Origin: Erythroxylum novogranatense
Lineage: Eukaryota > Streptophyta > Magnoliopsida > Malpighiales > Erythroxylaceae
Assembly: GCA_029891385.1 (NCBI GenBank)
Contig: CM057224.1
Span: forward strand, 29,653,005-29,717,004
DNA: 64,000 bases
Reading direction: 5' to 3'
Under the pieces are notes generated by a model. The model was given only the letters and a program-made list of their open reading frames with translations. It searched no databases and was not told the DNA's origin. Shown one piece after another: positions 1 to 64,000 of the stretch (position 1 is the stretch's first letter; each line of letters opens with the position of its first letter). The position numbers and the translations under genes are program-made.

Positions 1-2874
1 ACCTCTATAGGTCCCCAATTAAACAAAACAGTGATTAAAGGCTCCGTTACCCGGGGTCACGTCAATTTTCCGTCCAAAAATTCCCAATTTCTCACAAAAT
101 GAAATTAAAGGTTCTACGAATCCGATGCCTCAAGAATCAGGTCAATCGGACGTCGGACGGAAAAGAAATTGACAAAAGAAACAATTAGGTCATTTAATGC
201 CAAATAATTAAAATAATAATAATAATAAAATCTGCTTTGCCTCATTGGGCGAGGCGTCGCCCTAGTGAGGCTGGCTCACTTCACTTCATCGCTAGGGCGA
301 CGCGTCGCCCTAGCGACCGGGCCATCCTACCTCGCCTCATTGAGGCGGCGTCGCCAATGGACCCATGAGGTTCTACTCCCTTTCTTTTTCCTATTTCCAA
401 TCCGAATTTCCAACACCCATAACTCTTTGCACACAAATCGAAAAAATACAACCATAGCTTGTTGGAAAGATCATGAAAAGTTCTACCATTCTCATGAAGA
501 CCATAAAAATCAATTTCACCCCTAAGGGTGCCAAAAATCCAACCAAACCTACTGCCCACTCAAAACCTATCAAAACAGGGCAGTACATTGCAAATTCAGT
601 AACTACTCATTTCCTCAGTCAAAAATAACACAATAAATATGTTCAGAAAGTTCACAATGTTATCTAAAACTTTCATGAACAACCCAAAATCAGATTCACT
701 TGTTAACAATGTCAAACAATTCACCAAAGCATCAACCCTCTGAAATCAACCAATCTGGACAGTAATTTTCCAAACAGCATATCTCTTAGCAAAAAAGTCA
801 AAAAATTCACTACCTTATATCCCTGAAAATTTAAGATCTCAAACTTCAATTTTCATGAAGAACTCAAACTCCAATTCGATTTCTAAAAATTTCAAAACTG
901 TTATGGAAGCTACTGTCATGATCAGCCATTCACAACCTAGTTTAGGTTCAGTTTTTACAAAATCATACCTCCCAACTCTGACCTCTAAAAATTACACACC
1001 ATATATCATTTTCAAGATAATTTCTTCCTATACAACTTTGTAGAAGATCACTCACATCAATTCCGTTCACATAATTTTCTAAAATTGCTTCCAATCCTCA
1101 AGCTCACAAACTCAACACTTAGGCTAGCTTTCATCAAAATGCTCAAAACCAGTCAATAGTAATCAGTTCATATCTCCCAATATACAACTCGAAATTTAGC
1201 AAGATCAGTGGAAATGGAAAGATAACTCAATATTCTACAACTTACATGAATACCATTTTCCCAAATTCCATCTCAATTAATTTAGAAAAATCAGCAAAAT
1301 AATCAGGCCATATATGCGGGTACTGTTCACAGACCCTACAAACAGAGACTTTCCATGCAAAGATTCACCCTTCTAACATTACAATTTAACATCACCTATT
1401 TCACACAAAGTTGAAGCCAACATCCCAAAGTTTCATTGGGCACAAACCTCACCTCATTTTCTCACCTACACAATTAGTTATGATCAACACATTACAATAG
1501 GTCAAAGATTCATTTTCCAGCTTTCAACATTAACCTAACTCCTATCACTTCTAATATCAATAACACATCACTAAGCATCCACTTAAACCTCTAATTCAGC
1601 CACAAACTTATCACAACATATACTTATATGATTATACAAAAGTTGGCAGCACCCTCACAACACCACTTCCATACTTTATTTACATTTATCTAACATCATA
1701 ACATCATTAACAACATGTAAATTCACAAGCTTCACTACTCTATCCTCTTCCCTCACTCAAGCATGCATTAAACCCATTCAAACCTACCCTTATCATCATG
1801 AAATAAATGCATAAGTTCTTCCCTTAAATGCTTCAAACTACTAATTCATGCATTAAATGAATGGTCAAAGCTTAAAACATAATCTTACTTAGTCAAGCTT
1901 TCAATCTTTCCCTCAATCTTCCAACTTATTACAACTTCCTAATTCCTCTTCTACTTTCTCCAACACCTACGGCTATCACCCATCACCCTCATCACAAGGC
2001 TTAAGCTTGGTTTGTGTGTGAGTAGAAGCAAGCAAAAAGGCAAGAACATATATATATATATGCAAGACCAACAAAGGAATGGAAGAAGGAGGAGGTTTCG
2101 GATGAGAAGGAAGAATAGCCTTCAAAGTGAATTTTTTAACCATTTCAAGGAGGAGAGTCGTGGATGATGATGAAAGAAGAAGACAAAACCAATTAATTAA
2201 AAAGGGACACTTGGCTTTTAATGAGAAAAAGCCAAAAATTCAAGTTAATCCTATTTAATAATAATAAAACAAAACATAATCCCACTTAATCTTTCATCCC
2301 ACTAATGCTAATGGCTCTCTAACAATTCTCAAAATAATATATCCAAAATGACAGTACCATTTGGTCGCAATTTTCGCTACCGAAAATCGATCGGTTCGTC
2401 ACTTGGCGATTTTTTTTCGGTCCGGGAATTTCCCCGAATCATGTTTTTGAAAATTACCTAAATTGTCCAAAATTGTAAAACATATGACAGTCCACTCCCA
2501 ATAATTGTTCAAACTCGAAAACCACATTTTCCACAACAAAAACACATTTAGGCCATTTACCGGCGATTTTGCCAGCCCGGGAATTTTCTCCGGATTATTC
2601 CAGAAAAATTCCCATAAATCCCTAAAAATGTAAAACACTCAATGACGCACTCCATATAATTTTCCAAGTACAATAATCCCATAAATTTTACAAAAGATCT
2701 CAATTGGAAACCTAAGCCGGAAAATGTCATGAATGCATGTATACCATGTGCAAGTGCAACAAACCATCAATCATAGAGGCTATATGTTGTATGTGCATGC
2801 CGAGATATAATTTAATACGCCTAACCCGTCCCAATTTACTAAAATACCCTTCCCATCGGAGATGGGATGTTACA
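1..2874 (-). mobile_element. LTR C1, gypsy-type, partial (start lies left of window)
   Basis: The right end reads GGGATGTTACA, the same terminus as solo LTRs C2 and C3, so this is a minus-oriented LTR whose other end is outside the window. The plus strand is C-rich and G-poor, matching minus sense. The flanking text around 120-160 and 400-520 resembles the flanks of the repeat cassette in LTR E. It ends inside the tandem-repeat cassette of B's 5' LTR, so it inserted there; CGGAA at 2875-2879 would be the target duplication, but the partner is not visible. A TATA-like run lies at 2047-2060. Short open frames (for example 855-1043) match no family and look incidental. Confidence 0.75.
233..359. 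repeat. Cassette e: GC-rich palindromic island in LTR C1
   Basis: An abrupt GC- and CpG-rich island in AT-rich surroundings. It contains a perfect 26-bp palindrome at 290-315 (core GGCGACGCGTCGCC), an imperfect inverted repeat with CCTCA/TGAGG arms at 251-271, and GCCTCA-T-TGAGGC near 333-346. The position between conserved LTR flanks matches that of cassette d in LTR E. Confidence 0.8.
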
Positions 2875-3134
2875 CGGAAGAAATGAGACGAAAGAAAATG
2901 AGACGGAAGAAATGAGATGGAAGAAAATGAGACGGAAGAAATGAGATGGAAAAAATGAGACGACAAAAAGTGAGACGCAAGAAGTAAGACGCAAAAAGTG
3001 AGATGCAAAAAGTGAGACGCAAGAAGTAAGATGCAAAAAGTGAGATGCAAGAAGTAAGACACAAAAAGTAAGACCCAAAAAGTGAGACGCAAGAAGTAAG
3101 ACGCAAAAAGTAAGATGCAAGAAAGTAAGATGAT
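2875..3134 (+). repeat. Cassette a: 14-bp tandem repeat in B 5' LTR
   Basis: About 18 tandem copies of a 14-bp unit, first as GAAATGAGACGGAA and then as GTRAGAYGCAARAA. The units vary mostly at one CG/TG position. It is interrupted on the left by the C1 insertion. Confidence 0.85.
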
Positions 3135-3812
3135 AGGAACTAAGACGAAGTTATTGTACAAAGTAAGATGATTGAAGTCATAAACATAATTGCTCCTTTT
3201 GGTCATAACTTCCTCTCTAGACATCGAAATGAGTTGATTCTTGAACCATTAGATTCGTAAGACATTGTTCTACATCTCAACCAAAAAAATATAGATCTCT
3301 GAATTAAATTGAGAAAGATTGAGTGAAAAAGTAGAACGGGTATAGTGAGTGTACCCTTTAATGGTATGAACTGGTGTTATTTGACTAAATATGCTTCAGT
3401 ATTTTTATGATATCTTGATCTGTAAAGTTCCAAATGAGATGATTTTTGATTTGAAGTAAACTAGAAACATAAGGCTACAAATTATATGAAGTAATCAAAT
3501 TCTGAATCAGACTTTAAGAGTTTCAATTTCTAAATGGAAGTTGAGTGTAGAGTATTGTCTCGAAATAAAAGCAGTCCAGAAATATTTGGAGTATCACTTT
3601 CACCCTACTGAACCAAACTCAATGCTTTTGGTGCTATTAGAAACGTAAGACAATATAGAAAATTTTTCTGGAAGAAAGTGTTATATTAGACTGTTCAAGG
3701 GTATTTGTGGCAAGACACTTAAGTATAAAAAACATAAGGCATAAATGGAAGGGCAAATGGGACAATTCTCACTCATTAAGGGCATAATTGGAAGAAGAAG
3801 TGTTGTCTAGCT

Positions 3813-3820
3813 TATAAATA
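3813..3820 (+). promoter_or_regulatory. TATA box of B 5' LTR
   Basis: TATAAATA lies about 30 nt before a GA-rich leader. The copy in the 3' LTR at about 12034-12041 reads TACAAATA, a mutated version, so the two LTRs differ in promoter quality. Confidence 0.6.
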
Positions 3821-4559
3821 AAGGAGAAAACGTGAATGAGAAGATTCCAAAGAAACAAAATGAGTGGATGAGAAATGAGATAAGAAAGAGAAACGTGGAA
3901 AGGAATGAAAGAGAGAAAGAAAAGAAAACAAGCTAGGGTTTTAAATTCTTCATCATCTTCAAGAAAGATTTTGAAGTTGATCAAGAAGAGACAAAGGAAG
4001 AGGAAGGAAAGAGCTCCAATTTAAGCTAAATATCTCTTTATTTGGTAAAGAATTAGGGAAACCAAGAGGATCCTATCCAAGAACAAGGGGAAAGACAATC
4101 TTGATTTGGAGTTTTGACAAGCAAATTAGGTCAAGTGTTCGCATTTAGGCATTTCCAGAATTTAAAAACAAATGTTAATCTAGAGTGTATTGTGAGTAGA
4201 CTTAGATGGTCTCATTCTATTTTTTGTTTTGTTTGCCTTTTTGATATTAATTGAATTTTGAATGTGTTTGATTATGTTGGGTTTCGGATAGGAGGTCCGA
4301 TGATTTTGATTGTGATTTAGATATTGAAGTGCTAATTATATGTGAATAAGATGAACTAAGTGCACTGAAGTGTTTGCTAAGTGAACTCTGAATGTGATAT
4401 TGCATGCAAGTTAAGTGTGAATTCTCAACTATATGTTGAATGCCGAACTATGGTACGATGGTAAGTGATTGTGACTGAATAAGAGCATGCAATATAAGTG
4501 ATGCATTCCATCTTATGAATGGATGAAATATAAAGGCATTGTGACTTGTATTTCCGGTA

Positions 4560-4700
4560 TGAAGTGCTTCCACGTAGAGCTATGCTCCGTGATTCTGTTC
4601 TGATTGAGCCCTATGGGTTAGTATTCTGCTTTGACTGAGTCCTATGGGCTAGTATTCTATTTTGACTGAGCCTACGGGCCAGTATTCTGTATATGTGAGT
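4560..4700 (+). repeat. Hairpin array h in B 5' LTR
   Basis: Three to four repeats of the form TGAGCCC-TAT-GGGYTAGTATTCTG. Each unit folds on itself (GAGCC/GGGCT arms). The 3' LTR copy lies near 12820-12915. It is downstream of the TATA box, so it should be transcribed. Confidence 0.65.
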
Positions 4701-4844
4701 GACAGGAACTTAGTCACAATAATAAGAACGAATGTGAGTCCCATACAAATGGCATATGCATAATATGATTGTTTGAGTGAATTAAATAATGAAAAAAAAT
4801 GTGAAATTTTGTATGATATGTAATTTAATTATTATGTGACTGGG

Positions 4845-4896
4845 TGAGCCATCGATGATGGTCACTCATTGAGTTCTCAAAACTCACCCAAAATTT
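4845..4896 (+). other. Conserved stem-loop near LTR 3' end
   Basis: GGGTGA...CCATC-GAT-GATGG...CTCACCC forms a nested stem. The same structure occurs in sense orientation in B's 3' LTR (near 13063-13110), C2 (near 5885-5935) and C3 (near 43017-43066), always a short distance before an acceptor-like YYYAG. Confidence 0.6.
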
Positions 4897-5330
4897 GCAA
4901 ATATTTTTTAGGACTTAAAAAAATACCACGTTGGGCCAACGGGAGTATACCTACAATATGCAAGTGAAGAATAGAGGTTGGGATCAATTCGCGTCTGCAT
5001 TGCATTCTCTAATTGTATTGAATTGTTTTTTTGCAATTTTTCTATAAATTTGTATCTTGAAATTAACTCAAGTGTTTTGTACTTGTGAAAAGGCCTAATT
5101 GGCTATTGAAATTTTATGGATCGTATTATGGAATAAAAATGTTTATGAATGAAATGGGTCCAATTTGGTTACTGATTTTTGTATATTGTATTTGTGATTT
5201 CAAAAAAAAATTCTAAAATGATTTCTAAATGTGTTAAACATTTTAACACGCTACCATCGCAGGGTACAAACTCAGATATCACCATCGATATCAGGTTCGG
5301 GACTTGCGGGAGTGGGGTGCTACATTTATG

Positions 5331-5343
5331 TGGTATCAGAGCC
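5331..5343 (+). other. Primer-binding site of B (tRNA-Met initiator)
   Basis: TGGTATCAGAGCC matches the usual plant primer-binding site for initiator tRNA-Met and sits six bases after the LTR end. Confidence 0.9.
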
Positions 5344-5482
5344 TAAAAGTATTATCTTATATGGTCATTTTGAAATATGTGTCAAGTTGCATGCACATTA
5401 GTCATGTCATAGCAGACAACGACAACTGATCCCGAGTATGAGTCACATATATGAGCATTCCTTAGGAGTCTAAGCTGTTAGA

Positions 5483-7196
5483 TGTAGCGCCCCCTCACCG
5501 TAGAGTATACACCGGGTCGCCCGTAGGTCGTACCGATGCACAACCTATGACGAGGGTGCACTACCAAACTATAATTTCTATAACCTCATGGCATCCATAC
5601 AAAGAAAGCAGTAATATCAAATTCGCTAGAATTTAAAACCAAAAGATTCATTTCCATTCATTCATGAAATCACAATACATTATCGATCGATATATATACA
5701 TCTCATGCGACCCAAAAGGACTAACATAGCTCCTACATAAGTCATCCACAAAATACCCCCAAAAGATCCCCAGCTGACAGACCTGTGGGCCATGCTCCTC
5801 TCGCCGGCACACACAGCAAGATAGGTCTCACTGACCGGAGCTAGAAGTCAAACTATCGTTGCCCTGAAAATAGTCGCAATTTGGGTGAGTTTGCGAAACT
5901 CAATGAGTAACCATCATCGATGGTTCACCCAACTCATGCATATACAAACAATCACATAATATCGCATATTATCACATTCAATAAATCACATGCAGTCAAA
6001 TTCACCCTTATAAGGCGATATGCCTTTCACACAATTCACATGTAATCATTCATATATGCAATGTGCATGTGACTCTTTCATTTTCTTTCGTTGTTGTGAC
6101 CGTGCACCTGAGCTCACATACGTTGAGCCATAGGCTCAGAAACATCGGGCTCAAAAGCCCTAATCCGCTGAGCGTAAAGCTCAGAAATCGTTGGGCATGA
6201 AGCCCTGTGCGTTGAGCTTAAAGCTCTGAATACGGTGGCTACACCGGTCACAACTGCCTTTATCTGATCATACTGTTATGCATGTATGCACATGTCCACT
6301 TTACAATACATGCATCATATTAAAATCCCATATACCTAATTCTCACCATTTGAAATCAATTATGAACAATTTATGCACAATCAACACGTCTATATCACAG
6401 TCCAAATATCCCGAACACCCGTGGTCTGGAATCAATCAAATCAAACACATATAACCCGTCCTTAACTCCACATGACATATTTGCATAAAATTAAACACAT
6501 AAAGGTTGAGAAACCAACCTATTCTTTTCCAAGCCAAATGAATGATCAATGACAAAAGAAGAAAGCAATTGGCACAAAGAAATCGAGTAGCAATCCAAAG
6601 AAAGAAGATCACGAAGAAGAAGGAGAAAGCTTCGTGGAAGAGAAATATTTCAAAGAGTAAGGGTTTAAATATCAAAGGAACAAGGGCCTGTTTGGCTAAT
6701 AGAATTTCCACTAGTCTAAATCCGAACAGCCTCAAACTAATTTCGAATTCTAATTTCTCCTGAATTCCAATGACTAAACCCTAATTCCTCAATTTGAATT
6801 TCTAACCTGTCCGAGCCATTGGATAATCAATTTCGGAACCGAAAATCCAATTAACCAGTCATCGATCAATTTTCCGGTCCGGGCCTATTTCTCCGAAAAT
6901 TCTAGAAAAATTCCTATAAATCCTCAAAAATAGAAAACTAATTATCATATACTCCAATTTCATAATTCAACTTCCTAACATCCTTTTCTAATTCAAATTC
7001 AATCATAGAGCCTATTTTGACCAAATTCTCACACATGACCTAATCATATCCAAATTCAAATTATCCAAATTAAGTCAGAAATATGTCATACATGTATGTA
7101 CGTACAAATTCCAATTATACACAAATTCTATAATGCATGCTCGCCAAATACGTATGCAATGAACTGTACACATCCCATCGGTGACGGGATGTTACA
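5483..7196 (-). mobile_element. Solo LTR C2 with target duplication TTAGA
   Basis: It begins TGTAGCGCC and ends GATGTTACA on the plus strand and is flanked by TTAGA at 5478-5482 and 7197-7201. There is no interior and no second LTR, so it is a solo LTR left by LTR-LTR recombination. It belongs to the C1/C3 family, sharing the hairpin region near 5890-5940 and the terminus, but at 1714 bp it is about 1.1 kb shorter than C3 and lacks a palindromic cassette. Confidence 0.9.
6119..6255 (-). repeat. Hairpin array h in solo LTR C2
   Basis: Repeats of the form GTTGAGCC-ATA-GGCTC, CGGGCTC-AAAA-GCCC, GTTGGGC-ATGAA-GCCCTG and GTTGAGCTTAAAGCTCTG. Arms differ between units but stay complementary within each unit. 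Confidence 0.65.
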
Positions 7197-10100
7197 TTAG
7201 AAGCATCGAGAGAAATGATGGTCTGACAGAATGTGAGAAAATAAAGGTTTATGGACATTTTGAAAATAAGAAATAGTATCTTGGTTTGCATGATAGATAA
7301 GAGTCCACCACAAAGGGCACATATCCTTGAAGGTGATATATCCTTTGGGTGTGAAATAAGTGTGAATTGGTATATTGCCATGGATTGATTGAGGAAAAAG
7401 AGAATATGAATAGAAATGAGGATACTAAAGTGTATAGACAGAATGAAATGAAATCAAAAAATTGTTATGATCATAAAAGGGCAAATTTGGAACCGAAATG
7501 GTTATGTGAGTATTGTAATAAAAGTTGTAATTCGGTATAAGGAGACAGTAGGGGAAAATTGAGACCAAACATTCATAATGATTATGCATCGGAAATTTTG
7601 GATTGGTTAAGGATATATATATATATATACACATGGAAAAAGAAATAGTATATGGTTGGATATAACAGATAAATATTCAGTGTATTTGTATTGGTGGGTG
7701 TACTATTGAATATGAAATCGATATTGCGATTTAGTGATATGTTCTCGAAAGTGATATGAATGTCAATACACTGTCATGGATTGTTTGAGGAAAAATAAGG
7801 ATATAAGTAGAAATGATGAGATTAAAGTATATATAAGCCAAGTTGATATGACCTTGAAAGGTTGAACTTGGACTTAGAATGGTGGTGTGATTATCGATAT
7901 AAAAATTTATGGCTCAGTATGACAATATACATGTGAGAGATGAAATAAATGACAGTTGAAAAAAAGAGATGATGATAGTGATATATGAAAAAGTTGTTGA
8001 GTTTAGGTTGATTGGCCATTGTGAGTGCCCATCTGATAGAGGGATCACCATGACAAGTGAGAATACTTGTAGTGATCGATTGGGAAGGAATTGAGATTGT
8101 TAATGATGTTATCATATGTGATGAAATTGAGGAAAAGGAAGAAGGACACGATTATGGCATAATCCCCATGATCGGGGACTAGCACAAAGGAGAAAAGTTG
8201 TCTAGAATTAAACGGGATTAAAGTATCCTAAGCATAAGCTATTAATTGGAGAGATGACATCAATACATCTCTAGATAAGATGTAATGATTTTGGTGATAT
8301 ATGCCAAGATATTAGAGTAAATGAAATTGTTTAGTACCTCACAGAGCCTCATTACAAGGGATGTTTCGATCTTGTAAGCTATGGCATAAATTGATCCTAT
8401 TGAGATATTATGTGTAGTTGAAATTGATCTTTCTGAGGTACTAAGAATGACTGATAAGTAATTATGGAAAATAGTTGAGTGATAAGGATTTCATGAATAG
8501 TATCGATGAATGTAGTAAGAAATCTTCTTTCAAAGAAGAACTTCCCTAAATTGAGTCAAGCTGATCAGACGATTCAATTTAAGAGTGATCAATGAAGAAA
8601 CAAATCGGGAATGAATATGCAATAAATCAAAAGTGAATAATGGAATCATATAGCAAGTGGAGACTCAGGCATAGGGAGTGGAATATGCTACTAAGAGTGT
8701 ATGCATTTGGTTTGAGGTAAAGTGAAGTATTCAAATAAATTGAAATTTGCATGGAGGCACTAGTACGATTGAATGGGCCTTTGAATAAGTCAATGTGAAT
8801 TAAAGGAAAGTGAATGAAAAGAGAAAATCATTAAAGACAAGAAGTCAAGTGGAAAAACTGAAAATGACATGAGACAATATTACCTTCATCGAGGAATTAG
8901 TCACTTAAGGAATTGCAAGAAATTAACCCAAGGAAAAATTTGAGTGATATCTGTTGGAGTTAAAGATACCCCAATAGCATCATGAAATTGAAGATTTGAG
9001 TGATCCAAACAAAATGGTATTAATTAGTGACTGTGGTCATACATGGTATTTTGAGTATGTTTGAAAAGTAAAAAGTGATTTTTGATATGCATGGGACAAT
9101 GAAAATCTTAAGAGTTGACTTTGATACATGGTTTAGAATTGCTATGATAGAAATCGCTTTGAGATCTTGGAGACATTAGATGTGTAAAATCATTTCTGGA
9201 ATGTACAAATTCTGTAACTTTTAGAAAATTGCTGAGTTTGAAAGGAATGTACAAATGAGTTCTATACTGGTAAAGGTAGTGTGTAAATTGACACAGTGAA
9301 CATACAATTCTATAATGAAATAGTGCAAATTTAGATATTGAGGTTACCAAATCTAGTACAATGAGAAGTGCAGAAATGTTGAGTGGAATATGGGGCAAAA
9401 TGAAGTGTATTTTTAGATCAGTTTTATTGGAAAGAACTATGAAAGCCTAAAAGATAAGGATTCAGAATTGTGAATTTCATAGAAGAATTGAAAACGAATC
9501 TGAACTTTCGAGTGGAATCGGAAGAACGATAATTGGTGGTAGAAATGAGTAGTATGTGTACCTGATAAGGATGATTGAGTAAAGAGATTCTTAGAGAAGT
9601 GCAATAACAACCTATGTTATACATCCTCAGGAACACATCGAAAGGGGCAATTGAGGGCTAAGAATGTAGGATTGAGTGATTACATGTTTGAGTTATCAAC
9701 AGTTCTAACTGTTGGGGATGTGCTTAAAGCATATATTTTTGAGTTCATAGGATTATGAGATTGAGGTATAATTAAAAGTGATTTCAGGCATAACAATTGT
9801 TATCATAGTGAATCATTAAAATGAAAAGTGCCTAAAAATGGTCAAAGACCATAATTGATTTGAGATACTGGTGATGAGTGAAGTGAATTTATAATAGGAG
9901 TCAAGTGATTCAAGAAAGATAAATGGGTTAGGTGGATTAACACTGGACAGATGAAATATAGTGAAATGGACATAAGAGTTAAATGTATTACACTGAAGAG
10001 AAGTGAAATGTCAAAGGAGAGATGAAGTGTTTTTGTGAGTACCACCTTGGCAAGGTATGCTTAGATGTGGAGAAATGATAAGTTAAGCTATTATGAGTTG

Positions 10101-10436
10101 GACTATATAAAAGATTATTAAGAGTTAGTGTTACTGGTGAAAGAGGTTTTAGATTCAAAAATATGTGATAAGTGAGTAGGTTAAGAAATAATGGTATGAT
10201 CAACAGAGATAGATTGACAACATATGAAATAAAAGTTGGTAAGTAATCTGAAATATACTCATGAAATAGTGAAGATAGTGTGATAACTGAATCAGTGATT
10301 GAAGGACCTATTGAGTTATCCGTTGTAGTCATTTATAAGGGTATGTGATGAAGTATATGGGAAATGGAGAAGCATATGAGGAATTAATACCTCTACCATA
10401 TTGATCAATCAGATGAGAATTTCAGGGATAAAATTT

Positions 10437-10451
10437 ATTAAGGGGGAGAAT
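10437..10451 (+). other. Polypurine tract of B
   Basis: TTAAGGGGGAGAAT immediately before the 3' LTR start TGTAACATT. The preceding GAATTTCAGGGATAAAATTT resembles the ATTTCGAGGACGAAAT block seen before the LTRs of A, D and E. Confidence 0.85.
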
Positions 10452-13400
10452 TGTAACATTCCGTCCAAATATTAAGGGTTAGGATCAAAATTTCGGTACA
10501 TGTGAGCTCAAAGAGAGATTAAGCAAATGGATTTTCTTGCTCATGCATAATGTTAGCATATATGCACATAAATATTAAATCTTTGCACACAGAAAATAAA
10601 TATACATGCATTCATTGACAACATCTGGGTATGATTATTTTTAGATGTGATTTTATTGAAAATGAGAAGTAGTGAGAGTAGAGAGAGTGATCTTGGTATG
10701 AGTTGTGATAAGGAAAGATTTGGAAACAAAATTGGTAGTGATCTGGAAAAATATTCACTAAATATACTTCAATATTTTAGCCATAATGTTTTTTCTTCTG
10801 GTTGTTCAAACGAGATGATTTCTAATTAGGATTAACTTAGAGATATATGGCTACATTTCGTATGAAGACATCGAATCTCAATTCTGTCTTTAAGAGTCTC
10901 ACAATTTGTAATGAAGTGAGAATTAGGTCCAGTACATTAGGAGCTGAATGTAAAATTCATGTTCTAACTTTGAGAAAAAATCTGGATTAATTGAGATAGA
11001 TTTTGGTAAAGTTCATTCATTACAGATGTAGATCTTTCTTTTATCTTTCCAATGGTATATAGTATGAAAATTTTGGACATCGGAGTCAAAAGTTATGATC
11101 CTTATAAGTGGAGACGTTCTGGAGAAGAAAATGAGATGGAAGAAATGAGACGGAAGAAAATGAGAAGGAAGAAATGAGACAGAAGAAAATGAGATGGAGG
11201 AAATGAGACGGAAGAAATGAGACGGCAAAAAGTGAGACGCAAGAAGTGAGACGCAAAAAGTGAGATGCAAAAAATGAGACGCAAGAAGTAAGACGCAAAA
11301 AGTGAGATGCAAGAAGTAAGACGCAAAAAATAAGATGTAAGAAAGTAAAACGATAGGAACTAAGATGAAGTTATTGTACAAAGTAAGACAATTGAGGTCA
11401 AAAACATAGTTGCTTCTTTTGGTCATAACTTCCTCTCTAGACATCCAAATGACTTGGTTCTTAAACCATTGGATTCGTAAGACATTGTTCTACATCTATA
11501 CTAAAAAAAATCATAGTCCCTTGAATCAAATTGAGAAATATTGAGTGAAAAAGTATAACAGGTACAATGAGTGTACCCTTAAATAGTATGAACTGGTGTT
11601 ATTCTACTGAACATACTTTAGTATTTTGATGATATCTTGATCCATAGAGTTTCAAATGAGATGATTTTTTATTTGGAGTAAACTAGAAACATAGGGCTAC
11701 AAATTATATGAAGCAATTAAATTCTGAATCAGAATCTAAAAGTTTCAATTTCTGAATGGAAATCGAGTGTAGAGTACTGTCTCGGAATAAAAGCAGTCCA
11801 GAAATATTTGGAGTATAACTTTCACCTTACTGAACCAAATTGAATGCTTTTGGTGTCATTGGAAACGTAAGACAATATAGAAGAGTTTTTTGGAAGAAAG
11901 TTTTATGTTAGACTATTCAACGGTATTTGGGGCAAGACACTTAAGTATAAAAGACATAAGGCATAAATGGAAGAGCAAATGGGACAATTCTCACCCATTA
12001 AAGGCATAATTGGAAGAAGAAGTGTTGTCTAGCTTACAAATAAAGGAGAAAACGTGAATGAGAAGATTCCAAAAAAAAAAATGAGTGGATGAGAAATGAG
12101 ATAAGAAAGAGAAATGTGGAAAAGAATGAAAGAGAGAAAGAAGAGAAAACAAGCTAGGGTTTTAAATTCTTCATCATCTTCAAGAAAGTTTTTGAAGTTG
12201 ATCAAGAAGAGACAAAGGAAGAGGAAGGAAAGAGCTCAAATTTTAACTAAAGATCTCTTTATTTGGTAAAGAATCAAAGAAACCAAGAGAATCCTATCCA
12301 AGAATAAGGGGAAAGACAATCTTCACTTGGAGTTTTGACAAACAAATTAGGTCAAGTGTCCACATTCAGGCGTGCCCAAAATTTAGAAGCAAATGCTAAT
12401 CTGGAACATACTGTGAGTAGACCTAGATGGTCTCATTCTATTGTTAGTTTTGTTTGTCTTTTCGATATTAATTGAATTCTGAATGTGTTTGATTATGTTG
12501 GGTTCAGGATAGGAGGTCCGATGATTGTGATTGTGATTTGGATATTAAAATGCTAATTGTATGTGAATAAGATGAACTAAGTGCACTGAAGCGTTTGCTA
12601 AGTGAACCCTGAATGTGATATTGCATGCAAGTTAAGTGTGAATTCTTAACTATATGTTGAATTCCGGACTACGGTCCGATGATAAGTGATTATGACTGAA
12701 TAAGAGTATGCAATATAAGTGACGCATTCCATCTCATGAATGCATGAAATATAAAGGCATTATGACTTATGTTGCCGGTATGAAGCGCTTCCACGTAGAG
12801 CTATGCTCCTTGATTCTGTTCTAACTGAGCCTTATGGGCTAGTATTTTGCTATGACTGAGCCCTATGGGCCAATATTTTGTTTTGACTGAGCTTACGGGC
12901 CAGTATTCTGTATATGTGAGTGATAGGCACTCAGTCACAACAATAAGAACGAATGTGAGTCCCATACAAATGGCATATGCATAATATGATTGTTTGAGTG
13001 AATTGAATATGAACGAAAATGTAAAATTCTGTATGCTATGTAATTTATGTATTATGTGAATGGGTGAGTCATCGATGATGGTTAATCATTGAGTTTGCAA
13101 AAATCACCCAAAATTTGTAAATATTTTTTAGAACTTAGAAGAATACCACATCGGGCCAACGAGAGTATACCTACAGCATGCAAGTGAAGAATAGAGGTCG
13201 GGATCAGTTTGCGTCTGCATTGCATTTCTCTAACTATATTGAATTGTTATTTTGCAACTTTTGTATAAATTCGTATCTTGAAATTAACTCAAGTATTTTG
13301 TATTTGTGAAAGGGCCCAATTGTCTATTGAAATTTTATGGATCATATTATGGAATAAAAATTTTTATGAATGAAATGGGCCCAATTTGATTACTGATTTT

Positions 13401-13542
13401 TGTATATTGTGTTTGTGATTTTAAAAAAATTATATACCAATTCTGATTGTTTTAAACACTTTAGCATGTCATCCTCGCGAGACACGGACTCGAATATCAC
13501 CATCGATGTCGGGTTTGGGCCTTGCGGGAGTGGGGTGCTACA
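10452..13542 (+). mobile_element. 3' LTR of element B
   Basis: A 3091-bp LTR from TGTAACATT to GGGGTGCTACA, flanked on the left by the polypurine tract. It is collinear with 2875-5324 with scattered substitutions. It contains cassette a at 11111-11354, a decayed TATA box, a GA-rich leader, hairpin array h near 12820-12915 and the conserved hairpin. The right flank TACAT (13543-13547) would be one copy of the target duplication; the other is outside the window. Confidence 0.88.
11111..11354 (+). repeat. Cassette a: 14-bp tandem repeat in B 3' LTR
   Basis: The same 14-bp repeat as at 2875-3134, bounded by conserved LTR text (TCAAAAGTTATGATC on the left, GAACTAAGATGAAG on the right). LTR H has a different cassette between the same flanks. 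Confidence 0.85.
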
Positions 13543-13717
13543 TACATCTTTTCCAAAAAGGTATCACTCAAATCATGTAACAAACATATAGCAGAATTCA
13601 CGCCCATTTATGAACAATGATGTAGCAATTATGATGCAATTGAAAATAAAAAAACTTCTTTGATTTAACGAAAACAGTAATGGCTTATTAACTTAATTAT
13701 AAACATGAAACTCACCT
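13543..13717 (-). mobile_element. LTR H, left piece, between insertions B and S
   Basis: The sequence continues at 19243 once element S and one CACCT copy are removed. In minus sense it starts directly after TCAAG|GTGAGT, a donor-like site cut by the S insertion. No coding signal. Confidence 0.55.
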
Positions 13718-14978
13718 TGTAAACGATCTAGAAGGGGGTTGAATAGATCTTTTCAAGCTTTTTGTAAAATTATACAATAAAATCATAAGTTAATTCACAC
13801 AAAAACAATTTTAAAAAATTTAAATGTAAAGAGTAGGGAAGAAGAGCAAACACTGTTTTTATAGAGGTTCAGTGATAAGACCTACGTCCTCTACCTAAGT
13901 TCCCACTTAGGATTTGGCAAATCACTTTAATACACAATTTTTAATTTAGTGTGAACTCTTACAACACTAATTGATTCCCAACTCATGCTACCTTTTACAA
14001 CCGATTTGTTTTCCGGTACAAATCCTACTAACACCACTTGATTTTCGGCTCAAGCAACCTTTACAATTGATTTGTTTTCCGACACAAATCCTACCTCACA
14101 AGTGATTCTCCTCTAATCACTCAAAAAAGATAATGAGATAAAGAAGAAAGAACAATGCTCAATACATATATGAAAATGAGCTAAGAGCAATATAGAGCCA
14201 GTTTAGAGTTGTTGTCTCTCTTTTGGCTATCTAGACATGTATCTATTTATCCCTTGATCTTCATTAATTTATTTTCAACCTCTTGGAAGATTATAGATGT
14301 TGGAGAGTCTCATAACTGTTGCTGATTATCTTATGGCCGTTGTATGAATATTTCCTTTCCATTTGTGACTAATTGACTTCGTCAGAATCAGTTTGTTGTA
14401 CTCGTAAGTTGACTTGTCGTGGTGTGTAAGTCGACTTGTAATAACAATTTTCGTAAAACTTCATCTCTGCTCTTCTATAAGTCGACTTATGCAGTGTAAG
14501 TCGACTTGTAACCTTCAATAAGTCGACTTATAGTCTATTAGTTGACTTGTGTTGTTCTCAACCTGACAGATCTTGATATATTAGTCGACTTATGATTTAC
14601 TAGTCGATTTATGTTGGCTTCAACAGTTATATTACAGAAAATCTTGATCTTTAATTGTTGGGATACATATCTTTGAAGATCTTTATCCATCATATTCATC
14701 CTTAAATATCTCTAGCACATTTAAGGAAATTTCCATCTTGATTCCACAATGATTAATCTCTTGCCCATCAAAGATTAATGCTTTAAGGAAATTTCCATCT
14801 TGATTCCACAATGATTAATCTCTTACCCATTAAGGATTAATGCTATCTTGATTTGCACAATTCTTTTATTGAATATCAATCCCATAATACCTGAAATAAT
14901 TTCTTAACCAATTCTATACATTTTATTATTATCAAAACATAAGTGGGATTTAATTTGTCAACCATCATTGGTCCAACA
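13718..14978 (-). repeat. Left LTR of S (3' LTR in element sense)
   Basis: 1261 bp, about 60 bp longer than its partner because the segment around 14713-14850 (ATTTCCATCTTGATTCCACA) is tandemly duplicated. Minus-sense TATA-like ATAAATAG at 14243-14250. Confidence 0.88.
14403..14613. repeat. Cassette g: AAGTCGACTT palindromes in S left LTR
   Basis: Eight copies or near-copies of the palindrome AAGTCGACTT or TAGTCGACTT spaced 18-45 bp apart, with variants such as AAGTTGACTT. In element sense they lie upstream of the TATA-like site. Confidence 0.85.
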
Positions 14979-15515
14979 ATCTCCCCCTTTTTGATAATGA
15001 CAAAACATTTAGAAATTGTTTAAGAAATTGAAAACAAAGAAACATTGATCAAGGTTTTTAAGCCTTGTCTTTTTAGTTAGAAGTCTCCCCCTCAATCATA
15101 TAAATCATTGAATTTAATAACCTTGTAAGATCAAATTCATAAAAGTAATTTGAAATCAAGATAGACTCAAATCACAGACAATTTAACATACATACTCCCC
15201 CTTAATCAAGTAACTAAAGAATATCCAATTTCCCATTTTATATCTCCCCCTTTTTGATAATGACAAAACATTTAGAAATTGTTTAAGAAATTGAAAACAA
15301 AGAAACATTGATCAAGGTTTTTAAGCCTTGTCGTTTTAGTTAGAAGTCTCCCCCTCAATCATATAAATCATTGAATTTAATAACCTTGTAAGATCAAATT
15401 CATAAAAGTAATTTGAAATCAAGATAGACTCAAATCAAAGACAATTTAACATACATAATCCCCCTTAATCAAGTAACAAAAAAATATCCAATTTCCCATT
15501 TTACTCCCCCTTTTT
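14979..15515 (-). repeat. Polypurine tract and 263-bp tandem duplication in S
   Basis: The tract beside the LTR reads ATCTCCCCCTTTTTG on the plus strand. The 263 bp starting there (14979) is repeated almost exactly from 15242, and a third partial tract occurs at 15504. The region therefore contains several CTCCCCCT tracts, only the first abutting the LTR. Confidence 0.85.
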
Positions 15516-15774
15516 GTCATAATCAAAACAACTAATATGAAATGTCGCAAATATGAAGAGAAAAAATTATCGCAATTGCATTAAATATAGAAACAAGTCA
15601 TCAAACACAAATAGTCTCTAGTAGCAAGAAAATACAAATAATATGAAATGTTGGTCTTGGCTAAATACAAAAACCATCATGGTGGAGAAACATCATCATA
15701 GAGAAATCTCAAAAGTAGAAGAGAATGTGTTTTCGGAGATTTGGGGAAAAAGTGAGTTTTTTTTAAGAAGACCC

Positions 15775-15925
15775 AGATGACTTATAGTCGACTGATAGGA
15801 TATTAGTCGAATAATAATAAATAAAAACAAGAGTGGGGATACAAAACTAGTCGACTGGTCGCATATAATTAGTCGAATGGATTTGAAAAATAGATGAATT
15901 ACCTGACTATGGCTGTAATACTCGA
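15775..15925. repeat. Cassette g copies in the S interior near the polypurine tract
   Basis: Four TAGTCGACT or TAGTCGAA units and one CTCGACTG unit in non-coding sequence between protease and the polypurine tract, where the missing pol should be. Confidence 0.7.
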
Positions 15926-15943
15926 CTGAAGCATTTAAACACC

Positions 15944-16320
15944 TTATCTCTTGATGCAATGGTCAACAATATATGTATTTCTATGTCTCAAACCAATGAA
16001 AGCAACATTTTCATCTTTCTTAACCATACAATGATATGATTCAAATGTCACATTAAAATTCATATCATATAATTGAGAGACACTTAGCAAATCATGTTTC
16101 AAGCCATCAACAACCAATACATTGTCAATGGTAGGCAAAGGTTCCTTACCCTCTTTACCAACACTAATGACTTTACCTTTGTTGTTGTCTCCAAATGTGA
16201 CATATCCTAGATTCTTTGGTTTGATTTTTGCAAATAAGTTCTTATCTCCACTCATATGCCTTGAATATCCACTATCAATGTACCATATGCTTGGTGGATT
16301 TTCATTCCTTGCTTGTACCT
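15944..16320 (-). pseudogene. S protease / gag-pre-integrase remnant
   Basis: The minus strand encodes a copia aspartic protease segment. WYIDSGYSRHMSGD is visible with the catalytic DSG at 16268-16276, followed by VTFGDNNKGK and NVLVVDGLKHDLLSVSQL, the conserved block leading toward the pre-integrase region. The Cys usually following DSG is Tyr here. The frame differs from the upstream gag frame, so a frameshift lies near 16300-16320. The reading ends at about 15944, and none of integrase, reverse transcriptase or RNase H follows. In the family this protease processes the Gag-Pol polyprotein in the virus-like particle; this copy cannot be functional. Confidence 0.85.
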
Positions 16321-17935
16321 ACAACTGAAACATTCTTTCTTCTCATTAGTACCCAAGCCATTTTGGGTCCATTTTGGTTAGTCATATAAACCACATTAGG
16401 AGGTGTTGTACCTTTTACCAGCCAGATTTTCTTGACATTAATACATCTTCTAATACTTTTGTATGCAATTTCTATATGACCATCTTTTAAGCATCTAGCA
16501 CATTTAGCAATTTTGCCATCTGTAGTAAATTTAGAAATCAAAGAACAATCTCTATCAAATGGATCATATCCTAAACCATGTTTAGAAATTAAATATCTTT
16601 GTAAAGATAACATCTTTTCAAACTTTTCATTCCCACCAGTAAATTTTTCAACCACATAGAAAAATTCCTTTCTAAGTCTATCAAGCTCACAAGTAAGATT
16701 TTTTTTCTTCAGCAAGGCATGTAGAGTGGTCTTCCTTATTGCAATCTAAATCATTAATAGTCTCATGTAAAACATTATTTTTAGCAACTAGATCTCTTAT
16801 TTTCTTACTCAACTTCTTGTTGATTTCAATAGCTTCTTCAAAATCGATTTGTAAAGCATTAAAAGAATCTCTAAGATCTTGATCAAAGAAAGTTACCTCA
16901 TCTTCTTCATCACTTATTGAGGAGCTATTTGCCATGAGCGCTAAGTTGTTTTCATCATTACTTTGGTATGCTTCCTCTTCATCACTCCAAGTGGCTACTA
17001 GGCTAGCTTTCTTCTTCCCTTTGTCATACTTGTCATTTTTCTGGAAATTTAAAGTAGAAGATGAGCATTTTCATTCTCTAGCATGATGTCCTCTTTTTCC
17101 ACATTTCCAACAATCTTCATTGCTCTTCTTTTCTTCATAGCCCTTAGATCTTCTTTCCATGGTGTACTTCTTTCTTTCTTCATTTCTTCCACCAATTAAT
17201 TCTTTCCTCCTATTTTTGAGTAGTCCTTTGAACTTTCTCAAGTTTCTAGCATACATTGCTAGTTCTTCATCTTCTTCCTCTTCATTTATTTCTTCGTCAC
17301 TTTCATTAAGAGAAGAAACATTAGCTTTTAAAGCAATTGACTTTTGTGACTTACCTCTTCCTCCTCTTGATTTGAGAATGATCTCATAGTTTATGAGTGA
17401 TCCCACCAAGGCATTGAATTCCAAATGATTGAGATCCTTAGACTCCATAATAGCAGTGACTTGTGAGTCCCATTATTTCAGTAGTGAGCGAAGAATCTTC
17501 TTCACCTTCTCGCTATATGTCATATGCTTTCCAAGGTTGCCTAATCCATTTATGATTTCTGCAAAACGATCAAGCATAGTGGAAATAGAATCACCTTCGT
17601 TCATGACAAACATTTCATAGTCATGGAGAAGCATGTTGATTTTTGTCTCTCGAACTTGATTGGTTCCTTCATGAGTGATGTGTAGTCTCTCTCACATTTC
17701 TTTAGCACTCATACAGGAGTTTACTCGATTCCTTTCCTCAACCGTGAAAGCACAATATATCAATTTCATAGCTTTAGCGTTGATGTAGGCTTGCTTCCAA
17801 TCATTGTCATCATATTCCAGCTCCGTTTTCACCTCGCCATTTTCTTTTAATGGAACACGTGGACCAAAGATGATGATCTTCCAATACTCCACTCCCTCGC
17901 TTATAATGTGATACTTCATAGGATTTTTTCAAGAA
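16302..17935 (-). pseudogene. gag: S gag, SIRE-like, broken
   Basis: Minus-strand Gag remnant; in the family this protein forms the particle and binds RNA. From the N side: a UBN2-type gag region (17919-17692, KAMKLIYCAFTVEERNRV), a TGG-to-TGA stop at about 17690, another stop near 17474, then a segment (17448-17071) ending in the zinc knuckle CWKCGKRGHHARE, whose last Cys codon is TGA. An acidic coiled-coil C-terminus follows (16935-16687). A run of eight A residues at 16698-16705 coincides with a one-base frame change into the last segment (16715-16302), which has a second knuckle-like CARCLKDGHIEIAY lacking its final Cys. At least three stops and one frameshift make it non-functional. Confidence 0.85.
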
Positions 17936-18023
17936 GAATAGTTAGTGCCATTAAACGAAGGAGGGCAATTATTTGTGTTACCTTCATCCGCTAGGTTATT
18001 GTGTGCCATCCCTGGATACTTCT

Positions 18024-18035
18024 GCTCTGATACCA
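18024..18035 (-). other. Primer-binding site of S
   Basis: Minus-strand TGGTATCAGAGC, complementary to initiator tRNA-Met, two bases from the right LTR. Confidence 0.9.
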
Positions 18036-18037
18036 AT

Positions 18038-19237
18038 TGTAAACGATCTACAAGGGGGGTTGAATAGTTCTTTTAAAGCTTTTTGTAAAATTCTACAATA
18101 AAATCATAAGTTAATTCACACAAAAACAATTTAAACAAATTCAAATGTAAAGAGTAGGGAAGAAGAGCAATCACTATTTTTATAGATGTTCGGTGCTAAG
18201 ACCTACGTCCTCTACCTAAGCTCCCACTTAGGATTTGGCAAACCACTTTACTACATACTTTTTAGTTTAGTGTGAACTCTTACAACACCACTTGATTTCC
18301 AGCTCAAGCTACCTTTTACAACCGATTTGTTTTCCGGTATAAATTCTACCAACACCACTTGATTTCCGGCTCAAGCTACCTTTACAATTGATTTGTCTTC
18401 CGACACAAATCCTACCTCACAAGTGATTCTCCTCTAATCACTCAACACAGATAATGAGATAAAGAAGAAAGAACAATGCTGAATACAGATATGAAAATGA
18501 GCTAAGAGCAATATAGAGCCAGTTTAGAGTTATTGTCTCTCTTTTGGCTATCTAGACATGTATCTATTTATCCCTTGATCTTCATCAATTTATTTTCAGC
18601 CTCTTAGAAGATTATAGACGTTGGAGAGTCCCATAACCTTTGTTGATTATCTTATAGCCGTTGCATGAATATTTCCTTTCCATTTGTGACTAATTGACTT
18701 CTTCAGAATCAGTTTGCTGTACTCGTAAGTCGACTTGTTGTGGTGTGTAAGTAGACTTGTAACAACGATTGTCATAAAACTTTATCTCCGCTTTTCTATA
18801 AGTCGACTTATGCAGTGTAAGTCAACTTGTAAACTTCGATAAGTCGACTTATAGTCTATTAGTCGACTTGTGTTATTCTCAACCTGACAGATCTTGATAT
18901 ATTAGTCGACTTATGATTTACTAGTCGATTTATGTTGGCTTCAACGGTTATATTGCAGAAAATCTTGATCTTTAATTGTTGGGATACATATCTTTGAAGA
19001 TCTTTATCCATAATCTTCATCCTTGAATATCTCTAGCACATTTAAGGAAATTTTCATCTTGATTTCACAATGATTAATATCTTACCCATCAAGGATTAAT
19101 GCTATCTTGATTTGCACAATTCTTTTATTGAATATCAATCCCATAATACCTTAAATGATTTCTTAACCAATTCTATACAATTTATTATTATCAAAACATA
19201 AGTGAGATTTAATTTTTCAACCACCATTGGTCCAACA
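18038..19237 (-). repeat. Right LTR of S (5' LTR in element sense)
   Basis: 1200 bp, collinear with the left LTR with a few percent substitutions and without the internal duplication. Bounded by the primer-binding site and the CACCT duplication. Confidence 0.88.
18723..18932. repeat. Cassette g in S right LTR
   Basis: The same series of AAGTCGACTT-type palindromes as in the left LTR, with independent point changes (for example AAGTAGACTT, AAGTCAACTT). Confidence 0.85.
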
Positions 19238-19242
19238 CACCT

Positions 19243-20787
19243 TGATTTCCTTACTTATAGACTTGATCAAAAAGCCTCTTCTCTTGTTCCTTTTTTCTTA
19301 AGTTTTCAATAACACCAAAATCAATCCATTTGGTTCAGTAGTGTGAAAGTTATACTCCAATATCTCCGGACTACTTTTATTCCGAGACAATACTTTATAC
19401 TCAACTTTCATCTAAAACTTGAAACTCTTAGAGTCCGATTCAGAATTTGATTTCTTCATATAATTTGTATCCCTATGTTTCTAGTTTACTCCAAATCAAA
19501 ATTCATATCATTTGGAACTCTACGTATCAAGATATCATCAAAATATTGAAGTATGTTCAGTAGAATAACACCAGTTCATACTATTTAAGGGTACACTCAC
19601 TGTACCTGTGCTACTTTTTCCCTCAATCTTTCTTAATTTGATTCAGAGAGCTATGATTTCTGGTAACGATGTAGAGCAATATCTTACGAATCCAATGTTT
19701 TAAGAACTAGATCATTTGGATGTCTAGAGAGGAAGTTATGACTAAAAGAAGCAACTATGTTTATGACCTCAATCATCTTACTTTGCTTCGTCTTACATGA
19801 ACAGTAACATCGTCTTAGATGAATAGTAACATCATCTTAGATGAACAGCAACTAAGACAATGTTTTCTTCCTTCTTTCTTTAGCATCGTCTTAGATGAAG
19901 AGTAACATCATCTTAGATGAATAGTATCTAAAACAATGTTTTTTTTCTTTTTTCTTTTGCATCGTCTTAGATGAACAGTAACATCTTCTTAAATGAACAG
20001 TAACTAAGACAATGTTTTCTTCATTCTTTCTTTTGCATCATCTTAGATGAACAATAACATCATCTTAGATGAACAATAACTAAGACAATGTTCTCTTCCT
20101 TCTTTCTTTTGCATCGTCTTAGATGAACAGTAACATCGTCTTAGATGAACAGTAACTAAGCAATGTTTTCTTCCTTCTTTCTTTTGTATCTCCTTTTATA
20201 AAGATCATAACTTTTGACTCAGATGCACAAAATTTTCATACTATATACCGTTGGAAATATAAAAGAAAACTATAAAATTATCAGGAAAGAAAATTTGCCA
20301 AAATATATCTAGATCAATCCCAAATTTGCCCCTAAATTCTGAAGACAAAATTTACATTCATCCATTAATGTACTGGACCCAATTCTCATTTCATGACAAA
20401 TTTTGAGATTCTTAGAGACATAATTGAAATTTAATGTCTTCATAAAAAATGTATCCATATATCTCTAGTTTAATCCAAATTAAGAATCATCTCATTTGGA
20501 CAACTAGAAAAACTGTTGTGACTAAATGACTGAAACATACTCAGTGAACATTTTCCAGATCAACTATCAATTTGTTTCAAAATCTTCCCTTAATACAACT
20601 CATACCAAGATCACCTTTTTCTACTGTATTTTCCCTTCATTCTCAAATTCATTTCAAATCAATGTCCTCCATAAAGAAAAATTATAATCCATGACTAATC
20701 ATGAACACCATTAGCAGAACATACACATATATACCTATTTTTTTCATCAATTTACTACACAAATATTGCTTTCATTTTACTGCTAAC
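19243..20787 (-). mobile_element. LTR H, right piece, truncated, relative of LTR B
   Basis: The reverse complement is collinear with LTR B on both sides of its cassette. Examples are 19320-19640 with about 3350-3620, and 20200-20700 with about 10640-11100. Between those flanks it carries cassette b rather than cassette a. The LTR terminus is missing; the sequence changes at about 20788 into D interior. Both B (at 13543) and S inserted into this LTR. Confidence 0.75.
19795..20188 (-). repeat. Cassette b: CATCGTCTTAGATGAACAG repeats in LTR H
   Basis: About ten copies of a 22-bp unit (CATCGTCTTAGATGAACAG plus TAA), mostly in pairs separated by CTAAGACAATGTTTTCTTCC-type spacers, giving a higher-order period near 76 bp. 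The phrase ATGAACAGTAACATCGTC also occurs in cassette d of LTR E. Confidence 0.85.
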
Positions 20788-21098
20788 TTTGATCTTAATT
20801 GTTTGGGTTACCAATGCCCAATAGCATTATAGTATTGGAGACTAATATGATCCAAGATTTGATGATGTATGGATGAATGCATGAAGAAGAATGTTTAACG
20901 CGTATGAGCAATGTAAGTAAAGAGACTTTTGAAAGAACTGTGCTGATACAGATTTTATCATATGGATTTGGAAATTCTACTCTAGCACTAAGAGTTTTGG
21001 CTAAATTAAAGGTAGCATAATGCATTGATTTTACATGTATGGAGATAGCTAAAGATCTATAAGTTGATTTTGATACATGATTTAGAACAGTTGCATTA
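20788..21098 (+). mobile_element. I0: orphan fragment of D interior
   Basis: Nearly identical to 23981-24293 in I1 and 45582-45894 in I2. It stops at TTGCATTA and passes straight into the middle of a D LTR across a shared TTATGATG-like junction. I read it as the remains of a third interior unit after a deletion that took the rest of I0 and the first ~2.4 kb of LTR1. Confidence 0.7.
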
Positions 21099-22435
21099 TG
21101 ATGAACGTTGTTGAATGTAAGAAATCTTATGAATTGGGGTTAATGTGAAGAGTAAAAATGAAATGAAGTTGAAATATGACTCATCATGGATGAGCTTAGA
21201 TTGAAATTAAGTAGAATGGAAGAAGTAAATCAATTGAATTAAGGGATTTGAATAGGAGTTGCCTTTGCTTGGAATTGAAATGTTATGGTAAAGAGGGATT
21301 GAAAATTGATATGAATGTGTAGTTTTGATGAAGCAATTGAGAGAAGATTTGAGAAATTGATGAAATAAGATTGATGGTTGAGTTACTAGGAAGTGATTTT
21401 GCATGATAACAAATGAAAATTATAAAGTGTATAGGTATATATGGTGTTAGGATGAAGTTTGAAGCATTGGAGATGCTTGAAAGAAGGTTTGGGACACATT
21501 GCCCCGTATGTGTCCGTTAAACGGACATACAAGTCCGTTTAACGGACCTTCTTTGATGGTTTTGGACACTTTGGGCAGTGTGTGTCCGTTAAACGGACAT
21601 GGATGTCCGTTTAACGGACTGTCTCGGGTGAAAATGGACAGTTTGGCCAGTCCATGTCCGTTAAACGGACAGCCTCGGGTCAACTTTAGTAGTTTTCATT
21701 TTTTACCTGTTTTGAAGCCGAATCTAGTTTTAAGGCCTCTAATACAGGTTGTAGATCTTGATGTTATCTTTCTAATGGAATAAGAACGAAGGCATTTGGA
21801 TATTTGTAGAAAACGTTATGGCAATTGCGCCAAAGTATGTTCAAATTGATTTTGGGGAATGAACATGGTATACTTTTTTGATCATAACTCCCTCATCAGA
21901 CCTCCAATTGAGGTGATTCTTAAGGAAATGGTTTTTTAATACATGTAGCTACCTCTCCATAAAATTTTGTAGCATTTGGAGATCATTTGAGAAAATTTGT
22001 ATTAAAGCAAGTAAGAGGTTAGTTAGGAGAGCATGATTAGGGTTTGTGCACGTTTTAGTATTTTGATGATATCCTGAGCTATAAAGCTCCAATTGAAGTG
22101 ATTCTTGCTTTAAAACGAACAAGAGATATATAGCTATGATTTTTACGAAGAAGTCAAAAAGAATTAAAGATGTTAAGTCTTCCAAATTCTGTGCACAAAT
22201 AGGAGAAATGAGGTTAAGCATAGTGACTGTTTTGTTTGGGCACACCATGGAAGATATTGTAAGTGAATTTTGGATTGTTATAAGCATGAAGATAAATTGA
22301 TGTTGTCTAAATGGATTAAGAATGAAAAAAAAATTAGCCCTCCAAGGTTATGTTCACACTCCCGTTTCATGATCCAGAATAAGCAAGGCTTCATAAGTGA
22401 GCAAGAGAGTTGGGTTCCGGTAACGGGATCCAACA
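21099..22435 (+). mobile_element. LTR1 of array D, 3' part only
   Basis: Collinear with 39934-41270 (LTR2) and about 50115-51474 (LTR3). Ends GGTAACGGGATCCAACA and is followed by a primer-binding site. The first ~2.4 kb, including TATA box and leader, are missing. Confidence 0.85.
21508..21672. repeat. Cassette c: GTCCGTTAAACGGAC palindromes in D LTR1
   Basis: Each unit pairs GTCCGTTAAACGGAC with its reverse complement GTCCGTTTAACGGAC across a six- or seven-base AT-containing spacer. There are two full units and one half unit here. Confidence 0.9.
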
Positions 22436-25400
22436 TTTGTGGTATCAGAACACCAGAATTGAGATCTTATATGGGCGCATATGTATAAGTGATATGCATG
22501 AGGAATTGAGAAGAGTTTGAAAGGATAAGATTGAATTAGTGAGAAAAATGATGGTGGTGGAAAAATAAAAATGAGAAATAGTACATGGTCAAATATGACA
22601 GATAATGATTCGATGTTGTGTAGTGGAGCATGCATGGTATGGCATTATGGTGATATGTCCCTGAATCTGATCTAGATGTAAATACATGATCATGGTTTAT
22701 TTGAGGAAGACAAGGATATAAGGGGGAAAGGTTGAGCTTAAAGTGAACAAGGGGAACGTATTGAAAACAGACATTCTTATGGTCTTAAGAGGATGCAATC
22801 GGAACCTAGTGGGTACATGCTTATAATGAGCCAATTTGTTTTCTTTAAAGCAAGAGAATTTCATGATTTAAATTGCATCATAATTGTTGCATAAGTCTTG
22901 CCTTGAATGCATTGCACGATTGCCACTTGTTTGATATGTGATATGTGACTTGTGTAATGATTTTTCACGTATAAGATTGAATTTTTGAATTAATGGTGAA
23001 TATATATATATAGATATATATATGTATGCAAGATGTTATGTGGAGGATAATGGGAAGATGGGATGAATGATAGTTATATTTGTACAGGTCCAAGAAGGTT
23101 AAATCGTTTGTTATTGTGAGTATCTATATGATGATCCATCATATGTAAGTGAGTGTATTAAGCACATAGGTGCTATATGTGTGGATAGATAAAGATTTGT
23201 TAAAATGTTACAATAAAGAATAAATTCGAAGATCAAGAGAAGAATTTTGTCTAGGATTAATGGGGACCAAAGTAGCAAGTATGCGAAACAGAAACTGTAA
23301 GTGGGCAACTGGGATGAAATTGATGATGCCACCCAAGCATATGTGACAATAAGTGTGTTCATTTCTCCATTGAGTTTTGAGTGATTTAAACATTATGACC
23401 TTGTGAGGATAATAGAAATTGGTCCTCCTAAGAAATTAAGAATAGCCGAAAATGTGATGATAATAGGTGATTGATCAAGATTGCACGAATGGTATAGATG
23501 ATGGTAACAAGAAACCCTCTTTGCAAAAAGAATTTGATTAAGTTAGAATAAGCAGATCAGATAGTTTTTGTTAAGGGTGATCAATGAAACAAATGATCGG
23601 AAAGGAATATTAATGATTTGAAAGGGAGTGCCCTCCCTAACAGGGATTCAAGTCAAGAGGTAGATCATGTTATTGAACAAGATTGTATTTTGTTGATGTA
23701 AAGGTTCACATGAGTGAAATTCTGAAATGAGGAGACATGGATTGCTATTACGACGAGTATATATATAAGTTCATTATATATATTATGTGAAAGTATGTTC
23801 GGGAGATACAAATCTGATTTGACAAATATATTAAAATCACACGAAGTTGATGCAAGGAATAGAGAAAATCAGTCGAGCAAGGAAGTTAATAGGGAAATTG
23901 AAAAGAGAGTGAGACAATGTACCTCATTGAGGAATCAGTTAATTAAGGGATCACGAGGGCTAATCATGAGGTACATGAAATTTGATAATAATTGTTTGGG
24001 TTACCAATGCTCGATAGCATTATGGTATTGGAGACTAATATGATCCAAGATTTGATGATGTATGGATGAATGCATGAAGAAGAATGTTTAACGCGTATGA
24101 GCAATGTAAGTAAAGAGACTTTTGAAAGAACTGTGCTGATACAGATTTTATCATATGGATTTGGAAATTCTACTCTAGCACTAAGAGTTTTGGCTAAATT
24201 AAAGGTAGCATAATGCATTGATTTTAAATATATGGAGATAGCTAAAGATCTATAAGTTGATTTTGATATATGATTTAGAACAGTTGCATTAATGATGGTG
24301 TTGAAAGTTGGAGACAATGTATGTACAGGAACCTTTTAGGTATGTATATGCAAGTACAGATCGTGTAAGTTCAAGGCAATTAGTGAATTGGGAGAATTAA
24401 ATATGAGACTCAGGAGATTGATGTAAATACTGAAAACCTATGATTGTACAAGTGAGAAATTCCAAGTGAAGCTAAGTGTTATATCAGATACCTTAAGTAG
24501 AAATTCAGTATTGAGGTTATCAGAACTAATGAAAAAAGAAACATGGAATTGGGGGTTTAGTATATCCCAAATTGAGGAGGAAAAGATTGTGAAGATTTAT
24601 AAATTCGATTGGTTGAGTTTGATAGAAGCATAAATTTGTATATGAGTTAATGGAAATTGCATATGAGTTTGTATGTGATGAATATGGATTGGATATGAAA
24701 AATGACTCAAGTGGTTTAGAATTTAGGTTTGCGTTTCTCTTTGAGATCGCGACGGAGGGTCTGGTGGATTTGAGGTATGTGAAACTGTCTGGAATATATA
24801 GAAGTGTATTCAAGTTATTTGAAGGTTTGGGTTATTGAAAGTGCAGTCGTTATGCTGCAGGATTTTATATGGTAGTATATGAATAAGTGAAATTGTGTAT
24901 GAATTTATGGATTTATTGGCATGAGTATGAGATTGTTATGGTAAAGAATTAGAATATGATGAATAAGAAGACTCAAGTAATTTGAGATTAGTATGAGTTA
25001 AGGATAAGTTTCCAAGTATGATAAAGTAATTTCCAAAAGTAGAAATTACTTGTTTGTTTTCGAATAAGATGGATTACGTCATGAAAGAAATGAAATGATG
25101 AAAAAAAAAGTTTATACCGATTCGGATAGGTCAAGTCTAAAGTATCCAACGCAACGTTTCCTTAAGATAATTATTCCCAGATGTCGGACACTTGTAATGC
25201 TATTCGATTTGACTTCATTTGTATGTTTTGATTCCCAAATTGAATTCGATCCGTATGTGTTTTGTATTTCTGTTGTTCGATAATTTGATTTCGACCGTTT
25301 ATTCGATTTCTTTTCCTACTCATATGTTTGCTTCGCTATATGATCCGATTCATTGTTTTTCGTTCCATTTCGGATTCGTGTCAAGAGTGATCATTTTTAG

Positions 25401-26193
25401 TTTAAGCAGTGGGGTTATGAGTGTTTAGTGTAAGAAGTTGGGTTCTGGTAACGGGATCCAACAGATGGTCTTTGTTTCCAAATGATTTACGAAAAATCTA
25501 CAATGGTTCGGACAATTTTCCATAAATGACTTGAATTGTGAAGTTTATGGATGGATTGAATACAGATTTGAGCTTTGAGTTGAATAGGAAGAATGATACA
25601 TGGTGAATGAAATAAGAAGTATGTGAAATTGCAAAGTGCAACTGGTGACATAGGCTATGCATCCCAGCAAGAATACAATGAAAGATTTTTTTAGAAACTA
25701 AGAATGTCAAAGCAAACAAGTGAATAGTTAAATTGATGGTCTTAACTATCAAGAATATGCTTAAGCCTTATAATTTGATGTTCATAGGACCATAATATCC
25801 AAGTAAAGTTCTAGTTGAACTTACACTGTATGAGGAATTAAAAGATAGAAAAAGCCATTGCTTTTGTATTATGATGAGTAAGGCTTACACGTCGTTAAAA
25901 AGCTAGAATTGGAGATGTATTGGACAAGTGAAATGGATGAATGATAAACATCAAGTGAATTAAGAACGATGAATAAATTAGAAGGATCAAAGTCAAAGGA
26001 ATGAAATTTAGTAAGAATAGGCATGAGAGTTGTGTTAGCAGACAGTCACTTAGCACTACCCAGATGAGAATTTTCAAGCGTAAGACAAGTTGCCTCTGTG
26101 ATACTCTCAGAGCTACATGTTTATACTCCTATGAGTACATGTTTATCAGTAAGATAAATTTCGAGGACGAAATTCTTTTAAGAGGGGAAGAAA
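22436..26193 (+). mobile_element. I1: non-coding interior of D, first full copy
   Basis: It begins with a primer-binding site at 22440-22452 (TGGTATCAGAACA, one mismatch from the usual TGGTATCAGAGC). It ends with ATTTCGAGGACGAAATTC and the polypurine tract AAGAGGGGAAGAAA at 26180-26193. No open frame resembles gag or pol on either strand. The sense strand is C-poor. A (TA)n run lies near 22999-23027. An LTR-terminus-like GGTAACGGGATCCAACA occurs inside at about 25448-25464. It is related block by block to the interior of B. Confidence 0.8.
26180..26193 (+). other. Polypurine tract between I1 and LTR2
   Basis: AAGAGGGGAAGAAA immediately before TGTTGGACCCC. The equivalent is deleted between I2 and LTR3. 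Confidence 0.85.
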
Positions 26194-27890
26194 TGTTGGA
26201 CCCCGAATCTTTTAGTATGCTAAGGCTATTAAATGAGAATTTTTTATGATTATTCATGAGTAAAGAAATTAGGAATTTACGAAATTGACAAGAAATGGAA
26301 AAGATGGTTTAGATACATGGTGGATTGCATGAGAAATATTAGAAGTGAAAAGCTATAAAATGTAAGTTCATTGAGCATGTTGTGGTGTTTTAGCCATAAG
26401 TTGATCTATAGTTATCCAAATGAGATGATTCTTGATTTGGATTAAATTAGAGACATAAGGCTACTAGTTGTATGGAGACATTAAGTTCTAATTTAATTGT
26501 TAAGAAGGTCAATTTTAGGATGGAAATCATGTGCAGGAAAATGTTTTAATATAAGAACAGTATGAAATGTTGGTGAATAACTCTTAGGATATGAAACTAA
26601 ATTGAATAATTTTGGGTGTCTTTATGAAATTAAGACAATGAGGAACAATTGTCCAGAAGGAAGTTTTGTCAAATTCCTTCAATTTCATTATGAGAAAATG
26701 TCTTGATCTTTAGAGAAAATTAAGTATGAATTAAATGAATTTTAATGTCTTACAAAAGTATTTTATGAAATTAATTAGCATGTTAATGGGATTTAATTAA
26801 CATGTTAATTTGACTAAGATCATATGGCATGAATTAAGTGTATTAAGGTGGTAAATAGCATTGAGGGCAAAATGGGAAGACAACTTAAGTCATTTGTGTT
26901 GCAAGGCCATTCATTAAGGGCATTATGGACAAAAGACATGTGGACTTGGTATATAAGGAATGAGAGTCACAAAAATTAGAAGAGAAAATAGAGAAGAGAG
27001 GGAGAGATGTCGTGGAGGAGAAGAAGAAAACGAAGAGGGAGAGAAAGAAGAGAAGAAGAGAAGGAAATCCAAGAGAAAAGGAAGGAATTTCATGGAACAA
27101 GGAGAGGAATCAAGCTTTCTAAGGTAAGTTCTCCCACTTTTCATCTTCTTTGTTGAGAAATGGTTAGGTTTTGTTCATGGAGAAGTTCTAGAGAGAGAAA
27201 GTTAAAAGGAAGAAGAAGATGGTGAAATCCTTTGGAGTTTTGGGTTTCTAAGCTAGATTTGAAGTTTTCTAACCCACATGAACCATGGATGGGTTAGATT
27301 AGAGCTTGATTAGGGTTTATGAAATTTATGTGATAAGTAGGGAAATTTGGGGGTTTTCTAAATCTAATGGAAATTTATGGAATTTTGTTTGTGTTAAGGC
27401 TATTAAAGACCTTTCCAAGGGCAAGAAGAAGGAAGCCATTGATTTTGGATTTCCAAGAACAAGCAAGGATTGTTAAGTTAGGTTTTATGTTTATAGTTGA
27501 ATAATGGGCCATTGATATATTTTCAAAATCAAGAAGATAAATGATTTCAAATTCATTTTTTTTAAATGCTTTGAGAAATTTTTACAATTGATGCATTTAT
27601 TGTTTGAATGCTTGAGAACCTCTATGTGAATTTGGTTGAACAAATGATGAAATGATGGATGCTTGTGTTTAGATGAATTGAGAAATGATGATGAATTTGC
27701 ATATGGAATGTTACATGCTCATGAAAGGATTCGTGAAAAATTTCATGATTTATGAAAAACAAGAATTCCAAGAGTTTTGCCATTTGGGGCAATCATTTTT
27801 CAAGAGCATGATTACATGTTATGTGGGTTAGGTATAGTCCACCCAAGAACTGTCGCGTGCACGCTGACCATGAATAGGCTTCTCCCGCCT
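26194..27890 (+). mobile_element. LTR2 of array D, 5' segment, interrupted by A
   Basis: Starts TGTTGGACCCC after the polypurine tract. Contains TATATAAGG at 26949-26957, a GA-rich leader (26970-27120) and a strong donor-like AAG|GTAAGT with the junction at 27123/27124. Stops at CGCCT (27886-27890), one copy of A's target duplication; the LTR resumes at 39219. LTR3 at 49394-49398 shows the same site unoccupied. Confidence 0.88.
26949..26957 (+). promoter_or_regulatory. TATA box of D LTR2
   Basis: TATATAAGG upstream of a GA-rich leader; LTR3 has the same motif at about 48449-48456. Confidence 0.55.
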
Positions 27891-30800
27891 TGTCGGACCC
27901 TGTTCCCAGAGCCCAATTTCCGTAGTCCTGAAACCTTGTGCTTATTACATTGCAGTGCTATATGGTGTTGTTGCATAAAAATGATGAGCGCACACCACCT
28001 AAACATCAAAATCACATATTGACTTGTTCATATCAATTATAGCTTAAAGCCTCACGTTCGTATAGAGGTAAGAGTCACCTTAATCGGAGTTATATAACTC
28101 AAGATACACTCCAAAAACCTAAAAGAGTTCATACCTGAAATATGCTCACTTAACTGACCCCTCACTTACTTTAATGTAAAATTCCTTATTTCATCTCCAA
28201 ATGATACCAAACTTTATGGAGTGGAAGGTATATGTCTCAGGAATGTATTGGTTAATTCTCACCTCAATTGAAGGTCGGATGAGGGAATTATGCCCAAAAG
28301 GGTGGACTATGTTCACACCCAAAATCGAATTGAAACTGTCTTGGAGAGATTGCCATAACTTTTCATATGGATGTTGGATTAAGTTCGTTCTTTGACGATT
28401 AGAAAGAAGACATCTATACCTACAACTCTCATGAAGACCACAAAATGATATTCAGCCTCTAAATAAGTCAACAATCACCATTTTCCCGTGGCTATCTGTT
28501 AAACGGACACACATGTCCGTTCAACGGACACGTTCGGGTGAAAGTGTCCCAAATGCTTCGAGATTGTCCGTTAAACGGACATGCAAGTCCGTTTAACGGA
28601 AATGGGCAGGCGAAAGAGTGTTTTTGTACCCAAGGCTATCCATTTAACGGACATTCATGTCCGTTTAACGGACATCGAGTTTTCCAAAACTCCAAAGCCT
28701 CTCATCTCCAACCCAACTTCAAAACCACTTGCAACTATCACCTTTCAAAACTCATAACTTCTTATTCCTAGCTCCAACATGTGCATATTATACCTCCATG
28801 GAAAGATAACAAGATGAACTACAAATCTCATGAAGGATGCAAAAGTTAACTCCATCATTTATCAAGGTAAAAACTCATTCGAATGCACTGCTCTGACAAT
28901 GACCAATGAAACAGTGGAAAGGCTACATGAACAATAACTGATATAGGTTTTACCCCCATAAGTTTTTACACCTAACTCCAAATGAGGAAAATTATACACC
29001 ATTTGAAAGGTCTAATCTTAAGCGACAATCTTTAAGAAGATCCCTCAATTCAATTCAAACTCTAAGAGAGTCTAAATCACCAACAAAGGTTTGTCAAATT
29101 TTGCCAAAAATTTGACAGCACCTCCTTTAAAAGTTCACTATCCAAACTTCAATTCAATTTAATTCAACTCAAGTACCTGCATCAAAACCTCTATCTTCAA
29201 TCTCTCACAACACACACCAATCCAAATATCCCAAAAGATCACTTCAATAGCAACAACACACTCCTAGCATTCTAATCATATCCAAACTATAGCACAATTA
29301 CATTTCCCCCTTTCTTGTCAAATTCAAACCATACAATGATGCAATTGTTTTAAAAAATGCATGAATTGTACAAAATACATTAGACCTGAACATTCTTGCA
29401 TTCATATGAAAATACGAGTTATTACAAGGCTTTAGAGGGCATTTTAAGCCACTACCTCGAATCCAAAATACAAACTTGCAAAAGCATAATTTGCCTAAAA
29501 TGCATCTAAAGCATTGATTTAAAAAATTTAACTTGAAATACAAAAATTATCCATTTCTGGAGTAATGCCTTTAAGCTCGATGGTCGATCTCGTGCTCCTC
29601 ACATGGAGATGGGACGGAATTGGAGGGGGTGAGCTTACGCTCGTGGGTAACATGTTTATATTTATGCAAATAAGCTGAATTTATTTCATTATCCATACTG
29701 CTAGCAAAATCTCTCATCAAACAATCATACAACTTTGCATTTCATCAATTCATCAAGCTAAAAGCATAACTTTCATGATTCATGTGTCTATCATTCTTGC
29801 AAATACATGCTAACACATAAACACATAGCTAATGGTTCGGTAAGATAAGTCCACAATAACTGGCGAACTACACAAGTGTAGTCGTATCTTTGAGGAGTCC
29901 AAAAGGAACATCCTCGCCACAATCGGCGGTAGTGAAGCCTATCTTGTCAACGTGCGTGACTCTGCTGGGTGGACTTAATTACCCACATAACATGAATTCA
30001 TGCATCAAAATCTGGATTTTTCTTGTCCACTGACTGATTTCTGAAAATGGATTTTTCATGCATCCAAATAACTGATTTTTGAAAAATGTATTTCATGCTT
30101 AACTCACATTTTATGATTTCACTAATATTCATGCTCATTCAATTCATGAACTTGTCAAACAATATCAAGCAATGTTATATACTGTTCAAACTTTCACATA
30201 ATGGCAATCATAAATCAATTTATACACAATCAAAACTCAATCAATGCTCATCCCAAGGTAGTTGGAAAACATTAATTTCATTAGTTGAGATAGTATTTAA
30301 AACTTACTAACATAAAGATAAAAATGAAACCCACCTTATATCTTGCTTAATCCTTGCTTAGGAGTGCTCTTCTCCTTGCTCTTCTCCTCTCTCTTGCTCT
30401 ACTTCAAAAGAAACAGAAACCCATTTCAACATAACTTCAATTGAAAATCTACATAACCTCTTACATGAAATTAACTTCAAAATCACTAAACCTACTTCAT
30501 TTCTAAGCTTTCTACACCATAACCTAACTAAAAGCTAACACTTGAAATCATGACTTACCTTGGTTCTTGACTCAACCAAAGAGTTTCTTGGTTCAAGGTG
30601 TAGCTTAGCTCTTCCTCTACACTTTTCCTTCTTGAACTTTCTTCAAACACTTAATTAATCTCTTGGAAACTCAAGACCTAGCTAAGCTTTTCCTTTTTCT
30701 TCTTCTCCCTTCTCCTTCCACGAATTCTCCCTCTCTCCCTCTAATTTTCGTAATCTTCCTTATCTTCTTCTACTAACCCACTTAATTCCTTCTCTTTTAT

Positions 30801-31089
30801 ACTACTTACTAACTTACTTAAGCCTATAGGCCTAAAGCCCAACTCACTTCTTCTTCCTTCCTTCTTATATTCTCTTTAAACTACTCAAGCCCATTTATCT
30901 TTTAAGCCCATCTTATTCTCTTTTCCTTTCCTACCTCATTAAGGCCCAACTAACACATTTAATCTCATTAAATCACCACCTAACTCTTTAATGCTATCAC
31001 ATACTAATTAATGTCAACTCAATTAATGCTAACATAACTTACTCAATTAATCTAATCATGTTTAATTTAAAAAAAAATTGGGGCTAACA
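27891..31089 (-). repeat. Left LTR of A (3' LTR in element sense)
   Basis: 3199 bp. Minus-sense TATAAAAG at 30794-30801, CT-rich on the plus strand at 30680-30745 (GA-rich leader in sense), donor-like AAG|GTAAGT on minus at 30553-30560, and cassette c at 28497-28680. 29161-29220 has 21 C and 2 G on plus. Confidence 0.93.
28497..28680. repeat. Cassette c in A left LTR
   Basis: Three full units of GTCCGTTAAACGGAC paired with GTCCGTTTAACGGAC, with minor mutations (for example CCATTTAACGGAC). The partner LTR has about 22 bp less in the third unit. Confidence 0.9.
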
Positions 31090-31108
31090 TTTCTCCCCCC
31101 CCCCTTAA
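31090..31108 (-). other. Polypurine tract of A
   Basis: Ten G residues in a row in minus sense (CTTAAG, then the G run, then AGAAA), next to the LTR and preceded by the ATTTCGAGGACGAAAT block. Confidence 0.9.
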
Positions 31109-31511
31109 GAAATTTCGTCCTCGAAATTCTTACCTGATTCATCAAGAGGTGTGGATACTTCTCCTTCATTGCATCCAAAGGTTCCCACGTCGCCTCTTCA
31201 ACTGCATGATTCCTCCAAAGGACTTTAACTAGCTGAATTGTCTTGTTCCTGAGAACTTTCTCCTTGCTATCCAGAATTGCCACTGGCATCTCCTCATAAC
31301 TCAGATCATCACTCAGCTGAACCTCCGAGGTCTGAATAATGTGAGAAGGATCTGATCTGTACCTTCTCAACATGGAAACATGAAAAACATCATGGATCTG
31401 AGACAACTCTGGAGGCAATGCCAACCTGTAAGCTAACGACCCAATCCTCTCTAGAATCTCATACGGACCCACATACCGAGGACTTAACTTGCCTTTCTTG
31501 CCGAACCTCAT
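31109..31511 (-). pseudogene. A: pol C-terminus with chromodomain
   Basis: The frame starting FGKKGKLSPRYVGPYEILER is the conserved C-terminal integrase block. HDVFHVSMLRRY and the chromodomain with VLWRNHAVEEATWEPLDAM follow. In this clade (chromoviruses) the chromodomain steers integration toward chromatin marks, typically heterochromatin. A TGG-to-TAG stop near 31520 separates it from the integrase core. The same domain survives in E at 54940-55194. The open frame runs on into the polypurine tract and LTR, which is not likely to be translated protein. Confidence 0.9.
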
Positions 31512-32640
31512 GACTCCCTTCTATGGAGACATCTTCAGGAATACTTTGTCACCTATTGCATACTCCATCTCCTTCCTGTGAGCATCTGCATAACTCTTCA
31601 TTCTATCCTGAGCTGCCTTAAGCCGCTGTTTGATCAAACTAACCTTATCCATTGTCATCTGAACCAATTCTGGTCCCACCAGTTTCCTTTCACCCTTTTC
31701 ATCCGAACATATTGGAGTCCTGCATCTCCTGCCATACAACGCTTCATAAGGAGCCATCTGAATGCTCGAATGGTACGAATTATTATAGGCAAATTCGACC
31801 AACGACAAATGTTCATCCCATGCTCCTTTGAAGTCTATGACACATGCTCTGAGCATTCCCTCTAGGGTCTGAATGGTCCTCTCAGACTGACCATCCGTCT
31901 GAGGATGAAATGATGTGCTGAAACTCAACTTAGTCCCTAGAGCTTCCTGCAAACTACTCCAGAATCTCGACGTAAATTGAGGATCCCTGTCGGATACTAT
32001 GGAATCTGGAACTCCATGCAACCTCACTACCTCATCAATGTATTTCCTTGCTAACACCTGCAACGAATCTGTCTGCTTAATTGCCAGAAAATGGGCTGAC
32101 TTGGTTAACCGATCTACAATAACCCACATGACATCATGCTTCCTACTAGTTCTGGGTAAACCCATCAGAAAATCCGTAGTGATCCTTTACCACTTCCATT
32201 CAGGAATAGACAATGGCCTTAACATGCCTGAAGGTGCCTGGTGTTCAGCCTTGACTTACTGACACACTAGACATCTGCTCACATACTCTGCTACATCCCT
32301 CTTCATTCCTTTCCACCAGAAATGCTCCTTCAAATCCTTGTACATCCTGGTGCTGTCTGGGTGCATGGAATAAGGTGCGTTATGTGCCTCATCCAAGATC
32401 TAATCCTTGACTTCCTTAACATTCGGAATACACAATCTGCTTCCGACTACCATAAGTCCGTCATCTCTCACTACCACTTCAGACTGCTTGCCATTCTAGA
32501 TTTCCTCGCGAAGCTTACTCAATTCTGCATCCTGCTCCTGCAACTTCTTGACTTTCTCTCTAAGTATCGGCCTCACCCTGAATTGAGAAAGAATGCATCC
32601 TGACTTATCCTGCTTCAAGCTTATCTTAAGCTTAGCCATT
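31512..32640 (-). pseudogene. A: integrase
   Basis: The core (32165-31521) shows VIVDRLTKSAHF, SDRDPQFTS and SERTIQTLEGM, which supply the D, D and E of the DD35E site that joins cDNA to the target. Upstream (32200-32640) is the zinc-binding region (HFWWKGMKRDVAEYVSRC..CQ), with stops in CQ*VKAEH (a CAA-to-TAA type change) and before RITTDF. These stops and the one after KMSP make the integrase discontinuous. The frame matches RT and RNase H. The long plus-strand open frames here are shadows of this gene. Confidence 0.92.
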
Positions 32641-33233
32641 TGTTCCAACAAAGGCAAGTAAACTGCCTAGACATGAGCTATGGATGACTTCCTACTCAAT
32701 GCATCCGCTACTACATTTGCCTTGCCTGGATGGTACTCAATCATCAAATCATAGTCCTTAAGTAACTCAATCCACCTTCTCTGCCTCAAATTCAACTCTT
32801 TCTGGCTCAGTAAATACTTAAGACTCTTGTGATCCGTGAAGATCCTAGTCTGCACCCCATACAAATAATGTCTTCAAATTTTCAGGGCGAAAATTACTGC
32901 TGCTAGCTCTAAATCATAAGTAGGATAATTCAACTCATATAGCTTCAACTGCCGTGAAGCATAGGCTATCACTCTGTTGTCCTGCATTAACACACAACCT
33001 AAGCCTTTTCTCGAAGCATCACTGTACACTGTATACCCCTGATCTCCATTGGGCAGAATTAGGATTGGAGCGCTCGTTAATCTATGCTTGAGTTCCTCAA
33101 AACTCTTCTGACATTCTTCGCTCCAGATAAACTGTTGATTCTTCCTCAACAATTTAGTTATCGGCGCAGCTATCATGGAGAATCCCTCCACAAACCTCCT
33201 GTAATAACCTGCCAGGCCTAGAAAACTCCGTAC
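32641..33233 (-). pseudogene. A: RNase H
   Basis: Two segments, 33191-32874 and 32864-32667, in the RT frame. [15 protein letters not shown] contains the first catalytic Asp; [12 protein letters not shown] and [14 protein letters not shown] follow, then the family hallmark [13 protein letters not shown]-to-TGA change between ALKI and RHYLYGV stops the reading. RNase H removes the RNA strand during cDNA synthesis and shapes the polypurine primer. Confidence 0.92.
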
Positions 33234-34076
33234 CTATTTTACTGTCTTAGGCTCTTGCCAATTCACCACTGCTTCTACTTTTCTCAGATCAACATGGATC
33301 CCTCTGCTAGAGATCACATGTCCAAGGAAAACCACTTCATGCAGCCAAAATTCACACTTGCTGAATTTGGCATATAACTCTCTTTCCCTTAATCTTTGCA
33401 ACACTATTTTGAGATGCTCTGCATGTTCCCCTTCATCCTTGGAATAGACCAGAATGTCATCGATAAATACTATGACAAACTGATCTAAAAACTCCTGAAA
33501 AACCCTGTTTATAAGGTCCATGAATGCAGCCGGAGCATTGGTCAGTCCGAATGGCATGACCCTGAACTCATAGTGCCCGTAACGGGTCCTGAAAGTCGTC
33601 TTGCTAACATCAGACTCCCTGATTCGGAGTTGATGATAACCTGACCTGAGATCTATCTTCGAAAAGACCCTTTCTCCCTGCAGTTGATCAAATATATCAT
33701 CTATCCTGGGCTGAGGATACTTGTTCTTAATCGTCACCTTGTTGAGTTTCTTGTAATCAATACACATCCGCCATATTTTATCCTTCTTCTTAACAGATAG
33801 AACTGGCACTCCCCAAGGTGATGAACTTGGCATGATAAACTGCTTTTCTAATAATTCCTGCAATTGCTCCTTAAGCTCCCTCAACTCAGCTGGAGCCATC
33901 CGGTATGGTGGTATTGAAATGGTTGCGGTTCCGGGAACCAAGTCAATTGCAAACTCAATTTCCCTCACCGGCGGCAAACTCGGTAACTCTTCTGGAAATA
34001 CTTCTGGGAACTCCCTCACTATAGGGTAATCCTCCAACCTTCCTACTTTCACCTCTGGATCCGCCACATGTGCCAA
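33234..34076 (-). pseudogene. pol: A: reverse transcriptase
   Basis: A 280-codon open stretch covering the gypsy [55 protein letters not shown] and the catalytic FIDD (33456-33467), then [10 protein letters not shown]. All core motifs are intact; only the stop at 33234-33236 breaks it from the RNase H. This enzyme copies element RNA into cDNA inside cytoplasmic particles. It is the best-preserved protein in the window. Confidence 0.95.
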
Positions 34077-34091
34077 AAAGGCCTCACCTCC

Positions 34092-34500
34092 CTAGCCCAT
34101 CATCCTGTCAGCTAGCAAAGCTGAAATGATCCGCGGTGCTGGCATCTTCCTGTCCCCCTTGAAGACCACTTTCTCCCCATTTCCCAGGTCAAACTCCACT
34201 TCCTTACGGCTACAATCTAACCTTGCCCGGTACTTTTCCATGGCATCCATACCTAGTATGACATCTAGTCCCTTTAGGTCTAGAGGTAGCAAGTCTACTA
34301 CCAATCTAGCACCATCGATACTGAGCTCGCACTTCCTTTAGACTAAACTGATCACCACCTTACTCCCTAAAGGAGTACTAACAACCAGAAAATTATCCAT
34401 AATCTCAGGATTCACAACATGCATATTCAGACTTGAGGACACAAATGAATGTGTAGAGCCAAGATCAATCGTAACATAAACCTGCTGAATTAAATAATTG
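34092..34500 (-). pseudogene. A: aspartic protease
   Basis: The minus strand reads TIDLGSTHSFVSS at about 34440-34475, the retroviral-type protease start; LKGLDVILGMDAM (34304 onward) is the second conserved part. The catalytic triad would be D-S/T-G but reads D-L-G, so the active site looks damaged. A stop after VVISLV interrupts the middle. The frame is shared with RT but not with gag. Confidence 0.85.
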
Positions 34501-34509
34501 AGCCATACC

Positions 34510-35809
34510 AGTCACAACTCCGGGAGCGGCTGCGGCTTCTTCCTGGTCATGGCAAATACTCTAGCGGTGCTCGACCTGTGCCTTGGCCTCCTGCAGGATT
34601 TTCCTTCCTCACGCCTCTGAGCGCCTACTACATGCGGTTTGGTTCTGTTGTTTCCATCTGCCTCTGGACTTGAAATTGAGAGCCCTCTTGCCTTGACCTC
34701 TGAGGACAATCTCTCATCATGTGCCCCTTCTCTTCACATTGGAAACAACCACCAAACCCCCTGAGACACTTCCCCGGGTGAAACTTCCCACATTAACCAC
34801 ACTGAGGGTTTGTATACTTGCCTTTCCATGTCCTCCCTGGGCCTCCCACACGAGACACCTTTCGAAACCGCCTTGATCTGCGGCTCTTGGCAGGACCACT
34901 ATTGCCCATACCACCCTGAGAATGAAAAGTCCTGGTGCTCCTTTCAGGTGCTGGAGCACTCGCTCCCTTTCTAGAAGACTGCTCCCTGGTCTTCCTCTTT
35001 CTGTTTACCTCTGACTTGATGTTCTCCAACTTTTCGGCCTGGAGAGCAGCATCTACCAACTGCTGGTAGTCATGGAAATTATGGATCAACACCTTCTCCC
35101 TGATCCCTAAGTGCAATCCACTCTCAAACTTGCGGCACTTATCCTCTTCAGTCGCCATAATGTTTGCTGCATACCGTGACAGCTGAGTGAACTTCAGCTC
35201 ATACTCACTCACGCTCAGCTCCCTCTGCGTGAGGCTCAGAAACTCCTTGACCTTCTCTTGGTCGTAAACCCTCGAGAAGTACTTCTTCTGGAATACTTCC
35301 AGAAACTCCCTCCATGTCAGCACTGGAGGTACTGCCTGACTGCGGGGCACTGACTCCCACCAGTGCAGCGCATCCCCCTGCAATAAACTAGCTGCATATT
35401 CTAACCTCTCCTCATCTGAGCACTTCATCTGATTCAGGACCCTCTCGGTTCGCTTCAGCCATGTTTCAGCTTCCTCGGGATTAGTAGTCCCGCTGAAATC
35501 GACAGCCCCATACTTCCAAAGCTTGTCATACTGCCCACTCTGATCTGCCGAAGTTGGCATCTAAGCTTGCATTCCTTAGCCCATGGCATAAGTGAAAGCC
35601 TGGGCGAAGGCCTGAAAGAACTGGGGATCTACTGGATTTACTTGAGGCATAGGAGGGGGCTGGAGAGGCACTTCATGCTGCACACTTGGTGCCTCTGAAT
35701 CTGAAACAGGGATGGTTCCTGCATCCTGGGGAATATGGGATTCATCCGTACTTCCCCACTGAGAGCCTGATCGAGATTGAGCTCCTCGAGTTCTTCTTCG
35801 AGGCGGCAT
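34510..35809 (-). pseudogene. gag: A: gag with two CCHC-like knuckles
   Basis: Starts MPPRRRTRGAQSRSGSQ at 35809. After about 77 codons come two in-frame stops (TAA at 35576-35578, TAG at 35561-35563). The retrotransposon gag core follows (35560-34793: AETWLKRTERVLNQMKCS, LLQGDALHWWESV, YDQEKVKEFLSL). A TAA falls inside the first zinc knuckle (34793-34795, CG*CGKFHPGKC); a second knuckle, CFQCEEKGHMMRDC, is intact. Past it, the reading needs at least two frame changes to reach the protease. In the family this is the particle-forming, RNA-binding protein. Confidence 0.93.
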
Positions 35810-36009
35810 ATTACTCCTTTAAATGAAAACCATTTCAAATCTTTAGCTCATGCTTTGTGAAACCAGTTCAAATCATGTAAAACAATTCAAAACCAATAAT
35901 GCATGTACTGTATTTAAAACAATGCATAGGGTTCATGTAACATGATGCATGCTGACTCTACCCTTGAGGCTACCCACTAGGGTTCCTAGGAAATCATAAA
36001 CCTAGGGCT

Positions 36010-36021
36010 GCTCTGATACCA
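36010..36021 (-). other. Primer-binding site of A
   Basis: Minus-sense TGGTATCAGAGC, four bases from the LTR. Confidence 0.93.
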
Positions 36022-36025
36022 AAAA

Positions 36026-39000
36026 TGTCGGACCCCGTTCCCAGAGCTCAACTTCCGTAGTCCTGAAACCTTGCGCTTATTACATTGCAGTGCTATATGC
36101 TGTTGTTTCATAAAAATGATGAGCGCACACCACCTAAACATCAAAATCACATATTAACTTGTTCATATCAATTATAGCTTAAAGCCTCACGTTCGTATAG
36201 AGGCAAGATTCACCTTAATTGAAGTTATATAACTCAAGATACACTCCAAAAACCTAAAAGAGTTCATACCTGAAACATGCTCTCTTAACGGACCCCTCAC
36301 TTACTTTAATGTAAACTACCTTATTTCAACTCCAAATGATACCAAACTTTATTGAGTGGAAGTTATATGTCTTAGGAATCTATTGGTTCAAGTCTCACCT
36401 CAATTGAAGGTCGGATGAGGGAATTATGTCCAAAAGGGTGGACTATGTTCACACCCAAAATTGAATTGAAACTGTCTTGGTGAGATTGCCATAACTTTTC
36501 ATATAGATGCCGGATTAAGTTCGTTCTTTGACGATTAGAACGAAGACATCTAGAACTACAACTCTCATGAAGACCACAAAACGAGATTCGGCCTCTAAAT
36601 AAGTCAAAAAGCACCATTTTCCTGTGGGTGTCCGTTAAACGGACACACATGTCCGTTTAACGGACACGTTCGGGTGAAAGTGTCCCAAATGCTTCGAGAT
36701 TGTCCGTTAAACGGACATGCAAGTCTGTTTAACAGACATGGGCAGGCGAAAGAGTGTTTTTGTACTTGAGGCTGTCCGTTTAACGGACATCAAGTTTTCC
36801 AAAACTCCAAAGCCTCTCATCTCCAACCTAACTTCAAAACCACTTGCAACTATCACCTTTCAAAACTCATAACTTCTTATTCCTAGCTCCAACATGTGCA
36901 TATTATACCTCCATGGAAAGATAACAAGATGAAATATAAATCTCATGAAGGATACAAAAGTTAAGTCCATCATTTATCGAGGTAAAAACTCATTCGAATG
37001 CACTGCTCTGACAATGACCAATGAAACAGTGGAAAGGCTACATGAACCGTAACTGATATAGGTTTTACCCCCATAAGTTTTTACACCTAACTCCAAATGA
37101 GGCAAATTATACACCATTTGAAAGGTCTAATCTTAAGCGAAAATCTTCAAGAAGATCCCTCAATTCAATTCAAACTCTAAGAGAGTTTAAATCACCAACA
37201 AAGGTTTGTCAAATTTTGCCAAAAATTTGACAGCACCTCCTTTAAAAGTTCACTATCCAAACTTCAATTCAATTTAATTCAACTCAAGTACCTGCATCAA
37301 AACCTCTATCTTCAATCTCTCACAACACATACCAATCCAAATATCCCAAAAGATCACTTCAATAGCAACAACACACTCCTAGCATTCTAATCATATCCAA
37401 ACTATAGCACAATTACATTTCCCCCTTTCTTGTCAAATTCAAACCATACAATGATGCAATTATTTTAAAATATGCATGAATTATACAAAATAAATTAGAA
37501 CTGAACATTCTTGCATTCATATGAAAATACGAGTTATTACAAGGCCTTAGAGGGCATTTTAAGCCACTACCTCGAGAATCTAAAATACAAACTTGCAAAA
37601 GCATCATTTGCCCAAAATGCATCTAAAGCATTGATTTACAAAATTTAACTTGAAATACAAAAATTATCTATTTCTGGAGCAATGCCTTTAAGCTCGATGG
37701 TCGATCTCGTGTTCCTCACATGGAGATGGGAAGGAATTGGAGGGGGTGAGCTTACGCTCGTGGGTAACATGTTTATATTTATGCAAATAAGCTGAATTTA
37801 TTTCATATACTGCTAGCAAAATCTCTCATCAAACAATCATACAACTTTGCATTTCATAATCTCATCAAGCTAAAAACATAATTTTCATGATTCATGCGTC
37901 TATCATTCTTGCAAATACATGCTAACACATAAACACACAGCTAATGGTTCGGTAAGATAAGTCCACAATAACTGACGAACTACACAAGTGTAGTCGTATG
38001 CTGAGGAGTCCGAAAAGGAACATCCTTGCCGCAATCGGGCAGGCGGGCGAAGCCTATACTGGTCAACGTGCACGTGACTCTGCTGGGTGGACTTAATTAC
38101 CCACATAACATGAATTCATGCATCAAAATCTGGACTTTTCTTGTCCACTGACTGATTTCTGAAAATGGATTTTTCATGCATCCAAATAGCTGATTTTTGA
38201 AAAATGTATTTCATGCTTAACTCACATTTTATGATTTCACTAATATTCATGCTCATTCAATTCATGAACTTGTCAAGCAATATCAAGCAATGTTATATAC
38301 TATTCAAACTTTCACATAATGGCAATCATAAATCAATTTATACACAATCAAAGCTCAATCAATGCTCATCCCAAGGTAGTTGGAAAAAATTAATTTCATT
38401 AGTTGAGATAGTATTTAAAACTTACAAACATAAAGATAAAAATGAAACCCACCTTATATCTTGCTTAATCCTTGCTTAGGAGTTCTCTTCTTCTTGCTCT
38501 TCTCCTCTCTCTTGCTCTACTTCAAAAGAAACAAAAACCCATTTTAAAATAACTTCAATTGAAAATCTACATAACCTCTTACATGAAATTAACTTCAAAA
38601 TCACTAAACCCACTTCATTTCTAAGCTTTCTACACCATAACCTAACTAAAAACTAACACTTGAAATCATGACTTACCTTGGTTCTTGACTCAACTAAAGA
38701 GTTTCTTGGTTCAAGGTGTATCTTAGCTCTTCCTCTACACTTTTCCTTCTTGAACTTTCTTCAAACACTTACTTAATCTCTTGGAAACTCAAGACCTAGC
38801 CAAGCTTTTCCTTTTTCTTCTTCTCCCGTCTCCTTCCACGAATTCTCCCTCTCTCCCTCTAATTTTCGTAATCTTCCTTCTATTCTTCTACTAACCCACT
38901 TAATTCCATCTCTTTTATACTACTTACTAACTTACTTAAGCCTATAGGCCTAAAGCCCAACTCACTTCTTCTTCCTTCCTTCTTATATTCTCTTTAAACT

Positions 39001-39213
39001 ACTCAAGCCCATTTATCTTTTAAGCCCATCTTATTCTCTTTTCCTTTCCTACATCATTAAGGCCCAACTAACACATTTAATCTCATTAACTCACCACCTA
39101 ACTCTTTAATGCTATCACATACTAATTAATGCCAACTCAATTAATGCTAACATAACTTACTCAATTAATCTAATCATGCTTAATTTTAAAAAACAAAAAT
39201 TTTGGGGCTAACA
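36026..39213 (-). repeat. Right LTR of A (5' LTR in element sense)
   Basis: 3188 bp. Minus-sense TATAAAAG at 38912-38919, donor-like AAG|GTAAGT with GTAAGT at 38671-38676, and cassette c at 36622-36795. From the TATA box to the end of the LTR is about 2.9 kb, an unusually long transcribed leader ahead of the primer-binding site. Confidence 0.93.
36622..36795. repeat. Cassette c in A right LTR
   Basis: Two full units and one half unit. It is the same cassette as in the D LTRs although the surrounding LTR text is only distantly similar. Confidence 0.9.
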
Positions 39214-41270
39214 CGCCTGCCCGCAAGTGGCAAGGAGTTCCTTTTAGGAATCCTCAAGAATTTACGACTACACAAGGCCATTCTATGGAATTGTGTAGTT
39301 CGTCATGAATTGTGGACTTGCCAAACCATTATGATGTGTTAGATGTTATGTGTTATGTGATTGAATTGTGACAAGTTTATTGCATTCATGGTTTTATGCA
39401 CACAAAAAATTCACGAATGGTGATTTTAAGCATATCACATGAATCTTGAACGAAATATGTGTTTTATTACTCAAAAAGGAAGTTTTCATGATAAAGAACT
39501 TTGCAATAGTTTTTGCTTGTTATTTTAGTTATAAGCATATTACCTACTGAGCTTCCAAGCTCACCCCATTCTTTTCCCCCATCTCCAGGTTTTTTAGCAA
39601 CAAATCAAGTGGAAGTGGATCAAGGCACCAATTGCATGTTTTGGTTGTGTTTGGAAAAATGAATGTAAATAAGGCTTTAGTTATATGTTAAGAATTATTA
39701 GAATGTGTATGTTATGTAATTTGGATATTGATATAGATGTTGTAAATTGGCTTGGAAATGCCAATAAAATTGTAAAAACTCTTGATGCATGATGTTAATG
39801 CAATATGGATTGGCATATGAATATGAATTATGTATTGTGTATGATGATGTGGGTTGAAATTAGATGAAAATGAATAAGGTTATCCTTTTGAGTTAAGGAA
39901 TGACATATTGTTATATATGTAAATGAATGGTTATGATGAACGTTGTTGAATGAAAGAAATCTTATGAATTGGGGTTAATGTGAAGAGTAAAAATGAAATG
40001 AAGTTGAAATATGACTCATCATGGATGAGCTTAGATTGAAATTAAGTAGAATGGAAGAAGTAAATCAATTGAATTAAGGGATTTGAATATGAGTTTCCTT
40101 TGCTTGGAATTGAAATGTTATGGTAAAGAGGGATTGAAAATTGATATGAATGTGTAGTTTTGATGAAGCAATTGAGAGAAGATTTGAGAAATTGATGAAA
40201 TAAGATTGATGGCTGAGTTACTAGGAAGTGATTTTGCATGATAAGAAATGAAAATTATAAAGTGTATAGGTATATATGGTGTTAGGATGAAGTTTGAAGC
40301 ATTGGAGATGCTTGAAAGAAGGTTTGGGACACATTGCCCCGTATGTGTCCGTTAAACGGACATACAAGTCCATTTAACGGACCTTCTCTGATGGTTTTGG
40401 ACACTTTAGGCAGTGTGTGTCCGTTAAACGGACATGGATGTCCGTTTAATGGACTGTCTCGGGTGAAAATGGACAGTTTAGCCAGTCCATGTCCGTTAAA
40501 CGGACAACCTCAGGTCAACTTTAGTAATTTGCGTTTTTGACCAGTTTTGAAGCCAAATCTCATTTTGAGGCCTCTAATACGAGTTGTATATCTCGATGTT
40601 TTCTTTCTAATGGATTAAGAAAGAAGGAATTTGGATATTTGTAGAAAAAGTTATGGCAATCGCGCCAAAGTATGTTCAAATTGATTTTGGGGAATGAACA
40701 TGATATACACTTTTGATCATAACTCCCTCATTAGACCTCCAATTGAGGTGATTCTTGAGGAAATGCTTTTCTAAGACATGTAGCTACCTCTCCATAAAAT
40801 TTTTTAGCATTTGGAGGTGATTTGCGGAAATTTGTATTAGAGCAAGTAAGAGGTCAGTTAGGAGAGCATGATTAGGGTTTGTGCACGTTTTAGCATTTTG
40901 ATGATATCCTGAGCTATAAAGCTCCAATTGAAGTGATTCTTGCTTTAAAACGAACAAGAGATATATAGCTATGATTTCTACGAAGAAGTCAAAAAGAATT
41001 GAAGATGTTAAGTCTTCCAAATTCTGTGCACAAATAGGAGAAATGAGGTTAAGCATAGTGACTGTTTTGTTTGGGCACACCATGGAAGATATTGTAAGTG
41101 AATTTTGGATTGTTATAAGAATGAAGATAAATTGATGATGTCTAAATGGATTAAGATTGAAAAAAAAATTAACCCTTAAAGGTTATGTTCACACTCCCGT
41201 TTCATGATCCAGAATAAGCAAGGCTTCATAAGTGAGCAAGAGAGTTGGGTTCCGATAACGGGATCCAACA
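39214..41270 (+). mobile_element. LTR2 of array D, 3' segment
   Basis: Resumes directly after A; the first five bases (CGCCT) are the duplicated target. Contains an acceptor-like pyrimidine tract CCCCCATCTCCAG|G near 39574-39588, cassette c at 40347-40507 and the terminus GGGATCCAACA. It is followed by the primer-binding site TGGTATCAGAGCA at 41275-41287. Confidence 0.9.
40347..40507. repeat. Cassette c in D LTR2
   Basis: Two full units plus a half unit, sharing the half-unit state with LTR1; point changes such as GTCCATTTAACGGAC. Confidence 0.88.
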
Positions 41271-43221
41271 TTTGTGGTATCAGAGCACCAAAATTGAGAT
41301 CTTATATGGGTGCATATGTATAAGTGATATGCATGAGGAATTGAGAAGAGTTTGAAGGATAAGATTGAATTAGTGAGAAAAATGATGGTGGTGGAAAAAT
41401 GAAAATGAGAAATAATACATGGTCAAATATGACAGATAATGATTCGATGTTGTGTAGTGGAGCATGCATTGTATGGCATTATGGTGATATGTCCCTGAAT
41501 CTGATCTAGATGTAAATACATGATCATGGCTTATTTGAGGAAGACAAGGATATAAGGGGGAAAGGTTGAGCTTAAAGTGAACAAGGGGAACGTATTGAAA
41601 ACAGACATTTTTATGGTCTTAAGAGGATGCAATCGGAACCTAGTGGGTACATGCTTATAATAAGCCAATTTGTTTTCTTTAAAGCAAGAGAATTTCATGA
41701 TTTAAATTGCATCATAATTGTTGCATAAGTCTTGCCTTGAATGCATTGCACGATTGCCACTTGTTTGATATGTGATATGTGACTTGTGTAATGATTTTTC
41801 ACGTATAAGATTGAATTTTTGAATTAATGGCGAATATATATATATATATAGATATATATATGTATGCAAGATGTTATGTGGAGGATAATGGGAAGATGGG
41901 ATGAATGATAGTTATATTTGTACAGGTCCAAGAAAGTTAAATCGTTTGTTATTGTGAGTATCTATATGATGATCCATCATATGTAAGTGAGTGTATTAAG
42001 CACATAGGTGCTATATGTGTGGATAGATAGAGATTTGTTAAAATGTTACAATAAAGAATAAATTCGAAGATCAAGAGAAGAATATTGTCTAGGATTAATG
42101 GGGACCAAAGTAGCAAGTATGCGAAACAGAAATTGTAAGTGGGCAACTGGGATGAAATTGATGATGCCACCCAAGCATATGTGACAATAAGTGTGTTCAT
42201 TTCTCCATTTAGTTTTGAGTGATTTAAACATTATGACCTTGTGAGGATAATAGAAATTGCTCCTCCTAAGAAATTAAGAATAGCCGAAAATGTGATGATA
42301 ATAAGTGATTGATCAAGATTGCACGAATAGTATAGATGATGGTAACAAGAAACCCTCTTTGCAAGAAGAATTTGATTAAGTTAGAATAAGCAGATCAGAT
42401 AGTTTTTGTTAAAAGGGAGTGCCCTCCCTAACAGGGATTCAAGTCAAGAGGTAGATCATGTTATTGAACAAGATTGTATTTTGTTGATGTAAAGATTCAC
42501 ATGAGTGAAATTCTGAAATAAGGATACATGGATTGCTATTATGAGGAGTATATATATAAGTTCATTATATATATTATGTGTAGCACCCCACTCCCGACGA
42601 GACCCGAACTCGACATCAACAGTGATATCCGAGCCCGTGACCCGGGAGGGTGGCGTACTAGAACAATCACTACCTTTTTAAAACTCGTTATAACATTTAT
42701 CTTCTCTTTCAAAAACAGTTGAGTGCGCAAAACGATAATGATTTGGGCCCGCAATACTAAAACATTTTCATACGAAATCATTGTTTGGCCAAACACTATT
42801 TCAATAACCAAATCAGTTCATATACATATAATCATTTCCAAATTTGGCCCAATACAATTTCAATACCAAATTACGAAAATACCAATTAGACACAATCCAA
42901 ATTGACATTTATGCAGACGTGTACTGATCCCGACCCTTACTCTGACTCTTTGCAGTAGACATACTCCCGTTTCACTAACGGGGTACTCTTCATTTCCTGA
43001 AAAATAATTGCAATGTTGGGTGAGTTTGCGAACTCAGTGAGAAACCATCATCGATGGTTCACCCAACTCATGCATCCATAATCATATACACATTATGTCG
43101 CATGTTAACAAATTCATAAAATCACATGCATTCAATTTCAGTTTCACACAGTACACCTTTGATCATTCATATATGCAATATGCATGTGACACTTTCATTT
43201 TCTTTTCGTTGTTGTGACCGT

Positions 43222-43442
43222 GCGCCTGAGTTCACTTTCGTTGAGCCAGTGGCTCTGAAATCGTTGGGCGTGATATGCCCTGTGGTGAGCCTGAGGCTCT
43301 AACAGTCGTTGGACCTGAAGTCCTGTGTGTTGAGCTTAAAGCTCTCATATACATTGGGCGTGATATGCCCTGATAATCCCTGTGAAGGGCACTATGCATT
43401 GAGCCTGTGGCTCTGAATACGTTGGTACCACCGGTCACAACT
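43222..43442 (-). repeat. Hairpin array h in solo LTR C3
   Basis: About eight units. Stems change between units but stay paired: GAGCC/GGCTC, GGGC/GCCC, GGAC/GTCC, GAGCTT/AAGCTC. Confidence 0.75.
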
Positions 43443-44196
43443 ATCATTATCTGATCATGCAATTATGCATGAATGCACATGTTCACTTTTCATTTCGATA
43501 ACACCTTTTAGTTCTTCTGACCTTTGGTCCGGTATTTCGATCATATGCACATTCAATTCATTTCACTCATGCATTACAATCCAATTAAGCTAATGCATTT
43601 ATACACAATTATTCACGTTTACACTTCAATATCACAATCCAATATTTCGAACACCCATGATCCGAAATCAATCAAAAGCAATCACACATATATCCATCCT
43701 TAACTCCACATGGCATTAATGCATCTAATATTAAACACATAAAGGCCGAGGAACCAACTAGGTTACTCACCGCACTTCCGAGCTATAGCACAGAAGTCCC
43801 AAAGATATCCGTGGAATTGCTCCATCGGTGCCTTTAAAAACAGTCAAATAATCACATTACCAAAGATACCAATTTCAATATTCAATAGCAAATACGATAA
43901 ATACTATACATGTTATGACATTCCCGATCCTATTCCCGATTTTCTCAATTTAATCACTCTCACTCTAATCCATAACAATTCCAATTGTTATTAACCAATT
44001 TACCAATTTCCATACTCTATAGTCACATTCCAATTAAACTCACAATCACTATACGTTTACCACTCAATTTCCGATAATCATCAAATTCAATTCCTATTCT
44101 CTCAAATGCCATTTTGATCCATAACCAATCCAAATTAGATCCCAAAATTCTCGAATTCAAAAACCTCAATAATCAACTTTTCAGAAACAGTCTCCC

Positions 44197-44417
44197 TCGT
44201 TGCGACGTATAATCCATTGTTAAATCATGACGACGTCGTTCTTCTTTCGTCATGACGTGCGGACCAAGCTTTGCTCGTCATGGCAAGACGACTCCACTCG
44301 TCGCGGCGTGCGGCCGATACTCTGCTCTTCGCGGCACACAAATTAAATATTTAATATTTGTCGTGACGTGCACGCTAAGGGGGCTCGCCGCGACGTGTTC
44401 ATCACACGTCATGACGT
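44197..44417. repeat. Cassette f: CGTCATGACG / CGTCGCGACG palindromes
   Basis: Seven or more units such as CGTCATGACGTGCGG, CGTCGCGGCGTGCGG and CGCCGCGACGTG. Perfect CGTCATGACG occurs at 44248-44257 and 44407-44416. An isolated GC-rich patch in AT-rich LTR sequence. Confidence 0.85.
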
Positions 44418-47400
44418 GCGAACCCGTAAACTCGTCCAAACCCGAAATTTTGCAGATCCTCTGATATAAATCCTCCCAAATCCATTCTAAACACTCTCAA
44501 TCAGTTTTAAACCTTAAACCCAACTTATTTCTATCCTCAAAACATCATTTAACTCATTTTCATCAAAACCCAAATCAAAACCAACAAAACCCTATCATCG
44601 AAACTTTTAACTTTCTAACCAATTTCTTACTCACATATATGATCAAATCAAACAATTTAACTCATAAACACATAGAAACTTACCTGATTCAAGCTTCGAT
44701 CCTTTGAAAATCCTTCAAGAACTCCAAATCCCAAGTTTTTCTCACCCACGACCGTCGATGATGAGAAATGAACTTTTTAGCTTATATCTTAAGCTTATAT
44801 ATATATATATAAGATCATCTGCCACATGCCCAATTCTTAGGGTCTAACAAATCCGATTCTTATTCTATTTTTCTCCCAATTTCGCAATAACCATAACTAA
44901 TAAATCCTGAAATTATAATCTCAATTGTTTCATATCAATTGTCAATCAATCTCGGACCGGAATCAATTTAATCACCACTAAGCCAATCTTCCTGCGGATC
45001 CATTACTCTAAAATCCTAAAAAGTTCCCATAAATTCACAAAATTAGCAAATACCCATTCCTATACTCATATTCCACTTTCCATTCCTCTAAATTCCATTT
45101 CATTCCAATTCCATATTCAAAACCTAATTTATACACTTATTACTAAATTTCCAATTTTCACACCAATTCTCATCTGCATAATTATAACCAATTTCCGATA
45201 CACAATCAATTCGGAATCGTCATACATGTACGTATATATATATATATATACTTGTGCAGTCAATAATCATTACCGATATCTATAAAAACAATATTGCATG
45301 CACAATGTCACATTTGCCTGTACCCAATTCTAACCCGATCCAAATTACTGACATACCCGTCACTCCGATAACGGGATGTTACATTATGAGAAAGTATGTT
45401 CGGGAGATACAAATCTGATTTGACAAATATATTAAAATCACAAGAAGTTGATGCAAGGAATAGAGAAAATCAGTCGAGCAAGGAAGTTAATAGGGAAATT
45501 GAAAAGAGAGTGAGACAATGTACCTCATTGAGGAATCAGTTAATTAAGGGATCATGAGGGCTAATCATGAGGTACATGAAATTTGATAATAATTGTTTGG
45601 GTTAACAATGCCCGATAGCATTATGGTATTGGAGACTAATATGATCTAAGATTTGATGATGTATGGATGAATGCATGAAGAAGAAAGTTTAACGCGTATG
45701 AGCAATGTAAGTAAAGAGACTTTTGAAAGAACTGTGCTGATACAGATTTTATCATATGGATTTGGAAATTCTACTCTAGCACTAAGAGTTTTGGCTAAAT
45801 TAAAGGTAGCATAATGCATTGATTTTACATGTATGGAGATAGCTAAAGATCTATAAGTTGATTTTGATACATGATTTAGAGCAGTTGCATTAATGATGGT
45901 GTTGAAAGTTGGAGACAATGTATGTACAGGAACATTTTAGGTATGCATATGCAAGTACAGATCGTATAAGTTCAAGGCAATTAGTGAATTGGGAGAATTA
46001 AATATGAGACTCAGGAGATTGATGTAAATACTGAAAGCCTATGATTTTACAAGTGAGAAATTCCAAGTGAAGCTAAGTGTTATATCAGATACCTTAAGTA
46101 GAAAATTATCAGAGCTAATGCAAAAAAAACATGGAATTAGGGGTTTAGTATATCCCAAATTGAGGAGGAAAAGATTGTGAAGATTTATAAATTCGATTGG
46201 TTGAGTTTGATAGAAGCATAAATTTGTATATGAGTTAATGGAAATTGCATATGAGTTTGTATGTGATGAATATGTATTGGATATGAAAAATGACTCGAAG
46301 TGGTTTAGAATTAAGGTTTGTGTTTCTGCTGAGATCCCGGACGGAGGGTCCAGTGGATTTGAGGTATGTGAAACTGTCTGGAATATATAGAAGTGTATTC
46401 AAGTTATTTGAAGGTTTGGGTTATTGAAATTACAATCGTTATGCTGCCGGATTTTATATGGTAGTATATGAATAAGTGAAATTGTGTATGAATTTATGGA
46501 TTTATTGGCGTGAGTATGAGATTGTTATGGTAAAGAATTAGAATATGATGAATAAGAAGACTTAAGTAATTTGAGATTAGTATGAGTTAAGGATAAGTTT
46601 CCAAGTATGATAAAGTAATTTCCAAAAGTAGAAATTACTTGTTTGTTTTCGAATAAGATGGATTACGTCATGAAAGAAATGAAATGATGAAAAAAAAAGT
46701 TTATACCGATTCGGATAGGTCAAGTCTAAAGTATCCAATGCAACGCTTCCTTAAGATAATTATTCCCAGATGTCGGACACTTGTAACGCTATTCGATTTT
46801 ACTTCATTTGTATATTTTGATTCCCAAATTGAATTCGATCCGTATGTGTTTCGTATTTCTGTTGTTCGATAATTTGATTTCGACCGTTTATTCGATTTCT
46901 TTTTCGACTCATGTGTTTGCTTCGCTATATGATCCGATTCATTGTTTTTCGTTCCGTTTCGGATTCGTGTCAAGAGTGACCATTTTTAGTTTAAGTAGTG
47001 GGGTTATGAGTGTTCAGTGTAAAAAGTTAGGTTCTGGTAACGGGATCCAACAGATGGTCTTTGTTTCCAAATGATTTACGAAAAATCTATAATGATTCGG
47101 ACAATTTTCCATAAATGACTTGAATTGTGAAGTTTATGGATGGATTGAATACAGATTTGAACTTTGGGTTGAATAGGAAGAATGATACATAGTGAATGAA
47201 ATAAGAAGTATGTCAAATTGCAAAGTGCAACTGGTGACATAGGCTATGCATCCCAGCAAGAATACAATGAAAGATTTTTTTAGAAACTAAGAATGTCAAA
47301 GCAAGCAAGTGAATAATTAAATTGATGGTCTTAACTATCAAGAATATGCTTAAGGCTTATAATTTGATGTTCATAGGACCATAAGATCCAAGTAAAGTTC

Positions 47401-47703
47401 TAGTTGAACTTAAACTGTATGAGGAATTAGAAGATAGAAAAAGTCATTGCTTTTGTATTATGATGAGTAAGGCTTACACGTCGTTAAAAAGCTAGAATTG
47501 GAGATGTATTGGACAAGTGAAATGGATGAATGATAAGCATCAAGTGAATTAAGAAAGATGAATAAATTAGAAGGATCAAAGTCAAGGGCATGAAATTTAG
47601 TAAGAATAGGCATGAGAGTTGTGTTAGCACACAGTCATTTAGCACTACCCAGATGAGAATTTTCAAGCGTAAGACAAGTTGCCTCTGTGATACTCTCAGA
47701 GCT

Positions 47704-50700
47704 ATATCTTTTAGTAAGCTAAGGCTATTAAATGAGGTTTTTTGATGATTATTCATGAGTAAAGAAATTAGGAATTTACGAAATTGACAAGAAATGGAAA
47801 AGATGGTTTAGATACAGGGTGGATTGCATGAGAAATATTAGAAGTGAAAAGCTAGAAAATGTAAGTTCATTGAGCATGTTGTGGTGTTTCAGCCATAAGT
47901 TGATCTATAGTTATCCAAATGAGATGATTCTTGATTTGGATTAAATTAGAGACATAAGGCTACCAGTTGTATGAAGACATTAAGTTCTAATTTGATTGTT
48001 AAGAAGGTCAATTTTAGGACGAAAATCATGTGCAGGAAAATATTTTAATATAAGAACAATATGAAATGTTGGTGAATAACTCTTAGGATATGAAATAAAT
48101 TGAATAATTTTGGGTGTCTTTATGAAATTAAGAAAATGAGGAACAATTGTCTAGAAGGAAGTTCTGTCAAATTCCTTCAATTTCATGATTAGAAAATGTC
48201 TTGATCTTTGGAGAAAATTAAGTATGAATTAAATGAATTTTAATGTCTTACTAAAGTATTTTATGAAATTAATTAGCATGTTAATGGGATTTAATTAACA
48301 TGTTAATTTGACTAAGATCATATGGCATGAATTAAATGTATTAAGGTGGTAAATAGCATTGAGGGCAAAATGGGAAGACAACTTAAGTCATTTGTGTTGC
48401 AAGGCCATTCATTAAGGGCATTATGGGCAAAAGACATGTGGGCTTGGTATATAAGGAATGAGAGTCACGAAAATTAGAAGAAAAAAGAAGAGAAAATAGA
48501 GAAGAGAGGGAGAGATGTGGTGGAGGAGAAGAAGAAAACGAAGATGGAGAGAAAGAAGAGAAGAAGAGAAGGAAATCCAAGAGAAAGGGAAGGAATTTCG
48601 TGGAACAAGGAGTGGAATCAAGCTTTCTAAGGTAAGTTCTCCCACTTTTCAGCTTCTTTGTTGAGAAATGGTTAGGGTTTGTTCATGGAGAAGTTCTAGA
48701 GAGAGAAAGTTAAAAGGAAGAAGAAGATGGTGAAATCCTTTGGAGTTTTGGGTTTCTAAGCTAGATTTGAAGTTTTCTAACCCACATGAACGATGGATGG
48801 GTTAGATTAGAGCTTGATTAGGGTTTATGGAATTTATGTGATAAGTAGGAAAATTTGGGGGTTTTCCAAATCTAATGGAAATTTATAGAATTTTGTTTGT
48901 GTTAAGGCTATTAAAGACCTTTCCAAGGGCAAGAAGAAGGAAGCCATTGATTTTGGATTTCCAAGAACAAGCAAGGATTTTTAAGGTGGCTTTTATGTTT
49001 ATAGTTGAATAATGGGCCATTGATATATTTTCAAAATCAAGAAGATAAATGATTTCAAATTCATTATTTTTAAATGCTTTGAGAAATTTTTACAATTGAT
49101 GCATTTATTGTTTGAATGCTTGAGAACCTCTATGTGAATTTGGTTGAACAAATGATGAAATGATGGATGCTTGTCTTTAGATGAATTGAGAAATGATGAT
49201 GAATTTTCATATGGAATGTTACATGCTCATGAAAGGATTCATGAAAAATTTCATGATTTATGAAAAACAAAAATTCCAAGAGTTTTGCCATTTGGGGCAA
49301 TCATTTTTCAAGAGCATGATTACATGTTATGTGGGTTAGGTATAGTCCACCCAAGAACTGTCGCGTGCATGCTGACCATGAATAGGCTTCTCCCGCCTGC
49401 CCGCAAGTGGCAAGGAGTTCCTTTTAGGACTCCTCAAGATTATACGACTACACAAGGCCATTCTATGGAATTGTGTAGTTCGTCATGAATTGTGGACTTG
49501 CCAAACCATTATGATGTGTTAGATGTTATGTGTTATGTGATTGAATTGTGACAAGTTTACTGCATTCATGGTTTTATGCACACACAAAAAATGCACGAAT
49601 GGTGATTTTAAGCATATGACAAGAATCTTGAAAGAAATATGTGTGTTATTACTCAAAAAGGAAGTTTTCATGATAAAGAACTTTTGAACAGTTTTTGCTT
49701 GTTATTTTAGTTATAAGCATATTACCTACTGAGCTTCCAAGCTCACCCCATTCTTTTCCCCCATCTCTAGGTTTTTTAGCAAGAAATCAAGTGGAAGTGG
49801 ATCAAGGCACCAATTGCATGTTTTGGTTGTGTTTGAAAAAATGAATGTAAATAAGGCTTTAGTTGTATGTTAAGAATTATTGGAATGTGTATGTCATGTA
49901 ATTTGGATATTGATATAGATGTTGTAAATTGGCTTGGAAATGCCAATAAAATTGTAAAAACTCTTGATGCATGATGTTAATGCAATATGGATTGGCATAT
50001 GAATATGAATTATGTATTGTGTATGATGATGTGGGTTGAAATTAGATGCAAATGAATAAGGATATCCTTTTGAGTTAAGGAATGACATATTGTTATATAT
50101 ATAAATGAATGGTTATGATGAACGTTGTTGAATGTAAAAAATCTTATGAATTGGGGTTAATGTGAAGAGTAAAAATGAAATGAAGTTGAAATATGACTCA
50201 TCATGGATGAGCTTCGATTGAAATTAAGTAGAATGGAAGAAGTAAATCAATTGAATTAAGGGATTTGAATATGAGTTGCCTTTGCTTGGAATTGAAATGT
50301 TATGGTAAAGAGGGATTGAAAATTGATATGAATGTGTAGTTTTGATGAAGCAATTGAGAGAAGATTTGAGAAATTGATGAAATAAGATTGATGGTTGAGT
50401 TACTAGGAACTGATTTTGCATGATAAGAAATGACAATTATAAAGTGTATAGGTATATATGGTGTTAGGATGAAGTTTGAAGCATTGGAGATGCTTGAAAG
50501 AAGGTTTGGGACACATTGCCCCGTATGTGTCCGTTAAACGGACATACAAGTCCGTTTAATGGACCTTCTTTGATGGTTTTGGACACTTTGGGCAGTGTGT
50601 GTCCGTTAAACGGACATGGTTGTCCGTTTAACGGACTGTCTCGGGTGAAAATGGATAGTTTGGCCAGTCTATGTCCGTTAAACGGACATGCATGTCTGTT

Positions 50701-51474
50701 TAACGGACAGCCTCGGGTCAACTTTAGTAATTTGCATTTTTGACCAGTTTTGAAGCCGAATCTCGTTTTGAGGCCTCTAATACAAGTTTTAGATCTCGAT
50801 GTTATATTTCTAATGGAATAAGAATGAAGGAATTTGGATATTTTTAGAAAAAGTTATGGCAATCGCGCCAAAGTATGTTCAAATTGATTTTGGGGAATGA
50901 ACATGGTATACTCTTTTGATCATAACTCCCTCATCAGACCTCCAATTGAAGTGATTCTTGAGGAAATGGTTTTCTAAGACATGTAGCTACCTCTCCATAA
51001 AATTTTGTAGCATTTGGAGATGATTTGAGGAAATTTGTATTAGAGCAAGTAAGAGGTCAGTTAGGAGAGCATGATTAGGGTTTGTGGACGTTTTAGCATT
51101 TTGATGATATCCTGAGTTATAAAGCTCCAATTGAAGTGATTCTTGCTTTAAAACGAACAAGAGATATATAGCTATGATTCCTATGAAGAAGTCAAAAAGA
51201 TTTGAAGATGTTAAGTCTTCCAAATTCTATGCACAAATAGGAGAAATGAGGTTAAGCATAGTGACTGTTTTGTTTGGGCACACCATGGAAGATATTGTAA
51301 GTGAATTTTGGATTGTTATAAGCATGAAGATAAATTGATGATGTCTAAATGGATTAAGAATGAAAAAAAAAATTAACCCTCCAAGGTTATGTTCACACTC
51401 CCGTTTCATGATCCAAAATAAGCAAGGCTTCATAAGTGAGCAAGAGAGTTGGGTTCCAGTAACGGGATCCAACA
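47704..51474 (+). mobile_element. LTR3 of array D
   Basis: About 3.77 kb, collinear with LTR2 apart from the missing first bases. TATATAAGG at about 48449, donor-like AAG|GTAAGT at 48631/48632, an unoccupied A target site (CCCGCCTGCCCGC around 49394-49398) and cassette c at 50527-50709. It ends GGTAACGGGATCCAACA at 51474 and lies directly against copia fragment F, so it is the outer right edge of the array. Confidence 0.9.
50527..50709. repeat. Cassette c in D LTR3
   Basis: Three full units, unlike LTR1 and LTR2, which have lost half of the third. Confidence 0.88.
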
Positions 51475-51805
51475 ATAGTGTTGTCATATAACATTTCAAC
51501 AGGATCATTAACTTTAGGAGTAAGATTAAGATCTTGGATAAAACTTCTCAACTATATTGCCTCTTGAGCGACAAGACAACAAGCAATGTATTCTGCTTCC
51601 ATCGTTGATAATGATATATAGTCTTGCTTCTTGCTGCACCAAGATATGACTCCCCCTCCTTAGGTGAAAACATATCCTGAGGTTGACCTAGACTCATCCG
51701 GGTCACCGCCCTAATCGGCATTCGAATATCCCCTTAACCTTAAATCCTTGCCTTGATAGCAAAGGACCAGGTCTGAAGTACCAAGAAGGTAGCAAAAAAT
51801 TCTTT
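51475..51805 (-). pseudogene. F: copia RNase H fragment
   Basis: A single continuous minus-strand frame with three stops reads GYSNAD*GGDPDESRSTSGYV, then GVISWCSKKQDYISLSTMEA, EYIACCLVAQEAI, and ends near EMLYDNT. These are the conserved copia RNase H motifs. Two of the stops are TGG-to-TAG, typical of C-to-T decay. LTR3 of D abuts it on the left and LTR E interrupts it on the right, so it predates both insertions. Its RT and LTRs are not in this window. Confidence 0.88.
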
Positions 51806-54800
51806 TGTTGGACCCCGTCTCCGAAACCCAACATTCGGACCCATCCAGCGTAGAAGACCCACAACCGAACACATATGCTAATCACAAATATGGAAAAAAT
51901 TTCACTTTATAAAAATTCGGGGTTAGCTCTTGATAAAAATGATCCCTCGGATCTCACGATTCCAACGCAACTGGAATCGCTCAATTCGGGTTAGGAATGA
52001 AGATGTTATGGTTAAAACACTATCTCGAAGAAAACAATCAAAACTGAGCACTACCGACTTGGTAAGCATTTGAAAATCTTAAAGGCTTAATCACTGATCG
52101 GTCTCTTCATAAAACGTGTAGGTTTATGCCTCTAGTTTAATTTAAAATAAGAATCGCTTTGATCGGAGCTCTATAGCTCAAGATATTTTAAAATTCGAAG
52201 CATAGTCATTACTTATCAACGATCGCCATGCTTCGTTTCAAACCACCATTTTCAATTTGAAAGAAAATCTGATAAGTCCAGTGTAGAAAGGTAGAAAATC
52301 TTTTAGAAATCCAATGCTTCGAGAATGAGGTCGATCGGAGGTCCGTGCAAAAGTTATGGCCAAAAGAAGGAAGAGGGGTCGTAAGACAAAAACAGACGAT
52401 AAAATGAGACGAAGATGACGTCATCCTTAGCAAAAAATCAGACGGAGATGATGTCATCCTCAGCAAAAATCAGACGGAGATGAACAGTAACATCGTCTGA
52501 TTTTTGCTACTGATAACATCGTCGGTTTTTGCTCATGATGCATCGTCTGGTTTTGCTATAGTGCATCGTCTGGTTTTTGCTCTGATTGCATCGTCCGGTT
52601 TTTGCTTTCTGATGCATCGTCTGGTTTTTGCTATAGTGCATCGTCTGGTTTTGCTACAGTGCATCGTATGGTTTTTGCTACAGTGCATCGTCTGGTTTTT
52701 GCTACAGTGCATCGTCTGGTTTTTGCTACAAAGGCATCGTCTGTTTTTGCTTCTGATACGTCGTCGGTTTTTCTACAATGCAGCTCCACTTGCAAAGGTC
52801 ATAACTTTCCATTCCGAACTCCAAATTTAACAAAATTGGTGTCTATTTCATAGAGAAAAGAAAGATCTACATTTTTCATGAAGATCACTGACCCAAATTC
52901 CAACTATATAAGGGTTAAAAATGGTCACAAAGGTTCTGTCTAAAAATCTGTCATTTGACAGCACCTACATTTAATTCTAACCACTCACACCTACCATTTT
53001 AATCCCTCATAAATAGCTTATAAACATCTTAGAAGAACCCTACAGCTCGCCTATCACTCTCAAGGAGTCATAAAGCTCCCATACAATCCTCTAACAAAAC
53101 AGAAATATCAGAAAATGCAACATACCCAGAATTTACAAAACTTTTACAACTCCTAACCTTGGAAATTTTCCAGCAAGCTCTTTCAAGGCAAAACCCAGTG
53201 AGACACCCAGCAAATCTCCAAACTTAAAAGAATGGTACATATGCTTCACACATAGGTCACAAATCAACAAAAGCATATAATGAAGAGAGTACTAGAGCTC
53301 TCATTCTCTTTTCCAATCATAAGAAAGATTCATGCATAGCTTTGGTTACATATTGGCATATTCATCAAAATCAAGTACAAAACACAAAAGATGAGATGCT
53401 CGATGATCAATATGCTTACAAAGCTATTCCAAAAGCTAGTTATTAACTTAATACAAAAGTTCCTAAGTTCTTGGGTGATGTCGATGCCTTGCAAGGTTCA
53501 ACTCTCAACTTGAATTTTCACCGAGGAGGAGAATGGGGTGAGCTAACACGCCCAGATGGCTAACAAATTTATAGCCATCACATAATGAGCCACACACACA
53601 CATTAATAATCCAAAGCATTAGCAATTTACATAATAGGTTGAAAACTCAACTTTATCACCTAACTCACAATTTACTCAACTCATCACACAAGGCATAACA
53701 TAGAATCATCTTGCAACTAACACCCATCTTATGCATCATAAACACTTATAAATGATGAAATGCACACAATTGGCTCGAGAGTTCCATAGACCGACGAAAC
53801 CGAAGTTTACCGTAATCACGACGAGTCCTTTTTTCTTGGGATCTCGTAAGCCTAAAGCGAGCAGCGGGAGAAGGCTAATGGGGTCAACGTGCACGTGACT
53901 TCACAAAGGGTTCTCTCTCCCAAACACAATCAATATGCTCACATATCAAAACACAAGATTCACATTTTACGCTTATCGCACTCTTTCAAAGCATCAAAGT
54001 TCCATTCTTTCCTCTCAAAACACAAAATTTCATTTTCAATATGCACATAGTATAACAAGATAGCACACATAGGGCTTTGCCCATTACACAATAACTATAA
54101 AGATGTTACCCACCTATCGTCGGAAATTCGGATTCACGATTGCTCTTCCTCTCTCTCTTGAGTGAGGTTTCCTTGGTTCCCTTCAATAAAACACATTTCG
54201 AAACTCATTGGAAAAGTCGAAACATTCAAGAATCGATAAATCAATAACGAAGTCTTAAACCTAACCTACCCATAGCCCATTTAAGCTAAAACAACCAACC
54301 CTAGCTTCGGAATCACAAAACCACTCATCTCTTCTTTCTTTCTTCATTCCTACACAAACCCTAACCTTCATTTCATCCCATTTCTTGAATCTAACTCAAA
54401 GGAAGATAGATACTTACCTTAAGCTCTTGATTTCTCTTCTTTTTCTCCTTCTTTATTCTTCTCCACAAGCCCCCCATGATTTTCTCTCTTCCTTTCTTCC
54501 TTGGCTAGCTCACGTTTTCCTTCTCTTCTCCTCTCCTTTGGATTCTACGACACTCTCTCTCTCCTCCTCTTACTTTAACTCTTCTTTAATTCCTTTAATT
54601 CATCCTACACCAAAACTACATAGTTTTGGCTTTCCCCTTACATAAAGGCTTTTGGGCCTCCACCTCCCAAGGCCTACTTCCACCAAACCCACTTATTATT
54701 AATCCTCCTTCTACTTAATCCATTTACCTAAGCCCATACTTTCCAATATTAAGCCCAAGCTTTCATTTAATTTCTAACTTCTAATTTCCAAGCCCAACTT

Positions 54801-54917
54801 AAAAATATTTACATAAACACATAATTAAATCAATTAAGACAAAATAAAATAATTAACGAATAAATCCATAAATAAATAATTAATTAATTCAAATAAAAAA
54901 AAATTTGGGGCCCAACA
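51806..54917 (-). mobile_element. LTR of element E (3' LTR in element sense), chromodomain gypsy
   Basis: TGTTGGACCCCGTC to TTTGGGGCCCAACA, 3112 bp. A polypurine tract (54918-54936, minus) and pol C-terminus follow, which makes it the 3' LTR. TCTTT at 51801-51805 is the likely target copy; the other end is beyond the window. A donor-like AAG|GTAAGT lies on minus with GTAAGT at 54412-54417. The ends and layout resemble A, but the cassette differs. Confidence 0.88.
52381..52785. repeat. Cassette d: CATCGTCTGGTTTTTGC repeats in LTR E
   Basis: About ten copies of a ~24-bp unit (CATCGTCTGGTTTTTGC plus TACAGTG) at 52536-52760. They are preceded by inverted versions (AGACGGAGATGATGTCATCC) and GATGACGTCATC, so the left and right parts face each other. 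Shares ATGAACAGTAACATCGTC with cassette b. Confidence 0.85.
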
Positions 54918-55194
54918 ATTCTCCCCTCCTAATAGAATTTCGTCCTCGAAATTCTTACCTGAGTCCATGAAGAGGTAGGGATACTTCTCCCTCATGGCTT
55001 CCAAGGGTTCCCAAGTAGCCTCCTCGGTCGAATGGTTCCTCCACAAGACCTTAACCAGCTTCACAATATTATTCCTTAGCACTTTTTCCTTTGAATCTAA
55101 GATCTCCACTGGTTGCTCCTCATAACTCAAATCCTCTCTCAACTGAACTTCTGAAGGTTGAACTATATGCGAAGGGTCCGACCTATATCTCCTC
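54918..55194 (-). pseudogene. E: pol C-terminus with chromodomain, cut by G
   Basis: Minus strand, from 55194 downward: the sequence before the chromodomain, LSYEEQPVEILDSKEKVLRN, then VLWRNHSTEEATWEPLEAM and REKYPYLF, closely matching the end of A. The remaining pol is separated by the copia insertion at 55195 and should resume beyond 64000. Followed by ATTTCGAGGACGAAATTC and the polypurine tract. Confidence 0.9.
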
Positions 55195-57188
55195 TGTAGG
55201 AAAATCCCGGGAGGTACATCACATGTACCGCAATGAAAACAAAAATTTTGTTCCCGGGACTTTCCGAATCCGTGATCCGGTATCCGTATGAAGACATCAA
55301 CCTAAATAGCCAAAGAGACTATCTCTAAAGGTGATCCACGAGAGATCGAAAATCTAACCGATCAAACCCCTTTGACAGGAATAGCTAGAAACAGTTAAAG
55401 GCGCTAGACCTACCTACATCTGAGAGCTTGAATCAACGTTGAAGGAGGATGAAGCTTGGAGGAGAGAGCCTTGGATGAAGATGAAGAAGAGAAAACACTT
55501 TTTCTTAAGTTTTCATAAAACCTTTCTCTTCTTTTCTTAGACCTACGAAGATCATCTTCAAAGAAGCAAGAAAAACCATTTTTCTTCTTTTCTTATAAGC
55601 CATCTGTAACTCATCTTTTTATGCTCCCTTATTTTGTCCTTTTGCAATTTAATAAAGATGATGACTAAGCTTCTTTTGAAGCTTCCTACCTCCTCTCCTC
55701 CATCCTCCACCAACGAACATCACTTTATACATTCATCTTTGCTTTTTGTCATTTTGTCATTTAATGAATGATGACTAAGCTTAATAAAGAAGCTTCCATG
55801 CTTCTTCTCTCCTTTCCACGTAACATGCATATATATATATAATAATTAATTAATTAATTACTTAATTAATTAATTAGAATATATTTGCTAAGTCGATCCA
55901 ACTGGGTTGGTCCTACCACCTCTCGGGCCCGATCTTTGAAAACAGCTCAGGAAACCTTTCTTAGCAATATCGATGTCGCGATCTCATCGGGACATATCCC
56001 AATCCATTGGGATCCAGTTAATCCATTGCTCTCCATAATTGGAACTCATCCAATCTTATTTTACTGATTCTCTCAAACACTCTTATCGTGTGACCCTTTA
56101 GGTTCCGGTTATGTTGGCCACTTAGATTAACAATTAATCTGAGCAAGTCATGAGCGGTATCTAGCAACACATTATGACCCCCATTGACCGGAAAGTAATC
56201 GGTTTGATGTATTCATCACGAACCGGATCACGAACCCTTCCATGAACAATTACCGTGCAATTAGTCCTTTCACCATCCTATACCCCACTTGGTTATGAGT
56301 ATGGTCAAAGTGTCAACTCTCACTAGGTGAGTTTAGCCCAGTGATATCGGTTCTTGTCACGGGACTCATTACTTTATATGTCAATGAAGACACTCTTCAT
56401 GACATACATGCCGCCACCTTAGTAATGATCCCGACAAGAGGCCATGGGTATCTCTTACGCTAATCCGAAGTGGTGAATCCTTTATTGGCTACTCAATTAT
56501 CTTGAATACCTCAAGTTGTACCCAAGCACCACCCTATGAGTTACCTCCGGAAGGCAACAAGGAATGGAGTCAAAGCACGGATCAAGATCAAGATATCCTT
56601 GAGTACCTCAAGTCTAAGGATACTTGCACCATTGCTATGATGAGATTATCAACGACACTTAGATAAGATATCCATGTGATGATCTTATGGCGGGTCATCC
56701 AATGAACTTACTACCGCTAGTAAGCATCCACATGTCAATTCTAAATATCTCATATTTACGGTTTACGAGATCCACCGCTTGATCCAATCAAGGAATATGA
56801 CATGTGCTAGTCTATCCGGATTAATGATGTCCAGTCTCATTAATCCTATGACTAGGAGAATTACATCTTGACATAATTGCACATGATAGGAACCTCGATA
56901 GTATGATCACATCATAATTTCCTTCATGCTATGTCATATATCATGGACTTCATTAATTCGATTAAAGATCCAATCAATTCATAAACAATGTTTATGAATA
57001 TCAAATTAATGAATAATGCCTTTTCTTTATTTATTCATAAAGTCTGCACACGACTTTGAATAAAACGCGCTAAAGGGGATTGCCTTTAGGGCATAAATAA
57101 ACAGTACCGACCTTGAATAAGTCGACTTATTGGTACCGAACATGTGTAAGTCGACTTACACATGGTACAAGTCGACTTATCACTTACA
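55195..57188 (-). repeat. Left LTR of G (3' LTR in element sense)
   Basis: 1994 bp ending GACTTATCACTTACA, next to the polypurine tract AATCTCCCACTTG (57189-57201, plus strand). Contains an ATTAATTA-rich tract near 55840-55874. 55195-56139 aligns with 63030-64000 and is 26 bp shorter through scattered small indels. Confidence 0.88.
57118..57182. repeat. Cassette g in G: AAGTCGACTT with a 24-bp perfect palindrome
   Basis: Three AAGTCGACTT copies within 65 bp at the U3 end of the LTR. The central one extends to a perfect 24-bp palindrome at 57141-57164 (arms CATGTGTAAGTC), with GGTAC repeats flanking it. Confidence 0.88.
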
Positions 57189-57199
57189 AATCTCCCACT

Positions 57200-57920
57200 T
57201 GACCTAAAGTCAATCGCCTTAGTATCTAATACCATAAGCGAGTCCATGAGAATCACAATTCTCCTGTGACAATGGCTTTGTCAACGGAACAACAACACTT
57301 TGCTCAGTGGGAATTCTCTCTATCAGGATATCATCTCGACTAATGATCTCCCGAATCGACGAAGTACAAGTTCGGATCGTCGATAAGACCTTGGTTCCTT
57401 TGCTGCAAGACTAGCCCCATTGTATCACAATACAATCCTATGGGCCCATCACGCCTAGGGACGGATCAAGTTCGATAATGAACTTCTTGATCCAAACCGC
57501 TTCCTTTACGCATCTCATGCGCAATGTACTCTGCCTCGGTTGATGAATCAGCAGTCCTCTCTTGTTTGGAACTTTTTCAATTGACCGCCACGCTATTCAG
57601 TGTGAATGTATATAACCTGATTGTGATTCAGAATTATCCTTATCAGATTAAATACTAGTATCTGAATGCACGCTCACTTGGAGATTTTCATCTCCATAGA
57701 TCAAGAAAACATCCTTAGTTCTTCGCAAGTACTTGAGGATATTCTTGACTGCCACCCAGTGACCCTCACCAGGATCCGATTGGTATCTGCTCGTAACACT
57801 TAGAGCTTACGATACATCGGGCCTCGTACATAGCATTGTTCCATGTTAAACCTCTTTAGCATCTCATCTATATACGATGATTGTGAAAGACCAAGCAACC
57901 TTTTTGATTTATCTCTATAA
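57200..57920 (-). pseudogene. G: RNase H and pol C-terminus, degenerate
   Basis: A minus-strand reading at 57205-57330 gives DILIERIPTEQSVVVPLTKP and SHGLAYGIRY, the usual copia pol end, directly before the polypurine tract. About 57522-57547 gives STAEAEYIA-like sequence, the RNase H motif. The stretch to 57920 is broken by many indels and I cannot read it continuously. Confidence 0.75.
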
Positions 57921-57922
57921 AT

Positions 57923-58936
57923 CTATATCCCTAGGATATAAGTTGCTTCACAAAGGTCTTTCATCGCAAATTGATTGGACAACCAAATTTTAACTGATTG
58001 CATCATAGAGACATCGTTTCCTAGTAACAGTATGTCATTTACATACAACACAAGGAATACGATTGCAGTCCCATTAACCTTCTTATACACACAATGATCA
58101 TCCGGATTTTGTGAGAAATCAAACTCTTTGAGTACCTCATCAAAACGGATATTCGAACTCCTGGATGCTTGCTTCAATCCAAACACGGATTTCTGAAGCT
58201 TGCATACCTTTTCGCCATCGATGGAAGTGAAGCCCTCAGGTTGTGTCATACACATCCTCGGGTAGATTTCCTCTCAGGAAAGCTGTCTTCACATCCATTT
58301 GCCATATCTCATAATCAAGATGAGTGGCAATGGCTAGGAGTAGCCTAATCGATTTAAGCATTGCTACGGGGCTGAAGGTTTTGTCATAGTCAACTCTTTG
58401 TCTATGACGAAATCCTTTAACCAGAAGCATTGCTTTATAGGTAATCAAATTACCATCCATGTTGGTCTTCTTCTGAAAACTCCTTTGCGCCCTGTGGGTT
58501 TTATCCCTTCAGGTGTAACAACCAAAGTCCATACTTGGTTTTTATACATGGAATCCATTTTAGATTTCATGGCACAAAGCCATGTTCCAGACTCTGAACT
58601 TTTCAGAACCTGTTCATAGGTAGTAGGCGCATCATCTCATATGAGCAATACGCCATTCTGTTCACTTACAAGAAATTCATATCTCTCGGGAACAGTGCGT
58701 ATCTTACTTAACCTACGAAATTTGTGTGTAGTAGAAGATTGAACTGTTACCTCATCTATATGAGTTACAGTTTCAGATTCAGGCAATTGATCTATGTTTG
58801 TTCGAGCATCTTGAACTTCTCCAAGTTCAACTTTGCTCCCACTGTCCTCTTGTAAAAGAAACTCTTTCATTAAGAAAACAGCATGCTTGGAAACAAACAA
58901 CTTTTGTTCCTCAGCAAGGTAGAATTGATATTCCAC
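57923..58936 (-). pseudogene. pol: G: reverse transcriptase
   Basis: Three overlapping frames cover it. 58936-58637 holds the region before RT (YQFYLAEEQKLFVSKHAVFL, VPERYEFLVSEQN); 58460-58236 holds DETFSPVAM-like and YEIWQMDVKTAFLRGNL; 58255-57923 holds QPEGFTSIDGEKVCKLQKSV, FGLKQASRS and the catalytic site. The usual YVDD is YVND here (58034-58045), a damaged active site. The text is typical of the Tork/Angela copia group. Confidence 0.9.
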
Positions 58937-59076
58937 GATATCCTACGAACAAACACTTGTCAGACTTTGCATCAAGCTAATCTGACTGTGTCCGCTTCAC
59001 ATAAGCAGGACAATCCCAAACTTTCAGCTGAGAAAGATAGGGCTTTCAGTTAATCCACATCTTATATGGAGTAACA

Positions 59077-59742
59077 TCAACTGTCTTTAATGGAACTCTG
59101 TTTAACAAGTAAACAATTTGTCTTGGCGCATATTCCCAAAGCTGCAAAACCTATCATCAATCGCACCATGTCTAACAAGGTTCGATTTCTCCTTTCAACC
59201 ACACCATTGTGGCGGCGTGTAAGGTGGAGTATCTTGAGATAAAATCCCATTATCTCGAGATAATCCAAAACTGCTGTTGGTGTAAGCATTTTCCACCACG
59301 ATCGATCGTAATGTATTCATACTTTTACCAAGTTAGTTTTCTACTTCATTTCAATTATTTGAGCGTTTCAAACGCTTGATTTGTATCTCATCGAATCTGA
59401 TACCTATATCGTGAATAATCACCGATAAAAGTAATGAAGTAAAAACAACCACTTGTGGCATGGATGGACATCGGACCACATACATCCAAATGTATCAGGT
59501 CTAATATTCCATTCACTCGTTTTCCTTCCTTTAAAGGATTACTTAGTCATCTTGCCTAATAAACAAGATTCGCATGTGTCATATGATTCATAATCAAATG
59601 ACCCTAAACATCCACTCTTATGGAGCTTAGCGATGCGTGTCTCATTTATATGGCCAAGCCGACAATGCCATAAGTAAGTTGATTTTAAATTATCTCGATT
59701 ATGTCTTTCCGCGTCATTGGCATTCATAATTGGATATGACAT
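59077..59742 (-). pseudogene. G: pre-integrase zinc region and integrase core
   Basis: 59742-59539 reads LWHCRLGHINETRIAKLHKS and CESCLLGKMTK, the HHCC region. 59289-59077 reads NGVVERRNRTLLDMVR, carrying the third catalytic acidic residue of the DD35E site. The part between is present but shifted in frame several times. Confidence 0.88.
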
Positions 59743-59744
59743 CT

Positions 59745-60385
59745 CTCATATGTCAATTCCATTGCATAATGTACGAGTACCATAGAGCGTTCCATTGCAA
59801 CTAATATAACAACCATTGCTGCTAAAAGTCCAATGGAAACCAGCTCTAATTAAACATAAAACATACAATATGTTCTTTGTTTAAAAAAGGTACAAAATGT
59901 CAATCATCCAATTTGAATATAAGCCCACTAGGGAGGAACAAGACATAAGTGTCTACGGCTAATGTAGCAACTCTTGTTGCATTACCTACACGAAGGTCTA
60001 GTTCTCCTTGAATGAGCTTTCTACGGTCCCTGAGGCCCTACATATCATTTCATATGTATGAGCCACATCCGGTATCAAATACCGATATGTTTGGATCAGG
60101 AATAGTATTAACCTCAATGACAAACATATTTGAAGAAGTAGAGGCATCTGATGCCTTCTTCTGCTTCAGGGACTCCAGATAGATTTTACAGTTTCGCCTC
60201 TAGTGGCTAGACTTTCCATAATGAAAGCAAAAACCTTTTGGGGAGAATCTTTGGTTTTTCCTTGATGGCACTTCCCTTTGGTTTCTTCGCCTTTTTCTTC
60301 TTTGAACTAGAAGAAGAAGCATCCACCATTAGCACTTGCTTGCTATCCTTCTTGATAGCTCGTCATTTGTCTTGAAAGCGATTGA
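59745..60385 (-). pseudogene. G: zinc knuckle and protease, degenerate
   Basis: The minus strand near 60190-60245 reads CFHYGKSSH*RRNC, a zinc knuckle with its second Cys changed to Tyr and a stop. FVIEVNTIPDP and VFDTGCGSYI follow, with the protease DTG at 60068-60076. GLRDRRKLIQGELDLRVGNA follows, with interruptions. Confidence 0.82.
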
Positions 60386-60809
60386 TCATTCGAGAATTGT
60401 TGTGGATATTTGGTTTATCCGATAGTTTATCACAAACTGTGAATAACCATCAGACAATCCAACTAGAATTAAGTCTCTACTTAACTCATAATACATTACA
60501 AATCCTAAGACGGCCAATCTCTCAATATAGCCATTCATCTTGAGGCATCTTGCATGAAAATATCCCTGGAGCCATCTTTGTGGTGAAGAGAAGCCTTGAG
60601 GTCTCGAACCTTTCAGACCGAGCTTGCTCATCAAACAGCTCCATAAGATGAAATACTATAGAGTGAGCATCCATGGACTCGTCTTTGCTCCTGCAGCTCT
60701 GGTGACATCGAGGCAAGCGACCATGTCCCGTCCATTAGATGCTTACGATATGCTTCGATCCTTATCGAAGCATCGACAAAGGCAGTGCATCTGGAAGTGG
60801 AATATCTAG
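60386..60809 (-). pseudogene. gag: G: gag, frameshifted
   Basis: 60716-60522 contains MDAHSIVFHLMELFDEQARS and ERFETSRLLFTTKM; 60634-60386 contains KMNGYIERLAVLGFV, LILVGLSDGYSQFVINYRIN. Both are copia gag (UBN2-type) segments in different frames joined around 60540-60590, where CTGCAG-like bases look altered. The N-terminus toward 60810-61000 is not readable. Confidence 0.85.
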
Positions 60810-61097
60810 GGCGTATCCTGTTCCTCGGATCGAGAACAATTCTCGATTCCTCGGCCGATCAAGAAAATTCGGTCCGAATAGAGAGCGAAAATTCACATCG
60901 AAAGACTTCTTCAATCAACCTAGCGATAGAGAGAAGGAATGATAGAATAGATATGCTGCGCATGATCATAAGGGCTTGCATGACATGCATATGGCTCCCA
61001 CTAGTTTCCTAGAATCCATAACCCTCTTTACTGAATCCGAGAAACAAAGTGACATAATGTCCTAGTGGGTCGATATCCGACATTGCTAAGAGTGACC

Positions 61098-61478
61098 TTG
61101 GGTTTACCCAACAAGCCACAACTTAGGTCAATCGGTAGTATCGGTCATACCAATTGTATCATCGATAACCGACATTAAGAATGACCTTGGGTTTACCCAA
61201 CAAGCCACCTTATGTCTCGGGAGGTATCGGATATACCAATTACATCTTAGACACAACTATCGATCAGTCTTTATCAACTTGTTGATGTATGCACTTACAT
61301 TGGGTATCAACTCTTTGATGCGCGTACATCGATGTATGCTACCCAATTTAGCCTCTGTCCACGTTGACCTTGAGTTTACTCAACAAACCAACGCTTCGGT
61401 GAAAACCAACCCATTAATCTGAAAATCTTATTTTCATGGTTCAACATATCCGTATAGAGTGAGCTTGGGTTTACCCAA
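61098..61478 (-). repeat. Four TTGGGT-TT-ACCCAA stem-loops in G leader
   Basis: Copies at 61098-61111, 61187-61200, 61370-61383 and 61465-61478. The third reads TTGAGT-TT-ACTCAA, changed in both arms so that the stem still pairs. Each is preceded by a GACCTTG- or GAGCTTG-like block and followed by CAACAAGCC- or CAACAACCC-like text. Confidence 0.75.
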
Positions 61479-61679
61479 CAACCCAACCTATAAGAACTCG
61501 ATTCTTACCATATTAATGGAAGCGTTAGTTTTCATATACCGAGGAGGATTTGGGTCCGATCTACTTCTTCTCCAAGCCGTAGGATTATAGTCACCATGAC
61601 TATATGATATGATTTAGGGCATTTCATCAATCACATTGAGTCTATACCTAAAATCATCCATCATCCCACCTATGATGCC

Positions 61680-61915
61680 ACAAGTCGACTTTCATCAAAT
61701 GCAAGTGGACTTATGCTTCTGCCCACACACAAGTGGACTTGTATGACACAAGTGGACTTATGTCATCTGCCCATGAACAAGTGGACTTACAAGGTACTAC
61801 AAGTCGACTTATCTTGAGATCTTGAACAAGTCGACTTATTCTAACCACAAGTCGACTTATCCAAAAATCTTGAACAAGTCGACTTATACCATATACAAGT
61901 CGACTTATCCAGGGA
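61680..61915. repeat. Cassette g in G leader
   Basis: Ten copies: six AAGTCGACTT and four AAGTGGACTT, about 17-45 bp apart, each preceded by ACAAG or GCAAG. Located between the primer-binding site and gag. Confidence 0.85.
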
Positions 61916-63016
61916 ATTTTGCTAAAATCTCTAATCGGCTAATTCCTCAATCAGTACAATTCCAATTCTCAACACCATCATACCTAGGGTAATATCTGTG
62001 AATTGATGCCTCAATGAACACTTCATTGATTCATGAATGCCTTAAATAGTCAAACTATATGAAAAGCTTGAAATGAGTCAAAACTCATTAATTTCCAAAT
62101 AATTTAGGAACACCCTAATTATCAACCTAAGCATCTCTAGCTAGCACATACATTATCAAATTTACTTCAGCACATGCCATAAAAATATGACGGTCAAAAC
62201 AAACAAGATAATGCAAGATACTACCGAGACGCTAATGTGATCAATTCGGCATTCAAAAATTCTTGGAAAAGCAACTTCAAGCAATTCAGTTTGGCAATCA
62301 TGATACATCAAGATAACACATTTTTAATCACATTAAAAATGGTTCAAGGCATTGGAACTGAAAAAGCACACTCAATCAAGCCAAGCAAAACAGTCCCAAC
62401 AATTTTCACAAAACTGTCCAGTTCTGTACATTGCTCGAAATGATCAATGAAACAATTTTAATAAATCATGAGAAAATTACATAGGTTACTAAATGTTCAG
62501 AATATGCTACATGAAGTTTTTCAGGATTTTATGCCATCAAAAACTCAGTCAACCTAAATAACAAAACCGATTCAAAATCTGTGTTCATCAGCACAGCAAT
62601 TCCCAACAGCATAGAATAAATTCGTGAATAAATATCCAATCACCTTGAAATACAATTTCGATGCTCACAGACATTCACCAACATCTTAGAGACATGTAGG
62701 TGAAGGAAAATCCGAAAAACCATTTTTCTAGAATTTATTCTCGATTTTATACTCATGCCTGTTCCAGAATCGTTTCACAAAACAGCATCTGTAACCTTAG
62801 GGAATTAATTAGCAAAACTATATCAAATCAAATCGATAAATTCTCAAATTTCATAGACATATTCTCTAACATGTTATGAACAATTCTGGGCAGAAAAATT
62901 TCGAAAACCATATCACAATATAAATTCGAAATCTGAACAGATAGCATGCATCAACAGAAAATTCCATTAGGGTTTCTGATCTCGCTTAGGTTTTAGCTTC
63001 ATACGGGATACCAGAC

Positions 63017-63028
63017 GCTCTGATACCA
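63017..63028 (-). other. Primer-binding site of G
   Basis: Minus-sense TGGTATCAGAGC, one base from the LTR. Confidence 0.9.
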
Positions 63029-63029
63029 C

Positions 63030-64000
63030 TGTAGGAAAATCCCGGGAGGTACATCACATGTACCGGCAGCGGAAAACAAAAATTTTTGTTCCCAGGACTT
63101 TCCCGAATCCCAGGATCCAGGTATCCGTATGAAGACATCAACCTAAATAGCCAAAAGAGACTATCTCTAAAGGTGATCCACGCAGAGATCAGAAAATCTA
63201 ACCGGATCAAACCCCTTTGACCCGGGAATAGCTAGAACAGATTAAAGGCTGCTAGACCCTACCTCTGTCCTAGAGAGCTTGAATCAACGTTGAAGGAGGA
63301 TGAAGCTTGGAGGAGAGAGCCTTGGATGAAGATGAAGAAGAGAGAAAACACTTTTTCTTAGGTTTTCATAAAACCTTTCTCTTCTTTTCTTAGACCTACG
63401 AAGATCATCTTCAAAGAAGCAAGAAAAACCATTTTTCTTCTTTTCTTATAAGCCATCCGTAACTCATCTTTTTATGCTCCCTTATTTTGTCCTTTTGCAA
63501 TTTAATAAAAGATGATGACTAAGCTTCTTTTGGAAGCTTCCTACCTCCTCTCCTCCATCCTCCACCAACGAACATCACTTTATACATTCATCTTTGCTTT
63601 TTGTCATTTTGTCATTTAATGAATGATGACTAAGCTTAATAAAGAAGCTTCCATGCTTCTTCTCTCCCTTTCCACGTAACATGCATATATATATATAATA
63701 ATTAATTAATTAATTACTTAATTAATTAATTAGAATATATTTGCTAAGGTCCAGTCCAACTGGGGTTGGGTCCTACTGCCTCTATCGCCCCGATCTTGGC
63801 TTGACTCGAAACCTTTCTTAGCAATATCGATGTCGCGATCTCATCGGGCATATCCCAATCCCATTGGGATCCAGTTAATCCATTTGCTCTCCATAATTGG
63901 AACTCTGTCCAATACTATTTTACAGATTCTCTGAAACACTCTTATGCGTGTGACCCTTTAGGTTCCCGGTTATGTTGGCCACTTAGATTAACAATTAATC
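63030..64000 (-). repeat. Right LTR of G, partial (window edge)
   Basis: Starts TGTAGGAAAATCCCGGG; matches the first ~945 bp of the left LTR. It contains the ATTAATTA tract near 63700-63733. The rest and the target duplication lie beyond 64000. Confidence 0.88.

Follow-up and report, generated by a model that had tools for sequence, protein, structure and literature searches.

The window, by which we mean the whole stretch of 64,000 nucleotides analysed, is TE-rich plant-type DNA of ~36% GC that carries genes of gypsy and copia elements together with primer sites of the tRNA type (TGGTATCAGAG). Element T, a gypsy element on the minus strand (27891-39213) with LTRs that are 94.9% identical and a TSD of CGCCT, sits nested within a family c LTR. 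Pfam searches of T gave matches to RVT_1, gag and SH3_Tf2-1, and thus not to the polymerase of a Ty1/copia element, together with a chromodomain match under the Pfam cut-off (23.8 versus 25.1 bits). A chromodomain match, likewise under the cut-off, lies just 5' of the family d LTR, and no Ty1/copia polymerase was found for this family either. We take the lineage of T and d to be Tekay. Families a, b, c and e, for which no coding sequence was seen in the window, are joined to T and d only by the repeated modules described below. Families a to e and T are, or resemble, Ty3/gypsy chromodomain elements.

The family c copies (21096-27890 and 39214-51472) follow the order LTR-internal-LTR-internal-LTR, which looks like the product of unequal recombination. 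T is inserted in the middle LTR, and the second internal part carries f, a solo LTR (42579-45383) with a TSD of TTATG. Elsewhere LTR e begins inside island a1 (2872-2873), and hence an element has inserted in an island. What had been counted as five copies of c are indeed five arrays, but they fall into two related families, one made up of c1, c4 and c5 (without coding sequence here) and the other of T3 and T5.

The original prediction was that nearly every LTR family in this DNA contains one compact island unlike its surroundings, and we found an array at every island that it had listed (Table 1). The c word, GTCCGTTAAACGGAC, gave 51 strand-wise matches in the whole window at up to two mismatches, where 0.01 were expected, and each c or T island holds five or six word positions. 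At up to one mismatch the g word, AAGTCGACTT, matched 27 times in the window (1.66 expected). That most islands are built from self-complementary words was correct for c, g and e and partly for f and b, but not for a, where palindrome cover was 0.00 in both a1 and a2, and hardly for d, where it was 0.03. Given the zero cover in a1 and a2, palindromy was dropped as a universal property of the islands. Palindrome density exceeded the maximum of 30 simulated windows in five of the 15 cassettes (c1, T3, T5, c5 and g3).

The place of the island along its LTR ranges from the first quarter in a2 (~22-29%) through 34-42% in f to the last third in d (69-81%), c (75-80% for c4) and T. The words of b, c and g4 are paired 21-22 bp apart, which is two helix turns (19788-20190, 21512-21670 and 61801-61906, respectively). 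A protein search with the open frame that spans island c5 gave no match at E 0.001. Resemblances of the words to plant factor sites, AACGG to the MSA core and TGACGTCA to a bZIP site, carry no weight here.

Table 1 Islands, LTRs and modules in the window. M, module; U, upstream flank.
Feature	Position	Strand	Remarks
Island e	233..359	-	GC-rich; perfect 28-bp palindrome at 289
Sense module 3' of island e	89..190	-	profile seeded with 89..190 itself
Five modules 5' of island e	417..1250	+	antisense to element e
Island a1	2873..3133	+	left side cut by insertion of element e
LTR a2	10452..13541	+	start after PPT-like AGGGGGAGAAT, end GGTGCTACA; pairs with 2873-5323
Flank U of a2	11016..11117	-	antisense module, 7 bp before island; iterated profiles
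Island a2	11124..11344	+	14-bp tandem repeat with a core of AGACG; neither palindromes nor RNA structure
Three sense modules 3' of a2	11403..11876	+	11403-11499, 11608-11748, 11815-11876
Island g1	14403..14613	-	AAGTCGACTT array in Sirevirus-type LTR 13718-14978
Island g2	18723..18932	-	other LTR (ends 19237) of the g1 element; TSD CACCT
Three sense modules 3' of b	19294..19761	-	
Island b	19788..20190	-	76-bp unit, CATCGTCTTAGATG words in pairs at 22 bp; slot shared with a
Flank U of b	20205..20287	+	module antisense to element
Island c1	21508..21672	+	five GTCCGTTAAACGGAC/reverse-complement words, paired at 21 bp; 72-bp unit
Module M 3' of c1	21702..21843	-	antisense to element, directly 3'
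Two sense modules M 3' of c1	21862..22185	+	21862-21958, 22045-22185
Island T3	28490..28675	-	c word, six words; one LTR of gypsy element 27891-39213
Two modules 5' of T3	28752..29039	-	28752-28835, 28956-29039; antisense to element
Island T5	36626..36790	-	c word, five words; other T LTR; one 21-bp unit fewer than T3
Island c4	40343..40507	+	c word, five word positions
Island f	44197..44417	-	CACGTCATGACGTG and relatives, in solo LTR 42579-45383; one 14-bp palindrome
Island c5	50525..50710	+	c word, six words
LTR d	51806..54917	-	directly 3' of chromodomain-coding pol end; ends read
Three sense modules 3' of d	51950..52370	-	
Island d	52401..52785	-	repeats of 33 and 24 bp; AGACG words in either orientation
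Flank U of d	52788..52883	+	antisense module, 3 bp from island
Island g3	57118..57182	-	three AAGTCGACTT words, first 70 bp of LTR 55195-57188, different Copia element
Array g4	61682..61906	-	AAGTCGACTT and AAGTCCACTT words, internal 5' part of the g3 element

Repeated modules around the islands

By searching outward from the stretch 3' of island a2, we found a repeated module whose 145-bp profile gave 31 matches in the window at E 0.001. Three iterated profiles combined gave 44 non-overlapping copies, all 44 of which fall in the roughly 50% of the window that had been classed as LTR sequence, and the ends of the a2 and d LTRs, which were found later, still enclose their module copies. Same-strand neighbours less than 300 bp apart are spaced at 171-207 bp, with a mean of 190 (n = 15, with each sibling LTR counted separately; modules of e, 360 and 391 apart, lie outside this count). 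The module nearest to the island is 3-58 bp away on the 5' side and 19-59 bp away on the 3' side. Profile searches detected no modules in f and g.

The modules switch strand at the island in a, b, d and e, and one module 3' of it in c and T. Read in element orientation, the island of both a2 and b is preceded by a sense and an antisense module and followed by three sense modules; d has one antisense module, the island and three sense modules; and e has five antisense modules, the island and one sense module, after which the window ends. The order in T is two antisense modules, the island, one antisense and two sense modules, and in c it is the island, one antisense and two sense modules. A lone sense module also occurs close to where the c LTR begins at its 5' side, well away from the island (26372-26512 and 47871-48011).

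Direct comparison of the upstream flank with the inverted downstream flank of the same LTR went beyond shuffles in none of 10 LTRs. The best results were those of d (45 of 500 shuffles) and a2 (47 of 500), and the b flanks scored better in direct than in inverted orientation (4 of 200 shuffles). With single-pass profiles the upstream/downstream flank matches also stayed within the range of shuffles: the downstream-flank profile reached the upstream flanks of a2 and d at only 6.4 and 4.4 bits, and the upstream-flank profile reached the downstream flanks of a2 and b at only 7.0 and 5.4 bits. The c and T antisense modules were found by both, at 14.4, 11.8 and 11.3 bits with the downstream-flank profile (best of 20 shuffles, 8.7) and at 10.6 to 18.2 bits with the upstream-flank profile (best shuffle, 11.0). 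Upon iteration at E 0.001, the upstream-flank profile recovered the inverted downstream flanks of a1, a2, b and d at E values of 4e-5 to 1e-14, but not the downstream flank of e. Support for the inversion therefore comes from the iterated profiles, with the clear antisense modules in c and T acting as the bridge.

Islands compared with their flanks

Families a and b are 79% identical over 442 aligned columns of the 5' flank and 87% identical over 497 aligned columns of the 3' flank, but the sequences that lie between these two flanks have nothing in common. Among the six pairs that can be formed from a, b, d and e, the upstream-flank score was matched by 0 of 100 shuffles in five pairs and by 1 of 100 in the sixth; for the downstream flanks no shuffle of 100 matched the score in any of the six. 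The numbers of shuffles (of 100) that matched the cassette scores were 53 for a-b, 2 for a-d, 22 for a-e, 0 for b-d, 26 for b-e and 17 for d-e. Islands b and d, which have a 21-base identical stretch in common, are related, and the other pairs are not clearly so. The expectation that the flanking LTR text is conserved but the word is not was thus confirmed for a, b, d and e, in which flank homology extends beyond shuffles on both sides and the islands differ. The c and T families are ~70-72% identical over the island plus the 3' flank and use the same words. As a and b have close flanks but unrelated islands, and c and T are more distant yet have the same words, flank distance is no guide to word type in the small sample available, and the predicted decoupling of word from flank was upheld.

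Sibling islands record how the arrays change. The islands of T3 and T5, identical at the time of T insertion, have since diverged by one 21-bp word unit and 10 substitutions. This unit is the largest of the eight indels between the two LTRs, the others being 6 bp or less. The pairs c1/c5 and c4/c5 also differ by a 21-bp word unit, which is the largest indel of each pair, and the same sibling comparison gave no unit change of the 21-bp type between the islands of a1/a2, c1/c4 or g1/g2. Substitutions were more frequent in the island than in the flank in four of six sibling pairs (T3/T5, c4/c5, a1/a2 and g1/g2) and fewer in two.

The a and b islands have a common right edge containing AGACG (TAAGACGAAG in a1, GTAAGACGAAG in b). 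AGACG/CGTCT makes up 9 of the 10 CpG contexts of a1, 8 of 8 in a2, 6 of 6 in b and 11 of 20 in d, compared with 18 of 959 elsewhere. The e, c, T and g islands lack it, and f has it once. Since tandem copies do not count as independent, these are three words with a common core and not 34 events. The shared AGACG is consistent with an old site having been re-amplified where it stands, and also with shared descent and shared binding. Taken with the a-b edge and the single 21-bp unit changes, the common core of a, b and d fits re-amplification in place. The cassettes had been called exchangeable, a term that we do not retain given that core and those unit changes, no cassette having been seen to move whole between unrelated frames.

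CpG observed/expected exceeded 1 in 13 of the 15 islands, versus 0.50 elsewhere; the exceptions were b (0.64) and g4 (0.68). In comparisons with random segments of the same length, values of <0.05 were obtained by density for six of 12 islands and by observed/expected for six of 12, and no excess was detected for b and g4.

Family g and known LTR systems

The element that carries g1 and g2 (13718-19237) is of the Sirevirus type. Directly beside its LTR, at 14979 on the + strand, lies CTCCCCCT, which agrees with the Sirevirus PPT AGGGGGAG. With up to one mismatch AAGTCGACTT occurs six times in g1 and seven times in g2, and a multi-copy palindromic LTR motif is therefore present. The PPT AGGGGGAG and the poly-C LTR end identify the array as one of the repeated-motif (RM) box kind, and family g is a Sirevirus. 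In the accessible text of Bousios et al. 2010 (PMC2829016), the RM boxes of Sireviruses are family-specific palindromes that form CpG islands just upstream of a TATA box and have a CGG-CCG core except in Tnd-1, and a regulatory role is suggested for them. Thus, the statement that such islands belong to no named class was mistaken for family g. The g core is GTCGAC and not CGG-CCG, and CTATAAG lies at 581-587 of the 1201 positions of the g LTR, ~66 bp past the array, with other TATAA sites at 286, 385, 622 and 1054. A 263-bp tandem duplication (14979-15516) beside the PPT of this element contains CTCCCCCT twice. Array g4, which was not among the arrays predicted originally, holds four AAGTCCACTT variants ~1.1 kb inside the 5' end of the g3 Copia element; for Sireviruses with an envelope gene, the same accessible text describes extra boxes outside the LTR (PMC2829016).

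The islands found here resemble RM boxes, as described there, in having short family-specific palindromes many times per LTR, CpG islands and highly divergent LTR flanks. However, RM boxes are described from Ty1/copia elements, whereas a to e and T are or resemble Ty3/gypsy chromodomain elements; moreover, the words found here need not be palindromic and their slot is marked by a module frame. In maize, palindrome-rich cis-regions of Sirevirus LTRs are reported to be fast-evolving small-RNA hotspots (PMC5311732, PMC10760457); a study of 2016, as relayed by these two papers, concerns an LTR region like those found here but in Sireviruses only. According to the accessible text of PMC1838419, Tnt1, Retrolyc1 and Retrosol are alike elsewhere but have quite different U3 regulatory regions, which was called modular evolution. 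These are Copia elements for which that text describes no module frame. An array that differs between elements alike elsewhere, as in U3 of the Tnt1 type, is also what a and b present. The crapaud element of Podospora anserina is reported to have diverged variants in one LTR part only, but it is a fungal element (PMC10787394, in the text accessible). Retrosat2 of rice is a gypsy element with an LTR of over 3.2 kb and repeated signals, as seen here, but section 8 of PMC3485330 describes no palindromic or word arrays, and the string 'palindrom' is absent from the main text of that paper. A literature search largely confined to papers free of subscription turned up no account of Ty3/gypsy LTRs in which arrays of this type are set in a frame of modules. 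Palindromic LTR boxes are known from Sireviruses; what is new is the RM-box-like organisation with a module frame in Ty3/gypsy LTRs.

Possible roles of the islands

LTR promoters decide when plant retrotransposons and nearby genes switch on. We consider it about an even chance (probability ~0.5) that the islands are protein-binding, enhancer-like cis-regulatory arrays at a preserved LTR slot that are re-amplified in place. This reading starts from the slot, the modules and their orientation, the decoupling of word and flank, the common core and the 21-bp unit change observed in the window, and would have proteins bind the words and so drive transcription of the element. Each island would be an array of short protein-binding sites. 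Its slot would be set by the repeated modules in a, b, d, e and c/T, which point outward from either side of the island in a, b, d and e and switch strand one module 3' of it in c/T. The array would turn over in place through loss, gain and re-amplification of single word units. The word would accordingly evolve far more rapidly than its frame, but a small core could persist, as AGACG does in a, b and d. Selection, for an expression niche or for escape from silencing, may favour new arrays. The enhancer reading is suggested by CpG words that are clustered at a preserved slot and lineage-specific, with a core that sometimes persists, as in other LTR enhancer arrays, and by the parallel with the Sirevirus RM boxes. 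We infer a U3 position for the islands, for which TATA-like sites are the only start-site markers. Against the enhancer reading we count the differing place of the island in the LTRs of a2, d, c4 and f, the CpG excess in only half of the tested islands, the absence of AGACG from e, c, T and g, the failure of upstream and inverted downstream flanks to resemble each other beyond shuffles on direct comparison, and the lack of a 21-bp-type unit change in a1/a2, c1/c4 and g1/g2.

The original prediction offered two roles, RNA dimerisation or packaging signals like retroviral kissing loops and protein-binding arrays, and on the sequence the latter appears the better. Hairpins for dimerisation or packaging of the genomic RNA are very unlikely to be what the islands provide, even though folding surpasses that of shuffled sequence in 10 of 12 islands (z -2.8 to -12.5) and the c word pairs can form long hairpins. 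Perfect palindromes in DNA also predict good RNA folding, and hence folding alone does not favour an RNA role. Moreover, island a, which occupies the slot of b, d and e, is 80-83% purine and has no fold (z +1.4 and +0.8). It is not the self-complementary foldable loop of a retroviral dimerisation initiation site, although 10 of 12 islands have folding potential. This rules out kissing loops as the general role and leaves clustered short DNA words as the common denominator of the islands. An RNA stem between the upstream and downstream flanks was likewise rejected because these pair no better than shuffled flanks in all four LTRs tested. The fold of 10 of 12 islands bears also on a second RNA reading, in which the host produces siRNAs from, or directs them at, islands that form hairpins, as the maize small-RNA hotspots would suggest (PMC5311732, PMC10760457, in their accessible text). 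We regard this as doubtful, though possible; siRNA production would be a consequence and not a benefit to the element, and island a cannot fold.

Two further readings concern how the islands arise. They could be slippage-prone tandem repeats that grow as minisatellites without function, as their tandem structure, the loss or gain of units and the excess of substitutions over the flank in four of the six sibling pairs (with fewer in the other two) would allow. Neutral growth is nevertheless unlikely given that several families use the same slot, that a, b and d have a core in common, that CpG-rich words stand on a CpG-poor background and that a distant lineage has a like organisation. Alternatively, elements packaged together could have traded islands, through template switching or through recombination at the shared modules, which would supply homologous switch points. 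The failure of word type to track flank distance speaks for trading, as does the AAGTCGACTT word, which the Sirevirus LTR shares with a second Copia element even though BLAST gives no match between the two. However, no island was seen intact in two unrelated frames, the core of a, b and d and the AGACG edge of a and b are held in common, and change unit by unit is seen directly. Since c and T have the 3' flank as well as the words in common, common descent suffices for them and trading is not needed, and we judge it distinctly unlikely as the source of the islands.

Returning to regulatory arrays, a wider reading can be put forward tentatively, as a possibility that we would not yet call probable. 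The LTRs of a group of plant Ty3/gypsy chromodomain elements would form a divergent regulatory unit in which ~190-bp modules read away from a hypervariable recognition slot on both sides and each lineage breeds its own CpG-site array round a small persistent core. The slot would act as a key that can be altered, either to suit the transcription factors of the host or to evade silencing, a solution that Sireviruses would have reached independently. By way of speculation, a module of ~190 bp is close to one nucleosome repeat; the 10-bp AA/TT/TA periodicity of the nucleosome type was sought and rejected, none of six stretches showing it at 5% or better (best 24 of 300). If slot arrays prove general in Ty3/gypsy LTRs and Sireviruses, they would provide a defined place to read which host factors are used, and the slot would let the birth and replacement of regulatory sites be followed and escape from silencing be tested. 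The module frame gives a way to locate the slot in families without common words.

A pattern scan of viral contigs gave no stretches with the paired c word and none with the module piece. The paired g word was found in one stretch, apparently a repeat within a reading frame, and the single c word in 15. Of the matches inspected (that of the paired g word and one of the 15, in contig L006), none was recognised as a plant LTR. The L006 stretch (8572-8641), which is probably unrelated, has three copies of GTCCGTTAAACGGAC with starts 33 and 22 bp apart.
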